DNA from: Actinomycetospora endophytica
GTDB taxonomy: Bacteria > Actinomycetota > Actinomycetes > Mycobacteriales > Pseudonocardiaceae
DNA: 64,000 bases
Reading direction: 5' to 3'
Assembly: GCF_021026375.1 (NCBI RefSeq)
Contig: NZ_JAJNDB010000004.1
Span: 186,001-250,000, forward strand
The notes under the pieces were generated by a model. The model was not told the DNA's origin. It saw only the letters and a list, made by a program, of their open reading frames with translations, and ran no database searches. Positions 1 to 64,000 of the stretch are shown here, one piece after another. How positions within the stretch are numbered: the first letter of the stretch is position 1; every line of letters begins with the position of its first letter. The position numbers and the translations under genes were made by a program.

Positions 1-1794
1 GCACCAGGTCACCTCGACCGCGAACGCCGGCTCGAATGCCACGCAGCCGGGCTGCTCGAGCCCGATCGACGGCGTGGTGATCGACTGGTGCGCGCCGCCC
101 TCGGGCGCCAGCGACACCCCGGACGGGGTCCCGACCAGGATCGACTGGCCGCCCGCGTACATCCCGAACGCCCAGGGCTCGAGGGCGCGGGCGACGAACG
201 GGTCGTAGAGCACCCCGATCGGCAGCAGCGGCTCGCCCCACCGTGACCAGGTCGCGCCGAGCTCGCCGAGCAGCCCGACGAGGTTGGTCTCGGCGATCCC
301 GAGCTCGATGTGGCGCCCGGACGGGCGTTCGCGCCAGTGCAGGATCGTCTCGGCGTCGTCGTCGAACCAGTCGCGGCGCTCCCGGACCGACCAGGTCCCG
401 ACCTTGTTCAGCCAGCCGCCGAGGTTGGTCGAGGACGCCACGTCCGGGGCGACGGTGACGACGCGGGCGGCCACGTCGGGGGCCTCACGGGTGAGGTCGA
501 GCAGGGCCCGGCCCAGGGCCTGCTGGGTGGTGCCTGTGCCCGAAGGGGTGCGCCCGGCGTCGGACGGCACGACGGGGGCCGACTCGGCACCGTTCGTCGG
601 ATCCCGTTCGAGGCGGGCGGCGGTCTCGGCGCACAGCCGGGCGGCGTCGGAGTCCGGGGGCAGCGGGCGCCACGGGTCGTCGAGGTCCGCGCCGACGTGC
701 TCGGCGAGCTCGCGCATCTGCGTCTCGGACAGCAGCGACGAGTGGTTCTGCGGGTGCCCCTGGCTGGCCAGGCCGTAGCCCTTCACGGTATAGGCGAAGA
801 TCACCGTCGGGCGGGTGTCGTCGATGGCGTCGAAGGCGTCGAGCAGCGCACCCAGGTCGTGGCCGCCGAGGTTGCGGATGGCGGCGTGGACGGCGTCGTC
901 GTCGATCGTCTCGAGCAGCGAGGAGATCTTCCCGGGGTCGTCGGGGTGCTCGCTCGATCCCTCCCCGGGGACCCGTTCACGGAGCTGGGCCGGGGTGCAG
1001 CGCAGCAGCCGTTGGTACTCGGGGTTGGTCATCCCGTCGATGCGGCGCCGCAGCGCGGACCCGCCGTCGCGCGCGTAGAGGTCTTCGAGCAGCCGGCCGT
1101 ACTTCACCGTGACGACCTGCCAGCCCGCCGCCTCGAACAGCCCGTGCAGGCGGGTCACCGAGATGTCCGGGACGACCCGGTCCAGCGACTGCCGGTTGAA
1201 GTCGACGACCCAGCAGACCTCGCCGAGCTCGCGGACCATCGGGTCGAGGACGGCCTCCCACACGGCGCCCTCGTCGAGCTCGGCGTCGCCGACCAGCGAG
1301 AACTGCCGCCCGAGGATGCCGCGGCTGTTGGCGCGGGCCCCGACCCCGTGGGCGTAGCGCCGCGCGATCGCACCCCAGATCGGGGCGGTCGCGCCGATGC
1401 CGACCGAGCCGGTGGAGTAGTCGACCGGGTCGGGATCCTTCGAGCGCGACGGGTAGGACTGCAGCCCGCCCTTCTCGCGCAGCGTGGTCAGGTAGCGGGC
1501 GTCGAGGCGGCCCAGCAGGTGGTTGATCGCGTGCAGCACCGGGCTCGCGTGCGGCTTGACCGACACCCGGTCCTCCGGGCGCAGCGCCCCGAACCACAGC
1601 GCCGTCATGATCGAGGTGATCGACGCCGACGACGCCTGGTGCCCGCCCACCTTCAGCCCGCCCGGGTTCGGGCGCACCCGGTTGGCGTGGTCGATGATCG
1701 CGGTCGAGAGCCACAGCACCCGGTCCTCCACCGCGCGCAGTGCCTCCAGGTCCGCCGCCCCGGTCGGGGCGGGGGCGGGCATCGTCGTCGACAT
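1..1794 (-). CDS. AceE/transketolase-like thiamine-diphosphate enzyme (3' part outside window)
   Basis: The first 598 residues are visible and the C-terminus lies beyond the window edge. The motif GDAELDEG (about residue 190) followed about 30 residues later by DFNRQSLDR matches the GDG-X(25-30)-N thiamine-diphosphate/Mg motif, in the form seen in homodimeric pyruvate dehydrogenase E1 (AceE). KPHASPVLHAINHLLG and the STGSVGIG stretch near residues 85-140 also fit that group. The family decarboxylates a 2-keto acid or transfers ketol units using ThDP. The start is the ATG at 1794, preceded by GAGGGG; an in-frame ATG lies four codons downstream. It is divergent from the oxidoreductase at 1925. 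It could be aceE itself or the shorter transketolase-like paralogue common in actinobacteria; the missing C-terminal domain would decide. The substrate is an inference. Confidence 0.8.
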   Translation of the reverse strand, partial: MSTTMPAPAPTGAADLEALRAVEDRVLWLSTAIIDHANRVRPNPGGLKVGGHQASSASITSIMTALWFGALRPEDRVSVKPHASPVLHAINHLLGRLDARYLTTLREKGGLQSYPSRSKDPDPVDYSTGSVGIGATAPIWGAIARRYAHGVGARANSRGILGRQFSLVGDAELDEGAVWEAVLDPMVRELGEVCWVVDFNRQSLDRVVPDISVTRLHGLFEAAGWQVVTVKYGRLLEDLYARDGGSALRRRIDGMTNPEYQRLLRCTPAQLRERVPGEGSSEHPDDPGKISSLLETIDDDAVHAAIRNLGGHDLGALLDAFDAIDDTRPTVIFAYTVKGYGLASQGHPQNHSSLLSETQMRELAEHVGADLDDPWRPLPPDSDAARLCAETAARLERDPTNGAESAPVVPSDAGRTPSGTGTTQQALGRALLDLTREAPDVAARVVTVAPDVASSTNLGGWLNKVGTWSVRERRDWFDDDAETILHWRERPSGRHIELGIAETNLVGLLGELGATWSRWGEPLLPIGVLYDPFVARALEPWAFGMYAGGQSILVGTPSGVSLAPEGGAHQSITTPSIGLEQPGCVAFEPAFAVEVTWC

Positions 1795-1857
1795 CGGGTC
1801 CCCTCGATCGGCTGGCGACCAGTCTCGCCCGGCGGCGCGTTCGCGGCTACGCCGCAC

Positions 1858-1897
1858 GTGCGTGCGTTTCCGTGCTCCAGCACGGAAACGCACGCAC
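1858..1897. repeat. 19-bp perfect inverted repeat between divergent genes
   Basis: Arms 1858-1876 and 1879-1897 are exact reverse complements (19 bp) around a 2-bp centre. It lies between the starts of the AceE-like gene (1794, minus) and the oxidoreductase (1925, plus), immediately before a TAAGGT -10-like hexamer. A GGGC-gaa-GCCC mini-hairpin follows at about 1900-1910. A perfect dyad between divergent starts fits an operator or a cruciform-forming insulator better than a terminator. Confidence 0.6.
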
Positions 1898-1910
1898 AAG
1901 GGCGAAGCCC

Positions 1911-1916
1911 TAAGGT
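1911..1916 (+). promoter_or_regulatory. -10 hexamer TAAGGT, leaderless promoter
   Basis: TAAGGT ends 8 nt before the ATG at 1925, so the transcript would start at or next to the start codon. The same layout recurs at many genes in the window. Confidence 0.5.
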
Positions 1917-1924
1917 GCGGTCCG

Positions 1925-2899
1925 ATGCGCGCCCTCGCCCACCACGCCCCGTCCGGACCGTTCACCGAGATCGAGCTGCCGGAGCCGACACCCGGACCCC
2001 GCGACCTGATCGTCGACGTGCGGGCGGTCTCGGTGAACCCCGTCGACACCAAGGTCCACGCCGGCGACCCGGAGGGCGGTCCGAAGGTCCTCGGGTACGA
2101 CGCGGCCGGCGTCGTCACCGCCGTCGGGGAGGCGGTGTCGCTGTTCTCGGTCGGCGACGAGGTCTACCACTCCGGCTCCATCGCCCGGCAGGGCACGAAC
2201 GCGCAGCTCCACGCCGTGGACGAGCGCATCGTCGGGCCGAAGCCGCGGACGCTGTCGTTCGCCGAGGCCGCCGCGCTGCCGCTGACGACGATCACCGCGT
2301 GGGAATCGCTGTTCGACCGGTTCCGGGTGGCCCCCGACGACACCGGGACGCTGCTGGTCATGGGCGCGGCGGGCGGCGTCGGGTCGATGATCATCCAGCT
2401 GGCGCGGGCGCTCACCGGCCTGACCTTGATCGGGACGGCGTCGCGCGAGGAGTCCCGGGCCTGGGCGACCGACCTGGGCGCCCACCACGTCATCGGCCAC
2501 CACGACCTGGTCGCCGACACCCGGGCGATCGCTCCGAACGGCGTGGACCGGATCTTCTCGCCGTTCACCGCCGGCATGATCGAGACCTACGCCGAGGTGA
2601 TGAGCACCGGCGGTGGCATCGTGGCCATCGACGAGCCGGAGGGCCTCGACACCCTGCCGCTCAAGGACCGGAGCCAGTCCCTGCACTGGGAGCTGATGTT
2701 CACGCGGCCGCTGTTCGAGCCGCCGGACATGGTCGTCCAGCACGACCTGCTCGCCCGCACCGCCGAGCTCGTCGACGCGGGGGCCGTGCGCACCACGCTG
2801 ACCGAGCGCCTCGACGGCCTCACCCCGGAGAACCTGGCGCGGGCGCACGAGCAGGTCGCCGACGGGCACATGGTCGGCAAGGTCGTGATCACGGCCTGA
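1925..2899 (+). CDS. Zinc-type/quinone oxidoreductase (MDR superfamily)
   Basis: A 324-residue medium-chain dehydrogenase/reductase. A GroES-like N-terminal half (1-125, with SVNPVDTKV and GYDAAGVV) is followed by a Rossmann domain with the nucleotide-binding motif GAAGGVGSMIIQLA at about 145-158. Length and motifs match the zinc-type alcohol dehydrogenase-like (ZADH/QOR) group, which reduces quinones or activated alkenes with NADPH. The zinc-ligand cysteines of true alcohol dehydrogenases are not evident, so a zinc-free quinone reductase is more likely. The ATG start follows TAAGGT by 8 nt without a clear Shine-Dalgarno, which suggests a leaderless message. The exact substrate cannot be told. 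Confidence 0.85.
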   Translation: MRALAHHAPSGPFTEIELPEPTPGPRDLIVDVRAVSVNPVDTKVHAGDPEGGPKVLGYDAAGVVTAVGEAVSLFSVGDEVYHSGSIARQGTNAQLHAVDERIVGPKPRTLSFAEAAALPLTTITAWESLFDRFRVAPDDTGTLLVMGAAGGVGSMIIQLARALTGLTLIGTASREESRAWATDLGAHHVIGHHDLVADTRAIAPNGVDRIFSPFTAGMIETYAEVMSTGGGIVAIDEPEGLDTLPLKDRSQSLHWELMFTRPLFEPPDMVVQHDLLARTAELVDAGAVRTTLTERLDGLTPENLARAHEQVADGHMVGKVVITA

Positions 2900-2931
2900 C
2901 GGGCGGGCGTGGCGCCGTTGCGGTCGGCCCG

Positions 2932-2937
2932 TACGCT
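2932..2937 (+). promoter_or_regulatory. -10 hexamer TACGCT upstream of the membrane protein gene
   Basis: TACGCT lies 38 nt before the GTG at 2976. GAGAGG at 2965-2970 serves as ribosome binding site, so this gene would have a short leader. Confidence 0.35.
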
Positions 2938-2975
2938 GCGACGACGTCGGTCTGACCGGGTGACGAGAGGCGATC

Positions 2976-4544
2976 GTGGCGACGCTGTCGGTGACGGATC
3001 GTGAGCAGGCGGAGAGCCCCGGTGCGGGCGAGCCCGTGGCGCGGTGGCCGGTCCTGTCGCCGCGGGCCGGCCGGTGGCTCGCCGCCGGGCTGGGTGGCCT
3101 CGCCGGCGCGGTGCTCTTCTACGCCGCGCACCGGGGCATGCCCGACGACTCGTACATCACGCTCGACTACGCCCGGAACCTCGCCCTGCACGGCCACTGG
3201 GGCCTGACCGAGTTCCGCAACTCGAACACGGCGACCTCGCCGCTCAACGTCTGGCTGCTCGCCGCGGGGATCCTCGCGACGGGCGGTCGTCCCGTGGTGG
3301 CGGCCGGGCTCGTGCTCGTACTGGCCACGGCCCTGGCGGGCGGGTGGTCCGCGGCGCTCGCCGACATCCTGGGGCGCCGGCGCTCGGTGGTGGCCGGCCT
3401 CGTCGTCGGGCTGCTCGTGACCTCTCCGATCTTCGCGAGCGTGGTCGGGATGGAGTCGTTCCTCGGCGCCGCACTGATGGTGGGTGTGGCGCGCTACGCC
3501 GCGCAGCGGCGCGCGGTCGCGGCGGGCGTCGTCACCGGTCTCGCGGTGCTGTGCCGGCCCGACCTCGCGGTGCCCGCCGTCGTCGTGCTGGCCGTGCTGT
3601 TCGTGGGGGTCGCGCCGCGCGCCCCCCGCCGGATGTTCCTCGCTGGGGGCGTCGCCGCCGTGGTCGTGCTGCCCTGGCACGTCTGGTCGTGGTTCGTGCT
3701 GGGCGGCTTCGTGCCCGACACGCTCGTGATCAAGACCGGGGGAGCGTTCCCGAACGGCGAGGTCTTCGGCAACGGGCCGCTGTTCTTCGTCGACCGGTGG
3801 CCGGTGGCGATGGCGCTGATCTCCGCGGTCGTCGTGGCCGGGCTCGGGGCGCTGGTCGCATCGGTCCTCGCGTGGGCGCGCGGCTCGGGGCGGCTCGCCG
3901 ACCGCGTCGTCGTCGCCTGCGGGGTGGCCGGGCTCGCGCACTACGCGGTCTACGCGGCGATGGGCGTCTCGTCCTACCTCTGGTACTACGCCCCGTCGCT
4001 GGGGCTGATCACGGTGTGCGCCGCGCTCGGCGCCGCCGAACTGAGCTCCCGCCGGATCGGTGCGCTCACGGCCGCGCTCGCCGTCGTCGCCGGCGCAGGC
4101 ATCGGGCTGCAGACCGCGCTCGGTGTGCCCTGGGCGCAGCCGGCCCTGTTCGGCAACTGGGCGACGTCGGGTCAGTACCTCGCGGCGGGCGAGCAGCTCG
4201 GTCGGACGGTGCCACCGGGGCGATCGGTGCTGGCCCCCGGCGAGATCGGTGCCCTCGCGTACGGCTGCGGCTGCGACATCGTCGACGGGTTCTCGGACCA
4301 CGACCGACTGATGGCCCTCGTCGCCCAGCGCGAGGCGACGTCCGGCCCGGTCGGGCGCTTCCTGCTTCGCCTCGACACCCTGCACGCCGACCGGTCGCCG
4401 GTGCGGCGTACCGACCACGTGCTGCGTTACGTGGCGGGCACCGGGCCCGGCTGGCCGACCGACGTGCCCGGGCGCGGTCCGGGCCGGCTGGTGCTCGACC
4501 CGCCGGGCGCCGACGCGGCGGCGGTGTCCCTCAACGGGGAGTGA
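2976..4544 (+). CDS. Polytopic membrane protein resembling GT-C glycosyltransferases
   Basis: 522 residues with about ten hydrophobic segments between residues 30 and 400. After the first segment comes an acidic loop with DDSYITLDYARN (about residue 53), then VGMESFLGAAL and LAVLCRPDLAVP. This order (an acidic Asp-Asp motif in the first extracytoplasmic loop, then a polytopic core) is typical of GT-C enzymes that use polyprenyl-phosphate sugars, such as the PMT/arabinofuranosyltransferase groups. The C-terminal 130 residues look soluble and may lie outside the membrane. GTG start with GAGAGG 5 nt upstream. It is convergent with the MerR gene. Enzymatic activity and acceptor are inferences from topology. 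Confidence 0.65.
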   Translation: MATLSVTDREQAESPGAGEPVARWPVLSPRAGRWLAAGLGGLAGAVLFYAAHRGMPDDSYITLDYARNLALHGHWGLTEFRNSNTATSPLNVWLLAAGILATGGRPVVAAGLVLVLATALAGGWSAALADILGRRRSVVAGLVVGLLVTSPIFASVVGMESFLGAALMVGVARYAAQRRAVAAGVVTGLAVLCRPDLAVPAVVVLAVLFVGVAPRAPRRMFLAGGVAAVVVLPWHVWSWFVLGGFVPDTLVIKTGGAFPNGEVFGNGPLFFVDRWPVAMALISAVVVAGLGALVASVLAWARGSGRLADRVVVACGVAGLAHYAVYAAMGVSSYLWYYAPSLGLITVCAALGAAELSSRRIGALTAALAVVAGAGIGLQTALGVPWAQPALFGNWATSGQYLAAGEQLGRTVPPGRSVLAPGEIGALAYGCGCDIVDGFSDHDRLMALVAQREATSGPVGRFLLRLDTLHADRSPVRRTDHVLRYVAGTGPGWPTDVPGRGPGRLVLDPPGADAAAVSLNGE

Positions 4545-4597
4545 GGCCTGCGGCCTCGTGCGTGGATGTGGTCGCCCCGACGACCAATTCCACTCAC
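4543..4597. terminator. Convergent hairpin terminator, member of the dispersed palindrome family
   Basis: Two stems sit between convergent genes. GAGGCC-tgc-GGCCTC (4543-4557) overlaps the plus-strand stop. Arms 4558-4574 and 4581-4597 then pair with three mismatches around ccccga. The right arm and its flank (CTCACGtGGCGCGGAGCGC) contain the stop codon of the minus-strand MerR gene and match the flanks of the palindromes at 31.2, 33.2 and 43.2 kb. Confidence 0.6.
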
Positions 4598-5364
4598 GTG
4601 GCGCGGAGCGCCTCGATGGCGTCGTGCACATACTGCGCGAGCCCCGGCTCGAGGTCATCGTAGTACGCCGTGAACCGCTCGTCGGCGACGTACATCCGCG
4701 CCAGGCAGAGGTGCATCTCGGGGGAGAGGTCGTAGAAGCGGTCGTGGATGTGCCGGCCGTGCGCGTCCGCCGCCGCGAGCCCGGCCTCGGAGTCCGGGGC
4801 CGCCCCGGAGCGCTTGGCCGCGACGAACGCGTCGTTGACGGCGTCGGTCTCGGCCTTGATCGCCTCCCAGTCGGCCTTCGTGTACTGCGCCGTCCGGGCC
4901 TGGGACTGCTTCCACTCCTCGGTGTCGCCCCAGCGCTCCCGCGCCTCGGCCTGGTACTCCTCGGAGAAACCGTCGCCGAAGAGTTCCTGCTGCTCCTCGC
5001 GCGTCAGTCGTATTCCGGACATCTCGGCCTCCAGGGCTCGGTCGATGGCCACGACGAGGCCGGAGAGCTCGTCGAGCCGGGACATGACCGCGTCCCGCTG
5101 GCGCCGCAGGTGCGATGCCACGTCGGCGTCGGGGTCGTCGAGGACCTCGGCGATCTCGTCGAGGGCGAACCCGAGCCGGCGGTAGACGATGACGTGCTGC
5201 AGCCGGGTGACGTCGGCGTCGGTGTAGAGGCGGTAGCCGGCCGCGGTGCGACGGCTCGGGCGCAGCAGCCCGATCTCGTCGTAGTGGTGCAGGGTCCGCA
5301 CCGTCACCGCGAAGCGCTCCGCCACCTGGCCGACCGTCATTCCTGCTTCCGTCACCCCGGTCAT
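4594..5364 (-). CDS. MerR-family regulator, TipA type
   Basis: 256 residues. The MerR winged helix (residues 9-77: MTVGQVAERFAVTVRTLHHY, then GLLRPSRRTAAGYRLY) is followed by a coiled-coil dimer helix to about 125 and a C-terminal TipAS-like domain (about 140-250, with HDRFYDLSPEMH). TipA proteins bind thiopeptides or other ligands through that domain and switch MerR-type promoters on. The promoter is visible: TTGACT (5403-5398), a 19-nt spacer holding a dyad, then CAGGCT (5378-5373), 8 nt before ATG 5364. This suggests a leaderless, self-regulated gene; ATG 5340 with GCAGGA upstream is the alternative start. It is divergent from a GNAT gene that shares the control region. The ligand is unknown. 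Confidence 0.88.
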   Translation of the reverse strand: MTGVTEAGMTVGQVAERFAVTVRTLHHYDEIGLLRPSRRTAAGYRLYTDADVTRLQHVIVYRRLGFALDEIAEVLDDPDADVASHLRRQRDAVMSRLDELSGLVVAIDRALEAEMSGIRLTREEQQELFGDGFSEEYQAEARERWGDTEEWKQSQARTAQYTKADWEAIKAETDAVNDAFVAAKRSGAAPDSEAGLAAADAHGRHIHDRFYDLSPEMHLCLARMYVADERFTAYYDDLEPGLAQYVHDAIEALRAT

Positions 5365-5372
5365 GGTGAATC

Positions 5373-5414
5373 AGCCTGCGACCTCACGCGGCGTGAGAGT
5401 CAAGTCCTTACGCT
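5373..5414. promoter_or_regulatory. MerR-type overlapping divergent promoters with dyad operator
   Basis: The dyad CTCACGC-g-GCGTGAG (5383-5397) lies inside a 19-nt spacer between TTGACT and CAGGCT on the minus strand. An over-long spacer is the hallmark of promoters that MerR proteins untwist. On the plus strand TACGCT (5409-5414) ends 6 nt before the GNAT ATG, so the same dyad could control both genes. Confidence 0.7.
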
Positions 5415-5420
5415 GGGTCG

Positions 5421-5954
5421 ATGACCTGGGAGATCCGGGACGCGGAACCCGCGGACCTCGACGTCCTGGTCGACGTGTGGCGGCGCGCGGTCGAGTCGAC
5501 CCATCACTTCCTCCGTCCGGGCGAGGTGGCCGAGCTCGAGCCGCAGGCCCGCGCCGAGATCGCGCGCGCGGCCGTCCGCGTGGCGACGGGGCCCGACGGG
5601 CCGGTCGGCTTCCTCGGCGGGAGCGGTGGCGTGGTGGACATGCTCTTCGTGGACCCGTCCGTGCACGGGCGCGGCGCCGGGAGCGCGCTCGTCGACGAGG
5701 CCGCCGCCCACCACCGGGTGCTGACCGTGGACGTCAACGAACAGAACACGGCCGCGAGTGCCTGGTACGCGCGCCGGGGGTTCGTGCAGACCGGCCGTTC
5801 GGAGACCGACACCGAGGGCCGGCCGTACCCGTTACTGCACCTGCGCCGGGTGACCCCGCCGAGCCCGGCCACGCGTCCGACGCTCCAGAATGACGGTACG
5901 AGGGCCCAGCGGGGGGAGCGGGCGCCTCGGGTGAGGGGGCAGGGAACGACATGA
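5421..5954 (+). CDS. GNAT-family N-acetyltransferase
   Basis: 177 residues. The GNAT fold spans about residues 1-140: VDMLFVDPSVHGRGAGSALV (about 72-91) is motif A with the acetyl-CoA pyrophosphate loop (R/Q-x-x-G-x-G/A variant HGRGAGS), and NEQNTAASAWYARRGF (about 108-123) is motif B. The family moves acetyl from acetyl-CoA to an amine; the acceptor is unknown. The ~35 residues after PLLHLRR are low-complexity and extend beyond the usual end. Start ATG 5421 is leaderless-like behind TACGCT. Its ATGA stop overlaps the next start, so the GGDEF gene is translationally coupled. It shares its promoter region with the TipA-type regulator, making it a candidate target, possibly for antibiotic modification. 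Confidence 0.85.
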   Translation: MTWEIRDAEPADLDVLVDVWRRAVESTHHFLRPGEVAELEPQARAEIARAAVRVATGPDGPVGFLGGSGGVVDMLFVDPSVHGRGAGSALVDEAAAHHRVLTVDVNEQNTAASAWYARRGFVQTGRSETDTEGRPYPLLHLRRVTPPSPATRPTLQNDGTRAQRGERAPRVRGQGTT

Positions 5955-6916
5955 GCAACATCGTGACCGCCGATCTGACGCCGCCACGGGCGTTCGACCA
6001 GGCCTGCCACATGGTGGTCGACTACCTGGCGGGGTCGCTGCCGATGGGGGCCTGGGCCGTGACACGCGTGGCGGGGGAGCGGCAGACCGTCCTGGTGAGC
6101 GACGACCACGGGTTCGGGCTGGAGCCGGGCGTCGAAGGCAAGTGGACGATGTCGATCTGCCGGACCATGGTCTCCGGTGAGACCCCGCGCGTCGTCCCGG
6201 ACACCGGCTCCGAACCCGCGCTGTGCGACGTCGTCGCGACGGCCGCCGAGAACGGCATGCCGGTCGCGGCCTACGTCGGCACCCCGATCCTGTTCCCCGA
6301 CGGCGACCTCTTCGGCACCGTCATCGGGATCAACCCGGAGCCCCTCGACGCCGGGTTCGTGACGAACGAGAGCCTGCTCGACCTGCTCTCCAGCCTGCTC
6401 TCCAGCGTCCTCGAGGCGGACACGAACGCGGTGCAGTCCGCCCGCGAGCTCGAGCGCGCGGTGTCCGACTCCGAGACGGACTCGCTGACCGGGCTGCTCA
6501 ACCGGCGCGGCTGGGAGCGCTGGCTCTCCCGCGAGGAGGAGCGGTTCCGCCGCTTCGGCGACCCGGCCTGCGTGGTGATGATGGACCTCGACGGGCTCAA
6601 ACGGGTCAACGACACCGAGGGCCACGACGCCGGCGACGTCTACCTGCGCCGCACCGCCGAGACGCTGCGCTCGGTCACCCGCCGGGGCGACCCGCTCGCC
6701 CGGCTCGGCGGGGACGAGTTCGCAATGGTGGCGACGGTGGGGCCCGAAGACGCCGGCCCGCTCGTGGCGCGCCTGCAGGAGGCGCTCGACGCGGCGGGGA
6801 CCCCGTGCTCGGCGGGGGTCGCCCACGTCGGCATCGCCAGCGGGTTCGCCGAGGCCGTCGCGGAGGCCGACGCCAGGATGTACGACGACAAGCGGGCTCG
6901 TCGCGTCAGTCGGTGA
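5951..6916 (+). CDS. GAF-GGDEF diguanylate cyclase
   Basis: 321 residues: a GAF-like sensor domain (about 15-160), a short helical linker, then a GGDEF domain (about 165-318). The active-site motif GGDEF is intact in ARLGGDEFAM, and the metal-binding MMDLDGLKRVND is present. RRGD five residues before GGDEF is an intact RxxD inhibitory site, so product inhibition by c-di-GMP is expected. The enzyme makes c-di-GMP from two GTP. There is no membrane segment, so sensing is cytosolic. ATG overlaps the GNAT stop (ATGA), with AGGGAAC upstream as ribosome binding site. The GAF ligand is unknown. Confidence 0.92.
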   Translation: MSNIVTADLTPPRAFDQACHMVVDYLAGSLPMGAWAVTRVAGERQTVLVSDDHGFGLEPGVEGKWTMSICRTMVSGETPRVVPDTGSEPALCDVVATAAENGMPVAAYVGTPILFPDGDLFGTVIGINPEPLDAGFVTNESLLDLLSSLLSSVLEADTNAVQSARELERAVSDSETDSLTGLLNRRGWERWLSREEERFRRFGDPACVVMMDLDGLKRVNDTEGHDAGDVYLRRTAETLRSVTRRGDPLARLGGDEFAMVATVGPEDAGPLVARLQEALDAAGTPCSAGVAHVGIASGFAEAVAEADARMYDDKRARRVSR

Positions 6917-6949
6917 TCGGTGCTCGGCGGGCATCGCCGGCGCATGATC

Positions 6950-7001
6950 AGGAGCACTGGAGGCAGCTTTCGTCCCAGCTGGGTCTGCGTGGAGTGCTCC
7001 T
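6950..7001. terminator. Hairpin between convergent genes
   Basis: Arms AGGAGCACT (6950-6958) and AGTGCTCCT (6993-7001) pair perfectly, with partial pairing continuing inside. It lies between the stops of the GGDEF gene and the convergent gene at 7027. No T-tract, as usual in high-GC actinobacteria. Confidence 0.5.
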
Positions 7002-7026
7002 CGTCGCAGCGCTCAGCAGCCGCCGC

Positions 7027-7536
7027 TCAGTCCGCCGCGGAGAGCTCCAGCAGGTAGGCCGCGTCGGGGTCGACGTCCGCCTGCTCGGGGAGGCGCTCGA
7101 TGCTGTGCGGGTCGTCGCCGTCCCCGACACAGCGAACCTGCCCGACCCGCCACACCTGCCGGCCCGCGGGCACGGCGCGGGCCAGCGCGCCCCCGGCCGC
7201 CCACAGGTAGGGCTCCGCCGTGAGCCAGCCGGAGGCGACGACGCACTCACCCGCGCTGAGCGGGCTGGCCGCGAACGGCACCACCGCCCAGGCGCCGGAG
7301 CAGAGCACGGTGCCGACCCGCGCACCGTCGGGGTCCTGCGGGCACTCCACCCGACCGGTGACCGTGGTGAAGCCCGGCTGCTCGTCGGACTGTTCGAGGC
7401 CGACCGTCGCGGCCGGTGCCACGGTCGCGTCGATGACGGCGAGCGCGAGCCCCGTCGTCACCCGCTGGCCCACCGCCAGCCCGACGTACGCACCGTCCGC
7501 CAGCATCCACGCGGGCACGATCGCGACCACCTGCAC
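7027..7536 (-). CDS. Hypothetical protein, third member of a paralogous trio
   Basis: 169 residues with no recognised domain. The C-terminal stretch (WRVGQVRC ... DVDPDAAYLLEL) resembles that of the gene at 8259-8810 (TWRVRSWRR ... DADPAARYVVDL). Both also share a mid-region alternating strands and glycines, suggesting small OB- or beta-barrel-like domains of common origin. The start is set at GTG 7536, which follows TATCCT by 7 nt; GTG 7560 is the alternative. It is the last gene of a minus-strand run. No signal peptide or membrane segment. Function unknown. Confidence 0.6.
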   Translation of the reverse strand: MQVVAIVPAWMLADGAYVGLAVGQRVTTGLALAVIDATVAPAATVGLEQSDEQPGFTTVTGRVECPQDPDGARVGTVLCSGAWAVVPFAASPLSAGECVVASGWLTAEPYLWAAGGALARAVPAGRQVWRVGQVRCVGDGDDPHSIERLPEQADVDPDAAYLLELSAAD

Positions 7537-7572
7537 GGGCGCCAGGATAGTGTGGATCACAGTCTCGCCGCG

Positions 7573-8262
7573 TCAATCGACCAGCGGAAACGTCCCCGTG
7601 TCGTGGGTACTCAGCGGGAGCAGGCGGGCGACGAGGACGGCGTCGGCGGGCGGCGGGTCGGGTACTGCGGGGATCTCGACGGGCGGGCCCGGTGACCACC
7701 CGCCGCGTGGTGCGCGCAGGAGCGCGGTGACGCGGTAGCGCTCGCGGCACAGCGCCACGACCTCGCCGTGCTCGGTGCCCGCCGCGAGATCGGGGTCGAG
7801 GTACAGCGCGCCCCCGATGCCGGTGCGGCCCTCGACCGGCGGGGCGGTCGACCAGTACAGCGGGAAGAGTCGCCCGCCCGCGTCGAGCACGCTCACCGGC
7901 CCGGCATCGCCCTCCTCGGTCCCGCCGGGCAGCGACGTCAGCACGGTGCCCACCGCGTCGACGATCCCGAGGTCGTCGACCGACCACCCCTGCGGACCCG
8001 GCGGGGAAGGGCTGACGGCCGCGACGAAGATCGCGGGCGCCACCTCGATCTCCTCGCCCACCACGAGCCGGGGCAGCGAGCCGCTCTCCAGGAACGGCGG
8101 CGGGAGCTGGACGGTGAGCTCGCCGTCGGGGTGCTCGGTGAGGCGGGTGGCCTCGCGGGCGGCGTGCAGCGCCGCCTCCCACCGGCGCCGGTCGGCCTGC
8201 TCGAGGCTCCCGGCGACCCGCACCGGGCGTCGTCGGGGACCCGTCCGCCGTGCCCGCCTCAC
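7573..8262 (-). CDS. Hypothetical protein, second member of the paralogous trio
   Basis: 229 residues. An N-terminal Arg-rich and helical stretch leads into a region (about 75-200) with APAIFVAAVSPS, VDAVGTVLTSLPGG, LFPLYWSTAPP and GRTGIGGALYLDP. This matches, in order and spacing, the strand-rich region of its two neighbours, but the common DP-AxY C-terminus is absent. Start GTG 8262 overlaps the upstream stop (GTGA), so translation is coupled. No recognisable domain or catalytic motif; function unknown. Confidence 0.6.
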   Translation of the reverse strand: MRRARRTGPRRRPVRVAGSLEQADRRRWEAALHAAREATRLTEHPDGELTVQLPPPFLESGSLPRLVVGEEIEVAPAIFVAAVSPSPPGPQGWSVDDLGIVDAVGTVLTSLPGGTEEGDAGPVSVLDAGGRLFPLYWSTAPPVEGRTGIGGALYLDPDLAAGTEHGEVVALCRERYRVTALLRAPRGGWSPGPPVEIPAVPDPPPADAVLVARLLPLSTHDTGTFPLVD

Positions 8263-8810
8263 ACCGGCTCCAGGTCGACGACGTAGCGGGCGGCCGGGTC
8301 GGCGTCGTCGCGCGAGGGGAGCGTGGCCAGCGGGACCCCGGCGCGACCGGGGGCGTAGCGCCGCCAGCTCCGCACCCGCCACGTCCGGGACAGCTGCGCG
8401 GCGCGATCCCCGCCCGTCACATCGAGGGTGCCCGCGACCTCGATGCGGGTGCCGGGGCGGGCGTCGACGCCCTCGGTGAGGGCCCACCGCCGTCCCAGGA
8501 CCTCCATCGCCCCGGGGGAACAGGCGGGGCCGACCCGGACGAAGGTGCCCCGGGCGTCGAGCCGGCCCCGTTCGTCGGTGCGCCACCGGTCGGCGCCGAC
8601 GAACGCCGGCACGACCTCGCGGTCGAGGATCGCCAGGGCCAGCTCGGCGACGTCCCCGCGGCGCAACCGGCGCAGCGTGGTCATCGCGCCCGGCTCGACG
8701 CGGGCCGTCACGCCGAGGCCGTCCCATCCGGGCAGCGGGAGGGGGTACCGGCTCGGGCCGAGAGCCGGCTCCGCGGGCTCGCGGGCCGTCGCGGTGCGGG
8801 TGGTCGTCAT
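8259..8810 (-). CDS. Hypothetical protein, first member of the paralogous trio
   Basis: 183 residues, soluble. RRGDVAELALAILDREVVPAF (about 52-72) and a strand-rich region to RYVVDLEPV at the end define the shared architecture with the genes at 7027 and 7573. ATG 8810 is preceded by GGAGG 6 nt upstream, and the stop overlaps the next start. It lies 64 bp after the gene at 8875. Three similar adjacent genes suggest tandem duplication and divergence, possibly subunits of one complex. Function unknown. Confidence 0.6.
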   Translation of the reverse strand: MTTTRTATAREPAEPALGPSRYPLPLPGWDGLGVTARVEPGAMTTLRRLRRGDVAELALAILDREVVPAFVGADRWRTDERGRLDARGTFVRVGPACSPGAMEVLGRRWALTEGVDARPGTRIEVAGTLDVTGGDRAAQLSRTWRVRSWRRYAPGRAGVPLATLPSRDDADPAARYVVDLEPV

Positions 8811-8874
8811 GAACGCCTCCGGGGAAGGGTGCCTGCACTCCCTTGGAGGCCCCCGGGGCCCGATCGGTTCCCTC

Positions 8875-9621
8875 TCAGGCGCGCCGGATCGTCGCGCCCC
8901 GCAGCCGCAGGCCGCCCGGCCCCTGACTGGCGGGCCCGGTCACGACGACCTCCTGGCCGAGCAGTCGCGCGACGGCGGCCGGATCGGGGTCGGAGCCGAA
9001 CAGCGCCGGGTCGGAACCGGCGACGACCCCCTCGACCAGGACGTCGTGCCCCGCGTCGTCGAGCACCCGCACGATCCCGCGCCGCAGGTCCACCCGGTCC
9101 AGCGTGCCCCGCACCGTCCGGGCGTCCCCGTACGTGCGGGGCGGGTCGGCGCGCGGCCACCGGGTGCGCGAGAGGTCGCCGGGCCGGAAGCTCGCGTCGC
9201 GGAAGCGGCTGCCGCCGAGGGTGGCGGTGCGGGAGGTCCGGGCCAGGGCGTCGAGCAGGTCGACGCACGCGTCCCCGAGCAGCGACGTGGTCCAGGCGGG
9301 CGGCGCCTCGTTCCAGAGGCCGCGGACCAGTTCGAACACCGCATCGGTGATCTCGTGCTCGAGCCCTTCCCCGAGCATGTCGTCCTCGCCGACCGCGAAG
9401 CGCAGCACCGTCGCGCCCGCGTCGAGACCGACCAGGCGCAGCCGCGCGGCACGCTCCACGACCCCGGCGCTGCGCCCCGGCCGGGCCTGCTCGACGAGGT
9501 GGCGGGCGACGCGCGTCGCCAGCAGCTGCAGGGCCGCGACGAGCGCGACGAGGCCGTCGGCGTCGATCTCCCCGTCGCGGTCGGGCCCGCCGTGGAGGCA
9601 GACGACGAGATCATCGGCCAC
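8875..9621 (-). CDS. Hypothetical protein with possible C-terminal OB-like domain
   Basis: 248 residues, no known domain recognised. The N-terminal half (1-130) is helical and Leu/Ala-rich. The C-terminal 85 residues (TVRGTLDRVDLRRGIVRVLD, then VLVEGVVAGSD and VVVTGPASQGPGG) alternate short strands like an OB-fold or SH3-like barrel. GTG start at 9621 lies inside the 3' end of the ASCH gene (11-bp overlap), so the two are coupled. Context gives no pathway. Function unknown. Confidence 0.6.
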   Translation of the reverse strand: MADDLVVCLHGGPDRDGEIDADGLVALVAALQLLATRVARHLVEQARPGRSAGVVERAARLRLVGLDAGATVLRFAVGEDDMLGEGLEHEITDAVFELVRGLWNEAPPAWTTSLLGDACVDLLDALARTSRTATLGGSRFRDASFRPGDLSRTRWPRADPPRTYGDARTVRGTLDRVDLRRGIVRVLDDAGHDVLVEGVVAGSDPALFGSDPDPAAVARLLGQEVVVTGPASQGPGGLRLRGATIRRA

Positions 9622-10210
9622 GGCGGCGGTCCCGGCTTGCCAGCACGGCCTGCCCGCGCGGGGACAGCTCGTAGCCGACCGGCAGGGAGTGGGTCAGTCC
9701 GAGCGCCTTGAGCTTGCGGACGTCGGCCTTGAACGGCGCCGTCTCGCGCCCGAACGCCGCGGCGAGGTCCGGGGCGCGACGACCCGGCTCGGCGGCGATC
9801 GCGCGCAGCGTCGCCCAGGCCCACGGACCGTGTCCGCTGCGCCGGTCCATGGCGTCCAGCTTCACGGCCACGTCGCCCGCCTCCGACGACGACGGCGGGG
9901 TCGCGGCCAGGGTGCTGCGGGGATCGGGCTCGTCGAGGCGGTGGAACCGCACCCGGAAGAGCGGCGTGCCGTCCTGCGCGTGCCGGCCGGCCTCGGTGAG
10001 CAGCGCGTCGACGGTGTCGAACCCGGCGCGGCGGGCCTCGTCTGGGGTGATCCGCTCGGGCGCGACCTCGTCCACCTCGTCGACCTCGAGACGACCCACG
10101 AGCGTGCGGTACGGCCGGCCGGGGCGCACCTGGGGCCGCTTCCAGCGCCGGAACGTCAGGTCGACCTCGCCGCGGGCGATCGGCTCGGCGAAGCGCTGGG
10201 CGAACAGCAC
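9611..10210 (-). CDS. ASCH-domain protein with C-terminal winged-helix-like region
   Basis: 199 residues. Residues 1-95 carry an ASCH/PUA-like pattern: VLFAQRFAEPIARGEVDLTF near the N-terminus, then RRWKRPQV, a GRLEVDEVDEV strand and ITPDEARRAGF. ASCH domains bind RNA or nucleotides. The C-terminal half has a helical segment and LRKLKALGLTHSLPVGYELSPRG, which looks like a winged-helix module. Start GTG 10210 lies 6 nt after GATGAT; GTG 10228 is possible. It is divergent from the UDG-fold gene, with the two starts 32 bp apart. The RNA-binding role is inferred from the fold only. Confidence 0.65.
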   Translation of the reverse strand: MLFAQRFAEPIARGEVDLTFRRWKRPQVRPGRPYRTLVGRLEVDEVDEVAPERITPDEARRAGFDTVDALLTEAGRHAQDGTPLFRVRFHRLDEPDPRSTLAATPPSSSEAGDVAVKLDAMDRRSGHGPWAWATLRAIAAEPGRRAPDLAAAFGRETAPFKADVRKLKALGLTHSLPVGYELSPRGQAVLASRDRRRGR

Positions 10211-10229
10211 ACGACCATCATCGCGCACC

Positions 10230-10235
10230 TACGCT
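10230..10235 (+). promoter_or_regulatory. -10 hexamer TACGCT, leaderless promoter
   Basis: TACGCT ends 7 nt before GTG 10243. No Shine-Dalgarno is seen between them. Confidence 0.5.
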
Positions 10236-10242
10236 GGATCCC

Positions 10243-11004
10243 GTGGCACGGACGGGAGACGTCGGCGCCCGGACACCGGACGTCGTCTGGAACCGGCTGG
10301 CCCGGCAGCGAGGTGAGCTGTTCAGCCGTGAGCTCGCGCCCGAGCGGCACGCCTACTGGTGGGCCCGGCGTCACGACGGGGCCCTGGGTCGGCTCAACCG
10401 CTGGGTCGACCGCCTCCGCGACACGACCCTCGAGAACGTCCCGTACGTCGACCCGACGGCGGCCGGCGAGGGCGCCCGGGTCCTGCTGCTGCTCCACGAG
10501 CCCGCGGGCGACGCCGAGGACGGCTGCGGGTTCGTCAGCCGCTACGCCAACGACGCGACCTCGGCGAACCTCTACCGCGCCGCCGACCGGGCCGGGCTGG
10601 AGCACGAGGTCACCCTGCACTGGCACCTCGTCCCCTGGTGGATCAGCAACCCCGGCCACGAGCCCCGCCGACTCGCGGGGGAGGCGGTGCGCGCGTCGCC
10701 CCGGCTCGGGGAGTTCCTCGACCTGCTCGGCCCGTCGCCCCGCGAGGTGGTGCTGCTCGGCGCGCCGGCGGCGAAGGCCTGGGAGGTCCTGACCCGGCGC
10801 GGCCGCGTCCCGTGGCAGCTGAGCACGGCGACCGTGTCCCGCGCGCCGCACCCGAACCCGCTGGTCAACGACCGGACCGACCCCGTCTCCGGACGCCGCA
10901 ACGGTGATCGGCTGGCGGAGGTCCTCCGGGACGCCGCCCGGCGCGCCCGCGGCGAGCTGGTGCGCCCGGCGCGGGTCCCGGGTGTCGGGCGACGGCCGTT
11001 CTGA
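10243..11004 (+). CDS. Uracil-DNA glycosylase-fold protein
   Basis: 253 residues. VLLLLHEPAGDAEDGCGFVS (about 79-98) occupies the place of the glycosylase motif GxxPG, VVLLGAPAAKAWE (about 168-180) is the core strand, and APHPNPL (about 204-210) matches the second motif (H-P-S/N-P/x-L) of family 4/5-like uracil-DNA glycosylases. The [4Fe-4S] cysteine set of families 4 and 5 is not evident. The fold assignment is firm; base-excision activity is an inference, and the long N-terminal helical region (1-75) is unusual. Leaderless GTG start behind TACGCT. It ends 1 bp before the convergent DAO gene. Confidence 0.7.
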   Translation: MARTGDVGARTPDVVWNRLARQRGELFSRELAPERHAYWWARRHDGALGRLNRWVDRLRDTTLENVPYVDPTAAGEGARVLLLLHEPAGDAEDGCGFVSRYANDATSANLYRAADRAGLEHEVTLHWHLVPWWISNPGHEPRRLAGEAVRASPRLGEFLDLLGPSPREVVLLGAPAAKAWEVLTRRGRVPWQLSTATVSRAPHPNPLVNDRTDPVSGRRNGDRLAEVLRDAARRARGELVRPARVPGVGRRPF

Positions 11005-11005
11005 G

Positions 11006-12013
11006 CTACCGGGCCCGCGAACGGTCCGCGGCGGGGTCACGCTCGGCGACCAGCCGGACCACCTCGTGGGCGGTGCCCCAGCACAGCGAGAGCCCACTGC
11101 CGCCGTGCCCGTAGTTGTGCACGACGAGGCCGTCGCCGCGGTGTTCGGCCTCGACCCGGGTCGTCGGGCGCGACGGCAGGATTCCGGTGTCGATGCGCAG
11201 CACCCGGGCGTCGCGCAGCCGGGGTTCCGCCTCGCGGCAGCGGTGGAGGATCTCGCGGGCCTCCTCCCGGTCCGGGGTGGCGTCGGTGCGCCCCGGCACG
11301 CGGACACCACCGAGGTGGACCCGGTCGTCGTGCGGGATGATCGACGTCCAGCGGCGGGAGTCGGAGATCTCCACGAGGAGCTGCGTGATCCCCGGGTTGT
11401 CGGTGACCACGTACTGGGAGAACAGCGGCCGGACCGTCGGGTCGTCGGCGAGCTCGCGCGAGCCCAGCCCGGCGGCGACCACCACGACGTCGGCCTGCCC
11501 GAGCGGCTCGTCGACCGACTCGACGTGCCGCGTCTCGACCTTCCCGCCCAGCTCGGTCAGCCGGTCGACCAGCCACCCGACGTGGCGGGGGAGATCGACG
11601 ATCGGCGACCGGTGACGCAGCCCCCGGTCGAACCCCGCCGGGAGCTCGGCCGGTGGTTCGGGGCTCAGGGCGGGCAGCAGGCGCAGCTGGGCCGGGAGGG
11701 CGTCGCGGTCGGGGACCTCCCCGACGGTGACCGAGTCGACCATCCGTACCCCGGTCCCGGGCAACGCCGCGAGCCGGAGGTACTCCTCGAGCGAGCGGGC
11801 GGCCCGGGCGAGCGATCCGGCGAGCGGAGCCTGGTACGTGGGCTTCCAGACCCCGCCGGCGTGCGCCGAGGTCGTCGCCGTCGGGTCGTCCGCGGACCAG
11901 ACCCGCACCCGGTGACCCGCCTCGGCGAGGGTGAGGGCGCTGGTCAGCCCGGCGATGCCCGCGCCGAGGACCACGACATCCGCCGGCGAGGCGGTCGGAT
12001 CCTGTTCGGGCAC
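11006..12013 (-). CDS. FAD-dependent D-amino-acid oxidase
   Basis: 335 residues. The ADP-binding motif VVVLGAGIAGLTSALTLAEAG (about 13-33, GxGxxG), the AHAGGVWKP region and the C-terminal HNYGHGGSGLSLCWG (about 300-314) are diagnostic for D-amino-acid oxidases of the DAO family. These oxidise D-amino acids to 2-oxo acids, ammonia and H2O2. Full length, no signal peptide. GTG 12013 sits 6 nt after TACCGT, consistent with a leaderless message. It is separated from csbD by a hairpin. It might feed on peptidoglycan D-Ala, which is speculative. Confidence 0.9.
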   Translation of the reverse strand: MPEQDPTASPADVVVLGAGIAGLTSALTLAEAGHRVRVWSADDPTATTSAHAGGVWKPTYQAPLAGSLARAARSLEEYLRLAALPGTGVRMVDSVTVGEVPDRDALPAQLRLLPALSPEPPAELPAGFDRGLRHRSPIVDLPRHVGWLVDRLTELGGKVETRHVESVDEPLGQADVVVVAAGLGSRELADDPTVRPLFSQYVVTDNPGITQLLVEISDSRRWTSIIPHDDRVHLGGVRVPGRTDATPDREEAREILHRCREAEPRLRDARVLRIDTGILPSRPTTRVEAEHRGDGLVVHNYGHGGSGLSLCWGTAHEVVRLVAERDPAADRSRAR

Positions 12014-12146
12014 GTGCGGACGGTAACCGCCGTGGTCATCAGGCGCGGACTGGTCGGAAACGCATCACCCGAACAGACCTGCGCGAGCCGGTGGCGGCGT
12101 CTGGGCGTGACATCCGCACGGTCCGGGTGCGCCGTGACCGTACGAC

Positions 12147-12183
12147 GACGGCGCCCGGGCCCGAGTGGGCCGCGGGCGCCGTC
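12147..12183 (-). terminator. GC-rich hairpin downstream of csbD
   Basis: Arms GACGGCGCCCG (12147-12157) and CGGGCGCCGTC (12173-12183) are perfectly complementary, with GGCC/GGCC extending the stem after a bulge. It lies 16 bp after the csbD stop. Confidence 0.7.
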
Positions 12184-12198
12184 GCGGGCAGCGAGGGA

Positions 12199-12372
12199 TC
12201 AGGACTTGAAGGCGTCCTTGATCTTCTCGCCCGCCTGCTTGACGGAGCCCTTGGTCTGGTCGGCCTTGCCCTCGGCCTCGAGGGACTCGTTGCCGACCGC
12301 GCTGCCGGCGGCCTCCTTGGCCTTGCCCTTGAGCTCCTCGCTCTTGTTCTCGACCTTGTCCGCGTCGCTCAC
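12199..12372 (-). CDS. CsbD-family stress protein
   Basis: 57 residues, strongly hydrophilic and Lys/Glu/Ala-rich: DKVENKSEELKGKAKEAAGS, then EAEGKADQTKGSVKQAGEKI. This is the classic CsbD pattern of amphipathic helical repeats. The family is induced by general stress in bacteria; its molecular role is unknown. GTG start at 12372 with GAGAGGGG 6 nt upstream. Monocistronic, with a hairpin just downstream. Confidence 0.88.
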   Translation of the reverse strand: MSDADKVENKSEELKGKAKEAAGSAVGNESLEAEGKADQTKGSVKQAGEKIKDAFKS

Positions 12373-12771
12373 GGCGTTCCCCTCTCGGACGGTGTCCGCG
12401 GGTCCGGTACGACCCGCTCGTCCCGTGGGTTGCCGATCACCGGCCCGGGCCAACCGTGGGATCTCGTGCCGCGGCTCACGATCCGCCCGGGCGTCGCCGG
12501 GTGCGCTCCCACACGCCTCCAGGGCGCCCGCGGAAGGCACCCGCTCCCCGGAGAACCACGCCGGCTCGGTGCCCTCGTCCTGCCAGGTCCCCACGATCCG
12601 GCCGCCGTGGACGACCACGCGGCGACCTCGTGCGGCGTGCCCGCCGGCGGACCGGCCAGGAAATGACGTCGGTACGCCGCGCCAGGACACGGCGCCACGT
12701 GGTCGACGACGGAGGCACGAGGTCAGCTCACCACGACGCCGGGCCGGGCCTCCACCGGCGACGCGCGGGCG
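12373..12771. other. Gene-poor stretch, possible remnant of a winged-helix gene
   Basis: No convincing intact gene. On the minus strand, in one frame, RRVVVHGGRIVGTWQ (about 12570-12620) resembles the C-terminal strand of crosslink-repair-type winged-helix (DUF1006) proteins, but the rest of the domain cannot be followed and other frames carry unrelated pieces. The csbD promoter must lie at the low end. It may be a decayed gene; the evidence is weak. Confidence 0.3.
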
Positions 12772-13038
12772 TCAGCGCTGGTCGAACCCGGTGTGGCCCT
12801 CCGCAGGGCGCTCCTGGACGTCGACGTGGGTGACCTCCGCGCGGCTCGGCCCGCGGCCCGCCCACTCCAGCATCCGGTCCACCGCCCCGTCGTCCCCCTC
12901 GAGGACGAGCTCCACGGTGCCGTCCGGCAGGTTGCGGACCCAGCCCGCCACCCCGAGGCGCGCCGCCTCCTGCTCCGCGCTCGCGCGGTAGAACACTCCC
13001 TGGACCCGGCCGTGGACGACGGCATGCCTCGCGCTCAT
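12772..13038 (-). CDS. acyP: Acylphosphatase
   Basis: 88 residues, the normal length. VHGRVQGVFYRASAEQEA (about 8-25) holds the phosphate-cradle loop and the catalytic Arg (FYR). GWVRNLPDGTVELVLEG (about 31-47) holds the catalytic Asn and the second family signature. It hydrolyses acylphosphates such as carbamoyl- or acetyl-phosphate in the cytosol. ATG 13038 is preceded by a GC-rich region. It is divergent from the LexA-controlled AlkB-like gene, with 87 bp between starts. Confidence 0.93.
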   Translation of the reverse strand: MSARHAVVHGRVQGVFYRASAEQEAARLGVAGWVRNLPDGTVELVLEGDDGAVDRMLEWAGRGPSRAEVTHVDVQERPAEGHTGFDQR

Positions 13039-13100
13039 GCCCGGACCGGTACCCGCCGGAGCTCGCGTACCCACCCGGTGGTCCGGGACTTGCCGATCGT

Positions 13101-13116
13101 TCGAACGTGTGTTCGA
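13101..13116 (+). promoter_or_regulatory. Perfect LexA (SOS) box before the AlkB-like gene
   Basis: TCGAAC-gtgt-GTTCGA, the consensus actinobacterial SOS box, ends 9 bp before ATG 13126. A repressor bound here would cover the promoter, so DNA-damage induction of the AlkB-like gene is expected. Confidence 0.85.
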
Positions 13117-13125
13117 CTCTACTGC

Positions 13126-13806
13126 ATGACAGCCGTGTTCACCCCCTCCTTGTTCGACGTCGACCCCGAGGAGTCCGACGTCGGGTCCGGCGGGGCAGCG
13201 GAGGTCTCCTGGACGGGGGCGCACCGGACGCAGCTCGACGAGCGCTCGTGGGCCGACGTCGTGCCCGGCTGGCTGCCGCGCTCGGACGGGTGGTTCTCGG
13301 AGCTGGTCGGCACCGTGGCGTGGAACCAGCGCCGCCGTCGGATGTTCACCCAGGTGATCGTCGAGCCGCGGCTCACCTGCGGGTGGGGGCTGGCCGAGGC
13401 GCCGTCACCGAGCGAGCACCTCGCGGCGGAGCTGGTGGCTCGCTACCGGGTGCCGTTCGATCGCGTGTCGGCGAACTTCTACCGCGACGGGGCGGACTCG
13501 GTCGCCTGGCACGGGGACCGGGTGCGGTTCGTCCATCCCGCGCCGGTGGTCGCGATCGTCTCGCTCGGGGCACCGCGGCGCTTCGGGCTGCGGCCGCTCG
13601 CGGGCGGCGGGACACGCTGGCTGACGCTGTGCGGTGGAGACCTGCTCGTGATGGGCGGGCGCTGCCAGCACGAGTGGCAGCACACGGTGCCCAAGGAGCC
13701 GGGTGCGGGCCCGCGGATCAGCGTGACGTTCCGTCACGGCGACCCCGGCCCGGTCGCGGCCCGGTCGGAGCGGGCACGGGACGTTCCCGAGTGGGCGCTG
13801 CGCTGA
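13126..13806 (+). CDS. AlkB-like 2OG-Fe(II) dioxygenase, SOS-controlled
   Basis: 226 residues. WHGDRVRF (about residue 127) gives the HxD iron ligands, the distal His lies in CQHEWQHTVPK (about 184-194), and RISVTFRH (about 200-207) is the RxxxxxR signature binding 2-oxoglutarate and substrate. ANFYRDGADSVAWH is the typical AlkB lead-in. The family removes alkyl groups from damaged bases oxidatively. ATG 13126 is only 9 bp after the LexA box and has no clear Shine-Dalgarno, so the mRNA is probably leaderless. Control by LexA rather than by an Ada system is notable. DNA rather than RNA substrate is inferred from that control. Confidence 0.9.
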   Translation: MTAVFTPSLFDVDPEESDVGSGGAAEVSWTGAHRTQLDERSWADVVPGWLPRSDGWFSELVGTVAWNQRRRRMFTQVIVEPRLTCGWGLAEAPSPSEHLAAELVARYRVPFDRVSANFYRDGADSVAWHGDRVRFVHPAPVVAIVSLGAPRRFGLRPLAGGGTRWLTLCGGDLLVMGGRCQHEWQHTVPKEPGAGPRISVTFRHGDPGPVAARSERARDVPEWALR

Positions 13807-13827
13807 GCCCGCCCGGGTGGAGCCGCC

Positions 13828-14301
13828 TCAGATCGGGATCTCGGACTCGTCGCCCTCGGCGCGGGGACCGTGGATGCGGCGCTGCGAGGCGTCGATGCGC
13901 AGGTCGTTGATGCTGGCCTCGCGGCGGCGCATGAGCCCGTTCTCCGCGAACTCCCAGTTCTCGTTGCCGTAGCAGCGCCACCACTGGCCGTCGGCGTCGT
14001 GGCACTCGTACTGGAAGCGCACCGCGATCCGGTTGCCGGCGTACGTCCACAGGGCCTTGCGCAGCGCGTAGTCCAGCTCGCGCTCCCACTTCGCGGTGAG
14101 GAAGGCGACGACCTCCTCGCGGCCGCTGACCCACTGGTCCCGGTTCCGCCAGACGGTGTCGGCGGTGTAGGCGAGCGAGACCTTCTGCGGGTCGCGCGTG
14201 TTCCAGGCGTTCTCGGCCGCGCGGACCTTCTTCGCGGCCGACTCGGCGTCGAAGGGCGGGAACGGGGGCCGAGGCTCCTCGGCGGGCTGCGGGGTGCTCA
14301 T
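13828..14301 (-). CDS. NTF2/SnoaL-like protein of the DUF1348 type
   Basis: 157 residues. [20 protein letters not shown] (about 30-49), [20 protein letters not shown] and [20 protein letters not shown] form the nearly invariant DUF1348 signature within the NTF2-like cone fold. Members are common small cytosolic proteins without assigned reaction. ATG start at 14301; the upstream GTC ATG context gives no strong ribosome binding site. Divergent from ruvC, 81 bp apart. Confidence 0.85.
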
Positions 14302-14369
14302 GACGATCAGCTCACCACGTCCGCCGAGGTGGTGGCGCGTCGCCGTCCGGGAGCGGTCGGGCCGGTCGG

Positions 14370-14375
14370 TAGCGT
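14370..14375 (+). promoter_or_regulatory. -10 hexamer TAGCGT, leaderless ruvC promoter
   Basis: TAGCGT ends 7 nt before the ruvC ATG at 14383. No LexA box is seen here, unlike at ruvA. Confidence 0.55.
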
Positions 14376-14382
14376 GCCCGCC

Positions 14383-15084
14383 ATGCGCGTGCTGGGAGTG
14401 GACCCGGGGCTGACGCGGTGCGGTCTCGGGGTCGTCGAGGGCACGGGCGGGCGCTCGGTCCGCGCCGTCGCCGTCGACGTGGTGCGCACCCCGCCCGACG
14501 ACGAGGTCGCCGCGCGCCTCGCCGCCGTCGCCGACGCCGTCGAGCAGTGGATCGCCGAGCACCGACCCGACGTCGTCGCCGTCGAGCGGGTCTTCAGTCA
14601 GCACAACGTCCGTTCGGTGATCGGCACGGCGCAGGCGGGCGGGGTCGTCGCCCTGATCGCCGGCCGCGCCGGGCTCCCGGTCGCGTTCCACACGCCGTCC
14701 GAGGTCAAGGCCGCGGTCACCGGCTCCGGGCGCGCCGACAAGGCGCAGGTGACCGCGATGGTGCGCCGGGTCCTCGCGCTGGAGTCCGCCCCCCGCCCGG
14801 CCGACGCGGCCGACGCCCTCGCGCTCGCGGTGTGCCACTGCTGGCGGGCCCCGATGGCGGCCCGCATGGCCGAGGCCGAGGCGCGCGCCGCGGAGGTCGC
14901 CCGCACCCACGCCTCCCGCCTCGCGGCCGCGCGCAAGGCCTCCAAGGCGGCGGCGACGAAGGCCGCCGCCCAGGCCGCGGCACAGGCGGCGGCCCGGCAG
15001 GCGGAAGGGCCCGGCACCGAGGGGAGAGCGGCCGGGAAGGCAGCCGGGAAGGTCGTCCGGCCGTCCCGCGCCCCCCGTCGCTGA
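14383..15084 (+). CDS. ruvC: Holliday junction resolvase RuvC
   Basis: 233 residues; the RuvC core ends near residue 160. [16 protein letters not shown] supplies the first catalytic Asp, [20 protein letters not shown] the Glu, and [15 protein letters not shown] the closing acidic pair. The dimeric enzyme cuts Holliday junctions with RuvAB. The last ~70 residues are a basic Ala/Lys/Arg-rich tail ([20 protein letters not shown]), longer than in most RuvC and possibly DNA-binding. Leaderless start behind TAGCGT. It heads ruvC-ruvA-ruvB but has its own promoter. Confidence 0.97.
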
Positions 15085-15149
15085 CGCGCGATCGGGGCTC
15101 CGGGGGTCCCGGTCGGCGTGGCACCGGGGAGACCGTCGGACCCTCGCGG

Positions 15150-15177
15150 TAGCGTCGCGGATCGAACAGGTGTTCGC
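15150..15177 (+). promoter_or_regulatory. ruvAB promoter with LexA box
   Basis: TAGCGT (15150-15155) is a -10 hexamer, directly followed by TCGAAC-aggt-GTTCGc (15162-15177), an SOS box with one mismatch in the last base. The expected transcription start falls at the box, so LexA would block ruvAB separately from ruvC. Confidence 0.8.
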
Positions 15178-15207
15178 CGGGAACGCCGTCGGTAGGGGAG
15201 GTGCGTC

Positions 15208-15825
15208 GTGATCTCGTCCGTGCGCGGTGAGGTCCTCTCGGTCGGTCTGGACCACGCGGTGATCGAGGTCGGCGGCGTGGGGATGGCGGTCCAGGCCACG
15301 CCCACCACGCTCGCGGGGCTGCGCCGCGGTCAGAGTGCACGGCTCGAGACGGCGCTGGTGGTGCGGGAGGACTCGCTGACCCTGTTCGGCTTCGCGGACG
15401 CCGCCGAGCGGGAGCTGTTCGGCCTGCTCCAGACCGTGAACGGCGTGGGGCCGCGGGTCGCGCTGTCGACGCTCGCGGTGCTCGACCCGACGGCGCTGAG
15501 CCGCGCACTGGCCGACGGGAACCTGACCACCCTGATGAGCGTGCCGGGCATCGGGCGCAAGGGCGCCGAGCGGCTCGTCGTCGAACTGCGGGACAAGGTG
15601 GCGCCGCCGGAGACGTCCGGCACGCAGGTCGAGGACGCGGCCGTTCCGTCGGTCGTCGCGAGCGGCACGATGCGGGACCAGGTCGTCGAGGCGCTCGTGG
15701 GCCTCGGCTTCGCGGCCAAGCCGGCGGAGAAGGCGGTGGACGAGACGGTGGGCGACCTCGGCGAGGGCGCGGGCTCCTCGGCCGTCCTGCGGGCCGCGCT
15801 GCACCGGCTGGGTCCCGCCCGATGA
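15208..15825 (+). CDS. ruvA: Holliday junction branch migration protein RuvA
   Basis: 205 residues in the three RuvA domains: an N-terminal OB-fold (1-63, [20 protein letters not shown]), a central tandem helix-hairpin-helix domain (about 64-140, with [15 protein letters not shown] and [15 protein letters not shown], both GxG hairpins intact) and a C-terminal RuvB-binding helical domain (about 155-205). The tetramer clamps Holliday junctions and loads RuvB. GTG start with GGGGAGG 8 nt upstream. A LexA box lies 31 bp before the start. RuvB follows after 16 bp. Confidence 0.97.
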
Positions 15826-15841
15826 CGGCCGGGGGAGTTCC

Positions 15842-16918
<1,077 letters not shown>

Positions 16919-16960
16919 GCTGGCAGACTCGAGGTGAGTACGTACGACGGATCGCGGGTA

Positions 16961-16981
16961 GTGCGGTCGGTCGGACCGCAC
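16961..16981 (+). other. Perfect hairpin in the ruvB-yajC gap
   Basis: GTGCGGTC (16961-16968) and GACCGCAC (16974-16981) pair around a 5-nt loop, 42 bp after the ruvB stop and 19 bp before yajC. It may terminate part of the ruvAB transcript or process the message. Confidence 0.5.
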
Positions 16982-16999
16982 GGATCCGAACGGAGCGAG

Positions 17000-17500
17000 A
17001 TGGACTTCCTCTTCCCTCTGCTGATCATCTTCATGATCGGCATGATCTTCTTCTCGAACCGGCAGCGGAAGAAGCAGCAGAACCAGCAGGAGAGCCTGCA
17101 GAACTCGATCGTCGTCGGTGACGTCGTCGTCATGACCTGCGGGGTCAGCGGCACGGTCGTCGACACCGACGACGAGAAGACCATCGACCTGGAGATCGCC
17201 CCCGAGGTGATCACCACGTGGCTGCGCGCCGCGGTCCGCGAGAAGCTCTCGACCGACGCCGACACCGCGTTCGCCGACGGCCCCGAGGGTCACGAGGAGC
17301 TCCCGGGCGACGTCCCGGAGCACTCGACCACGGCGACGGCGTCCGAGGCCCCCACGGTGTCGACCCCGGAGCCGAAGGACAGCCCGCGGGCGTCCGCGTC
17401 CGAGGCCGACGGCGGGTTCTCCGACCCGACGGCCGCCCCGAGCAGCAACGGCGTCTCGGCCGGTTCGAGCACCCCCGGGGACACCCGCCCCCCGTCCTGA
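17000..17500 (+). CDS. yajC: Preprotein translocase accessory protein YajC
   Basis: 166 residues. One N-terminal membrane segment (FLFPLLIIFMIGMIFFSNRQ, about 3-22) is followed by the basic RKKQQNQQ and the YajC core (NSIVVGDVVVMTCGVSGTVV), then a long acidic Ser/Thr/Pro-rich tail (about 95-166) absent from short YajC proteins. It associates with SecDF in the holotranslocon. The start ATG 17000 (GGAGCGAG upstream) is chosen because the membrane segment begins there; a GTG-type start at 16934 would add an unconserved 22 residues. It precedes secD, as usual in actinobacteria. Confidence 0.93.
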   Translation: MDFLFPLLIIFMIGMIFFSNRQRKKQQNQQESLQNSIVVGDVVVMTCGVSGTVVDTDDEKTIDLEIAPEVITTWLRAAVREKLSTDADTAFADGPEGHEELPGDVPEHSTTATASEAPTVSTPEPKDSPRASASEADGGFSDPTAAPSSNGVSAGSSTPGDTRPPS

Positions 17501-17834
17501 CGGCGTTCCCACGCCCGAGCCGACGCTGCCTCGGCGCTCGTCCTGAGCGCCGGGGCAGCTCTGCGCGGGGTGGGGGCCGTGCCGGTGGCGTCCTACCGCA
17601 TGGTGCCGGGCGGATCGTGACGGGCCGGGTGCGTCCGTGCTCAGGGCGTCGGCCTACCCTGCGATCTGGTCCTCGGCGCGCGCCGCCCGCTGTCTCTCAG
17701 GGGCGCGGCACCGGCGACTCCGGCGTCCTCAGTGGCACCGGCGTCGTGGTTCCGTCGCCGGAGCGCAGTCCGGGCGTCTGCGGCGAGGACCTCCTCCGAG
17801 GACCCGACCGTCGCCCGACCCTGGAGTACGCAGC
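17501..17834 (+). other. 334-bp yajC-secD gap with terminator-like hairpin and candidate promoter
   Basis: A 15-bp stem with one mismatch, GCTGCCTCGGCGCTC / GAGCGCCGGGGCAGC (17525-17559), closes the yajC transcript. TACCCT at 17655-17660 could be the -10 of a separate secD promoter, which would leave a GC-rich, structured leader of about 170 nt with repeated GGCACCGGCG. No gene is seen in it. Confidence 0.45.
17525..17559 (+). terminator. Stem-loop after yajC
   Basis: Arms 17525-17539 and 17545-17559 pair with one mismatch around GTCCT, 25 bp after the yajC stop. No T-run. Confidence 0.6.
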
Positions 17835-19613
17835 GTGGCCCCTCCCACCGTCCGGTTCCGGCCGGGCCGCTATCTCGCCGCCTTCGCGGCGATCGTGGTG
17901 GTCCTCTACGGGCTGGTCTTCCTCACCGGGGACCGCTCGCCGACCCCGAAGCTCGGGATCGACCTGCAGGGCGGGACCCAGGTCACGCTGACCGCCCGCA
18001 CCGAGAGCGGCGCCGCGCCCACGCCCGACCAGCTCAACCTGGCCCGGCAGATCATCGAGCAGCGCGTGAACGGGCTCGGCGTCTCCGGCGCGGAGGTCGT
18101 GCAGAACGGCAACAACCTGGTCATCACGGTGCCCGGGCAGGCCGGGGACCAGGCGCGCAGCCTCGGCCAGACGGCGCGGCTGTACTTCCGCCCGGTCATC
18201 GCTGGCCCGCTGGCCGCGCAACAGCCGACCCAGGCCCCGCCCGGGCAGAGCCAGCCGGGCCAGACCGGGGGCGGCGCCGGCGGCGGCACCCCCGGCAAGG
18301 CTCCCGCCGGTCAGAGCGTGCAACTGCCCACCCAGGCCCCGACCCCGCCCGCGCCGCCCGGCGGCAACGGCGGCGCTCCGGCCGGCGGAGGGACCTCGCA
18401 GGATCCGCGCCAGGTGGCGGCGATCGCGGAGGCCAAGGCGACCCGCCAGAGCACCGACCAGGCCGTCCAGGCCAAGGCGGTCCAGTCGCTGAACTGTGCC
18501 GCCGAGGATCCGCTGCGCGGGTACGACGACCCGACGAAGCCGCTGGTCGCCTGTGACCGCAACGGTCAGGCCAAGTACGTCCTCGGCCCGTCGATCCTGT
18601 CCGGCACGGAGGTGGCGAACGCGACCGCGTCCCCGAACCAGCAGGGTGCGGGCTTCGTCATCAACGTCGACTTCAAGTCGACCGGTGCCGGGATCTGGGG
18701 CCAGTACACCGGGGCGAACATCGGCAAGGCCGTGGCGTTCGCGCTCGACTCGCAGGTGGTATCGGCCCCGACCATCCAGGCCGCCCAGCCCGGCGGCAAC
18801 TCGCAGATCAGCGGCAACTTCAACCAGCAGTCGGCGACCGACCTGGCCAACGTGCTGAAGTACGGCTCGCTGCCGCTGTCGTTCGACACCTCGGACGCCC
18901 AGACGATCTCGGCCACCCTCGGCCTCGCCTCGCTCGAGGCAGGCCTGATCGCCGGCGTGATCGGCCTGGCGCTGGTGTTCGTCTACTCGCTCTTCTACTA
19001 CCGCGCCCTGGGCGTGCTGACGATCCTCTCGCTGATCCTCTCGGGACTGATCGTCTACGCGGTCCTGGTCCTGCTCGGTCGAGGCATCGGGTTCACCCTC
19101 GATCTCTCGGGCGTCGCGGGCTTCATCGTGGCGATCGGCATCACCGCGGATTCGTTCGTGATCTTCTTCGAGCGGATCAAGGACGAGATGCGCGAGGGCC
19201 GAAGTTTCCGCTCCGCGGTTCCACGCGGATGGGTCCGCGCCAGACGCACGATCCTCTCCGGCGACGCCGTGAGCTTCCTCGCCGCGGTCGTGCTCTACGT
19301 GCTCGCCGTCGGCCAGGTGCGTGGCTTCGCGTTCACCCTCGGCATGTCGACGGTCCTCGACCTCGTCGTGGTGTTCCTGGTGACCCATCCGCTGCTCTCG
19401 ATGGCCTCCAACTCGCAGCTGTTCGCGAGCCCGGCCTGGTCCGGGCTCGGCAAGGTCGCCTCGCAGACCACCACCCGCACCGGCCCCGGTGGTCGCGGCG
19501 GCGGGACCGGCACCACGCCCCGCCCCGGCGCCCGTCCGAGCCAGACCCGCCGTCCCGCCGCGAGCAGCGGCCGGTCGCAGCGCAGCGGCTCCGGCCGCGG
19601 AGGTACCCGATGA
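17835..19613 (+). CDS. secD: Protein translocase subunit SecD
   Basis: 592 residues. N-terminal membrane segment (YLAAFAAIVVVLYGLVFLTG, about 13-32), then LGIDLQGGTQVTLTA, the P1 periplasmic head, and a membrane block (about 370-535) with GVIGLALVFVYSLFYYRALG and GFIVAIGITADSFVIFFERI, the SecD/RND core with the conserved D in the TADS segment. SecDF uses the proton gradient to pull exported proteins. A ~65-residue Pro/Gln/Gly-rich insertion (about 128-195) interrupts P1, and the C-terminus has a Gly/Arg-rich tail. GTG 17835 is chosen at the MAPPTVRFRPGRY segment, with CTGGAG upstream. It overlaps secF by ATGA. Confidence 0.96.
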   Translation: MAPPTVRFRPGRYLAAFAAIVVVLYGLVFLTGDRSPTPKLGIDLQGGTQVTLTARTESGAAPTPDQLNLARQIIEQRVNGLGVSGAEVVQNGNNLVITVPGQAGDQARSLGQTARLYFRPVIAGPLAAQQPTQAPPGQSQPGQTGGGAGGGTPGKAPAGQSVQLPTQAPTPPAPPGGNGGAPAGGGTSQDPRQVAAIAEAKATRQSTDQAVQAKAVQSLNCAAEDPLRGYDDPTKPLVACDRNGQAKYVLGPSILSGTEVANATASPNQQGAGFVINVDFKSTGAGIWGQYTGANIGKAVAFALDSQVVSAPTIQAAQPGGNSQISGNFNQQSATDLANVLKYGSLPLSFDTSDAQTISATLGLASLEAGLIAGVIGLALVFVYSLFYYRALGVLTILSLILSGLIVYAVLVLLGRGIGFTLDLSGVAGFIVAIGITADSFVIFFERIKDEMREGRSFRSAVPRGWVRARRTILSGDAVSFLAAVVLYVLAVGQVRGFAFTLGMSTVLDLVVVFLVTHPLLSMASNSQLFASPAWSGLGKVASQTTTRTGPGGRGGGTGTTPRPGARPSQTRRPAASSGRSQRSGSGRGGTR

Positions 19614-20989
19614 CCCGCCCCACCCGCCGCGCCGGACGCCCCGCGAGCCGCCGCGACGACCCCGAGCCCGAGGACCTCGAGGACGACCTCGCACCGGGCG
19701 AGATCGACGACGAGGACGAGACCGACGTCGACGCGCCGGACGCCGACCCCGCGCCCCGGGGCTCCGCCCGGGTGAAGCGCAGTCGGCTCGACAAGCTCTA
19801 CGAGGGCAACGGCGGCATCGACATCGTCGGCCGGTCGCGCACCTGGTACGCGGTCTTCGGCGTCATCGTGCTGATCTGCCTGCTCTCGATGGTCCTGCGC
19901 GGGTTCAACTTCTCGATCGACTTCGAGGGCGGGACCTCGGTGCAGTTCCCGGCCCGCGGGGCGACCGGCGTCGCGAGCACCAGCCAGGTCGAGCAGGCCT
20001 TCGACAAGGCCGTGGGCCGTCCGGCCGAGTCGGTGCAGACCGCGGGCACCGGCAACTCCGCGACCATCGTCATCAAGTCCGAGTCGCTCTCGCAGTCCGA
20101 GCAGTTCGCGCTGAACCAGGCCCTGTTCCAGCAGTTCCAGCCGCTGGGCAGTTCCGGCCAGCCCGACCAGGAGGCGATCAGCGACAGCGCCGTCAGCGCG
20201 AGCTGGGGCGGGGAGATCACCCGTCAGGCGATGATCGCCCTGGCGGTCTTCCTCGTGCTGGTGACCGCCTACCTGGCGTTCTACTTCGAACGCCGGATGG
20301 CCGTCGGGGCGATCATCGCCCTGATCAACGACATCATCGTGACGGCCGGCGTCTACTCGTTGGTCGGCTTCGAGGTCTCACCCGCGACCGTGATCGGGCT
20401 GCTGACGATCCTCGGGTTCTCCCTCTACGACACGGTCGTCGTGTTCGACAAGGTCCGGGAGAACACCCGCGGGCTGAAGGGGCTCACCCGCCGCACCTAC
20501 GCGGAGGCGGCGAACCTTGCGGTCAACCAGACCCTGATGCGCTCGCTCAACACCTCGCTGATCGCGGCGCTGCCACTCATCGGCCTGTTCGTGGTCGGCG
20601 TGATCCTGCTCGGCGTCGGTGTGCTCGGCGACCTCGCGCTCGTCCAGCTCGTCGGGACGATCATCGGTGCCGCGTCCTCGATCCTGCTCGCGACCCCGAT
20701 CGTCGTCGACCTGGCGATGCGCGACCGCGTGTGGGCCCAGCAGGCGCAGCGCGTGGCCGCGCGGCGGGAGAAGAACGCCCGGCGCGCCCAGGCCCAGGAC
20801 GGCGGGACGGCGACGGGGGAGTCGACCGACGTCCTCGACACCCACGCGGTGGCCGCGGCCGCGGGCGGACCTGGCACGGCTCCGGCCACCCGGCCCGCGC
20901 CGCCCTCCGACCGGACCGGCGCCGCGCCGCGTCCCGGTGCCCGGCCGGCGGGCAAGTCCGGTCGCCCGAGCGGGAAGCGACGCCGGTGA
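19610..20989 (+). CDS. secF: Protein translocase subunit SecF
   Basis: 459 residues. An acidic N-terminal tail of ~60 residues precedes the first membrane segment (TWYAVFGVIVLICLLSMVLR, about 82-101), FSIDFEGGTSVQFP (family signature) and five further segments with GLLTILGFSLYDTVVVFDKV (about 263-282), the conserved SecF core. The C-terminal ~80 residues are a basic Ala/Pro-rich tail. It forms the SecDF proton-driven motor with SecD. Start ATG overlaps the secD stop; its own stop overlaps the apt start (GTGA). All three are therefore coupled. Confidence 0.96.
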   Translation: MTRPTRRAGRPASRRDDPEPEDLEDDLAPGEIDDEDETDVDAPDADPAPRGSARVKRSRLDKLYEGNGGIDIVGRSRTWYAVFGVIVLICLLSMVLRGFNFSIDFEGGTSVQFPARGATGVASTSQVEQAFDKAVGRPAESVQTAGTGNSATIVIKSESLSQSEQFALNQALFQQFQPLGSSGQPDQEAISDSAVSASWGGEITRQAMIALAVFLVLVTAYLAFYFERRMAVGAIIALINDIIVTAGVYSLVGFEVSPATVIGLLTILGFSLYDTVVVFDKVRENTRGLKGLTRRTYAEAANLAVNQTLMRSLNTSLIAALPLIGLFVVGVILLGVGVLGDLALVQLVGTIIGAASSILLATPIVVDLAMRDRVWAQQAQRVAARREKNARRAQAQDGGTATGESTDVLDTHAVAAAAGGPGTAPATRPAPPSDRTGAAPRPGARPAGKSGRPSGKRRR

Positions 20990-21528
20990 CCGCTGCCGGC
21001 CCGGAGGCGGACCGCGCCCTCGTCGCGGACCTGCTGCGCGCGGTCCCCGACTTCCCGAAGCCGGGCATCCGGTTCTGGGACCTCACGACGGTGCTCGCGG
21101 ACGCGCGCGGGCTGGCCGCGACCACGCGGCTGCTCGGCGCGTCGCTCGCGGACGGTCCGGCGGACGTCGTCGTCGGGATCGAGGCCCGCGGCTTCCTGCT
21201 CGGCGCCGCCGTCGCCCAGGAGCTCGGGCTCGGCATCGTCCCCGTCCGCAAGCAGGGGAAGCTGCCCGCGGTCGCGGCGTCACGCTCCTACGAGCTCGAG
21301 TACGGCTCGGCGACGCTCGAGCTGCCCGCCGGCGTCCTCGAGCCGGGGGCGCGGGCGCTGCTCGTCGACGACGTCCTCGCCACCGGCGGCACGGCGGAGG
21401 CCGCGTGCGGGCTGGTCGAGGAGAGCGGGGCCACGGTCGCCTCACTGGCGGTGGTCCTCGAGCTGCCCGAGCTCGACGGGCGCGGCCGGCTCGCCGGACG
21501 CCCGCTGCACACCGTGCTGCAGCGCTGA
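20986..21528 (+). CDS. apt: Adenine phosphoribosyltransferase
   Basis: 180 residues. VPDFPKPGIRFWDLTTVL (about 20-37) and VVGIEARGFLLGAAVA (about 57-72) are Apt signatures, and ALLVDDVLATGGTAEAA (about 124-140) is the PRPP-binding loop with the catalytic acidic pair. It salvages adenine to AMP. The secD-secF-apt-rel order is conserved in actinobacteria, but here a FUSC gene separates apt from rel. GTG start overlaps the secF stop. Confidence 0.96.
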   Translation: MTAAGPEADRALVADLLRAVPDFPKPGIRFWDLTTVLADARGLAATTRLLGASLADGPADVVVGIEARGFLLGAAVAQELGLGIVPVRKQGKLPAVAASRSYELEYGSATLELPAGVLEPGARALLVDDVLATGGTAEAACGLVEESGATVASLAVVLELPELDGRGRLAGRPLHTVLQR

Positions 21529-21531
21529 GCG

Positions 21532-21553
21532 CGGTCCCCGACGCCCGGGACCG
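21532..21553 (+). terminator. Short hairpin after apt
   Basis: CGGTCCC (21532-21538) pairs with GGGACCG (21547-21553) around an 8-nt loop immediately after the apt stop. Confidence 0.4.
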
Positions 21554-21621
21554 TGACCCCGGCGAGGGACTGCGGAATCCGCCACATCTCGCTCTCCGGA
21601 ACTGGTTCGTCCCCCGACCGA

Positions 21622-21656
21622 TGGTTCGCACAGCTAACATCATCGGTGGCGAACCA
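21622..21656. promoter_or_regulatory. Interrupted dyad around a -10 hexamer, FUSC gene
   Basis: TGGTTCGC (21622-21629) and GCGAACCA (21649-21656) flank TAACAT (21635-21640), a -10 hexamer 28 bp before ATG 21668. A further TGGTTCG lies at 21603. A dyad straddling the -10 is a typical repressor operator layout; no regulator gene is adjacent. Confidence 0.5.
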
Positions 21657-21667
21657 GAGGGAGGACG

Positions 21668-24115
21668 ATGACTGTCACGTCGACCGAACGGCGTCAGGGC
21701 AGCAGACCCGTCGAGCGGAACGACCACGCCCAGGTCGTCATCCACGGCGGGACCCCGGGGGAGCGCGGCACGGTCGCCCGCATCTCCTGGCGTGACCGGC
21801 TCCTCGCCTCCGACCCCGGCAACGTCCGGATCGCGCTCGCGACGCGGGCGGCGCTCTCGCTCGCCGTCGCGCTCGGCGTGGCCGCCCTCCTCGCGAACGG
21901 CCTCGGCCTGCAGGGCATCGCCGCGATGATCGTCCTCGTCCTGGGCGCCGTCCTGACGATGATGACGACGTTCACCGCGTCCGACCCGACCACCGGCGGC
22001 CGCGCGATCACCCAGCTCTGCCTGCCGGTGGCGCTGCTGGCCGGGATCACGCTGAGCACGCTCGTCGACAAGCACCGGGTGCTGTCGCTGTCGCTGTTCG
22101 TCGTCGTGATGTTCGTGGTGGTCTGGGTCCGCCGCTTCGGCCCCCGCGCGTTCGCCTGCGGGATGGTCGTCTGGATGGGCTACTTCATGGCCCTGTTCCT
22201 CCAGCTCAGCTTTGCGCAGCTGCCGGTGGTGCTGCTCGCGGTCGCCAGCTCAACCGTCCTCCTGCTGATCATCGGGCTGGTCGTCGCCCCGCAGCGCCCG
22301 GCCCGGCGGACGCGCCGGATGGTCGACGCGTTCGCCGCCCGGGTGCGGATCGCCGCTGCCGAGCACCGCGACGCCGAGGCCCGCTCGCCCTGGCAGCGCT
22401 GGACCGGGCGGATCGGCACCGCGGACCGCGCGCTGCTGCGGGTGAACGAGGTCGCGGTGCTGCTCGACGGGCAGCTCGCCGTGCCCCACGCGGTCGCCGA
22501 TCCACGCCACGCGCCGCAGGCCCGGGCGGCGATCCTGCGCACTGAGAGCGCGCTCGCCCGCCTGCTCGACACCACCCCCGACGAGGTCGTCCCGGCCGAC
22601 GTCGACGCGGTGGAGCGGGCCCTGGACCAGCTCCGCGGAGTCCTCGCCGACGACCGCGCCGGCACCGACGATCCCCGCGACGCGACCGGCGAGGCCGGCG
22701 AGGCCGGCGTTGCCGGGCCCGCCTTCACGCCCGCCGCCGAGCTGTTCGCGGGCTTCCTGCCCGGCAGCGCCGTCACCGTCGGCCCCATGGTCGCTCCCGA
22801 GGGCGCGGCGAAGCTGCTGCTCACCACGCGACAGGCGCTGCAGATCGCGCTGGCCGGCGGGCTGTCGATCGCGCTCGGGGACGCGCTGTCCGGTCAGCGC
22901 TGGTACTGGGCGGTCCTCGCCTGCTTCCTCGCCTTCACCGGTACCGCGACCGCGGCGGAGACCATCCGCAAGGGGATGCAGCGCACCGTCGGGACCGTCG
23001 TCGGGGTGGTGGTCGCCCTCGTCGTCGTGCCGCTGCTCGGGCACTCGACGGTGATCTCGCTCGTCGTCATCCTCCTGGCGATCTTCGTCGGCTTCTACCT
23101 GTTCCGGGTCTCCTACACGTGCCTCGCGTTCGCGATCACGATCATGATCGCGGAGCTGTACGAGCTGCTGGGGACCTACAGCGAGGGGCTGCTCGCGCTG
23201 CGGGTCGGGGAGACCGCGCTGGGTGCCGTGATCGGCGGGGTCGTCGCGGTGTCGTTCCTGCCCACCTCCGCGACGTGCGCCCTCGAGGCGGCGCGCGCCC
23301 GGCTGGCCGAGGAGCTGCGGGCGGCGACCGTGGACGTGGCGGCGGTGCTGCACGGCCGCGGGGCCACGGCGGGGGAGGACGGCGGGCCCGTCGACCTGCA
23401 CGCCCGGGTCCGGTCGCTGGACTTCGCGATCCACCAGCTCGCGCTGATCGGTGTCCCGCTCTCGCTGCGCACCGCCCCGGGCTCCGGGGCGCGCAAGGAC
23501 GCGGTGAGCGGCCGGCTGTCGGCGTGGGTGCGCTGTGCCGCCCGGGTGCGGGCCGTGATCCACGCGGTGGAGGATTCGCGCTCGCACCGCCACGAGGCCG
23601 TCCAGGGCGCGATGACCGCGGTCGGGGGGCTCGTCGACGCCCTCGCCGAGGGCCGCAGCCCGGGTCGGCACGCGGACCGTCCCGACACCGACCCGGACAG
23701 CCCGGAGACGCTGCTCGCGGAGCTGTCCTCGCTGCACGGTGCGCTCATCGCGCTGCACGAGATCGACCCGACCGCGCCGATCCCCGAGGACGCGAGTGCC
23801 TCCGAGGCCGCCGTCGCCGCCGACCCCGCCGCCACGACGTGTACCGCGGTCCGCGGCCGGGTGACCGAGGGCGGGGGCCGCGGTCTCGACGCCGTCGTGA
23901 CGGCGGTCGACCCGCACGGGCGCCAGCTCGGCCGGGTCCGGACGGACGCGGGCGCCGGTGGCAGCTTCGCCGTCGCGGTCGGGGCGGGCACCGGACCGTG
24001 GCTGGTCGTCGTCGCGGCCGCGGGCTTCGCGCCGCACGCCGGGCGGGCGTCGGCCGGTCCGGAGCACCACGTCGTGCTGGAGCCCGCCCGCCAGACCGCC
24101 ACCATCCCCCTGTGA
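21668..24115 (+). CDS. FUSC-family membrane protein with C-terminal carboxypeptidase-regulatory-like domain
   Basis: 815 residues. The first membrane block (about 55-210, five to six segments, including GIAAMIVLVLGAVLTMMTTF) is followed by a soluble helical region (210-370). A second block (about 385-530) has WYWAVLACFLAFTGTATAAE, the fusaric-acid-resistance (FUSC/YccS) signature W-x-x-x-x. Then come a helical region and, from about 725 to 805, an Ig-like module (AVRGRVTEGGGRGLDAVV ... GSFAVAV ... VVVAAAGFAPHAGR) resembling carboxypeptidase-D regulatory domains. FUSC proteins are linked to aromatic-acid efflux. The start has GGGAGG 5 nt upstream. Its insertion between apt and rel is unusual. 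Confidence 0.85.
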   Translation: MTVTSTERRQGSRPVERNDHAQVVIHGGTPGERGTVARISWRDRLLASDPGNVRIALATRAALSLAVALGVAALLANGLGLQGIAAMIVLVLGAVLTMMTTFTASDPTTGGRAITQLCLPVALLAGITLSTLVDKHRVLSLSLFVVVMFVVVWVRRFGPRAFACGMVVWMGYFMALFLQLSFAQLPVVLLAVASSTVLLLIIGLVVAPQRPARRTRRMVDAFAARVRIAAAEHRDAEARSPWQRWTGRIGTADRALLRVNEVAVLLDGQLAVPHAVADPRHAPQARAAILRTESALARLLDTTPDEVVPADVDAVERALDQLRGVLADDRAGTDDPRDATGEAGEAGVAGPAFTPAAELFAGFLPGSAVTVGPMVAPEGAAKLLLTTRQALQIALAGGLSIALGDALSGQRWYWAVLACFLAFTGTATAAETIRKGMQRTVGTVVGVVVALVVVPLLGHSTVISLVVILLAIFVGFYLFRVSYTCLAFAITIMIAELYELLGTYSEGLLALRVGETALGAVIGGVVAVSFLPTSATCALEAARARLAEELRAATVDVAAVLHGRGATAGEDGGPVDLHARVRSLDFAIHQLALIGVPLSLRTAPGSGARKDAVSGRLSAWVRCAARVRAVIHAVEDSRSHRHEAVQGAMTAVGGLVDALAEGRSPGRHADRPDTDPDSPETLLAELSSLHGALIALHEIDPTAPIPEDASASEAAVAADPAATTCTAVRGRVTEGGGRGLDAVVTAVDPHGRQLGRVRTDAGAGGSFAVAVGAGTGPWLVVVAAAGFAPHAGRASAGPEHHVVLEPARQTATIPL

Positions 24116-24321
24116 GGGACCGTTCACCGACGGCCGGACCGGCCCGCCGCGCGATCATCACGGGCGGGCGACGGCTGATGACCTCTCGTCCCGTCCGACG
24201 CCGCGGAACCCGACACCGCCGCAACCGGTGACCTAAGCTGGAAGGATTCCGGATCCGGACCAGTTCCGGGTCCCGCGACGAGACGCGAGGCGCGCGGCGG
24301 CTCGACCTGCGGAGGTGCTCA
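24116..24321 (+). promoter_or_regulatory. rel promoter and leader
   Basis: TAAGCT at 24234-24239 is the best -10 hexamer, giving a leader of about 75 nt that ends in CGGAGG 6 nt before the GTG. Nothing else is seen in the gap. Confidence 0.4.
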
Positions 24322-26742
24322 GTGAGCCAGGACCTGGGGCCGGCCACCGACACGGCCGAGCGCGCCGAGTCGGACTCGGACGGGGCGCCGACCCTGGGGT
24401 CGAGCGAGCCGCGCGAGGCGCAGCGACTCGAGCACGGCTCGACCGACGCCGGCGGCACACAGAGCGGACGGCCGCGTTCGGCGACCCGGCGGGTCCGCGC
24501 CCGGATCGCCCGGCGGATCACCGCCCAGCGCACGGGGCCGGTCAAGCCGGTCCTGGAGCCGCTCGCCACGGTGCACCGCGAGCTGCACCCGAGCGCCGAC
24601 CTCTCCACGCTGCAGCACGCCTACGACACCGCGGAGGCCTTCCACGAGGGCCAGATGCGCAAGTCGGGCGACCCGTACATCACCCACCCGCTCGCCGTCG
24701 CGACGATCCTCGCCGAGCTGGGCATGGACACGACGACGCTGGTCGCGGCGCTGCTGCACGACACCGTCGAGGACACCGACTACTCGCTGGAGAAGCTCTC
24801 CACCGACTTCGGCGCCGAGGTCGCGCACCTCGTCGACGGCGTCACCAAGCTCGACAAGGTCCAGCTCGGGGCGGCGGCCGAGGCGGAGACGATCCGCAAG
24901 ATGGTCGTCGCGATGGCCCGCGACCCCCGCGTGCTGGTCATCAAGCTCTCCGACCGGCTGCACAACATGCGCACCATGCGCTTCCTCAAGCCGGAGAAGC
25001 AGGCCAAGAAGGCCCGCGAGACCCTCGAGGTGCTCGCCCCGCTGGCCCACCGGCTGGGGATGTCCACGGTCAAGTGGGAGCTCGAGGACCTCGCGTTCGC
25101 GATCCTGCACCCCAAGCGCTACGACGAGATCGTCCGCCTGGTGGCCGACCGGGCACCGTCGCGCGACACCTACCTGCGCACCGTGATCGACGAGGTGTCC
25201 GGCCAGCTCGAGGCCGCGCGGGTCAAGGCCGAGGTGCTCGGCCGCCCGAAGCACTACTACTCGATCTACCAGAAGATGATCGTCAAGGGTAAGGACTTCG
25301 ACGACATCCACGACCTGGTGGGCGTGCGCATCCTCGTCGAGGACGTCCGCGACTGCTACGCCGCGATGGGCATGGTCCACGCGCTCTGGCAGCCGATGCC
25401 CGGGCGCTTCAAGGACTACATCGCGCAGCCCCGGTTCGGGGTCTACCAGTCGCTGCACACCACGGTGATCGGGCCGGACGGGCAGCCCCTCGAGGTGCAG
25501 ATCCGCACCCACGAGATGCACCGCACCGCCGAGTACGGCATCGCCGCTCACTGGCGGTACAAGGAGACCAAGGGCTCCAACGGGACCGGCAGCCTCGAGC
25601 TCGACGAGATGGCCTGGATGCGCCAGCTCCTCGACTGGCAGCGGGAGGCGGCCGACCCGGGCGAGTTCCTGGAGTCCCTGCGCTACGACCTCGCCACCCG
25701 CGAGATCTTCGTGTTCACGCCCAAGGGCGACGTGATCACGCTGCCGCACGGGTCGACGCCGGTCGACTTCGCCTACGCGGTGCACACCGAGGTCGGCAAC
25801 AAGTGCATCGGGTCGCGGGTCAACGGCCGGCTCGTCGCGCTGGAGCGCCAGCTCGAGAACGGCGAGGTCGTCGAGATCTTCACCTCGAAGGCCGAGGGCG
25901 CGGGGCCGTCGCGGGACTGGCTCGGCTTCGTCTCCTCGCCGCGGGCCAAGCAGAAGATCAAGCAGTGGTTCGCCAAGGAACGGCGCGAGGACGCGATCGA
26001 GGGCGGCAAGGACGCCATCACCCGCGAGGCCCGCCGGACCGGCCTGCCGCTGCAGCGCCTGGTCAGCGCCGACTCCATGGGCGCGCTCGCCCGCGAACTG
26101 CGCTACGCCGACGTCTCGGCGCTCTACGCCGCCGTCGGGGAGCACCACGTCTCCGCGCGCCACGTCGTGCAACGGCTCGTCGCCCTGCTCGGCGGGGTGG
26201 AGCAGAACGAGGACGAGCTCGCCGAGCGCGCCACCCCGTCGACCGCCCAGCGGCGCCGGGGCACCGGGGACGTCGGGGTCGTCGTCAACGGCATGGGCAA
26301 CGACGACGGCGAGTCGTCGGATCTCTGGATCAAGCTCGCCCGGTGCTGCACGCCGGTGCCCGGCGACGAGATCCTCGGCTTCGTGACCCGTGGTGGCGGC
26401 GTCAGCGTCCACCGCACCGACTGCACGAACGCCGACGACCTGCGCTCCGAGCCGGAGCGGCTGGTCGACGTCAGCTGGGCGTCGTCGTCGACGGCGGTCT
26501 TCCTCGTCGCGATCCAGGTGGAGGCGCTCGACCGGCACCGGCTGCTCTCCGACATCACGAAGGCGCTCGCGGACGAGAAGGTCAACATCCTGTCGGCGTC
26601 GGTGACGACCTCGCGCGACCGCGTCGCGGTGAGCCGATTCAGCTTCGAGATGGGCGACCCGAAGCACCTCGGGCACGTGCTGCGCGTGGTGCGCAACGTC
26701 GAGGGCGTCTACGACGTGTACCGGGTCACCTCGGCGAGCTGA
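24322..26742 (+). CDS. rel: Bifunctional (p)ppGpp synthetase/hydrolase Rel
   Basis: 806 residues in the standard order. The HD hydrolase domain (about 90-245) has LLHDTVEDT (HD pair near 146) and KLSDRLHNM. The synthetase domain (about 300-420) has [11 protein letters not shown]-type [33 protein letters not shown], where RFKD is the RxKD form of bifunctional Rel rather than the ExDD of RelA. TGS (about 460-525), a zinc-finger/CC region ([13 protein letters not shown]) and ACT (about 725-805) follow. The first 85 residues are disordered. It makes and degrades the alarmone in starvation. GTG start after CGGAGG. Its stop abuts the convergent gene with no gap. Confidence 0.97.
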
Positions 26743-27984
26743 TCAGTCCTTCGGCGGGGCCATCCGCACGACGGGTCCGGCGAACTCGGGGCGCGCCGAG
26801 CGGGGGTCGAGCGGGTTCACCGACGCCGGGTCGACGTCGGCCTCGGAGGACCGGGTCAGCGAGCGGACGCCGTTGTCGAGCACCGTGACCAGCGGGACGG
26901 CGAGCAGCGCGCCCGGGATCCCGGCGACGACGAGCCCGCAGGCGATCGGCAGGACGACCGCGAGCGGGTGCAGCTTGATCGACTTGCCCAGGAACAGCGG
27001 CTGGAGGATGTAGCCCTCCAGGTTCTGCACGGCCAGCAGCAGCGCGACGACCAGCAGCATGTCGGTCACCCCGCCGCTGACGAGCGCGACCAGCGCGGCG
27101 ACGGCCCCGGAGACCACCGCGCCGACCGTCGGGACGAACGCCCCGAAGAAGATCAGCGCCGCGAGCGGGACCGCCAGCGGCACCCCGATCGCCCACAGGC
27201 CCAGGCCCGCGGTCACGGCGTCGATGAACGCGACGACGACGATCGCGCGGGTGTAGCCGACGAGCGACGCGAACGCGCGCCGCCCGGCGAGGTCGGCGCG
27301 GGGCCGCGCCCGCCGCGGGACCGCCTGCAGCAGGAACCGCCAGATCGTCCCGCCGTCGTGCACCAGGAAGATCACGGTGAACAGGGCGAGCAGGCCTTCG
27401 GTGACCAGTTCGCCCACGGTGCTCACGGCGCCGAGGGCGCTGCTCGCGATCGTGGCCTGGCTCTGCTGCACGCCGGTGAGGATCTGGTCGCCGATGGCGG
27501 TGAACTGCTGGTTGTTCAGCCCGAGCGGGCCGGAGCGCACCCAGTTCTGGATCTCGGAGAGGCTGTTCGTGAGCTGGCTGGTCAGCTGCGGGAGGCCGGA
27601 GATGAACGCGAACACGACGCCGGTGAAGACGCCGCCGACCACCGCGAGACCCCCGACGACCACGATCGCCGTCGCCACCGCGTGCGGCAGCCACCGCACC
27701 CGCGTGCTCATCAGGTGCGCCTCGGGCGCCAGCAGCGAGGCGGCGATCAGCGCGAGGACGACCGGGATGAGGACGACCGAGAACGTGCCCGCGAGGTAGA
27801 TCACGACGAACGCGGCGGCGGCGATCAGGAGCAGCCGCCACGCGAGCCCCGCCGCGACGTCGAGCCCGCGCGGGATCTCCCAGGGGTCGGGAGTCTCGGG
27901 CGTGTCCGGTGGCGGGTCGGGTGAGGGGAGCGCGTCGCCCGGAGCCGTGGGCCCCGTGTCCGTCTGGTCGTGCCGTGCCCCCAC
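26743..27984 (-). CDS. AI-2E (PerM) family permease
   Basis: 413 residues. A disordered Pro/Asp-rich N-terminus (about 40 residues) precedes seven or eight membrane segments, with FGAFVPTVGAVVSGAVAALV and GYILQPLFLGKSIKLHPLAV (about 325-344), the AI-2E/PerM signature. The family includes the quorum-signal exporter TqsA and Na+/H+ antiporters, so the substrate is open. The start is set at GTG 27984, 7 nt after TACGGT on the minus strand, because GTG 27993 overlaps that hexamer. Its stop (TCA on the plus strand) follows the rel TGA directly, forming TGATCA. Confidence 0.9.
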   Translation of the reverse strand: MGARHDQTDTGPTAPGDALPSPDPPPDTPETPDPWEIPRGLDVAAGLAWRLLLIAAAAFVVIYLAGTFSVVLIPVVLALIAASLLAPEAHLMSTRVRWLPHAVATAIVVVGGLAVVGGVFTGVVFAFISGLPQLTSQLTNSLSEIQNWVRSGPLGLNNQQFTAIGDQILTGVQQSQATIASSALGAVSTVGELVTEGLLALFTVIFLVHDGGTIWRFLLQAVPRRARPRADLAGRRAFASLVGYTRAIVVVAFIDAVTAGLGLWAIGVPLAVPLAALIFFGAFVPTVGAVVSGAVAALVALVSGGVTDMLLVVALLLAVQNLEGYILQPLFLGKSIKLHPLAVVLPIACGLVVAGIPGALLAVPLVTVLDNGVRSLTRSSEADVDPASVNPLDPRSARPEFAGPVVRMAPPKD

Positions 27985-28097
27985 GACGGCCACCGTAGTC
28001 GGAGTGTCCGACCCGGCCCGGCGGTCGGGCCCGGCGGCCGGAACCGGCGGAACCCCAGAGGTGTGTCCCGGCCCTCCTGGATCGGTGCAGCCCGCCG

Positions 28098-28103
28098 TAC
28101 GAT
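28098..28103 (+). promoter_or_regulatory. -10 hexamer TACGAT, leaderless pyk promoter
   Basis: TACGAT ends 6 nt before GTG 28110, with no Shine-Dalgarno between. It is divergent from the TACGGT promoter of the permease gene about 100 bp away. Confidence 0.6.
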
Positions 28104-28109
28104 GGAGCC

Positions 28110-29528
28110 GTGAGCCGTCGCGCCAAGATCGTCTGCACCCTGGGCCCGTCGACGTCGTCCCCGGAGCGGATCCGGGCCCTGGTCCGGGCCGGGATGGACG
28201 TCGCCCGGCTCAACTTCTCGCACGGGGAGCACGCGCAGCATGCCGAGGTCTACGAGCGGGTGCGTGCGGCCGCGGACGCCGAGGGGCGCGCCGTCGGCAT
28301 CCTCGCCGACCTGCAGGGCCCGAAGATCCGGCTGGGGACGTTCGCCGACGGGCCGCAGACATGGGCGACGGGCGAGACCGTCCGGATCACCACCGACGAC
28401 GTCGAGGGCACCCACGACCGTGTGTCGACCACCTACGCCGGCCTCGCCGACGACGTCCGGCCGGGGGAGTCGCTGCTCATCGACGACGGCAACGTCGCGA
28501 TCGAGGTCACCGACGTCGAGGGTAGTGACGTGGTGTGCCGCGTCGTCGAGGGCGGCCGGGTCTCGGACCACAAGGGGATCTCGCTGCCCGGCACCGTCGT
28601 GTCGGTGCCCGCGATGAGCGAGAAGGACGAGGCGGACCTGCGGTTCGCGCTCGGCCTGCGCGTCGACATGATCGCGCTCTCGTTCGTGCGCTCGCCGGCC
28701 GACGCCGAGCTCGTCCACAAGATCATGGCGGAGTACGACGCCCACCTGCCGGTGATCGCCAAGCTCGAGAAGCCCGAGGCGGTCGACGCGCTCGAGGCGA
28801 TCGTGCTCGCCTTCGACGCGGTCATGGTGGCCCGCGGTGACCTCGGCGTGGAGCTGGCCCTCGAGGACGTCCCGCTGGTGCAGAAGCGCGCGGTGCAGAT
28901 CGCGCGGGAGAACGCCAAGCCGGTGATCGTCGCGACGCAGATGCTCGAGTCGATGATCCACAACTTCCGGCCGACGCGGGCCGAGGCGAGCGACGTCGCG
29001 AACGCCGTTCTCGACGGCGCCGATGCCGTGATGCTCTCCGGGGAGACCTCGGTCGGCGACTACCCGATCGAGACGGTGCAGACGATGTCGCGCATCGTCG
29101 AGGCCGTGGAGAGCGGCCCGGCGTCGGTGCCCGCGATCCAGCACGTGCCGCGCACCCAGCGGGGCGTGGTGACGACGGCGGCCCGCGACATCGGGGAGCG
29201 CCTCAACGCCCGCGCGCTGGTGGCGTTCACGCGCTCCGGGGACACCGTGCGGCGGCTGGCGCGGCTGCACACCCGGCTGCCGGTGCTGGCGTTCACCCCG
29301 ATGCCCGAGATCCGGTCCCAGCTCGCGCTCTCCTGGGGCGTGGAGACCTTCCTCGTGCCGTGGGAGGAGACGACCGACGCGATGATCCACCGGGTCGATG
29401 AGTCGATCCTGGCGATCGGGCGCTTCGCGCCGGGCGAGCTCGTCGTCATCGTCTCCGGCTCGCCGCCCGGGACCGCGGGGAAGACCAACCTGCTGCGCGT
29501 GCACAAGCTGGGCGAGGACACCCGCTAG
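28110..29528 (+). CDS. pyk: Pyruvate kinase
   Basis: 472 residues, full length. RRAKIVCTLGPSTSSPERIR at the N-terminus, GMDVARLNFSHG (substrate and K+ binding), VIAKLEKPEAVDALEAI with the catalytic Lys (about residue 216), VMVARGDLGVELALEDVPLV, and VIVATQMLESMI. The C-terminal allosteric domain starts near 350. It converts phosphoenolpyruvate and ADP to pyruvate and ATP, the last step of glycolysis. Leaderless GTG start. It is followed by a tandem repeat and a strong hairpin, which suggests a monocistronic unit. Confidence 0.97.
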   Translation: MSRRAKIVCTLGPSTSSPERIRALVRAGMDVARLNFSHGEHAQHAEVYERVRAAADAEGRAVGILADLQGPKIRLGTFADGPQTWATGETVRITTDDVEGTHDRVSTTYAGLADDVRPGESLLIDDGNVAIEVTDVEGSDVVCRVVEGGRVSDHKGISLPGTVVSVPAMSEKDEADLRFALGLRVDMIALSFVRSPADAELVHKIMAEYDAHLPVIAKLEKPEAVDALEAIVLAFDAVMVARGDLGVELALEDVPLVQKRAVQIARENAKPVIVATQMLESMIHNFRPTRAEASDVANAVLDGADAVMLSGETSVGDYPIETVQTMSRIVEAVESGPASVPAIQHVPRTQRGVVTTAARDIGERLNARALVAFTRSGDTVRRLARLHTRLPVLAFTPMPEIRSQLALSWGVETFLVPWEETTDAMIHRVDESILAIGRFAPGELVVIVSGSPPGTAGKTNLLRVHKLGEDTR

Positions 29529-29542
29529 TCGGCCCGCTCGTC

Positions 29543-29616
29543 CGGAGCACCCTGCCCCGATCGGAGCACCCTGCCCCGATCGGAGCACCCTGCCCCGATC
29601 GGGAGCCCTGCCCCGA
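29543..29616. repeat. 19-bp tandem repeat behind pyk
   Basis: Three perfect copies of CGGAGCACCCTGCCCCGAT (29543-29561, 29562-29580, 29581-29599) and a shortened fourth copy to about 29616 lie directly after the pyk stop and before the terminator hairpin. They do not code for anything visible and have no spacers. Confidence 0.9.
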
Positions 29617-29621
29617 ACGGC

Positions 29622-29669
29622 ACGAACGGCGCGTTCGTGACGCTTGATGGCGACGAACGCGCCGTTCGT
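29622..29669. terminator. Perfect 17-bp stem-loop behind pyk
   Basis: ACGAACGGCGCGTTCGT (29622-29638) and its exact complement (29653-29669) pair around a 14-nt loop. Each arm is itself nearly palindromic, so a cruciform is also possible. Confidence 0.75.
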
Positions 29670-29718
29670 CCGGTATGGAGCTGGGCCGGACGGGCCGCAA
29701 GGGTGTGATCATGGGGGC

Positions 29719-30879
29719 ATGGCGCATCCCTTCGACTCGCTGACCGCCGACGCGATGCGGGCGGGCGGCAGCTGGAAGTGGTCGACCCCCGGCACCGACG
29801 CGCACGGCCGCGGACTGATCGGCGCGTTCGTCGCCGAGATGGACTTCCCGCCGGCGCCCGCGGTCGCCGAGGCGGTGCGGGCCTGCGCCGACGGCAACCG
29901 GTTCGGCTATCTCTCGGACGCGTGGGTGGCCGAGATGGCGGACGCATGCGCCGCGTTCTGGTCTGACCGCTTCGGCTACGCGGTCGACCCGGCGTGGATC
30001 CGGCCGCTGCCCGACGTGCTCACCGCGCTCACGTCCGTCGTCGAGCACTTCACCCCGCCCGGGTCCCCGGTCCTGCTGCCGACCCCGGCCTACATGCCGT
30101 TCCTGACGGTGCCCGGGATGCTCGGCCGGGAGCTGGTGCGGGTGCCGATGGCCCACGACGGCGGGTCCTGGTCGCTCGACCTGGACGTTCTCGACGCGGC
30201 GTTCGCCAGCTCGGGGTCGAAGCTGCTGGTGCTCACGAACCCGCACAACCCCACCGGCCGGGTCCTCACCGAGGCCGAGCTGGCCGCGGTGACGGCGGTC
30301 GTCGGGCGCCACGGCGCGCGGGTGTTCGCCGACGAGATCCACGCGCCGCTGACGTTCGACGGCCGCGTGCACCGGCCCTACGCCGCGTCGTCCGAGACCG
30401 CGGCGGCCCACACCCTGACGGCGACCTCGGCGTCCAAGGCCTGGAACCTGCCCGGGCTCAAGTGCGGGCAGCTGATCCTGTCGAACTCCGCGGACGCGGC
30501 GCGCTGGACCGAGGTCGGCTACCTGGCCGAGCACGGCACCGCGACGCCGGGCGTGCTCGCGTCGACGGCCGCGTACCGGGACGGCCGGGAGTGGCTCGAC
30601 GACGTGCTCGGCTATCTCGACGGGAACCGGGCGCTGCTGCGCGGCACCGACCTGCCGGGGCTGTCGGTGACCGTGCCCGAGGGGACCTACCTGGCCTGGT
30701 TGGACGCGACCGGTCTCGGGCTCGACGAGCCGCCGTCGGCCTTCTTCGCCCGCGAGGCCGGGGTCGTGATGACCGACGGCGCGGCGTGCGCGGGGCCGGG
30801 CGGGATGCGGCTGAACCTGGCGATGGCGCGCCCGGTGCTCGCGGACGCACTGGAGCGGATCTCGGCGGCGCTCGCGTGA
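29719..30879 (+). CDS. PLP-dependent MalY/PatB-type aminotransferase or C-S lyase
   Basis: 386 residues, fold type I. Opening FDSLTADAMRAGGSWKWSTP is typical of MalY/PatB (R-x-G-S-x-K-W). LLPTPAYMPF and VLTNPHNPTGR bind the cofactor, FADEIHAPLTFDG gives the Asp pairing with the pyridine N, and ATSASKAWNLPGLKCGQ carries the Schiff-base Lys (about 240). The enzymes cleave cystathionine or other S-conjugates, or transaminate. The start ATG 29719 is chosen at the conserved N-terminus; an ATG at 29644 lies inside the terminator region. Activity within the family cannot be fixed from sequence. Confidence 0.88.
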   Translation: MAHPFDSLTADAMRAGGSWKWSTPGTDAHGRGLIGAFVAEMDFPPAPAVAEAVRACADGNRFGYLSDAWVAEMADACAAFWSDRFGYAVDPAWIRPLPDVLTALTSVVEHFTPPGSPVLLPTPAYMPFLTVPGMLGRELVRVPMAHDGGSWSLDLDVLDAAFASSGSKLLVLTNPHNPTGRVLTEAELAAVTAVVGRHGARVFADEIHAPLTFDGRVHRPYAASSETAAAHTLTATSASKAWNLPGLKCGQLILSNSADAARWTEVGYLAEHGTATPGVLASTAAYRDGREWLDDVLGYLDGNRALLRGTDLPGLSVTVPEGTYLAWLDATGLGLDEPPSAFFAREAGVVMTDGAACAGPGGMRLNLAMARPVLADALERISAALA

Positions 30880-30881
30880 GT

Positions 30882-30904
30882 GTCAGCGATGCGGCGTCGC
30901 TGAC
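30882..30904 (+). terminator. Short hairpin after the PLP enzyme
   Basis: GTCAGCGA (30882-30889) and TCGCTGAC (30897-30904) pair perfectly around a 7-nt loop, 3 bp after the stop. Confidence 0.55.
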
Positions 30905-30958
30905 GTTCAGTGTCCGTAGCTCCACATCCTCGACGCGGCGTCGCTAGGGTCTGCACCC

Positions 30959-31171
30959 ATGGGCCTGGAGTTCTCCGAGGAGCCCGAGGCCGGCCTCGTG
31001 GCGGTGACGCTGACGAACGACGACGGCGAGGTCGTCCAGACACGCGTCGTGGCGGCTGACGAGCTGGCGCGGATCGCGGCCGCGGCCCGGCGGGCCAGCG
31101 CGCGGGCGGCCGAGCGCGGTGAGCCACTGTTCGTCACGCTCGATGAGCTGATCGACGGACCGCCGGACTAG
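30959..31171 (+). CDS. Small acidic hypothetical protein
   Basis: 70 residues: a short strand pair (VAVTLTNDDGEVVQTRVVAA) then an Ala/Arg-rich helix (ELARIAAAARRASARAAERG) and an acidic end. No known domain. TAGGGT (30945-30950) lies 8 nt before the ATG, the leaderless layout of this genome, which supports it as a real gene. Its TAG stop directly touches the palindrome at 31172. It could be an antitoxin-like or regulatory small protein, but no partner gene is adjacent. Confidence 0.6.
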   Translation: MGLEFSEEPEAGLVAVTLTNDDGEVVQTRVVAADELARIAAAARRASARAAERGEPLFVTLDELIDGPPD

Positions 31172-31242
31172 GTGCGCTCCGCGCCTGTGAGCAGTAACTG
31201 AGGCCAGAGCCTCAATTACTGCTCACGGGCGCGACAGCGCAC
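31172..31242. repeat. Dispersed palindrome family, copy at 31.2 kb
   Basis: The inner stem GTGAGCAGTAACTGAGGC (31187-31204) and its complement (31209-31226) have one mismatch. The outer arms GTGCGCT (31172-31178) and AGCGCAC (31236-31242) plus GCGCC/GGCGC extend it to 71 bp. It starts right after the stop at 31171 and ends 22 bp before the acetyl-CoA synthetase start. Confidence 0.75.
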
Positions 31243-31264
31243 CTGGCTGGGCACCCTCGAGATC

Positions 31265-33202
31265 GTGAGCGACGACGTCTACGACCCGCCCGCCGACCTC
31301 GCGGCCCGCGCCAACGTCACGGCCGCCGACGACGAGCGGCTGCGCGCCGAGGCGAACGCCGACCTGGACGGGTTCTGGCTCGCCCGCGCGCGGGAGCTGG
31401 ACTGGGAGCGCGAGCCCACGGTGGGCTACGACGGCACCGAGCACCCGTTCGTCACGTGGTTCGCGGACGGTCGGCTCAACGTCGCGCACAACTGCGTCGA
31501 CCGGCACGTCGCGAACGGCCTCGGGGACAAGCCCGCGCTGCTCTGGGAGGGTGAGCCCGGTGACGAGCGCCGCCTCACCTACGCGGATCTCCAGCATCAG
31601 GTGGCGCAGACCGCCCACGCCCTGACCGCGCTCGGTGTCGAGCGGGGCGACGTCGTCGTCGTGTATCTGCCGGTGCTGGTCGAGACCGTCGTCGTCATGC
31701 TCGCGTGTGCCCGGATCGGCGCGCTGCACAGCCTGGTCTTCGGCGGGTTCTCGGCGGAGGCGCTGCGCTACCGGGTCACCGACGGGCGGGCGAAGCTCGT
31801 CGTCACCACCGACGGGCAGTACCGGCGCGGCCGGGCGGTGCCGGTCAAGGAGAACGCCGACAGCGCCGTCGAGGGCCTCGACCACGTCGAGCACGTCCTC
31901 GTGGTGCGCCGCACCGGCCAGGACGTGCCGTGGACCGAGGGCCGCGACGTCTGGTGGCACGACGCCGTCGCGGGCCGACCCACCCACCACGACGCCGAGG
32001 CCTTCGACGCCGAGACGCCGCTCTTCCTCATCTACACCTCGGGGACCACCGGCAAGCCCAAGGGCCTCGTGCACACCATGGGCGGCTACCTCACCCAGAC
32101 CGCCTGGACCGCGTGGGCCTGCTTCGACCACCGCCCCGACGACGTCTACTGGTGCCAGGCCGACCTCGCCTGGGTCACCGCCCACACCTACGAGGTCTAC
32201 GGGCCGCTCGCCAACGGCGTCACCCAGGTGCTCTACGAGGGCACCCCGGACACCCCGCACCGGGGCCGCCACTTCGAGATCCTCGCGAAGTACGGCGTGA
32301 CCGTCTACTACACGGCGCCCACGCTCGTGCGCACCTTCATGATCTGGGACTCTGACGACGAGCCCCTGACGGCGGGTCACGACCTGTCGTCGCTCCGGCT
32401 CCTGGGCAGCGTCGGCGAGGCGATCAACCCGGAGGCGTGGCGCTGGCTGCACGCCCACGTCGGCGGCGGGCGCTGCCCGATCGTCGACACCTGGTGGCAG
32501 TCCGAGACCGGCGCCGCGATGGTCGCGCCGCTGCCGGGGGTGACCCCGCTGAAGCCCGGCTCGGCGACCCTCCCGCTCCCCGGCATCAGTGTCAGGGTGG
32601 TCCGCGAGGACGGGACCGACGCGGACCCCGACGAGGGTGGCCTCCTCGTCGTCGACCGCCCGTGGCCCGGCCAGGCCCGCACCGTGTGGGGCGACCAGGA
32701 CCGCTACGTCTCGAGCTACTTCCAGAAGTTCCGCTCGCGGCGCTGGTACACCGCCGGCGACGGTGCCCGCGTCGACGCCGACGGCTACGTCTGGCTGCAG
32801 GGCCGCGTCGACGACGTCATGAACGTCTCGGGGCACCGGCTCTCCAGCATCGAGCTCGAGTCGGCGCTGATCAGCCATCCTCGGGTGGGGGAGGCGGGCG
32901 TCATCGGTTCCCCGGACCCGACGACGGGTCAGGCGATCGTCGCGTTCGTCGTGCTGCGGGGCGACGACGACCACGACACCGACCTCACCGCCGACCTGCG
33001 CGCCCACGTCGGGCAGGTGCTCGGGCCGGTCGCGCGCCCGAGCGCGGTCCACGTCGTGTCGGTGCTGCCGAAGACCCGCTCCGGCAAGATCATGCGCCGC
33101 CTGCTGCTCGACCTCGCGTCCGGCCGCGAGCCCGGCGACACGACGAGCCTGGTCGACCCGACGGCGTTGGCCGAGGCCAGAGGTGCGCTCTCGCGCCTGT
33201 GA
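31265..33202 (+). CDS. acs: Acetyl-CoA synthetase (AMP-forming)
   Basis: 645 residues. IYTSGTTGKPKGLVHTMGG (about 257-275) is the P-loop, and VDTWWQSETGAAMVAPLPG (about 408-426) has the Trp that limits the acyl pocket to acetate. RWYTAGDGARVDADGYVWLQ and GRVDDVMNVSGHRLSSIELE form the hinge, and KTRSGKIMRRLLL (about 602-614) carries the Lys acetylated in Acs regulation. It activates acetate to acetyl-CoA through acetyl-AMP. GTG start; CACCCT ends 7 nt upstream. The last codons and TGA lie inside the left flank of the palindrome at 33.2 kb. Confidence 0.95.
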   Translation: MSDDVYDPPADLAARANVTAADDERLRAEANADLDGFWLARARELDWEREPTVGYDGTEHPFVTWFADGRLNVAHNCVDRHVANGLGDKPALLWEGEPGDERRLTYADLQHQVAQTAHALTALGVERGDVVVVYLPVLVETVVVMLACARIGALHSLVFGGFSAEALRYRVTDGRAKLVVTTDGQYRRGRAVPVKENADSAVEGLDHVEHVLVVRRTGQDVPWTEGRDVWWHDAVAGRPTHHDAEAFDAETPLFLIYTSGTTGKPKGLVHTMGGYLTQTAWTAWACFDHRPDDVYWCQADLAWVTAHTYEVYGPLANGVTQVLYEGTPDTPHRGRHFEILAKYGVTVYYTAPTLVRTFMIWDSDDEPLTAGHDLSSLRLLGSVGEAINPEAWRWLHAHVGGGRCPIVDTWWQSETGAAMVAPLPGVTPLKPGSATLPLPGISVRVVREDGTDADPDEGGLLVVDRPWPGQARTVWGDQDRYVSSYFQKFRSRRWYTAGDGARVDADGYVWLQGRVDDVMNVSGHRLSSIELESALISHPRVGEAGVIGSPDPTTGQAIVAFVVLRGDDDHDTDLTADLRAHVGQVLGPVARPSAVHVVSVLPKTRSGKIMRRLLLDLASGREPGDTTSLVDPTALAEARGALSRL

Positions 33203-33238
33203 GCACAAATTGACGCCCTGGCATCAATTACTGCTCAC
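33182..33238. repeat. Dispersed palindrome family, copy at 33.2 kb
   Basis: Arms 33199-33217 and 33220-33238 pair with three mismatches. The left flank GGTGCGCTCtCGCGCCTGTG is nearly identical to that of the 31.2-kb copy. The acs stop codon TGA is part of the arm. It sits between convergent genes (acs, acyltransferase). Confidence 0.75.
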
Positions 33239-34398
33239 GAGCCGGAGGCACCTATGCGGACCCGCCCGGTCAGAGCCGTCGACCCCGGCACCCGCCGCAG
33301 CACGTCCGCGATCACCACGGACCCGACCACGGTGCCCAGGTAGAGCGCCGCCAGAGTCAGCCCGGACCCGACCGCGTCCACCCACCCGCCGGAGATCGTC
33401 AGCAGGCCGGCCAGCACCAGCGGATGCGCCAGGAAGATCCCGAACGACCGGTCCGACGCGTACGCGAGCACCCGCCGGGCCGGCCCCCCGGGACGCCAGC
33501 CGGCCGTGGCGACCAGGCTGAACGTGTACAGCCCGAGCACCGCCACCAGGAACCACGCGATCGTCGTCGGCTCGAACACCGCGGACGCGACCACGGCCGC
33601 GGTCCCGCCGTCGACCCGCAGCACGTAGACGACCTCGCTGGCCACGACCGCCACGACCACGAGCCCCGCGATCCACCACCGGAAGCGCAGGACCGCCGCC
33701 TGCACCTGGTCGAGGTGCAGCGCCGCGACCGCGCCGAGGACCGGGTACAGCAGGTAGGAGGGCAGCAGGGCGAAGCCGTGCGCCGTCACGAACGCCCCGA
33801 ACCCGTTCGCGGGCGGGTTGCTGATCAGCACGCACACCGCGATCTGCAGGGCCAGCGCGACCCCGAGCACGACCAGGTGCCCGGTCCGGCCCAGCCGCCG
33901 CAGGCCCGCGACCAGCACGGGGAAGACCAGGTAGAGCTGCAGCGTGACGAGCAGGAAGTACAGGTGGTACCAGGCCGTGCCCTCGAGGGCGTTCCACCCC
34001 ATGGTCGCCAGCTCCTGCGACACCGTCGGCTCCGCCGTGCCCGGCGCCCGGGTCCACACCGCGAGCAGCGAGTAGACGACGGTCCACGTGAGGTAGGGCG
34101 TGAGCACGAGCGGGATTCGCTTGCGCCAGAACGGCAGCGGGCGCTGCGGGCGGCGCAGCATCTGGAACGTCAGGACGAACCCGGTGAGGGTGAAGAAGGC
34201 CTCACGGGTGAAGTGCAGGAGCAGCTGTCCACCGTTCGAGGGGACGTCGTCGGCCGTGGTCGCGGCGGAGAGCACGTGCACGCCGATGACCGAGGCGAAG
34301 GTGAGCAGCCGGAAGAGATCGACCTCGTGCAGGTGCCGCCGGTCGGACGCGGGGGCGGGCCCCGCCGTCGTCGTCGCCACCTCCACCGTGGGTCGCAC
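33235..34398 (-). CDS. Acyltransferase 3 family membrane protein
   Basis: 387 residues, ten membrane segments. HLHEVDLFRLLTFASVIGVH (about 22-41) carries the R/H motif of the first segment, and FFTLTGFVLTFQML and FWRKRIPLVLTPYL match the acyltransferase 3 family, which O-acylates sugars of the envelope, antibiotics or lipids using cytosolic acyl-CoA. GTG start with GGAGGA 11 nt upstream. It follows an SGNH hydrolase by 45 bp and treZ; the AT3/SGNH pair is the same combination fused in OatA-type O-acetyltransferases. The acceptor is unknown. Confidence 0.85.
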   Translation of the reverse strand: MRPTVEVATTTAGPAPASDRRHLHEVDLFRLLTFASVIGVHVLSAATTADDVPSNGGQLLLHFTREAFFTLTGFVLTFQMLRRPQRPLPFWRKRIPLVLTPYLTWTVVYSLLAVWTRAPGTAEPTVSQELATMGWNALEGTAWYHLYFLLVTLQLYLVFPVLVAGLRRLGRTGHLVVLGVALALQIAVCVLISNPPANGFGAFVTAHGFALLPSYLLYPVLGAVAALHLDQVQAAVLRFRWWIAGLVVVAVVASEVVYVLRVDGGTAAVVASAVFEPTTIAWFLVAVLGLYTFSLVATAGWRPGGPARRVLAYASDRSFGIFLAHPLVLAGLLTISGGWVDAVGSGLTLAALYLGTVVGSVVIADVLRRVPGSTALTGRVRIGASGS

Positions 34399-34443
34399 CG
34401 GGCCAGGTTCCTCCCCGTTCCTGGGAGTCGACTGTGCGGGGGG

Positions 34444-35253
34444 TCAGGACGGCGTCAGGTGCCCGGACGGGTGGGGGGCCGGTGGGGCGGGCGGCGTCCC
34501 GGAGCACGTCCCGGGGCCGGCGACGCCCGCCTGCGTGAGCCCGTCGAGCACGTGGCCGGCGAGGAGTCGCTGGCCCACCGCGGTGGGGTGCAGGCCGTCC
34601 CCGACCCGGGGGAACGACCAGCCCTGGACCAGCGGGTCGAGCACGATGACCTGGGGGTCCGCCCGCCGCGCCGCGTCGACGATGGTGGCGTCGGTGGAGC
34701 GCGCCTCGGCGGTCGGGACGCCGACGTGGGCGAACACCGTGATCAGCGCGAGCGGCGTGCCCGGCACCTGGTGGCCGACGTCCTGGACCGCGGTCGTGAC
34801 GGCCGCGCGGAGCTTCGGCTCCGGCGCGCCGATGTCGTTGTGACCCGCCTGCAGGACGACCAGCGACGGGTGGAGCCGGGCGAGATCGGCCTCGCGGAGC
34901 AGCCGCGCGACCGGGCCGCGCTGGCCGCGCCCGGGCGTGACGTAGCCGCTGCCGGGTACGGCCCCGACGACGACCCGGCGTCCCAGGCAGCGTCCGACCA
35001 GTTCCGGCCAGGCCTGCTCCGGGCTGCTGCCGGTGCCGGCCGAGATGGAGGCCCCGAGCACGACGATCGGGTTGTCGGCGGGCCCGGGGCCGACGGCCGG
35101 GGCGATCGCCGGGGGAGCGGGCACCGGTGCCGCGGTGGTGGTCCCGACCACCAGCAGCCCGACGACGACGGCGGTCGCGAGCCCGACCGTCAGGGCGATG
35201 AGCACCCGGCGGCCCTGCAGCCGCCGGAGGGTGTCGACCACGGCGCGCCTCAC
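34444..35253 (-). CDS. Membrane-anchored SGNH/GDSL hydrolase
   Basis: 269 residues. A signal-anchor segment (VLIALTVGLATAVVVGLLVVG, about 15-35) and an Ala/Pro linker lead to the extracellular SGNH fold: VVLGASISAGTG (block I Ser, about 66-77), GAVPGSGYV (block II Gly), LQAGHNDIG (block III Asn) and GDGLHPTAVG (block V Asp/His). The catalytic set is complete. It probably deacylates or transacylates surface sugars together with the acyltransferase downstream. GTG 35253 overlaps the treZ stop (GTGA), so the three genes form an operon. Confidence 0.85.
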   Translation of the reverse strand: MRRAVVDTLRRLQGRRVLIALTVGLATAVVVGLLVVGTTTAAPVPAPPAIAPAVGPGPADNPIVVLGASISAGTGSSPEQAWPELVGRCLGRRVVVGAVPGSGYVTPGRGQRGPVARLLREADLARLHPSLVVLQAGHNDIGAPEPKLRAAVTTAVQDVGHQVPGTPLALITVFAHVGVPTAEARSTDATIVDAARRADPQVIVLDPLVQGWSFPRVGDGLHPTAVGQRLLAGHVLDGLTQAGVAGPGTCSGTPPAPPAPHPSGHLTPS

Positions 35254-37013
35254 CCGACGCGGACGACGGCGAACGACTCCGGGGCCAGGGTCACGGCAGC
35301 TTCCGAGACGCCCGCCCCGAGCGGTGCGGCGAGGCATTCGTGGGCGCCGTCGACGGCGACCGTGCGCTCCGCGGCGGCGAGGTTGACCACCAGGCGGACG
35401 TTACCCCGGTGCAGGACCAGCGTCCGTGAACCGGGATCGGCGTCGCAGTGCACCCGGTCGAGCCGGGGGTCGGCGAGCTCCGGCTCGGCGCGGCGCAGCG
35501 CGATGAGCGAGCGGTACACCTCGAGCAGCCAGGCGTGCTGGCCCTCGTCGGGCTCGGACCAGTCGAGGCGGGACCGTTCGAAGGTCCGCGGATCGGTCGG
35601 GTCGGGCACCTCGGCCGCGCCCCAGCCGTGCTCGGCGAACTCCTCGGCCCGCCCGGTCCGCACCGCCTCCGCGAGCACCGGGTCGTCGAACCCGACGAAG
35701 AACGCCCACGGCGTCGACGCGCCCCACTCCTCGCCCATGAACAGCATCGGCGTGAACGGGGAGCAGAGCACCAGCGCCGCGCCGCAGGCCAGCAGCTCGG
35801 GGGAGCAGGTCGCGGAGAGCCGGTCGCCGGCGGCACGGTTGCCGACCTGGTCGTGGTCCTGCAGGTAGGCGAGGAACCGGTACCCGGGCGTCCGCGCGAG
35901 GTCGACCGGCCGTCCGTGCGTGCGGCCGCGGAAGCTCGACCAGGTCCCGGCGTGCACGAACGCCTCCCGCAGCACCGCCGCGAGGGTGTCGAGCCCGCCG
36001 AAGTCGACGTAGTAGCCCTGGGTCTCGCCGGTGAGCGTCGAGTGCAGCGAGTGGTGGACGTCGTCGCACCACTGCGCGTCGAGCCCGTAGCCGCCCGCCG
36101 CGCGGGGGGTGACCAGCCGCGGGTCGTTGAGGTCGGACTCCGCGATGAGCGTGCACGGCCGCCCCAGGCCGACCGCCAGCCCGTCGGCGGTCACCGCCAT
36201 CTCCTCGAGCAGGTGCGTCGCGCGGGAGTCGCGCAGCGCGTGGACGGCGTCGAGGCGCAGCGCGTCCACGCCGAAGTCGGTGAACCACATCGCGAGGTTC
36301 TCGAGGATGTAGGCGCGCACGGTGTCGGATCCGGCGCCGTCGAGGTTGAGCGACGGGCCCCAGACGTTCGTCCCGAGGAAGTACGGCCCGAACCGGTCGA
36401 GGTAGGCCCCGGACGGGCCGAGGTGGTTGTAGACGACGTCGAGGACGACGGCCAGCCCCCGCTCGTGGCAGGCCGCGACGAAGCGCCGGAACCCGTCCGG
36501 GCCGCCGTAGTTCTCGGTGACCGCGAACCACAGCACGCCGTCGTAGCCCCAGCCGCGGGTGCCGTCGAACGCGTTGACCGGCAGCACCTCGACGTGGGTG
36601 ATCCCCAGCTCGGCGAGGTGGTCCAGGCGCTCGGCGGCGGCGTCGAAGGTGCCGCCGGGGGTGAACGTCCCGACGTGCAGCTCGTAGATCACCGCGCCCG
36701 GCAGGCCCCGGCCGGTCCAGGCGGAGTCGTGGTGGGCCGGCGCGGTCGCCGGGTCCCACACCCGCGACGCCGCGTGGACCCCGGCGGGCTGCCACCGCGA
36801 GCGCGGGTCGGGCAGCGGGTCGGCGCCGTCGAGGGCGTAGGCGTAGTCGCTGCCGTGGCCGGCGCCGTCGACGTGGGCACGCCACCAGCCGGTGTCCTCC
36901 CTGGTCATCGGGTGCGCCGTCCCGTCGACGACGACCGCCACCGAGCCCGCCGCGGGTGCCCACACCGCGAACGTCCCGTCCGTGCCCAGCCCGCCGGAGC
37001 CCGCCGTCGTCAT
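35250..37013 (-). CDS. treZ: Malto-oligosyltrehalose trehalohydrolase TreZ
   Basis: 587 residues, GH13. The N-terminal beta domain (FAVWAPAAGSVAVVVDG) is followed by the barrel: LDVVYNHLGPSGAYLDRFGPYF, FGVDALRLDAVHAL with the nucleophile Asp (about 256), LIAESDLNDPRL with the acid Glu, and YLQDHDQVGNRA with the third Asp. It releases trehalose from maltooligosyltrehalose made by TreY. ATG 37013 has CGGAGC directly upstream; ATG 37025 is possible. The partners treY and treX lie 7.4 kb away at 44.4-49.1 kb rather than adjacent. It heads an operon with the SGNH and AT3 genes. Confidence 0.95.
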   Translation of the reverse strand: MTTAGSGGLGTDGTFAVWAPAAGSVAVVVDGTAHPMTREDTGWWRAHVDGAGHGSDYAYALDGADPLPDPRSRWQPAGVHAASRVWDPATAPAHHDSAWTGRGLPGAVIYELHVGTFTPGGTFDAAAERLDHLAELGITHVEVLPVNAFDGTRGWGYDGVLWFAVTENYGGPDGFRRFVAACHERGLAVVLDVVYNHLGPSGAYLDRFGPYFLGTNVWGPSLNLDGAGSDTVRAYILENLAMWFTDFGVDALRLDAVHALRDSRATHLLEEMAVTADGLAVGLGRPCTLIAESDLNDPRLVTPRAAGGYGLDAQWCDDVHHSLHSTLTGETQGYYVDFGGLDTLAAVLREAFVHAGTWSSFRGRTHGRPVDLARTPGYRFLAYLQDHDQVGNRAAGDRLSATCSPELLACGAALVLCSPFTPMLFMGEEWGASTPWAFFVGFDDPVLAEAVRTGRAEEFAEHGWGAAEVPDPTDPRTFERSRLDWSEPDEGQHAWLLEVYRSLIALRRAEPELADPRLDRVHCDADPGSRTLVLHRGNVRLVVNLAAAERTVAVDGAHECLAAPLGAGVSEAAVTLAPESFAVVRVG

Positions 37014-37131
37014 GCTCCGGATCATCCCGTCGTGGGCCCGACACCGCGAACGCGCTGCACCGGCGCGCCGCCGGGTAGCGTCTCCTCCACGCTCAGGGAG
37101 CTCGACAGCAGCCGGCCGAACGGAAGTCCCG

Positions 37132-40100
37132 ATGTCGCAGACGGGAGATGCGCCGATCCCGGACGGCGTGGACCCGATCTTCGCGGGCCGGGGCGGGGTC
37201 GCCCGCGACATGGCGGCCGTCGACTGGGCCGCGACCCCGATCGGCCCGCCGTCGCAGTGGCCCCAGCCGCTGCGCGACGTGGTGCGCGTGCTGCTGACCT
37301 CGCGCTTCGCCATGTGGATGGCGTGGGGCCCCGAGCTGACGATGTTCTACAACGACGCCTACCGGCACGCCACGCTCCGGCGGAAGCATCCCTGGGCCCT
37401 GGGGCGGCCGTTCGACGAGGTCTGGGCCGAGGTCCGGGACGAGGTCGGCCCGCAGGTCCGCTCGGTGCTCGAGGACGGCGAGGCCACGTGGAACGAGGAC
37501 CTGCTCCTCTTCCTGGAGCGCGACGGCTGGCCCGAGGAGAGCTACCACACCTTCTCCTACAGCCCCCTCCACGACGAGGACGGCCGGGTGAAGGGCCTGC
37601 TCTGCGTGGTCGCCGAGACCACCGAGCGGGTGCTCGCCGAGCGCCGGATGGCCTTCCTGCGCGACCTGGCGACGGCGATGACCTCCGCCCGCTCGATCGA
37701 GGACGTCGCCGGTGCGGCCCGCGAGGTGCTCGGCGGCGGCATCCGGGACCTGCCGTTCGGCCTGGTGTACCTGCTCGACGGGGGAGCGGGCCGGACCGCG
37801 CGGCTCACCGCGGCGGTCGGGGTCGACCCCGACGGGCCCGCCGCGCCGACGACCCTCGAGCTCGGCCTCGCCGCCGACGCGTGGCCCGCGACGGGGGTCC
37901 TCCCGACGACGACGGTGCTGCCGCTCGACGACTCCGCCGCGCTCGAGGACTGCGACCGGGTCGCCGTCGTCCCGCTCTCCCCGGCCACGACCTCCGGGGA
38001 GGAGATCGGGCTGCTGGTGGTCGGGCTCTCGCGCTACCTGGCCTTCGACGAGCGCTACCGCGACTTCGTCGACCTCGTGGCCGGCCAGGTCACCGCCGGG
38101 GTGATCGACGCGCGTGCCGCCGAGGCCGACCGTCGGCGGGCGGAGGGGCTCGCCGAGGTCGACCGGGCCCGCCGGCGGTTCTTCGCCGACGCCAGCCATG
38201 AGCTGCGCACCCCGTTGACACTCGTCGCGGGCCCGGTCGACGACCTGCTCGCCGACGGCGAGGTCGACCCGGTGCGCTGGCGGGCCGAGCTCGAGGTCGT
38301 CGCCCGCAACACCCGGCGGCTCGCCCGCGTCGTCAACGACCTGCTGGAGGTCTCCCGACTGCAGGCGGGCGGGGTCGAACAGCACGGCGAGGTGGTCGAT
38401 CTCGCGCGGCTGACCAGCGAGGTCGCGGGGATGGTGGCCTCGGCGATCGAACGGGCCGGGCTGGAGTACGTCGTCCGGGCGCCGTCCGAGCCCCTCCCGG
38501 TGGCCATCGGCCGGGACGGCTGGGAGCGCATCGTCCTCAACCTCGTCGTCAACGCCCTGAAGTACACCCGCGAGGGCCGGGTCGAGGTGCTGCTGCACCG
38601 CGACGGGGACCGGGCGGTGCTCACCGTGTCCGACACCGGGATCGGGATCGCCGCGCAGGAGCTGCCCAAGCTGTTCGACCGGTTCCACCGGGTCGACGGC
38701 GGGTGGGCCCGGTCGGCGGAGGGCAGCGGCATCGGGCTCGCCCTGGTCCACGAGATCACGACCCACCACGGCGGCGAGGCCGCGGTGACCAGCGAGCCCG
38801 GCGTCGGCACCACGTTCACCGTCGAGCTGCCCGTGGCGGCCCAGGCCCCGGAGCAGGCCGCCGGGCCCGCGGAGCCCGGGGGCCGGACCCGGGCGCTCAT
38901 GGACGAGGCGTCGCGCTGGGTCCCCGAGGAGGCCTCGGCGGCGGCGGAGGCCCCGTCGCGCCCCGAGGTGCCCCACGACGGCGAGGTGGCCGGCCGGGTG
39001 CTCGTCGCCGACGACAACGCCGACATGCGCGCCTACGTCGCCCGGCTGCTCGAGCCGCGGTGCACCGTGATCACGGTCGCCGACGGCGGGGCGGCGCTGG
39101 CGAGAGCCCTGGCCGACCCGCCGGACATGGTCGTCACCGACGTCGTCATGCCGGGGCGCAGCGGCCTCGAGCTGCTCGCCGCCCTGCGGGCCGACCCCCG
39201 CACCGCGCGGATCCCGGTGCTGCTGCTCTCCGCGCGCGCCGGGGAGGAGGACGCCGTCGAGGGGCTCGCCGCGCAGGCCGACGACTACCTCGTGAAGCCG
39301 TTCTCCGCCGCCGAGCTGCAGGCGCGGGTCGCGGCCCATCTCCAGCTCGGGCGCGCCCGGCGCGAGGCGGAGGCCCGCTTCAGCGCGGTGGCCGACCTGG
39401 CGCCGGTGATGATCTGGGTGGCCGGCCCGGACGGGTCGCGGCTGTTCCTCAACGCCGGGTGGTCCCGGTTCACCGGTCTCGACCCCGCCGACGAGCTGGG
39501 CCACGGCTGGTTCGACGGCGTCCACCCCGACGACCGCGCGACCTACCGCACGACCGCCGAGCGCGGCCGCGGCCGGCGCGAGGGCTGGGAGGTCGACTAC
39601 CGGCTCCGGCACGCCGACGGCACGTACCATCGGGTCGTCGAGCAGGCCGTCCCGGTTCCCGGGCCCGGCGGCGACGACGGCGGGGGCGTGGCCTCCGGCT
39701 GGGTCGGCAGCTGCGTGGACGTGCACGCCCGGCTGCGCGACGCCGACCGCGCGAAACTGCTCGCCGCGGTCGGCGAGGCGATGGAGGGCTCGGAGACCGT
39801 CCCGGAGCGGCTGGCCGAGCTGGTGCGGGTGCTGCGCGACGCCCGGCTGGGCGACCACGTGAGCGTCGCCGATCCCGGACCCGGCGTCCGCCGGGAGGAC
39901 GGCACCCACCGGATCCGGCGGCCGCTGGTGGTCCGGGGCCGGACGGTGGCGGTCCTCGAGATCGAGCGGGACCCGTCGTCAGAGCCGTGGTCGTCGGACG
40001 ACCGCACCCTGGCCGACGAGGTCGTCGTGCGGACGATGCCCGCGCTCGAGAACGCTCTGCTGCGGACCGAGGAGCGCGTCGCCGGCCAGCGCCTGGCCCT

Positions 40101-42051
40101 CGTGCACCACGCGACGGCGGCGTTCTCCGCGGCGGCCACCCCGTCGGAGGTGGCCGAGGTGGCCGCGACCCACGTGGAGCAGCTGCTGGGACCCGCGCTG
40201 GAGTGCGGTGTCTTCGAGTACGACGAGGCCACCCGGCAGCTCTCGGTGCTCACCCGCCGGCCCCCCGAGCGCGATCCGCGCTCGAGCGGGGACGTGCAGT
40301 CGGTCGACGTCGACTCGATCCTGACCCGGGCGGTCCGCGACGCGCACGCCGTCTGGGTCCACGAGCCCGTGCCCGGGGAGTCGCCCGACGAGCAGGACGC
40401 CTCGCTGGTGGCCCTGCTGCGTGCGCGGGGGATGACGAAGGCCGTGTCGCTGCCGCTGATCGCGGCGGGTCGGGTCATCGGGGCGCTGGGCGTCGGGTTC
40501 ACCGGCCGCGGCCGCCTCGACGACGGCGAGCGGACGACGCTGCAGGCGCTGGCCGAGCCCTGCGGGGTGGCGCTCGACCGGGCCCGGCTCTACCGCGCCG
40601 AGCACGAGATCGCCCAGACGCTGCAGCGATCGCTGCTGCCCCAGGCGCTCCCCGAGGTCGCGCGGCTGCCGATCGCGGTGCGCTACGTGCCCGGCGCGGT
40701 CGGCACCTCGGCGGGCGGCGACTGGTACGACGTCGTCGAGGTCGACGACACCCACGTGGCCGTCGTCGTCGGCGACGTCGTGGGCCAGGGCACTGCCGCG
40801 GCGGCCGTCATGGGGCAGCTGCGGACCGCGCTGTCGGGCTACCTGCTCGCCGGGCACGGGCCGGGGCCCGCCCTCGACCTGCTCGACGGGCTCGTCGCCC
40901 GCGTCCCCGGGGCCCGGGCGTCCACCGCGGTGTGCCTCGTCGTGGACACCGTGACCGGGGACGTGCGCTGGTCGCGGGCGGGCCACCTCCCGGCGCTGCT
41001 CGTGCCCACGGACGGCGAGCCGCGACTGCTGACCGACCCCGCCGGGCACGGCCCGCTGCTCGGACTCGCCCACACCCGCTCCGACCCCCGCACCGAGGGC
41101 ACGACGACGATCACCCCCGGGGCCTCGCTGGTGCTCTACACCGACGGCCTCGTGGAGCGCCGGCGCGAGTCGCTCGACGAGGGACTGGACCGGCTGGTCG
41201 CGGTGACCGCGGCGTGCGAGGACCGGACGCCCGAGGGCATGGCCTCCGCGCTGCTCGCCGGGCTCGCCCCCGCCGAGGCCATCGACGACGTGGCGGTCGT
41301 CGTCGTCCGGCTGGCCCCGGCGCCGCTGGAGATCCGGTTGGCCGCCGACCCCGCCCGGCTCGGGCCGCTGCGCCGGACCGTGCGGTCGTGGGCGCGGGAG
41401 GCCGGGGTCGGCGAGGACGTCCTCGAGGACCTGCAGCTGGCGCTCGGGGAGGCGGCCACCAACGCCGTCGAGCACGCCTACGGGCCGGTCCCGCCCCGGG
41501 GATCCGAGGTGGTCGTGCGGATCGCGACCCGGGCCGACGGCGGTGTCGCCGTCCGCGTCCGCGACCGCGGCTCGTGGCGGCGGGCCGCCCCCGACCCGGG
41601 CCACCGGGGCCGGGGCCTGATGCTCATCCGGGCGCTCGCCACCGACGTCGTCGTGCAGGGCGGGTCCGACGGCACCGTGGTCATGTTCACGGTCCCGGCG
41701 GCGCGCAACGGTCGCGCCGACGGCGAGCCGGTGGGGCAGGAGGCCCCGGTCGAGCGCACGGTGCGGATGGAGACGGTCGCCGACCCGGACGGACTCGTCG
41801 TGCGGCTGACGGGCGACCTCGACCTCGCCGGCGCCGACGAGGCCCGGCGCCTGGTCGAGCAGCGCCCGCCGGACGGGCCGTGGACCCTCGACGTCACCGG
41901 GGTCGGGTACCTCGCGAGCGCCGGGGTCGGCCTGCTGCTCGAGGCGGCCGAGCGCGGCGCCGAGCTGGTCCTGCCCGAGAGCGGGCCCGCGGCCCGGGTG
42001 CTGGCGCTCAGCGGACTGGCGGCGGCGCCCCGCGTGACCGGGCAGGCCTGA
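37132..42051 (+). CDS. Giant hybrid sensor kinase / PP2C phosphatase / STAS protein
   Basis: 1639 residues. Order seen: PAS (about 30-165), GAF (175-330), HisKA with FFADASHELRTPL (phospho-His 356), HATPase_c (455-560; NLVVNALKY, DTGIGI, GSGIGLALV), receiver (620-735; phospho-Asp 670 in VVTDVVMPG, YLVKPF), PAS (745-865), GAF-type regions (870-1160), SpoIIE/PP2C phosphatase (1170-1385; GGDWYDVV with metal Asp 1197, VVGDVVGQG), RsbW-like ATPase (1390-1525; GEAATNAVEHAYG, Asn 1444) and STAS (1545-1639; YLASAGVG). All active residues appear intact except that the usual phospho-Ser of SpoIIAA-type STAS is Ala. No membrane segment. It probably links a phosphorelay to sigma-factor partner switching. 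ATG start; treZ is divergent. Confidence 0.9.
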   Translation: MSQTGDAPIPDGVDPIFAGRGGVARDMAAVDWAATPIGPPSQWPQPLRDVVRVLLTSRFAMWMAWGPELTMFYNDAYRHATLRRKHPWALGRPFDEVWAEVRDEVGPQVRSVLEDGEATWNEDLLLFLERDGWPEESYHTFSYSPLHDEDGRVKGLLCVVAETTERVLAERRMAFLRDLATAMTSARSIEDVAGAAREVLGGGIRDLPFGLVYLLDGGAGRTARLTAAVGVDPDGPAAPTTLELGLAADAWPATGVLPTTTVLPLDDSAALEDCDRVAVVPLSPATTSGEEIGLLVVGLSRYLAFDERYRDFVDLVAGQVTAGVIDARAAEADRRRAEGLAEVDRARRRFFADASHELRTPLTLVAGPVDDLLADGEVDPVRWRAELEVVARNTRRLARVVNDLLEVSRLQAGGVEQHGEVVDLARLTSEVAGMVASAIERAGLEYVVRAPSEPLPVAIGRDGWERIVLNLVVNALKYTREGRVEVLLHRDGDRAVLTVSDTGIGIAAQELPKLFDRFHRVDGGWARSAEGSGIGLALVHEITTHHGGEAAVTSEPGVGTTFTVELPVAAQAPEQAAGPAEPGGRTRALMDEASRWVPEEASAAAEAPSRPEVPHDGEVAGRVLVADDNADMRAYVARLLEPRCTVITVADGGAALARALADPPDMVVTDVVMPGRSGLELLAALRADPRTARIPVLLLSARAGEEDAVEGLAAQADDYLVKPFSAAELQARVAAHLQLGRARREAEARFSAVADLAPVMIWVAGPDGSRLFLNAGWSRFTGLDPADELGHGWFDGVHPDDRATYRTTAERGRGRREGWEVDYRLRHADGTYHRVVEQAVPVPGPGGDDGGGVASGWVGSCVDVHARLRDADRAKLLAAVGEAMEGSETVPERLAELVRVLRDARLGDHVSVADPGPGVRREDGTHRIRRPLVVRGRTVAVLEIERDPSSEPWSSDDRTLADEVVVRTMPALENALLRTEERVAGQRLALVHHATAAFSAAATPSEVAEVAATHVEQLLGPALECGVFEYDEATRQLSVLTRRPPERDPRSSGDVQSVDVDSILTRAVRDAHAVWVHEPVPGESPDEQDASLVALLRARGMTKAVSLPLIAAGRVIGALGVGFTGRGRLDDGERTTLQALAEPCGVALDRARLYRAEHEIAQTLQRSLLPQALPEVARLPIAVRYVPGAVGTSAGGDWYDVVEVDDTHVAVVVGDVVGQGTAAAAVMGQLRTALSGYLLAGHGPGPALDLLDGLVARVPGARASTAVCLVVDTVTGDVRWSRAGHLPALLVPTDGEPRLLTDPAGHGPLLGLAHTRSDPRTEGTTTITPGASLVLYTDGLVERRRESLDEGLDRLVAVTAACEDRTPEGMASALLAGLAPAEAIDDVAVVVVRLAPAPLEIRLAADPARLGPLRRTVRSWAREAGVGEDVLEDLQLALGEAATNAVEHAYGPVPPRGSEVVVRIATRADGGVAVRVRDRGSWRRAAPDPGHRGRGLMLIRALATDVVVQGGSDGTVVMFTVPAARNGRADGEPVGQEAPVERTVRMETVADPDGLVVRLTGDLDLAGADEARRLVEQRPPDGPWTLDVTGVGYLASAGVGLLLEAAERGAELVLPESGPAARVLALSGLAAAPRVTGQA

Positions 42052-42093
42052 CGGTCCTGTTCCGGACGGTCGTGCAGTGGGCACCCGGCACCC

Positions 42094-43137
42094 ATGGAGT
42101 ACCGCCAGCTCGGCCGGTCGGGACTGAAGGTCTCGACGATGACCATGGGGACGATGACCTTCGGCGGCGAGGGAGGCTTCGCCAACGTCGGGAACACCGA
42201 CATCGACGAGGCACGCCGGCTCATCGACGTCTGCCTGGAGCGCGGGGTCAACCTGATCGACACCGCCGACATCTACTCGCAGGGCACCTCGGAGCGGATC
42301 GTCGGCGAGGCCGTGAAGGGCCGCCGCGACGACACCCTGATCGCCACCAAGGTCCGGATGCCGATGGGCGACGGGCCGAACGACGCCGGGCTCTCCCGCG
42401 AGCACATCGTGCGCGGGTGCGAGGACTCGTTGCGCCGCCTCGGCGTCGACCACATCGACCTGTACCAGGTGCACGCCTGGGACGGCGTGACCCCGCTCGA
42501 GGAGACCCTCGAGGCGCTGGACACACTGGTCCGCAAGGGCAAGGTCCGCTACATCGGCTGCTCGAACTACTCGGCCTGGCACCTGATGAAGGCGCTCGGC
42601 GTGTCGGCGCTGACCGAGACCCAGCGGTTCGTCTCCCAGCAGATCCACTACACGCTGCAGGCCCGCGAGGCCGAGTACGAGCTGATCCCGGCGACGATCG
42701 ACCAGGGCCTCGGCGTGCTCGTCTGGTCGCCGCTGGCCGGTGGGCTGCTCTCCGGCAAGTTCCGCCGCGGCAAGGACGCCCCGGAGACCTCCCGCCACCT
42801 CACGCAGTGGGACGAGCCGCCGGTGCGCGACCAGGAGAAGCTCTACGACATCGTCGAGACCGCGGTGCAGATCGGCGAGGCGCACGGCGTGTCCGCGGCC
42901 CAGGTCTCGCTCGCGTGGCTGCTGGCGAAGCCGGGGGTGACGTCGCTGGTGGTCGGCGCCCGCAACGAGGACCAGCTGGCCGACAACCTGGCCGCGGCGG
43001 AGCTCTCGCTGTCCGACGACGAGGTGGCCCGGCTCGACGAGGTGTCCGCGCCGCCGCTGCTCTACCCCTACTGGCACCAGCGCAAGACGGCGGCCGACCG
43101 CCTCTCGCCGGCCGATCGGACGCTCCTGGGTGGCTGA
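42094..43137 (+). CDS. Aldo/keto reductase
   Basis: 347 residues, a TIM-barrel NADPH reductase. YRQLGRSGLKVSTMTMGTMTFG opens the fold. The catalytic tetrad is visible as Asp and Tyr in DTADIYSQG, Lys in IATKVRMP and His in DLYQVHAWD. The NADP-binding loop lies in SSLVVGARNEDQLADN-like VTSLVVGARNEDQLADNL (about 285-302). Best match is the AKR11/12-like bacterial group; substrate unknown. It lies 42 bp after the giant sensor, probably with a separate promoter, and its 3' end is followed by the palindrome at 43.1 kb. Confidence 0.92.
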   Translation: MEYRQLGRSGLKVSTMTMGTMTFGGEGGFANVGNTDIDEARRLIDVCLERGVNLIDTADIYSQGTSERIVGEAVKGRRDDTLIATKVRMPMGDGPNDAGLSREHIVRGCEDSLRRLGVDHIDLYQVHAWDGVTPLEETLEALDTLVRKGKVRYIGCSNYSAWHLMKALGVSALTETQRFVSQQIHYTLQAREAEYELIPATIDQGLGVLVWSPLAGGLLSGKFRRGKDAPETSRHLTQWDEPPVRDQEKLYDIVETAVQIGEAHGVSAAQVSLAWLLAKPGVTSLVVGARNEDQLADNLAAAELSLSDDEVARLDEVSAPPLLYPYWHQRKTAADRLSPADRTLLGG

Positions 43138-43144
43138 CGGCTCA

Positions 43145-43197
43145 TGAGCACTCATTGACGCCATGGCGTCAGTGAGTGCTCACGGGCGCGGAGCGTC
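43145..43197. repeat. Dispersed palindrome family, copy at 43.2 kb
   Basis: TGAGCACTCATTGACGCC (43145-43162) and its complement (43165-43182) have one mismatch. The right flank CGGGCGCGGAGCGTCC matches that of the 31.2-kb and 4.6-kb copies. It lies 7 bp after the aldo/keto reductase stop. Confidence 0.75.
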
Positions 43198-43263
43198 CGA
43201 CCCCTGCGACGTCACACCGTTCTCATCCGTCATCCTGGGGACGGCGACGTCGGTGGAGGTGAC

Positions 43264-43482
43264 GTGGTGGCAGCCGGGCCCGGGACACGCGCCCCGTCGG
43301 CGCGTGCGACGCAGAAGCGGGCGCAGCACGAGACGAACAAGCGGCTCATCGTCGAGACGACGGCGTGGATCACGGCGATCGCCGCCGCGTTGACCGTCGG
43401 TCTCATGGCCGGGATCTCGGCGACCGCCACCGCACCGGACGTCCCCCGCGTCACACCCGTCGAGTACCAGTACTCCCGCTGA
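43264..43482 (+). CDS. Small membrane protein upstream of the ferric-reductase-like gene
   Basis: 72 residues: a basic N-terminus (ARATQKRAQHETNKRLIVET), one membrane segment (AWITAIAAALTVGLMAGISA, about 34-53) and a short tail. No known family. GTG start with GGAGG 6 nt upstream; the stop is 4 bp before the next start, so the two are an operon. It may be a small subunit or assembly partner of the haem protein that follows. Confidence 0.65.
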   Translation: MVAAGPGTRAPSARATQKRAQHETNKRLIVETTAWITAIAAALTVGLMAGISATATAPDVPRVTPVEYQYSR

Positions 43483-43486
43483 CACC

Positions 43487-44365
43487 GTGCTCCAGCTCTG
43501 GTTCGTCTCCCGTGCCCTCGGCGCGATGGCGCTGCTGCTGCTCAGCCTCGTCATCGTGCTGGGCATCCTGCACAACACCTCGGTCGTCAAGAACGCCGAG
43601 CTCGGGCTGCCCCGGTTCGTGCTGGTGGCGCTGCACCGCAACCTGTCGCTGATCAGCGTCGTCTTCATCGCGCTGCACGTGATCACGGTGATCGTCACCG
43701 ACTACGTGCACCTGCGCGTGGTCGACGTGTTCGTCCCCGGCATCGCGGCATTCAACCCGGTCGCCGCCGCGTTCGGCACCGTCGCGACCGACCTGACCCT
43801 CGCGATCGTGCTCACGTCGATGCTGCGCTCGCGGTTGTCGCGGCGGGTGTGGTTCTGGGTGCACTGGACGTCGTACCTGTGCTGGCCGATCACGGTGGTG
43901 CACGCGGTGCTCAACGCGTCCTTCCGCGGGACGACCTGGTGGACGCTCGCGGTCCCGCTGATCTCGATGGTCGCGATCATCGTCGCCCTGGTCTACCGGC
44001 GCCGGGACCGCCGTCGGGTGGGGGTGCCGGTCGCCGAGCGCGGGAAGGTCACCGACGTGGCCATCAAGCAGGTGACGGGCGAGCTCCCGATCGCCCGGCC
44101 CGCCCCCCGCGCCGAGGACCTCGAGGCGGCGACGGAGGTCATGGCCCCCGCGTCGCCGGTATCTGCCCATCCGGTGCCTGCCCCGGGCCGGCACCAGGCA
44201 GGCCCGGGTCCCGGTGCGCTGCCGGCCGGTGCTGACGCGAGCCACGGTGGTCGGCATCGGCCGGCGGACGACGCCCTCGACGCGGAGACCGAGACGATCC
44301 GCGCCGTCGAGCGCCGTCCCTCCCCGGGGGTCGTGCCGCTCGAGCCACGGTCGACTCGCCGCTGA
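43487..44365 (+). CDS. Ferric-reductase-like transmembrane haem protein
   Basis: 292 residues with six membrane segments (about 5-165). Paired histidines in VALHRNLSLISVVFIALHVI (about 44-63) and in WFWVHWTSYLCWPITVVHAV (about 123-142) match the bis-haem arrangement of the ferric reductase/NADPH oxidase membrane domain. The C-terminal 120 residues are a hydrophilic Pro/Ala/His tail; no FAD/NAD domain is present, so an outside electron donor is needed. GTG start 4 bp after the small membrane protein gene. It may reduce metals or protein methionines, as MsrQ does; this is an inference. Confidence 0.75.
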   Translation: MLQLWFVSRALGAMALLLLSLVIVLGILHNTSVVKNAELGLPRFVLVALHRNLSLISVVFIALHVITVIVTDYVHLRVVDVFVPGIAAFNPVAAAFGTVATDLTLAIVLTSMLRSRLSRRVWFWVHWTSYLCWPITVVHAVLNASFRGTTWWTLAVPLISMVAIIVALVYRRRDRRRVGVPVAERGKVTDVAIKQVTGELPIARPAPRAEDLEAATEVMAPASPVSAHPVPAPGRHQAGPGPGALPAGADASHGGRHRPADDALDAETETIRAVERRPSPGVVPLEPRSTRR

Positions 44366-44383
44366 GCGGCCGGCTGCCCCGTT

Positions 44384-44408
44384 CTGAGCGAAGGGCACCT
44401 TCGCTCAG
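44384..44408. terminator. Hairpin between convergent genes
   Basis: CTGAGCGAAGG (44384-44394) and CCTTCGCTCAG (44398-44408) pair perfectly around GCA. Outer arms GCTGCCCC / GGGGCAGC add a second stem. It serves the ferric-reductase-like gene and treY from both sides. Confidence 0.75.
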
Positions 44409-44435
44409 TACGGGACAGGGCGGGGCAGCGCCGGG

Positions 44436-46841
44436 TCAGGCCGGCCGGACGAGCAGCGCCACGGGGTAGCGGGCGAGCAGGTCGGACAACCGCGGCGCCG
44501 ACCCCTCGACCGGGGTACCGGTGACCATGTCGGTCCAGTCGGCGGCGCCGCCGGGCAGCGGGAGCACGGTGTCCCGCCAGCCCCCGTCCGCCTCGAGCCC
44601 CGCCGGCAGCCGGGTCGCCACGGCCACCATGTGCTCGCGCCCCGCGGGCCCGCCGCGCGCGAACGCCACCGCGTGCTCGGCGGCCGGGCCGGAGACGGGC
44701 ACCGGGGCGTACCCCCAGAACAGCTCGGGCCGGAACCGCCGCAGCCGCAGGCCCGCCGCCGTGACGAGCAGCTTGGTGCCGCGGACGTCGTCGGATTCCG
44801 GGTCGTCGCTCTCGCCGGGCAGCCAGCCCCCGTCGAGCCGCGCCAGCAGTTCCCGACGGCGGGTGAAGTCGACCGGGCGGCGGTTGTCCGGGTCGACGAG
44901 CGAGTACTCGAACAGCTCGGTGCCCTGGTAGACGTCCGGCACCCCGGGCCCGGCGAGCTGCAGCAGCTTCTGACCGAGGGCGTTGGACCGGCCGAAGCGG
45001 TCGATCAGCCGCACGAACGCCTCGATGTCGGCGACGGTCTCCCGGGATCCGAGCACCGCCGCGGGCCACGCGGCGATCGCCTCGTCGACCTCCGGCACCG
45101 GATCGACGTGCGAGGTGACGAGCTTGGCCTCCTTCGCCGCCTTCGTCAGGTAGCCGCCCAGCCGCTCCGCGGTCAGCGGCCACGCGCCCACCACGGACTG
45201 CCACGCCAGCAGCTCCAGCGACGGTGACGGCAGCGGGTGCCGGGCCGAGAGCTTGCGCAGGAACGCGCCCCACTCCGCGGTGAGCTCCGAGAGCACCGCG
45301 AGGCGGGCCCGCACGTCCTCGGAGCGCTTGGTGTCGTGGGTGGAGAGCGTGGTCATCGCGGCCGGCGACGACGCGTCGCGGCGGGCGTTCGCGGCGTGGA
45401 ACTCCGCGGGCGTCACGCCGAAGCGGTCGGGTGCCCCGCCGACCTCGTTGAGCGCGACGAACCGGTTCCACCGGTAGAAGGTGGTGTCCTCGACGCCCTT
45501 GGCGGTGACCATCCCGCTGGTCTGCTCGACGCGGCGGGTCAACTCGCGGTCCGGGTCGGCCAGCATCGCGGTGCGGATCCGCCGGATCACGTCCGCGAGC
45601 TCGGGGCGGGCGGCCGACGCCGTGTCCACCGCCCGCTCGAGGTCGGCCCGGCCCTCGGGCAGGTAGGAGCGGTACACCGGGTAGGCACCCAGCAGCTCGG
45701 CCACGGCATCACGGACGACCTCGGGCTCGTCGCCCGCCGCGGGCACGAGGGCCGCGATCCGCCGGACCTCCGCGACCAGGATCTCGTCGGTGACCAGCCG
45801 CTTCGCCGCGTGCTCGGCCACCGACAGCCGCTCCCGCGTGCCGGTGTGCTCGGCCGCCACCTGCTCGACCAGCGACTCCCCGCGCGGATCCACGAAGAGC
45901 CCGCACAGCTCGCGGAGCGCGTCGTAGCCGGTGGTGCCGTCGGTGGGCCAGGACGCGGGGAGTGCCTCGGTGGTCCCGTCGGCGCGCTGCGAGGTGATCT
46001 TCTCGACGAGCAGCCACGCCTCCTCGCCCAGACCGGTCTCCGCCAGCCGGGCGCGCAGCCGCCGCAGGTACGCCCCGGGCGCGGTGAGCCCGTCCGGATG
46101 GTCGATGCGCAGCCCACTGATCACGTCCGGGTCGGCCGCGACCCAGCGCAGCACCTCGGCGTGCGTGGCGTCGAAGACCGCCGGGTCGTCGACGCGGACG
46201 GCCGCGAGGTCGGAGACGTCGAAGAACCGCCGGTAGGTCAGCTCGGCGTTGCCGCGGCGCCAGTGCACGAGCCGGTAGTGCTGCCGCTCGTGCACCTCCT
46301 GCGCGGTGCCCTCGCCCGTGCCGGGCGCCACCGGGAAGCGGTGCTCGTAGTAGCGCAGCTCGCTGCGGTCCTCGGACAGCGACAGCTGGGCCACGTCCTC
46401 GGGCGAGCCCAGCACCGGGACGAGGAGGGGGACGCCGAGGTCGACGTCGTACCAGGACGCGTACGCCGACCCGCTCCCGTCGCGGAGCAGGGACCACCAC
46501 GACGGGTTGGCGGCGGGCACCGCGACGCCCATGTGGTTCGGCACCAGGTCGAGCAGCGCCCGCATCCCGGCCTCGCGCAGCGCGGCGACCAGGGCGACCC
46601 GCCCGGGCTCGCCGCCGATCTCGTCGTTCGCGTGGGTCGGGTCGACGACGTCGTACCCGTGCGTCGACCCCGGCGCGGGCTGCAGCAGCGGCGAGCAGTA
46701 CAGGGCGCCGACCCCGAGCTCGGCCAGGTAGGGCACCAGCTCGGTCGCCGCCGCGAGGTCCTGGGCCGGAGAGAGTTGCAGTCGGTAGGTGGAGGCAGGA
46801 ACGCGCAGCGAAGCGGAGCCGGACCCGACAGGTGAGTTCAC
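44436..46841 (-). CDS. treY: Maltooligosyl trehalose synthase TreY
   Basis: 801 residues, GH13. PASTYRLQLSPAQDL and YLAELGVGALYCSPLLQP open the barrel. DLVPNHMGV, then GLRIDHPDGL with the nucleophile Asp (about 238), WLLVEKIT with the Glu, and TTLSTHDTKRSEDVRAR with the third Asp are the TreY signatures. It turns the reducing-end alpha-1,4 bond of maltodextrins into alpha,alpha-1,1. GTG start 2 bp after the treX stop, with the ribosome binding site inside treX, so the pair is coupled. Product goes to TreZ, encoded at 35.3 kb. Confidence 0.95.
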   Translation of the reverse strand: MNSPVGSGSASLRVPASTYRLQLSPAQDLAAATELVPYLAELGVGALYCSPLLQPAPGSTHGYDVVDPTHANDEIGGEPGRVALVAALREAGMRALLDLVPNHMGVAVPAANPSWWSLLRDGSGSAYASWYDVDLGVPLLVPVLGSPEDVAQLSLSEDRSELRYYEHRFPVAPGTGEGTAQEVHERQHYRLVHWRRGNAELTYRRFFDVSDLAAVRVDDPAVFDATHAEVLRWVAADPDVISGLRIDHPDGLTAPGAYLRRLRARLAETGLGEEAWLLVEKITSQRADGTTEALPASWPTDGTTGYDALRELCGLFVDPRGESLVEQVAAEHTGTRERLSVAEHAAKRLVTDEILVAEVRRIAALVPAAGDEPEVVRDAVAELLGAYPVYRSYLPEGRADLERAVDTASAARPELADVIRRIRTAMLADPDRELTRRVEQTSGMVTAKGVEDTTFYRWNRFVALNEVGGAPDRFGVTPAEFHAANARRDASSPAAMTTLSTHDTKRSEDVRARLAVLSELTAEWGAFLRKLSARHPLPSPSLELLAWQSVVGAWPLTAERLGGYLTKAAKEAKLVTSHVDPVPEVDEAIAAWPAAVLGSRETVADIEAFVRLIDRFGRSNALGQKLLQLAGPGVPDVYQGTELFEYSLVDPDNRRPVDFTRRRELLARLDGGWLPGESDDPESDDVRGTKLLVTAAGLRLRRFRPELFWGYAPVPVSGPAAEHAVAFARGGPAGREHMVAVATRLPAGLEADGGWRDTVLPLPGGAADWTDMVTGTPVEGSAPRLSDLLARYPVALLVRPA

Positions 46842-46843
46842 GA

Positions 46844-49060
46844 TCAGGCGTCCGTGCGCTGCAGGAGGAGCATCGAGCGGGCGGTGACGGTGAGCGTCTC
46901 GCCCCCGCCGAGGGTCTCGAGACTCTCGGGGAGCTCGTCCACCGTGGTCACCGCCGAGGTCCGGGCCGTCCCGACGACGACGCTGCCGGTCACGGTGTCG
47001 AGCACCGTGCCCCACCGGTCGGCCACCCCCGAGCCGGGCAGCGTGACCTTCACGTCCTCGTAGTGGGCGTTGAAGACCAGCAGGAACGAGTCGTCGACGA
47101 CCCGCTGGCCCCGCTGGTCGGACTCCGCGATGCCCTCGCCGTTGAGGAACACGGTCACGACGGAGGCCGCGCCGCCCTCCCAGTCCTCGTCGCCCATCTC
47201 CTCGCCGGAGGAGGTGAACCACGCGATGTCGCGCTGGTAGTCGTCGTCGGTCCCGGCCTGGCCGGGGGCCGCGGGCCGGATGGTGCGGCCGTTGAAGAAG
47301 CGGCGTCGTCGGAAGACCGGATGCGCCGCGCGCAGCGCCGACACCAGCCCGGTGTAGGCCATCAGGTCCTGGTCGGCCTTCTCCGGCGTCCACTCCATCC
47401 AGGAGATCTCGGAGTCCTGGCAGTAGCCGTTGTTGTTGCCGCCCTGGGTACGGCCCATCTCGTCGCCGTGCAGCAGCATCGGGACGCCCTGCGAGAGGAA
47501 CAGCGTGGCGAGGAAGTTGCGCCGCTGCCGCTGCCGGAGCGTCAGGACGGCCTCGTCGTCGGTGGGGCCCTCGACGCCGCAGTTCCAGGAGTTGTTGTCG
47601 TCGGCGCCGTCGTGGCCGCCCTCGCCGTTGGCCTCGTTGTGCTTCTCGTTGTAGGAGACGAGGTCGGCCAGGGTGAACCCGTCGTGCGCGGTGACGAAGT
47701 TGATCGACGCGTACGGCCGGCGCCCGTCGTCCTGGTAGAGGTCGCTCGATCCCGTCAGCCGCGACCCGAACTCGCCGAGCGTGCCGGGGGTGCCGCGCCA
47801 GAAGTCGCGCACGGTGTCGCGGTACTTGCCGTTCCACTCGGTCCACCCGGGCGGGAAGTTGCCCACCTGGTAGCCGCCCGGCCCGACGTCCCACGGCTCG
47901 GCGATGAGCTTGACCTGCGAGATCACCGGGTCCTGCTGGACGAGGTCGAAGAACGTGGACAGCCGGTCGACGTCGTAGAACTCCCGGGCTAGCGTCGAGG
48001 CGAGGTCGAACCGGAAGCCGTCGACGTGCATCTCGGTGACCCAGTACCGCAGCGAGTCCATGATCAGCTGCAGGGTGTGGGGCTGCCGGACGTTGAGCGA
48101 GTTCCCGGTGCCGGTGTAGTCCATGTAGTACTGCGGGTCGTCGTCGACCAGCCGGTAGTACGCCTGGTTGTCGATGCCGCGCATGGACAGCGTCGGGCCC
48201 TGGTGGTTGCCCTCGGCGGTGTGGTTGTAGACGACGTCGAGGATCACCTCGATGCCCGCGGCGTGCAGGTCGCGCACCATCGCCTTGAACTCCTGCACCT
48301 GGGCGCCGGGCGCGGGTGCCCCCGTCGGCCCCGGGCTCGCGTAGCCGAAGTGCGGCGCGAAGAACGCGATCGTGTTGTAGCCCCAGTAGTTGCGCAGCCC
48401 GCGCTCGATCAGCGCGTCGTCGTGCACGAACTGGTGCACCGGCATGAGCTCGATCGCGGTGACCCCGAGCCGCTGCAGGTGCGAGACCGTCGCCGGGTGC
48501 GCGACCGCCGAGTAGGTGCCGCGCATCTCCTCCGGGATGTCCGGGTGCAGGTACGTCAGGCCCTTGACGTGGGCCTCGTAGATCACCGTCTCGTGGTACG
48601 GCGTGCGGGGCGGCCGGTCGTCATGCCAGTCGAAGAACGGGTTGACGACGACGGCCTTGGGCAGGTGCTGCGCCGAGTCGTCGTGGTTGACCTCGTCGGC
48701 GTTCTCGAAGTGGTAGCCGAACAGCGACTCGTCCCACCCGTAGGTGATGCCGAGCGACCCGTCGACCGCCTTGGCGTAGGGGTCGATGAGCAGCTTGTGC
48801 GGGTTGCAGCGCAGGCCCTGCTCGGGCTCGAGGGGCCCGTCGACGCGGTAGCCGTAGCGCTGACCGGGCACGACGCCGGGCAGGTAGCCGTGCCAGACGA
48901 AGCCGTCGCGCTCCGGCAGGGCGACGGCGTGCTCGGTGCCGTCGGCGTCGAAGAGGCAGAGCGTGACCGCGGACGCCACCTCGCTGAACAGCGCGAAGTT
49001 CGTCCCGGCGCCGTCGTACGTCGCGCCGAGGGGGTAGGACGTGCCCGGCCAGGGCTGCAT
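46844..49060 (-). CDS. treX: Glycogen debranching enzyme TreX/GlgX
   Basis: 738 residues. The N-terminal CBM48-like domain ([20 protein letters not shown]) is followed by the GH13 barrel: [29 protein letters not shown] with the nucleophile Asp, [20 protein letters not shown] with the acid Glu, and [19 protein letters not shown] with the third Asp. It hydrolyses alpha-1,6 branches of glycogen, supplying linear maltodextrins to TreY. ATG 49060 with AGGAG 5 nt upstream. With treY downstream it forms the treXY operon. Confidence 0.95.
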
Positions 49061-49167
49061 CGATTCTCCTATTCCGATGGTCCGGCTCCGCTTCGCTGCG
49101 CGTCCTGTCGTGACCGCGGTCCGGCGGGATCACACGCTACCGGCCGCCCCTGACAGCGCCGGGTCGT

Positions 49168-49173
49168 TAGGGT
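49168..49173 (+). promoter_or_regulatory. -10 hexamer TAGGGT, leaderless promoter
   Basis: TAGGGT ends 6 nt before GTG 49180; it would drive the HIT-phosphatase-TMEM175 operon. Confidence 0.55.
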
Positions 49174-49179
49174 GACCGC

Positions 49180-49608
49180 GTGGCGACGGTCTTCACCAAG
49201 ATCATCAACGGCGAGATCCCCGGACGGTTCGTCTGGTCGGACGACCAGGTCGTCGGGTTCCTCTCGATCAACCCGCTCGGTCCGGGGCACACGCTCGTGG
49301 TGCCCCGCGAGGAGGTTGACCAGTGGCTCGACGCGCCAACCGGCCTCTTCGAGCACGCGATGACGACGGCCCGCGCGATCGGCTCCGTGGTCCGTGACCT
49401 CTGGCAGCCGCCGCGGGTCGCGCTGATGATCGCCGGCTTCGAGGTGCCGCACCTGCACGTGCACGTGCACCCGGCCTGGGGCCTGGAGGCGTTCGACTTC
49501 TCGCAGGCCGCGACCGACCCCGACCCGGCCGAGATGGACGACGCCGCGCGCCGCATCCGGGAGGGCCTCACGGCCGCCGGGCACGGCGCGTCGGTCCCGG
49601 CGAGCTGA
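49180..49608 (+). CDS. HIT-family nucleotide hydrolase/transferase
   Basis: 142 residues. FTKIINGEIPGRFVWSDDQV is the usual Hint-type N-terminus, INPLGPGHTLVVPREEV the nucleotide pocket, and VPHLHVHVHPAW (about 87-98) the His triad HxHxHxx. Members cleave AMP-lysine, AMP-NH2 or dinucleoside polyphosphates. Leaderless GTG start. It heads an operon with a histidine phosphatase (10 bp later) and a TMEM175-like gene. Confidence 0.92.
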   Translation: MATVFTKIINGEIPGRFVWSDDQVVGFLSINPLGPGHTLVVPREEVDQWLDAPTGLFEHAMTTARAIGSVVRDLWQPPRVALMIAGFEVPHLHVHVHPAWGLEAFDFSQAATDPDPAEMDDAARRIREGLTAAGHGASVPAS

Positions 49609-49618
49609 GCGCGCCTCG

Positions 49619-50227
49619 ATGCAGCTCCTCCTCGTCCGCCACGGCGAGCCCCTGGCGGTCACCGACCAGGCGGGCGGCGCCGACCCGGAGCTCTCCCCAC
49701 AGGGCCACACCCAGGCCGCCGCGCTCGGCGCCTGGGCCGCGGGCCTGACCGGCGAGAAGGTCGTCGAGGTCGTCGTCTCCGGGATGCGCCGCGCGCAGGA
49801 GACGGCGGCCCCCGCCGCCGCCGCGCTCGGCCTCGAGCCGGTCGTCGACCCCGATCTGGCCGAGTTCGACGTCGGGCGGCCCTCCTACCGGCCGGTCCAC
49901 GAGCGGCTCGGCTCCGAGGATCCCGACTGGCAGCGGATCACCGCGGGGTACCTCCCCGAGTTCGTCGACGCCGAGGCCTTCACCGCGCGGGTCCGGGGCG
50001 CGTTCGGGCGGATCGTGGAGCGCCACCGCGACGCCGGACGCGAGTCGGTGCTCGTGGTCTGCCACGCCGGGGTGATCAACACCTACCTGGCGCTGCAGCT
50101 GGGGCTCGACAAGCCGCTGTACTTCCCCCTCGACCACGCCGGGCTCTCCCGCGTGCTCGTCTCCCGGGGCGGGCGGGTGCGGGTGCGCTCGGTCAACGAG
50201 ACCGGCCACGTGACGGAGGTGCTGTGA
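49619..50227 (+). CDS. Histidine phosphatase superfamily protein
   Basis: 202 residues. LLLVRHGEPLA (residues 3-13) holds the catalytic RHG motif, RRAQETAAP the second Arg, and VVCHAGVINTYL (about 143-154) the second catalytic His. Phosphoglycerate-mutase-like fold, full length; it hydrolyses phosphate esters, substrate unknown. ATG start 10 bp after the HIT gene. Its stop overlaps the next GTG start (GTGA). Confidence 0.92.
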   Translation: MQLLLVRHGEPLAVTDQAGGADPELSPQGHTQAAALGAWAAGLTGEKVVEVVVSGMRRAQETAAPAAAALGLEPVVDPDLAEFDVGRPSYRPVHERLGSEDPDWQRITAGYLPEFVDAEAFTARVRGAFGRIVERHRDAGRESVLVVCHAGVINTYLALQLGLDKPLYFPLDHAGLSRVLVSRGGRVRVRSVNETGHVTEVL

Positions 50228-50892
50228 CCGGCGCCGGGCCGAGCGGCGCCAAGCCCGAGGACCGCCTGCCGCGGGCCGAGCGCATGGTCGCGTTCACCGA
50301 CGCCGCGGTGGCGATCGCGCTGACGCTGCTGGTCCTGCCGCTGGTCGAGCTGGTGCCCGAGGCCGTCCACGCGAACGAGCCGGCCAGCTCGGTCGTCACT
50401 CACAACCTGGTGGCGATCGGCAGCTTCCTGCTCAGCTTCGTGGTGATCGCGCGGTTCTGGACGGTGCACCACCGGCTCTTCGGCTTCTCGGTCCGGCTGA
50501 CGCCCGGCCTGGTGCGGCTGAACCTGCTGTGGGTGCTGACCATCGCGGTGCTGCCGTTCCCGACCGAGATGATCTCGTCGTTCGAGAGCGACCACTTCGC
50601 GCCGCCCTTCTACCTCTCGGTGCTGCTGGTCTGCAGTGCCACGTTGTCGGCGATGACGATCGTCATGCAGCGCACCGCCGCCCGTGACGGTGACGAGGAC
50701 GGCGTGCCCGAGAGCTTCGTCGTCGGCTCGCTGGCCTCGACGTCGACGATGGTCGCCGCCCTCGTCGTCGTCCTGATCTTCCCGGACCTCGGGGCGTGGG
50801 CGTTCCTGGTCCTCATCGCGGACCCGGTGTTCGAGCCGGTCATCCGCCGGCTCCGCGGCGACCGGAAGAAGCCCCGGGGCGTCTCCGGCTGA
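50224..50892 (+). CDS. TMEM175-like (DUF1211) potassium channel family protein
   Basis: 222 residues, six membrane segments. RMVAFTDAAVAIALTLLVLP (about 20-39) is the first-helix signature of bacterial TMEM175 (RxxxFSD, here FTD), the helix that lines the pore. IARFWTVHHRLF is the conserved loop after helix 3. Bacterial members form tetrameric K+ channels. GTG start overlaps the phosphatase stop. Ser-to-Thr in the FSD motif is conservative. Confidence 0.85.
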   Translation: MTGAGPSGAKPEDRLPRAERMVAFTDAAVAIALTLLVLPLVELVPEAVHANEPASSVVTHNLVAIGSFLLSFVVIARFWTVHHRLFGFSVRLTPGLVRLNLLWVLTIAVLPFPTEMISSFESDHFAPPFYLSVLLVCSATLSAMTIVMQRTAARDGDEDGVPESFVVGSLASTSTMVAALVVVLIFPDLGAWAFLVLIADPVFEPVIRRLRGDRKKPRGVSG

Positions 50893-51012
50893 GTGCCCGG
50901 CGACGGGCCGCACTGTGCTGTCCGGGTGACGTTCGGGCGCCGGAAGGATGACGTTTCGTCCGATTCCGCCGCGTCCGGTGGACCATCGCCGGCCAGGGAG
51001 CGGGGTCGGGGC

Positions 51013-51816
51013 ATGGGATCAGCGGTGGTCGCGCGGGGCGGCGAGTGGCTGGACCTCGTCGCGGACCTGATGGGGCGCCCGCTGTCCCGATGGCCCGCCG
51101 AGCCGGTGATGCGGCAGCTCACGACGACCTTCGACGCCCCGGCCGGTGCGTTCGACGACCGCGGGCCGGGCCGGGTGACCAGGCAGGAGATCTGGCCGCC
51201 GGACTTCCACGGCCGGGACCTCGCCGAGGTCGTGCGCTGGAGCCGCGAGCGGGCGCCGGAGGAGCACCCGCTGCTGCGGTACTACCTGGCCATCGGCCGG
51301 GCCGACGTCATGCAGGTGGCCGAGGTGCCGGACCGGGTCGCGGATCGGCGGGTCCGCCAGCGGTGGCACGCAGTCTGCGAGGACCTGCTCGGCCCCGAGA
51401 TCGTGTCCCAGATCTCGCTGCCCCTGGGGCCGTGGACGAACCGGGCGTTCCTCGTCGGGCGCGCGGAGGCCTTCTCGGCGGAGGAGATGGTGCTGGCACG
51501 ACGGGTGCGGGCCGTGCTCGCCGGCCTGGACCGGCAGATCGCGGCCCACGCGCGATGGTCCGGGCGCAGCGGGATGCTCGCGGTCGCCACGGCGGGGGAC
51601 GTGGGTCTGACCCCGCGGGAGAGCGCCGTGCTCGACCTGCTCGCCTCGGGAGCCACCGCCCGCGTCATCGCCCGACGCCTCGCCGTCGGGGAGCGCACGG
51701 TGCAGAAGCACCTCCAGCGCGTCTACGCGAAGCTCGGCGTGGCGGACCGCCTCGGAGCGGTGCAGCGCGCGCAGTGCCTCGGGGTGATCCCGTCGCCGCG
51801 TGAGATGCGTACGTAG
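51013..51816 (+). CDS. LuxR-type transcriptional regulator
   Basis: 267 residues. The N-terminal 175 residues form an unrecognised, GAF-like sensor region (PLRYYLAIG-like HPLLRYYLAIGRADVMQ; EIVSQISLPLG). The C-terminal HTH (about 200-262) is a clear LuxR/NarL domain: LTPRESAVLDLLASGATARV then GERTVQKHLQRVYAKLGV. No phospho-receiver. ATG 51013 is chosen because the upstream 40 codons are low-complexity; GGAG lies 14 nt upstream. It is unrelated in architecture to the large LAL regulator at 54.3 kb. Confidence 0.8.
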   Translation: MGSAVVARGGEWLDLVADLMGRPLSRWPAEPVMRQLTTTFDAPAGAFDDRGPGRVTRQEIWPPDFHGRDLAEVVRWSRERAPEEHPLLRYYLAIGRADVMQVAEVPDRVADRRVRQRWHAVCEDLLGPEIVSQISLPLGPWTNRAFLVGRAEAFSAEEMVLARRVRAVLAGLDRQIAAHARWSGRSGMLAVATAGDVGLTPRESAVLDLLASGATARVIARRLAVGERTVQKHLQRVYAKLGVADRLGAVQRAQCLGVIPSPREMRT

Positions 51817-51910
51817 TTCCCGGCCCTGTCGGGATCCTCGCCCCTGGGTGCGAATGGGGGCACGCGACCGGGTTGTCCGGGTCGCGGACCACCACGACAG
51901 GGGAGACACC

Positions 51911-52228
51911 ATGCTCGCGACCACCGACATCGACAGCAGGCTCGGCGAGGTGAAGGCCACGACCGAGGCGGCGCTGCGTGCCAGCGAGGCCGACCCGGGC
52001 GCCTCGCCCGTGACGGTCGCCGTGGTCCGGGAGTTCGACACCAAGGCGGCCAAGGCCGGGCGTCACGCCGACGACGCCGTGTCCGCGCGCGACTCGGTGA
52101 TCGAGCTCGAACAGGCCGGCGACAGCGCGAAGGCGGCCGCCGCGGCCGACGCGTCGCTCGGCGCATCCGCGCGGGAGGCCGTCGAGGCCGCGCACCTGGC
52201 CATCTGCATCCTCAAGACCGAGGTGTGA
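51911..52228 (+). CDS. Small helical hypothetical protein
   Basis: 105 residues, Ala/Glu/Asp-rich and almost wholly helical (EVKATTEAALRASEAD, DSAKAAAAADASLGASAREA). Not secreted, no known domain. ATG with GGGGAG 6 nt upstream. It follows the LuxR gene by 94 bp and is convergent with the Rieske operon. Function unknown; it could be a stress or assembly protein. Confidence 0.65.
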   Translation: MLATTDIDSRLGEVKATTEAALRASEADPGASPVTVAVVREFDTKAAKAGRHADDAVSARDSVIELEQAGDSAKAAAAADASLGASAREAVEAAHLAICILKTEV

Positions 52229-52243
52229 CGGCCCGGGGCGCGC

Positions 52244-52663
52244 TCAGGTCACGTCCACCCGTCCGTCGGCGACCCGGACCGCCCGGGGTGTCAGTCCCCG
52301 TTCCGCCGGCCCCTGCGCGACGCTGCCGTCGGCCAGGTGGAACCGGCTGCCGTGGCAGGGGCAGTTGATGGTGCCGTCCGCGACGGCGTTCACCGCGCAG
52401 CCCTGGTGCGGGCAGGTGGTGCCGAACGCGGTGAACGTGCCGGCGACCGGCTGGGCGACCACCGCGCCCTGGCCGGCGAGGACGACGCCACCACCCACGG
52501 GCACATCCGATGTCGCGACGCTCACCGGCAAGGTCGGTGCCGGCGCCGCCGCCCCGTTGCCGTACTCCGCGCACCCGGCGAGCCCGAGGGCCGCCAGTCC
52601 CGCGCAGCCGGTCAGGAGGACGGTGCGCCTGCCCGGCGTGAAGGGCGCCTCCCCGGCCGTCAC
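52244..52663 (-). CDS. Rieske [2Fe-2S] lipoprotein
   Basis: 139 residues. RRTVLLTGCAGLAALGLAGC (about 12-31) looks like a Tat-type signal ending in a lipobox (LAGC), fitting export of a folded iron-sulfur protein. The cluster ligands are complete: CPHQGCAV (about 76-83) and CPCHGSRFHL (about 93-102), i.e. CxH and CxxH. It should pass electrons on the outer face of the membrane. GTG start overlaps the stop of the upstream membrane protein (GTGA), so the two probably work together. Partner oxidoreductase unknown. Confidence 0.9.
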   Translation of the reverse strand: MTAGEAPFTPGRRTVLLTGCAGLAALGLAGCAEYGNGAAAPAPTLPVSVATSDVPVGGGVVLAGQGAVVAQPVAGTFTAFGTTCPHQGCAVNAVADGTINCPCHGSRFHLADGSVAQGPAERGLTPRAVRVADGRVDVT

Positions 52664-53280
52664 AGGTGCACGCCCTGGTCGGTGAAGAGCCAGAGTGCAG
52701 CCGTCAACCACAGCACGATCAGCGCGCCGAAGACGAGCCCGCCGACGACGGGCAGCGTCCACCCCGGCAGCCCGCGACGGGGCAGACAGAGCATCTTGGT
52801 CACGAAGGCGCCGTAGAACAGGCACCCGGCCACCGAGTGCAGGAGGACCCGGGTGCGGTCGTACTCGAAGCCGAGGGCGTAGAGGCAGTGGACGACGACC
52901 GGCACGGTGAGCAGCACCGCCGCCCGCCCGGCCCAGCGGTGCACGGACGGGGCCCACGCCGGCGACCAGTTCCCCAGCCGTCCGTACATCGCCTGCGCCG
53001 TCAGCAGCTGCACGACGGCGAGCAGCGCGGCCGCCGTCGTCAGCCACGCCTTCACGTACGCCGGGCCGGAGAAGCCGGCGACGTCGACCGCGATCGCGCC
53101 CGGCTCGTGGAGCCGGCCGTAGACGCCGAGCGCCACGGCGACCCCGACGCCGGCCACGACCGGCACCAGGAGCCCCGCGCGCCCAGTGGCGACGGCGGCG
53201 GCGGGGAAGGGGCCCACGGGACCGGTCGGCGGCTCGTCGTCGGCGGTCGCGCCGGCGGACCCGGGCTCGGTGGTGCTCAT
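52660..53280 (-). CDS. DUF6529-type multi-pass membrane protein
   Basis: 206 residues, five to six membrane segments. Histidines sit at helix ends in APSVHRWAGRAAVLLTVPVV, VHCLYALGF and RVLLHSVAGCLFYGAF, as in small b-type cytochromes. The overall pattern fits the DUF6529 group, which is often next to Rieske proteins in actinobacteria. It probably binds haem and exchanges electrons with the coupled Rieske lipoprotein; this is an inference. ATG 53280, 23 bp after the upstream gene. Confidence 0.75.
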   Translation of the reverse strand: MSTTEPGSAGATADDEPPTGPVGPFPAAAVATGRAGLLVPVVAGVGVAVALGVYGRLHEPGAIAVDVAGFSGPAYVKAWLTTAAALLAVVQLLTAQAMYGRLGNWSPAWAPSVHRWAGRAAVLLTVPVVVHCLYALGFEYDRTRVLLHSVAGCLFYGAFVTKMLCLPRRGLPGWTLPVVGGLVFGALIVLWLTAALWLFTDQGVHL

Positions 53281-53303
53281 CGGGGCTCCTCGGGTTCCGC
53301 TGG

Positions 53304-53948
53304 TCAGGACGTGGCGAGCACGTCGGTGGACCCGTCCACGGGCACGACCCCGGCCGGGAGCGGGCCGTCGAGCGGGAGCGGGGGCGCCGGGCTGACCGCG
53401 CCGGTCCCGTCGTGGCTCAGCCCCACCTGGCCGCCGTCGCCGCGCACGATCCATCCGGTGGTCCGGCCGTTGCCGCCCGACCGGTAGATGCCGGCCTGCG
53501 TACCGGTGGCGGGTGCGGCCGTGAACGACGCGTCCGGCCGTCCGGCGAGCGAGACCGTGCCGGTGAGCCGGCCGCCGTCGAGACGGCCGGTCATGTGGTT
53601 GCCGTGACGGCCGGTGCCGTCGACCGCGTCCGTCGTGGCGCCGCCCTGCAACCACGCCTCGGTCTGATGGCCGTCGCAGACGTAGGCCTTGCTCCGGTCA
53701 CCGTCGACGGTGACCGCGATCGGGATGCTGGCGCCCTGGGACGTCACGTCCCCGACGTAGCGCACCCGCCCGGCCGGGAAGCTCTCCGGGGCCGGGGCGG
53801 CGGCCGGTGCCGGAGCGGCGCTCACCGCGGGGACCGCGGCCGGGGGCGCCGGCGGTGCGGCCGGGTGCTGGACGGCCATGTCCACGCCGACCAGCACCAG
53901 TCCGAGCACGACGACGGCCGCGAGCGTGACGAAGGGTGAGCGGACCAT
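53304..53948 (-). CDS. Secreted or anchored hypothetical protein
   Basis: 214 residues. A hydrophobic N-terminal segment (PFVTLAAVVVLGLVLVGVDM, about 5-24), then an Ala/Pro-rich linker and a beta-rich domain (ESFPAGRVRYVGDV ... AYVCDGHQTEAW ... GNHMTGRL ... TGTVSLAGRPDASF) with one visible Cys. No known domain. ATG with GGGAGGG 4 nt upstream. It is the first gene of the Rieske operon, whose promoter carries the GAGTAG palindrome. Function unknown. Confidence 0.7.
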   Translation of the reverse strand: MVRSPFVTLAAVVVLGLVLVGVDMAVQHPAAPPAPPAAVPAVSAAPAPAAAPAPESFPAGRVRYVGDVTSQGASIPIAVTVDGDRSKAYVCDGHQTEAWLQGGATTDAVDGTGRHGNHMTGRLDGGRLTGTVSLAGRPDASFTAAPATGTQAGIYRSGGNGRTTGWIVRGDGGQVGLSHDGTGAVSPAPPLPLDGPLPAGVVPVDGSTDVLATS

Positions 53949-53984
53949 GGTCCCTCCCGAGGCCGCCGGAATCTGTCCGGAGAC

Positions 53985-54028
53985 ATTGTTCGAGCGCCGG
54001 AGCCGGGGCACCCGAGTAGTCGCTACTC
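53985..54028 (-). promoter_or_regulatory. GAGTAG operator and promoter of the Rieske operon
   Basis: The palindrome GAGTAG-tcg-CTACTC (54014-54028) is followed on the minus strand, after exactly 23 nt, by AACAAT (53990-53985), an nAnnnT -10 hexamer. A 30-nt leader then leads to ATG 53948. An extra half-site CTACTC lies at 54045-54050. Same geometry as the boxes at 56950 and 62305. Confidence 0.75.
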
Positions 54029-54276
54029 GGTTGCCGGTCGAGGACTACTCGATCTCGGAATGGGATCAGAAACGGACGTTCGAGCCCGAACAGGTCGTAT
54101 CAGCATTCATTCGGACAATTCCCATGAGCATATTTACGTAGTCGACTACGGTCGACCTGACGCCTTTCCTGCGCCACTGTGTGCCTCCGGAGTCGGTCGG
54201 CTCGACCAGGACCGGTTCCCAACCACCCGTGCGGGGGCTGTGGTGGTTCCTACCGCCGTAGCCCGGGGAGCAGGGG
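54029..54276. promoter_or_regulatory. Control region of the LAL regulator, AT-rich for this genome
   Basis: Between the Rieske operon promoter and ATG 54277. It holds a CTACTC half-site (54045-54050), the dyad GTTCG-agcc-CGAAC (54078-54091) and a perfect 14-bp palindrome CGTAGTCGACTACG (54137-54150) inside an AT-rich stretch (about 54095-54136). No gene is convincing here. The regulator may control its own expression from these sites. Confidence 0.5.
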
Positions 54277-56922
54277 ATGGGTCGACAGTGGCCGTTCGTG
54301 GGCCGCGAGCGGGAGCTGGCCGCGGTGCGCAAGGCGCTCGACGACGCCCATCTCACCGGCGTCGTTCTCGTCGGCCCGCCCGGGGTGGGGAAGACCCGCC
54401 TGGCCCGCGCCGTCGCCGACCGCGCGGAGGCGGGGGGCGCCGCGGTGCGGTGGGTGATGGCCACCCGTTCCGCGTCCGGCATCCCGCTCGGCGCGATGGC
54501 CCAGCTGCTGGCGAGCTGGGAGGGCCCGGGCGCCCACGCCGTCCACCTGCTGCCCCACACCGCGCGGCACCTCGTCGAGGGCGCCGGCGGGCGCCGGCTG
54601 CTGCTGGCCGTCGACGACGCCCATCTCCTGGACTCGACGTCGACCGCCCTGATCCACCACATGGCCGTGACGGGGGCGGCCACCGTCGTCGTGACCGCCC
54701 GCACCGGCGTGACCGTGCCCGACCCGATCTTCGCGCTCTGGAAGGAAGGGCTGGCCGAGCGCATCGACATCCACGGGCTCGCGCGCACGCAGGCCGACGA
54801 GCTGGTGCGTCAGGTGCTCGGGGGCCAGGTCGACGGCGCCACCCTGCACCACCTCTGGGAGCTCAGCCTGGGCAACACCCTGTTCCTGCGCGAGCTCGTC
54901 GAGGGCGGGCTCTCCAGCGGCGCGCTCGCGCTCGACGACGTCTGGCGCTGGAACGGGCCGCTGGTCCCGTCGCCCCGGTTGACCGAGGTCATCGACGCCC
55001 GGATGGGCTCGCTCGAGCCCGACGAGCAGACCGTCCTGGAGCTGCTGGCGTTCGGTGAGCCGCTCGGGTCGGACACCCTGGAGCGCCTCGTCGGCTCCGA
55101 GGCGCTGTCCGCGGTGGAGCGCAAGGGCCTGATCGTCTCCGAGCGTCTCGACCGCCGGGTGGAGCTGCGCCTGGCCCACCCGCTCTACGGGGAGGTGCTG
55201 CGTCAGCGCACCTCGCCCCGGCGCGAGAAGTCCCTCTACCGGCAGCTGGCCGAGTCGCTCGAGGAGTCGGGGGTGCGCCGCTCCGGGGACCGCCTCCGCG
55301 CGGTGACCTGGCGGCTGGCTGCGGGGCTCCCCACCGACGCGGAGATGCTGCGGGTCGCCGCGGAGCACACCATGAAGGTCGACTTCCGGGCGGCCGAGCG
55401 GCTCAGCCGCGCCGCGGTGGAACAGGGCGGCGGCTATCCGGCGTCGGTCGTCCTCGGGCAGGTACTCATCGGCCTGGGTCGCTCGGCCGAGGCGGAGGAC
55501 CTCTTCGCCGGGCTGTGGTTCCGCGCCGACACCCCGGAGCGCCGCACCCAGCTGGCCGTCACCCGGGTGGCCAACCTCTACTGGGGCCTGGGGCGGCCGG
55601 GACGGGCGGCCACGGTGCTGCGCGACCTCGGATCGGATCTCACCGAGGAGCCCTCGGCGCCCGAGCTGGTCACGCTCGAGTCCGCCCTCTCCCCGCCCTA
55701 CGACGGCGCCGAGCAGGCCCTCGACCTGGCCGGGAACCTGCTGGGCCCCGACGGCGCGGTCGACGCCACGGCGCTGCAGGCGGTCGCCGTCGCGTCCGAC
55801 GCCCTGCGCCGGGCCGCCCGCTACGACACCAGCGAACGGGTGGCCGAGCGGGCCCGCGAGGCGATCGAGGGTGCCTCGACACCGCTCGCCGCGGCGCGGG
55901 CGCTGCTGCAGCTCGACACCGGCCGGTGCGAGTCCCACGTGTTCACCGGCCGGCTCGACGAGGCCGAGCGGCTGGCCCGGGCCGGGTACCAGAGCGCGGT
56001 CGCCGACGGCCGCGCGACGGCGAAGGCCCTCTACGCCGGCTGGCTCGGCGTGACGGCGGGCCTGCGCGGCACGATGCGCACCTCGCTGCACTGGCTGCGC
56101 GACGCCACGGCCGGTCTACGTCCCGACGCCCTTCCCCTGCTCGCCGTGATGTGGTGCGGGATCCTCCAGTCGGCGGTGGCGACCGGCGACCTCGAGGCCG
56201 CGTCGGGCGCGTCACGGCAGCTGCAGCGGGTGCTCAGCGAGGGCGGGAACGCCTACGCCCCGTGGGCCGGGCTGGCCCCGGTGTGGATGGCGGTGGCGGG
56301 CGGCCGGCTCCAGGAGGCCGAGCGGGCGTGCCTGGCCGCCGCGGACCACGCCGAGCGCGACGGCTTGCTGCCCGCCCATCTCGAGGCGCTGCACACCGCG
56401 GTCCGGCTCGGCACGACGGTGCCGCTGGCGGACCGGCTGGAGTCGGCGGCCTCCGGGGCCGAGGGCGAGCTGGTCGTCGCGTACGTCGACCATGCCCGGG
56501 CCCACGCCAAGGGCGACGCCGAGGCCCTGGACGAGGTCGCGAGCCGGTTCGCCGGCCTCGGCACCCACCTGCTGGCCGCCGAGGCGGCGGCCCAGGCGTG
56601 CCAGCTGCACCGGGCGCGCGGGGGCCGTGGCGCCGGGAACGCCGCCGCCCTGCGCGCCCGCGGGTGGGCCGAGGAGTGCGAAGGCGCGCGCACCCCGGCC
56701 ATCGCGGACCTCGACTCCGCCTCGGAACTGACGCGGCGCGAGCACGAGATCGCCGCACTCGCGGCCTCGGGACTGACCAGCCGGGCCATCGCGGAGCAGC
56801 TCGTGGTCTCGGTGCGCACCGTCGACAACGTGCTGCACGTGGTCTACAGCAAGCTCGGACTGAGCGGTCGTCGCGACCTCGCATCCGTGGTCAGCAGGGG
56901 GAGTAGGGAGTTCTCCGAGTAG
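54277..56922 (+). CDS. LAL-type LuxR regulator with STAND ATPase (IniR-like)
   Basis: 881 residues. The N-terminal ATPase has FVGRERELAAVRKAL, Walker A VGPPGVGKTRLA (about 32-43) and Walker B LLLAVDDAHLL (about 108-118). A long TPR-like helical region (about 300-790) and a C-terminal LuxR HTH (about 815-875: ELTRREHEIAALAASGLTSR then VVSVRTVDNVLHVVYSKLGL) follow. Such proteins are ligand-triggered ATP-dependent activators; mycobacterial iniBAC is reported to be under a similar regulator, IniR. ATG with GGGGAG 7 nt upstream. It lies between two operons whose promoters share GAGTAG palindromes, so it is the likely binder. Its last codon plus stop (GAG TAG) is itself a half-site. Confidence 0.88.
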   Translation: MGRQWPFVGRERELAAVRKALDDAHLTGVVLVGPPGVGKTRLARAVADRAEAGGAAVRWVMATRSASGIPLGAMAQLLASWEGPGAHAVHLLPHTARHLVEGAGGRRLLLAVDDAHLLDSTSTALIHHMAVTGAATVVVTARTGVTVPDPIFALWKEGLAERIDIHGLARTQADELVRQVLGGQVDGATLHHLWELSLGNTLFLRELVEGGLSSGALALDDVWRWNGPLVPSPRLTEVIDARMGSLEPDEQTVLELLAFGEPLGSDTLERLVGSEALSAVERKGLIVSERLDRRVELRLAHPLYGEVLRQRTSPRREKSLYRQLAESLEESGVRRSGDRLRAVTWRLAAGLPTDAEMLRVAAEHTMKVDFRAAERLSRAAVEQGGGYPASVVLGQVLIGLGRSAEAEDLFAGLWFRADTPERRTQLAVTRVANLYWGLGRPGRAATVLRDLGSDLTEEPSAPELVTLESALSPPYDGAEQALDLAGNLLGPDGAVDATALQAVAVASDALRRAARYDTSERVAERAREAIEGASTPLAAARALLQLDTGRCESHVFTGRLDEAERLARAGYQSAVADGRATAKALYAGWLGVTAGLRGTMRTSLHWLRDATAGLRPDALPLLAVMWCGILQSAVATGDLEAASGASRQLQRVLSEGGNAYAPWAGLAPVWMAVAGGRLQEAERACLAAADHAERDGLLPAHLEALHTAVRLGTTVPLADRLESAASGAEGELVVAYVDHARAHAKGDAEALDEVASRFAGLGTHLLAAEAAAQACQLHRARGGRGAGNAAALRARGWAEECEGARTPAIADLDSASELTRREHEIAALAASGLTSRAIAEQLVVSVRTVDNVLHVVYSKLGLSGRRDLASVVSRGSREFSE

Positions 56923-56994
56923 TTCCCGGACGCGCTCGGGGTGAAAGCCGAGTAGCGCGCTACTCAGGACTCCCGGCGCCGGACCGCCAACACT
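56901..56994 (+). promoter_or_regulatory. GAGTAG operator array and promoter of the repeat/dynamin operon
   Basis: Half-sites GAGTAG at 56901 and 56917 precede the palindrome GAGTAG-cgcg-CTACTC (56950-56965). One nt later GGACTC may be a weak -35, and AACACT (56989-56994) lies exactly 23 nt after the palindrome as -10. Transcription would start near 57001. Confidence 0.75.
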
Positions 56995-57225
56995 TCTCGT
57001 CAGGACGGCGTCGGCGCGAGCGTCGATGAGGGATTCGCACCATCGAGGCCGGCCTGACACGCAGTTCCAGCAGGACCCGAGGGACCTCTCGGCGCGACCA
57101 GGTGTCGCTGCGCGAGGTCCCGACCAGGCGGACACAGGGTCCGCCCGACGCACTTCGAAGACCCGGCCTCGCCGGGAGGGAACGACAACCAGGCCGGCGA
57201 GGCCGGCGGACAAGGAGAAGGAACC
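56995..57225 (+). other. Long leader of the repeat/dynamin operon
   Basis: About 225 nt between the predicted start site and GTG 57226, GC-rich with self-complementary GCCGGCgagGCCGGC near 57193-57210 and a good ribosome binding site (AAGGAGAAGG) before the start. No clear gene. It could hold a post-transcriptional control element. Confidence 0.4.
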
Positions 57226-58622
57226 GTGAACGTGGACGGTCGGATCGTGGACCAGCACAACGGCGGCGGTGCCGGCGGTGGCGGGGACATCAACCAGGGC
57301 GGAGACGTCTTCGGCGACGAGGGCGGCGCCGGCAACATCGACGGCCGCATCGTGGACCAGCACAACGGCGGGCTCGGTGGTGGCGGGGACGTGAACCAGG
57401 GTGGGGACGTCTTCGGTGGTGAGGGCGGGGTCGGCAACGTCGACGGCCGCATCATCGACCAGCACAACGGTGGTCTCGGCGGTGGCGGCGGCGACGTGAA
57501 CCAGGGCGGCGACGTCTTCGGTGGTGGCCGCGGGGTCGGGAACGTGGACGGCCGGATCGTGGACCAGCACAACGGCGGGCTCGGTGGTGGCGGTGACGTC
57601 AACCAGGGCGGGGACGTCTTCGGTGGTGAGGGCGGGGTCGGCAACGTCGACGGCCGCATCATCGACCAGCACAACGGCGGGGCCGGCGGCGGCGGGGACA
57701 TCAACCAGGGTGGCGACGTGTTCGGCGCCGGTCGTGGGACGAACGTCGATGGCCGGATCGTGGATCAGCACAACGGTGGTCTCGGTGGTGGCGGCGGTGA
57801 CGTGAACCAGGGTGGCGACGTGTTCGGCGCGGGCCGTGGGACGAACGTCGACGGTCGGATCGTGGATCAGCACAACGGTGGTGCCGGTGGTGGCGGTGAC
57901 GTCAACCAGGGCGGGGACGTCTTCGGTGGTGGCCGCGGCGCGGGCAACATCGATGGCCGCATCGTCGACCAGCACAACGGCGGCGCCGGTGGCGGTGGCG
58001 ACATCAACCAGGGTGGCGACGTGTTCGGCGCCGGCCGTGGGACCAATGTCGACGGTCGGATCGTGGATCAGCACAACGGTGGTGCCGGTGGCGGCGGGGA
58101 CGTCAACCAGGGCGGGGACGTCTTCGGTGGTGGCCGCGGCGCGGGCAACATCGACGGCCGCATCGTCGACCAGCACAACGGCGGCGCCGGTGGCGGCGGG
58201 GACGTCAACCAGGGCGGGGACGTCTTCGGTGGTGGCCGCGGCGCGGGCAACATCGACGGCCGGATCGTCGACCAGCACAACGGCGGCGCCGGTGGCGGTG
58301 GCGACATCAACCAGGGTGGCGACGTGTTCGGCGCCGGCCGTGGGACCAATGTCGACGGCCGCATCGTCGACCAGCACAACGGTGGTGCCGGTGGCGGCGG
58401 GGACATCAACCAGGGTGGCGACGTGTTCGGCGCCGGCCGTGGGACCAATGTCGACGGTCGCATCGTCGACCAGCACAACGGCGGTGGCGCCGGCGGTGGC
58501 GGCGACGTCAACCAGGGCGGCGACGTCTTCGGTGGCGGTCGCGGCACCAACGTCGACGGACGTATCACCGACCAGCACAACGGCGGCGCCGGCGGCGGTG
58601 GCGACGTCAACCAGGGCGGCGA
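57226..58622 (+). repeat. In-frame ~108-bp tandem repeats inside the Gly-rich gene
   Basis: Fourteen units of about 102-111 bp, several identical over long stretches (for example the units around 57890-58000, 58090-58200 and 58190-58300). Length changes are in multiples of three. High identity points to expansion by slippage or gene conversion. Confidence 0.9.
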
Positions 58623-58917
58623 CGTCTTCCGGGCGGCGCCGCAGCACCAGGGCGGCGGCGGGGGCCACTTCCAGGGCCCGCCGAAGCACCAGGAGCACCA
58701 GCAGCACGACGGCGGTCACCACGACGGCGGCGGGCACGAGCAGCTCAACGTCGACCACCGGATCACCGACCAGCACAACGGCGGGCACGACGGCGGCCAC
58801 CAGGAGCAGCAGCACCACGAGGAGCCGGTGTTCCACGAGCACGAGGCGGCCCACGCCGACCACGGTGGCGACCACGGTGACCACCACGCCCCGGTGGACC
58901 ACGGCCACCACGGCTGA
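57226..58917 (+). CDS. Gly-rich protein of 14 near-identical ~36-residue repeats with His-rich tail (IniB position)
   Basis: 563 residues. Residues 1-465 are 14 full copies of a repeat with consensus N(V/I)DGRI(V/I)DQHNGG, then GGGGD(V/I)NQGGDVFG and a variable GGRG(A/T)(G)N linker. A partial copy (VDHRITDQHNGG) appears at about 508-519. Residues 480-563 are His/Gln/Asp/Glu-rich (HHDGGGHEQ, HEHEAAHADHGGDHGDHH), a probable metal-binding tail. No signal peptide or membrane segment. Regular strand-turn spacing with Asn/Gln/Gly ladders suggests a beta-solenoid or amyloid-like fold. It occupies the place of iniB before two dynamin-like genes but has no recognisable IniB domain. GTG start after AAGGAGAAGG. 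DNA copies are nearly identical, implying recent expansion. Confidence 0.85.
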   Translation: MNVDGRIVDQHNGGGAGGGGDINQGGDVFGDEGGAGNIDGRIVDQHNGGLGGGGDVNQGGDVFGGEGGVGNVDGRIIDQHNGGLGGGGGDVNQGGDVFGGGRGVGNVDGRIVDQHNGGLGGGGDVNQGGDVFGGEGGVGNVDGRIIDQHNGGAGGGGDINQGGDVFGAGRGTNVDGRIVDQHNGGLGGGGGDVNQGGDVFGAGRGTNVDGRIVDQHNGGAGGGGDVNQGGDVFGGGRGAGNIDGRIVDQHNGGAGGGGDINQGGDVFGAGRGTNVDGRIVDQHNGGAGGGGDVNQGGDVFGGGRGAGNIDGRIVDQHNGGAGGGGDVNQGGDVFGGGRGAGNIDGRIVDQHNGGAGGGGDINQGGDVFGAGRGTNVDGRIVDQHNGGAGGGGDINQGGDVFGAGRGTNVDGRIVDQHNGGGAGGGGDVNQGGDVFGGGRGTNVDGRITDQHNGGAGGGGDVNQGGDVFRAAPQHQGGGGGHFQGPPKHQEHQQHDGGHHDGGGHEQLNVDHRITDQHNGGHDGGHQEQQHHEEPVFHEHEAAHADHGGDHGDHHAPVDHGHHG

Positions 58918-58921
58918 TCAG

Positions 58922-58934
58922 GCCCGCTTCGGGC
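58922..58934 (+). other. Small hairpin between repeat gene and iniA-like gene
   Basis: GCCCG-ctt-CGGGC in the 51-bp gap. It may attenuate read-through, so that the repeat protein is made in excess over the GTPases. Confidence 0.4.
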
Positions 58935-58968
58935 AGCACGGCTGAAAGACCGGAAGAAGGAGCAGCAG

Positions 58969-60810
58969 GTGTCGGGTACCGGTGTCCAGTTCGCGGCAGA
59001 GACCCTCGACCTCGCGGTCAAGGGAGCCACCGCCTACGAGCGGGAGGACCTCGTCCAACGACTGACCGGTGCCCGGCACCTGCTGTCCGACAACGCCGTC
59101 ACGGTGTACGTCGTCGGGGAGTTCAAACAGGGGAAGAGCTCGTTGATCAACGGGCTGCTGACCGCACCGGTCTGCCCGGTGGACGACGACATCGCCACGG
59201 CGGTCCCCACGAAGGTCGGTTACTCGCAGCAGGTGCGTGCGGTGGCGAGCTTCGAGTCCGCGGCCGGGAACGAGGCCTCCCCCTGGCAGGAGGAGGTCCC
59301 GGTCGCGGAGATCGCCTCGTACGTGACCGAGCGCGGGAACCCCGGCAACCACCGGCGCCTGCGCTCGGTCACCGTCGGCATCGACCGCCCGCTGCTCGCC
59401 TCCGGGCTGACCCTCGTCGACACCCCCGGTGTCGGCGGGCTGGGATCGGTCCACAACGCCGTGACCGTCGGCTCCCTGCCGCAGGCCCACGCCGTCGTGT
59501 TCGTCTCGGACGCCTCGCAGGAGCTGACGGCGGCCGAGATCCGGTTCCTGCGGACGGTCAAGGAACTGTGCCCGACGATCGTCTTCGTCCTCACCAAGAC
59601 CGACCTGTACCCGGAATGGAAGCGCATCCGGGACATCGACGTCGAGCACCTGGCGCGGGCCGGCCTCTCGGTCGACGTGCTCGAGGTGTCCTCCGAGCTC
59701 CGCAACACCGCGGCCGCCGCGGGCGACCAGGAGCTCAACGTCGAGTCCGGCTTCCCCCCGCTGGTCCAGCGCCTCCAGGACATCGTGCGCGACGCCGAGC
59801 GCGTCGCGCTCCGCTCCGTCGGCAGCCACGTCCTCTCGGTGGTCGGCCAGCTCGAACCGGCGTTGCAGTCGCGCGCCGCCTCCCTGACGACCCCGCAGCG
59901 GTCCGCGGCCCTCGTCGCCGATCTCACCCGGGCCCGGGAGCGCGCCGAAGCGCTGCGCGAGCGGTCGTCGCACTGGCAGCAGGTGCTCTTCGACGGGTTC
60001 GCCGACATCAGCTCCGACATCGACTTCGACCTGCGCCAGCGTTCCCGCGAGGTGCTCCACGACGCCGAGAAGGCGATCGACGAGGGCGACCCGGCCAAGG
60101 ACTGGCCGGGTTTCGAGCAGTGGATGCGCCAGCGGCTGGCCGGGGAGGCCCTCGAGAACTACGGCCAGTTCGCGCGCCGGGCCCGGGAGCTCGCCGAGCG
60201 GGTCGCCGAGCAGTTCGACCTCGCCGCCGACCAGGCGGTCGCGCCCGTCGGGATCGCGGCGCCGGTCGAGGTGATCGAGGAGATCGACATCGACTCGTCG
60301 TTCAGCATCGCGCCGAAGAAGTTCGCCGGCGGGATGGCCGGCTTCCAGAAGGCCTACGGCGGCTTCATGATGTTCACGCTGCTGACCCACATGGCGGCCA
60401 TCGCGCTGCCGGGCCCCGTGGGTCTGGGGCTCGGCCTGCTCATGGGCAAGTCCGGTCTGGGCGAGGAGCGCAAGCGCCAGCTGGAGAAGCGCCGGGCCGG
60501 TGCCAAGGCGGCCGTGCGCCGGTTCGTCGACGAGTTCAACCTGCAGGTCGGCAAGGACTCCCGGGACGCCCTGCGGCGCATCCAGCGCGAGATGCGCGAC
60601 GCCTACACCCGCCGGGCCGAGGAGCTGCAGCGCTCGACCAAGGACGCGCTCGCCGCGGCCCAGAAGGCGGTCACCAGCAGCGAGGCCGAGACCGACGAGC
60701 TCGCGCGGCTGCAGTCGGACCTCGAGTCGTTCGCCATGGTCCGCGACCGCGCCCGGGAGGTCCTCGCGCACGCGAGCCGGCCCGCGGTGACCTCGGCGGG
60801 CAGCCGATGA
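58969..60810 (+). CDS. iniA: Dynamin-like GTPase, IniA-like
   Basis: 613 residues. G1 VVGEFKQGKSSLINGLL (about 48-64), a G2 Thr region (DDIATAVPTKV), G3 LVDTPGVGGLG (about 149-159) and G4 VLTKTDLYPEW (about 204-214) form a complete dynamin-family GTPase. Long helical stalk segments follow, then a hydrophobic paddle-like stretch (FMMFTLLTHMAAIALPGPVG and GLGLGLLMG, about 463-490) that could insert in the membrane. It matches IniA of mycobacteria in motif order and length; IniA/IniC remodel the inner membrane in envelope stress. GTG start with GGAG 7 nt upstream. It overlaps the next gene by ATGA. Confidence 0.88.
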   Translation: MSGTGVQFAAETLDLAVKGATAYEREDLVQRLTGARHLLSDNAVTVYVVGEFKQGKSSLINGLLTAPVCPVDDDIATAVPTKVGYSQQVRAVASFESAAGNEASPWQEEVPVAEIASYVTERGNPGNHRRLRSVTVGIDRPLLASGLTLVDTPGVGGLGSVHNAVTVGSLPQAHAVVFVSDASQELTAAEIRFLRTVKELCPTIVFVLTKTDLYPEWKRIRDIDVEHLARAGLSVDVLEVSSELRNTAAAAGDQELNVESGFPPLVQRLQDIVRDAERVALRSVGSHVLSVVGQLEPALQSRAASLTTPQRSAALVADLTRARERAEALRERSSHWQQVLFDGFADISSDIDFDLRQRSREVLHDAEKAIDEGDPAKDWPGFEQWMRQRLAGEALENYGQFARRARELAERVAEQFDLAADQAVAPVGIAAPVEVIEEIDIDSSFSIAPKKFAGGMAGFQKAYGGFMMFTLLTHMAAIALPGPVGLGLGLLMGKSGLGEERKRQLEKRRAGAKAAVRRFVDEFNLQVGKDSRDALRRIQREMRDAYTRRAEELQRSTKDALAAAQKAVTSSEAETDELARLQSDLESFAMVRDRAREVLAHASRPAVTSAGSR

Positions 60811-62324
60811 GCCCGGAGGCGACCGGGGTCGTCCCCGCTGTGGGTGCGCTGCTCGCCGAGGCGGTCCGCGTCTACGCCGGCAGCCCGGCCGAGCGGGAGC
60901 TGCGCGCCGTCGCCGCCCGGATCCGCGAGCCGCTGCGCGTCGCGATCGCGGGGCGGGTCAAGGCGGGCAAGTCGACGCTGCTCAACGCGCTCGTGGGCCA
61001 GGAGCTGGCCGCGACGGACGCGGGGGAGTGCACCCGGCTCGTGACCTGGTACGTGGACGGCACCGCCTACCGCGTCGACCTCCAGCCCTACCGCGGGGCT
61101 CCCCGGCAGCTGCCGTTCCGGCAGCGCCACGGCTCCCTCGACATCGACCTCGGGGACGTCCGTGCCGAGCAGGTCGAGCGCCTGATCGTCACCTGGCCCT
61201 CGCCCATGCTGCGGCGGACCACGCTGATCGACACCCCAGGCATCGGGTCGGTGAACACCGAGGTCTCGGACCGCAGCGAGCGCGTCCTGGCCCCCGAGGA
61301 CGGCGAGGTGACGGCCGCCGACGCCGTCGTCTACCTGATGCGCCACGCGCACGGCGACGACGTCCGGTTCCTCGAGGCCTTCCGCGACGGCGCGGTCGAC
61401 CGCCGCACCGTCAACACCATCGCGGTGCTCTCGCGCTGCGACGAGATCGGGCACGCGCGCCCGGACGCGCTCACCACCGCGGCGCGGATCGCGGACCGCT
61501 ACCGGCTCGACCCGCGGGTCCGCGCCCTCTGCCAGACCGTCGTCCCGGTCGCCGGGCTGCTGGCCTCCTCCGCCGCGTCGTTGCGCGAGGCGGAGTACCG
61601 CGCGGTCGTCGCGCTCGCGGCCGCCGAGGACACCGACCGGATGCTGCTGTCCGCGGCGCGCTTCGAGAGCGCCGACTCGGACACGGTCTCGACCACCGAG
61701 CGGACCACCCTCCTCGCGCGCTACGGCATGTTCGGCGTGCGCACCGCGATCCGGCTGGTCCGCGAGGGCGGGGTCACCAACGCCACCGACCTGGCGCGGG
61801 AGCTCACCAAGGCCAGCGGCATGCGCGAGCTGCAGCACCTGCTCGCCACGCAGTTCGGCGCCCGGGCCGACGTCCTCAAGGCACGCTCGGCACTCTCGGC
61901 CCTCGACGGCGTGATCCGGCGCCATCCCGTCCCCGCGGCGCGCGGGCTCGTGCACCAGGTGGAGCGGGTCCAGTCCGGCGCGCACGAGTTCGCCGAGATC
62001 GCCCTGATCGACGACCTCCGCAGCCGGCGCGTGCTCCTGCCGGAGTCCGAACTGCACGACGCCGAGCGCCTGCTCGGTGGCGAGGGCATGGACGCCGCCA
62101 CCCGCCTGGGCCTGGACGCCCAGGCCGACGGGGAGACCGTGCGACGCGTGGCGGCCGAGCAGCACCTGCGCTGGCAGCGCCGGGCGGAGAACCCCGCGGC
62201 CACCCGTGAGCGCGCTCAGGCGGCACGCGTGCTCGTCCGGACGTGCGAGGGGATTCTCAGCCGGCGACCCGCTGAGTACTCCGCCGCGGCGCCCGCCCCA
62301 GGGGGAGTAGGGCGCTACTCATGA
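60807..62324 (+). CDS. iniC: Dynamin-like GTPase, IniC-like
   Basis: 505 residues. G1 VAIAGRVKAGKSTLLNALVG (about 47-66), a G2 region GECTRLVTWY, G3 LIDTPGIGSVNT (about 139-150) and a G4 position reading LSRCDEIG (about 208-215) in place of T/NKxD. Helical C-terminal half without an obvious membrane paddle, as in IniC, so it probably works as partner of the IniA-like protein. ATG overlaps the upstream stop. Its last codons (GGA GTA GGG CGC TAC TCA) are at the same time the GAGTAG palindrome controlling the next gene. Confidence 0.87.
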   Translation: MSPEATGVVPAVGALLAEAVRVYAGSPAERELRAVAARIREPLRVAIAGRVKAGKSTLLNALVGQELAATDAGECTRLVTWYVDGTAYRVDLQPYRGAPRQLPFRQRHGSLDIDLGDVRAEQVERLIVTWPSPMLRRTTLIDTPGIGSVNTEVSDRSERVLAPEDGEVTAADAVVYLMRHAHGDDVRFLEAFRDGAVDRRTVNTIAVLSRCDEIGHARPDALTTAARIADRYRLDPRVRALCQTVVPVAGLLASSAASLREAEYRAVVALAAAEDTDRMLLSAARFESADSDTVSTTERTTLLARYGMFGVRTAIRLVREGGVTNATDLARELTKASGMRELQHLLATQFGARADVLKARSALSALDGVIRRHPVPAARGLVHQVERVQSGAHEFAEIALIDDLRSRRVLLPESELHDAERLLGGEGMDAATRLGLDAQADGETVRRVAAEQHLRWQRRAENPAATRERAQAARVLVRTCEGILSRRPAEYSAAAPAPGGVGRYS

Positions 62325-62349
62325 CTTCCCGCCCCGCTGATCGCAGGGT
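62274..62349 (+). promoter_or_regulatory. GAGTAG operator and leaderless promoter of the second repeat-protein gene
   Basis: GAGTAG-ggcg-CTACTC (62305-62320) is followed after 1 nt by TGACTT and, exactly 23 nt from the palindrome, by CAGGGT (62344-62349), which ends 6 nt before GTG 62356. A degenerate fused site GAGTACTC lies 31 bp upstream (62274-62281). The operator overlaps the iniC-like 3' end. Confidence 0.75.
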
Positions 62350-62355
62350 GGAACC

Positions 62356-64000
62356 GTGAGCGAACAGGGAGGTGACGGCCCCGCCGACCGGGCCATCCGG
62401 GCGGTGGAGGGCGTGCGCGCCGTCGAGGCCGCGACCGAGGGTGGCGCGACGCCGCCGACCCGGTGGCAGGCCCACGCGCCGCTGCTCAAGCTCGCGGGCG
62501 CCGTCGGAGCCGCCGCGTACGCCGCCGGAGTGGGGTACGGCCTGTCCGAGGGGACCGCATCGGCCGAGCTGGTCGACCACCAGACCCCGCTCGGCCCGGG
62601 CGACGGCCCCGCCGCGGGAGCGGACGGCCCCGGGCCGGCCGGAGGCGGACCGGGCGACCCGGGCGGTCCCGGGCCGGGGGCGCCGGGTGCACCGGGCGGC
62701 GCCGAGGGCGGCGGTCACGTCACGGTCGAGCAGGAGGTCGGCGGGGCGGGGGTGACCCCGGACCACGTCTCGAGCTCGGTCGGGCACGGCGCCGACGGCT
62801 CCGTCGTCGCGAGCGTCTCCAGCAGCTACCACGTCGGCGGCTCCGGAGGCGCGCAGCACGGCGGGGGCGGCCCGACCGGTCGCGGCCACGAGGGCGGCGG
62901 ACAGTCCGGGGCCGGCCAGCAGGGCGGGCACGACGACGGCGGGATTCTCGTCCAGCAGTACGAGACGGTCGTCGTCAAGGAGGACGCCGCGGGGAACTTC
63001 GTCGTCGACAGCCACCTCGTCGTCGTCGTGCACTACGGCGGGCACGAGTACAGCTACGACGGCCACGACGTCTACACCGTGAGCCCCTCCGAGCACGCCG
63101 ACCTGGTGGTGCACCAGCACGAGGACGTCGTCGTCCACGAGCGGCCGGACGGCAGCTACTCGGTCGCCGTCGACGCCCACACGACGGTCGCCGTCGTCCC
63201 CGACACCGACGGCCACTTCGACGCGAACGTCACCCAGGAGGAGTCGACCACCGCCGACGGCGGGCACGGCCACGGGCAGGGCCACGGCGACGGGCACCTG
63301 ACCACCGACCAGTACGAGGGCGCGGACGACCGCGGCGGGCACGGCACGATCACCCAGATCGAGCACACCGACGGCCACGGCACGCAGACCGAGGACGCGG
63401 ACGGCCGCGGCACCGGGGACGTCACCCAGGACCAGGACGGCGGCGACGGCGTCGACCAGACCCAGAACGCCGACACCCGCGACGGCGGGCACACCACCCA
63501 GAACCAGTCCGGCGGCAAGGGCTCGCACCAGGAGCAGAACGACGACGGCCGCGGTGGGCGGGGGAGCTCGCAGAACCAGAGCGGCGGCAAGGGTTCGCAC
63601 CAGACCCAGAACGCCGACGACCGCGGCGGCGGCCGCTCGACCCAGAACCAGTCCGGCGGCAAGGGCTCGCAGCAGGAGCAGAACGCGGACGACCGCGACG
63701 GCGCGGGGAGCTCCCAGAGCCAGGCCGCCGGGCGGGGCTCGCACCAGGAGCAGAACGCCGACGACCGCGGCGGCGGCGCGGGCACCCAGAGCCAGACCGC
63801 CGGGGCCGGGTCGCAGCAGTCGCACCGCCTCGACGAGCGCGACCTCCCGACCGGGACCCCCGGCGGCACCCCGGTCCCGACGACGACGGGTGCGGCTCCC
63901 GTCGGCGCGGCCGGCGCCGGGGCGCCGGTGGAGGCCGCGAACGGAGCGGTCGCCGCGGCCGCGACCGGGCTGGACACGGCCGGAACCGGCGCGGCGGCCC
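62356..64000 (+). CDS. Second repeat-rich protein of the ini-like locus (3' end outside window)
   Basis: The first 548 residues are visible. One hydrophobic segment (LLKLAGAVGAAAYAAGVGYG, about 47-66) is preceded by a helical N-terminus. A Gly/Pro linker (80-115) and a Val/His-rich strand region (about 190-290: VVVKEDAAGNFVVDSHLVVV, VYTVSPSEHADLVVHQHEDV) follow. About five ~24-residue repeats (about 375-495) read TQNQSGGKGSHQEQN then A/D DRGG. The Q-x-Q-x-G-G-x-G-S-x-Q-x-Q-N ladder recalls curlin-type amyloid repeats. An Ala/Pro/Gly-rich region continues past the window. Leaderless GTG start behind its own GAGTAG promoter. Possibly an envelope scaffold; no family recognised. Confidence 0.75.
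   Translation, partial: MSEQGGDGPADRAIRAVEGVRAVEAATEGGATPPTRWQAHAPLLKLAGAVGAAAYAAGVGYGLSEGTASAELVDHQTPLGPGDGPAAGADGPGPAGGGPGDPGGPGPGAPGAPGGAEGGGHVTVEQEVGGAGVTPDHVSSSVGHGADGSVVASVSSSYHVGGSGGAQHGGGGPTGRGHEGGGQSGAGQQGGHDDGGILVQQYETVVVKEDAAGNFVVDSHLVVVVHYGGHEYSYDGHDVYTVSPSEHADLVVHQHEDVVVHERPDGSYSVAVDAHTTVAVVPDTDGHFDANVTQEESTTADGGHGHGQGHGDGHLTTDQYEGADDRGGHGTITQIEHTDGHGTQTEDADGRGTGDVTQDQDGGDGVDQTQNADTRDGGHTTQNQSGGKGSHQEQNDDGRGGRGSSQNQSGGKGSHQTQNADDRGGGRSTQNQSGGKGSQQEQNADDRDGAGSSQSQAAGRGSHQEQNADDRGGGAGTQSQTAGAGSQQSHRLDERDLPTGTPGGTPVPTTTGAAPVGAAGAGAPVEAANGAVAAAATGLDTAGTGAAA

Follow-up and report, generated by a model that had tools for sequence, protein, structure and literature searches.

Which protein reads the three GAGTAG-N3/4-CTACTC palindromes around a LAL-type regulator gene of Actinomycetospora endophytica, and to what effect? 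From sequence, we predict that they are likely the operators of this regulator (encoded at 54277), which would use them for class-II activation of three units: an iniB-iniA-iniC operon, a repeat gene with an Hsp70-like gene, and a DUF6529/Rieske unit. Plain coordinates refer to the window, by which we mean the whole stretch of 64,000 nucleotides that was analysed. The palindromes and their upstream half-sites are:

54014..54028, minus strand: operator 1 (N3), directed toward the DUF6529/Rieske genes; a one-mismatch copy with the same −10 occurs in L295
54045..54050, minus strand: upstream half-site of operator 1, CTACTC
56901..56922, plus strand: upstream half-sites of operator 2, GAGTAG at 56901 and at 56917
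56950..56965, plus strand: operator 2 (N4), ahead of the iniB-iniA-iniC operon, 27 nt past the regulator's stop codon
62274..62281, plus strand: fused upstream half-sites of operator 3, GAGTACTC, likewise found in L289
62305..62320, plus strand: operator 3 (N4), within the 3' end of iniC, ahead of the repeat gene and the Hsp70-like gene

All three palindromes are exact and lie where the preliminary description of this DNA had put them, and the extra half-sites that it listed at 54045, 56901 and 56917, as well as the fused GAGTACTC at 62274, are present. No exact palindrome arose in 100 dinucleotide shuffles of the window, compared to three in the real sequence. The whole genome (G000, 6,980,350 bases in 17 contigs) contains four exact copies, three of them in the window, where composition leads one to expect about 0.17; the many copies elsewhere that would have spoken against a regulon are not there. 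With up to one mismatch, the genome has eight sites in total (four added), compared to 27 for a reversed control.

In the fourth exact copy (C13:97103), the Glu-stop ends of a converging gene pair overlap, and the LAL regulator's own stop codon forms part of the half-site at 56917. Both fit a reading in which the palindromes terminate transcription or arise where Glu-stop codons (GAG TAG) happen to overlap as genes end. We find this hardly credible, since the genes on either side of operator 1 diverge, no T-run follows any of the three palindromes, and the offset to the −10, described below, is kept at linked sites and not at others.

The genes of the predicted regulon are:

52244..53047, minus strand: open frame with a Rieske [2Fe-2S] protein, overlapping the DUF6529 frame
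52660..53487, minus strand: open frame with a DUF6529 protein (Pfam DUF6529, 3.2e-71)
53304..53948, minus strand: uncharacterised protein, the first gene read from operator 1
54277..56922, plus strand: LAL-type regulator, 881 aa, with an N-terminal AAA_16 ATPase and a C-terminal LuxR/GerE helix-turn-helix
57226..58917, plus strand: glycine-rich repeat protein in the iniB position; IniB N-terminal domain not found
58969..60810, plus strand: iniA, dynamin-like GTPase (Pfam Dynamin_N, 6e-22)
60807..62324, plus strand: iniC, dynamin-like GTPase (Pfam Dynamin_N, 2.1e-11)
62356..64000, plus strand: repeat-rich gene, 734 aa, extending beyond the window
L005:2574-4643: Hsp70-like gene, 689 aa, following the repeat-rich gene beyond the window end

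The iniA product matches the solved IniA (isoniazid-inducible protein, PDB 6j72) with an E-value of 9.3e-105 and, as in iniBAC, the two dynamin-like GTPases IniA and IniC are encoded side by side. Another hallmark, the IniB N-terminal domain (NF038175), gave no match in the 57226-58914 product or in that of the repeat gene at 62356, whereas the iniB-placed protein of L146 matched at 4e-20. These two repeat-rich proteins had no NCBIfam match at E 0.01 and no Pfam match at E 0.001, the 62356 protein having been searched up to the window end. The first of them is built from units such as NVDGRIVDQHNGG and DINQGGDVFG. A related Hsp70-like gene is found in 61 of the 79 best named iniA loci (hand count). 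Judged by these matches, the operon is an iniBAC-type dynamin operon with an Hsp70-like gene, two identities absent from the preliminary description. The same genome carries two further iniAC operons (L147, L149), at C1:5106-6944 and C13:551851-553092, each with an IniR-type regulator and an Hsp70-like gene.

On the minus strand, the Rieske frame resembles Rieske proteins in its C-terminal part only (Pfam Rieske, 6.4e-12, residues 179-251). DUF6529 genes within 10 kb of iniA also occur in L137, L188, L206 and L218, loci without a LAL regulator, so this gene arrangement may predate the operator. About 5-10 kb from the regulator locus, at 44436-49060 on the minus strand, lie trehalose-pathway genes, which we take to be TreY-like and TreX-like. 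The response of mycobacterial IniR to trehalose makes a link to them attractive; in the loci scanned, of which many have short flanks, the TreX/TreY genes (44.4-49.1 kb) were seen only in the window and, as TreX alone, in L295, and we do not regard the link as conserved.

The regulator bracketed by the sites had been described as a LAL-type LuxR protein, and its domains bear this out: an N-terminal ATPase with Walker motifs (AAA_16, 1.6e-12, residues 6-130) and, at the far end of a large protein, a LuxR/GerE helix-turn-helix (GerE, 1.3e-10, residues 817-871 of 881). Its gene adjoins the iniAC operon, as that of IniR does. Yet the IniR model NF038181, whose curated cut-off is 750 bits, is absent from the best 25 of its 29 matches up to E 0.01, and in BLASTP against mycobacterial-type IniR (L146) only the helix-turn-helix aligns significantly (33% over 70 aa). 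On these two grounds, similarity confined to the helix-turn-helix and no NF038181 among the matches listed, we reject mycobacterial IniR as its orthologue. A partial match to the AbsR2 model was below the cut-off.

The palindromes stand in a fixed relation to putative promoters, of which the elements in the window are:

53985..53990, minus strand: −10 of promoter 1, AACAAT
56989..56994, plus strand: −10 of promoter 2, AACACT
62321..62326, plus strand: −35 of promoter 3, ATGACT, abutting operator 3
62344..62349, plus strand: −10 of promoter 3, CAGGGT, with a leaderless mRNA start predicted at GTG 62356

The −10-like hexamers AACAAT (minus strand), AACACT and CAGGGT begin at the 24th base after palindromes 1 to 3, respectively. 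An nAnnnT hexamer exactly 23 nt after each palindrome, as first noted, is thus found in three of three cases; such hexamers begin at 1.5% of window positions, so that finding all three at a single offset has a probability of about 3e-6, uncorrected for how that offset was chosen. In the direction of the regulator gene operator 1 has no −10 at the offset, and we discarded autoregulation from this site.

In relatives the 23-nt spacing is kept across genera. Among 18 ini sites, found via the palindrome alone with up to one mismatch, nAnnnT stands at offset 23 in 16, and none of the other offsets between 8 and 44 has it more than twice. TGAC fills positions 2-5 behind the palindrome in 15 of these 18, so that the −35 (aTGACn) immediately adjoins the palindrome and the spacer is 17 nt long. 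The weak −35 proposed earlier is accordingly next to the palindrome, as claimed, but abuts it with a 17-nt spacer instead of lying 1 nt away with a 16-nt one. Within the window TGAC occurs only at the third site, the other two reading AGGACT and GGGTGC. Promoters before repeat/Hsp70 genes lend independent support to the −10 assignment, since in 9 of 16 the start codon follows exactly 6 nt after the −10, the leaderless arrangement.

This geometry is specific to palindromes in a particular genomic context. We classified the 35 exact palindromes of 120 family genomes by one rule, calling a palindrome linked if a LAL or iniA/iniC match lay within 8 kb. Of the 18 linked palindromes, 14 have nAnnnT at offset 23 in one direction, compared to 1 of 17 unlinked ones (Fisher 2e-5). 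Four of the 18 linked palindromes have no −10 at the offset; both sites of L155 are without one, and L082 has a LAL-like match 4.5 kb from its two sites. In a second set of sites, from loci chosen for their LAL genes, 16 of 23 rows have the −10 at the offset (20 sites, some counted in both directions). Rows from relatives are not independent, a number of the loci from Amycolatopsis and Pseudonocardia being closely related.

The half-sites are less regular. Over the 18 ini sites, GAGTAG-like half-sites (up to one mismatch) start eight times at 29-33 nt upstream of the palindrome; others, at 22 nt and between 37 and 58 nt, show that the distance varies.

An operator that abuts or overlaps the −35 at a fixed distance from the −10, as found here, is the layout of class-II activator-dependent promoters. 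A LAL protein bound to the palindromes could also act in the opposite sense, blocking RNA polymerase beside the −35 until a signal releases it, and there is a precedent in the Streptomyces LAL protein SCO6993, which is reported to repress its targets and to bind its own promoter (PMC9628970). We nevertheless consider repression unlikely, since the palindrome lies upstream of the −35 and abuts it at one fixed distance without overlapping the −10, the window's −10 and −35 elements match poorly, as those of activator-dependent promoters would, and mycobacterial IniR is reported to be an activator (PMC5760070).

Conservation of the sites among relatives differs between the three units. Operator 2 has equivalents in the same place in L289, L295, L131 and L151-L153. 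Sites before repeat/Hsp70 genes occur with up to one mismatch in L085, L154-L156, L158, L160, L163, L289 and L300; operator-3-like sites follow iniC in L157 and are found with two mismatches in L162 and L291-L294. Among the nearest congeners, L289 carries operators 2 and 3. The contig of L295 stops shortly afterwards; it carries operator 2 and, with one mismatch, operator 1, whose −10 is again AACAAT. L291, L292 and L294 have three sites each, before an iniB-like gene (one mismatch), iniA (exact) and the repeat/Hsp70 genes (two mismatches), and L293 has sites before iniA and before the repeat/Hsp70 genes; two-mismatch sites of congeners were counted only with the −10 in place. A search for operator 1 with its −10 in place, tolerating up to four mismatches, found nothing in L289 or, ahead of the DUF6529 genes, in L156 and L300. 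Conservation is good for the iniB and repeat/Hsp70 arms of the predicted regulon and weak for the Rieske arm: of the three-operon regulon originally proposed, the former two have sites that are kept in relatives, and the Rieske arm is seen in one congener (L295) but was not found in L289, L156 or L300.

If the palindrome belongs to the LAL regulator, the two should occur together, and they do. We scanned named genomes by IniA alignment and used the best 79 iniA loci. Beside 12 of these (in Amycolatopsis, Pseudonocardia and Actinomycetospora) lies a relative of the window's LAL regulator, and a palindrome with up to one mismatch is present in 10 of the 12, compared to 5 of the 67 other loci (Fisher 1.2e-7). 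The two LAL-type loci without such a site are L161, which has none, and L162, which has the two-mismatch form only; among the five others with a palindrome, L157 is an 8.9-kb contig without a visible regulator. With IniR-type proteins as queries, an IniR-type regulator was found in 51 of the 79 loci and a palindrome in one of these 51 (L183, a metagenome-assembled genome, about 8.5 kb past iniA). Sixteen loci show neither regulator type, four of them with a palindrome, and no locus among the best 79 shows both types. Far from being unconserved, which would have counted against a regulon, the site is predicted by the presence of the regulator. At the mycobacterial-type ini loci L144-L146 we looked for the GAGTAG palindrome and rejected it: there is none at up to one mismatch, and the two-mismatch ones in L145 and L146 lie off the iniA start, L144 having none.

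In a tree of 92 IniA proteins, built by a quick method, the 18 from LAL-type loci form one side of a branch (SH-aLRT 100); this group takes in L157 and L085, whose contigs do not include the regulator. A single LAL-type clade fits a single exchange of regulators. Together with the association of the palindrome with the LAL type (10 of 12) and not with IniR (1 of 51), it indicates that an iniBAC lineage apparently swapped IniR for a different regulator.

The cassette of palindrome and promoter extends beyond ini operons. Across 390 family genomes, palindrome plus −10 occurs at 55 places in 49 genomes, compared to 13 for the reversed pattern (control summed by hand). Under a strict rule of 8 kb, 44 of the 55 places have a LAL gene (25 LAL and ini, 19 LAL only, a few of the latter in loci too short to show ini genes), four have ini genes only and seven have neither; three of the four ini-only places have a LAL C-terminus in the short flank and one is on a cut contig. 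A looser rule that includes matches to the helix-turn-helix alone puts 48 of the 55 near a LAL gene. Outside the window's own genome, 10 of 31 palindromes lie within 3 kb of a LAL gene (E<=1e-60), zones that make up about 0.05% of the sequence. The non-ini places adjoin other LAL genes and precede unrelated genes, e.g. those of a vanadium-chloroperoxidase-like protein and an amidohydrolase, which leaves the regulator as the shared element. For the same reason the sites are not unique to ini operons: the expectation that they would lie before orthologues of these operons and before no others holds in that they cluster at orthologous operons and related LAL genes, and fails in that other LAL genes have them before unrelated operons too.

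A tree of 60 LAL proteins agrees with this. The 22 ini-type proteins fall in one group (20 with a site), all 12 members of a second group have a site, and several other groups have none. Thirteen of the proteins were assigned a site by hand: it lies elsewhere in the locus (one with two mismatches), on a different contig of that genome (L032), or has one mismatch and lacks the −10 (L044).

In A. endophytica itself, a one-mismatch operator with its −10 in place is located at C9:285594-285608 (L097:8595), just past the stop codon of another LAL gene; cross-talk with the regulator encoded by that gene is possible. L091 has one-mismatch operators with a TAnnnT −10 at 12223 and 18851, one about 0.1 kb past a LAL gene and the other 6.6 kb further. 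In the class outside the family, the palindrome-promoter pattern is not in excess (27 places, compared to 24 for reversed controls), although eight of the 27 have a LAL match no more than 1.5 kb away. The same cassette is also conserved in two genomes of family f8 (mycobacterium-like), at L301:9035-9049 ahead of a POT-family transporter and at L302:9439-9453 ahead of a protein with a similar start; in neither 20-kb stretch did we detect a LAL gene of this type.

These distributions also bear on whether some other DNA-binding protein uses the palindrome. That the LAL protein binds it is a prediction from sequence, and the two main LAL groups with sites have different recognition helices (RTVDNVLH and RTVEGHLY), from which a common operator would not be obvious. 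Against a different binder stand two observations: the LAL gene is the gene that ini loci and unrelated site-bearing loci have in common, and the site is nearly always missing where an IniR-type regulator replaces the LAL protein. We therefore judge a different binder very unlikely.

We infer, then, that the LAL regulator binds the palindromes, that it activates rather than represses, and that it answers to envelope stress. As a dimer or a larger ATP-dependent oligomer, it would bind GAGTAG-N3/4-CTACTC, probably assisted by the upstream half-site (22-33 nt away in the window). Placed next to the −35, it would contact the sigma factor and open promoters that are otherwise weak (−10 nAnnnT, 17-nt spacer), which would jointly switch on the iniB-iniA-iniC operon, the repeat gene with the Hsp70-like gene (probably leaderless) and, in this genome, the DUF6529/Rieske unit. 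By analogy with iniBAC, the signal might be some form of cell-envelope stress. MalT acts in its ATP-bound, signal-bound form, and the active form of this regulator would likewise be bound to both.

As for the origin of the locus, we lean towards a single event in which one iniBAC-type lineage, now seen in Actinomycetospora, Pseudonocardia and Amycolatopsis, exchanged an IniR-type for a LAL regulator that brought along the portable operator-promoter cassette of a wider LAL group. With two IniR-type copies and one LAL-type copy in this genome, the same kind of membrane-remodelling module would answer two separate inputs. Modules of the iniBAC type are known mainly from mycobacteria; the locus suggests that they can be rewired to another regulator, and the soil genera that have it are a place to ask which signal calls for bacterial dynamins. 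LAL operators are poorly defined; the one described here, strict and in a fixed geometry to its promoter, is recognisable in the bare sequence and connects regulators with targets throughout the Pseudonocardiaceae.

The closest known system is IniR-iniBAC of mycobacteria (Boot et al. 2017, PMC5760070), where, likewise, one operon encodes the dynamin-like IniA and IniC and a large ATPase-LuxR-type regulator is its neighbour. An Hsp70/dnaK-like gene is nearby in both, in M. smegmatis directly downstream of iniR (PMC5760070). Mycobacterial IniR is a dedicated activator, reported to control iniBAC only (PMC5760070), in contrast to the three promoters predicted here. Mycobacterial iniBAC responds to cell-wall inhibitors, and trehalose has been reported as a cue for IniR (PMC5760070); since the window's regulator is a different protein, these signals are not to be assumed for it. 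The main text of that report contains neither 'palindrom' nor 'binding site', and we recognised no description of a GAGTAG-CTACTC operator among the papers listed on iniBAC/IniR, LAL regulators or AbsR2, which does not prove its absence from print. Thus, while iniBAC-like genes are known, the regulator of this locus is predicted by the curated model not to be IniR and has an apparent operator of its own that we did not find described.

Among LAL (MalT-like) regulators, SCO6993, TpdR and MalT resemble it in being large proteins with an N-terminal ATPase and a C-terminal LuxR-type helix-turn-helix. For the SCO6993 footprints, the authors state that a consensus could not be predicted (PMC9628970), and we rejected the SCO6993/AbsR2 footprints given there as instances of the same motif, since they are not alike. 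The repeat in the TpdR promoter overlaps the −35 (PMC6099782). The reported sites of MalT and TpdR are direct repeats (PMC9628970, PMC6099782), whereas the operator described here is a strict palindrome at one distance from the −10 across genera.
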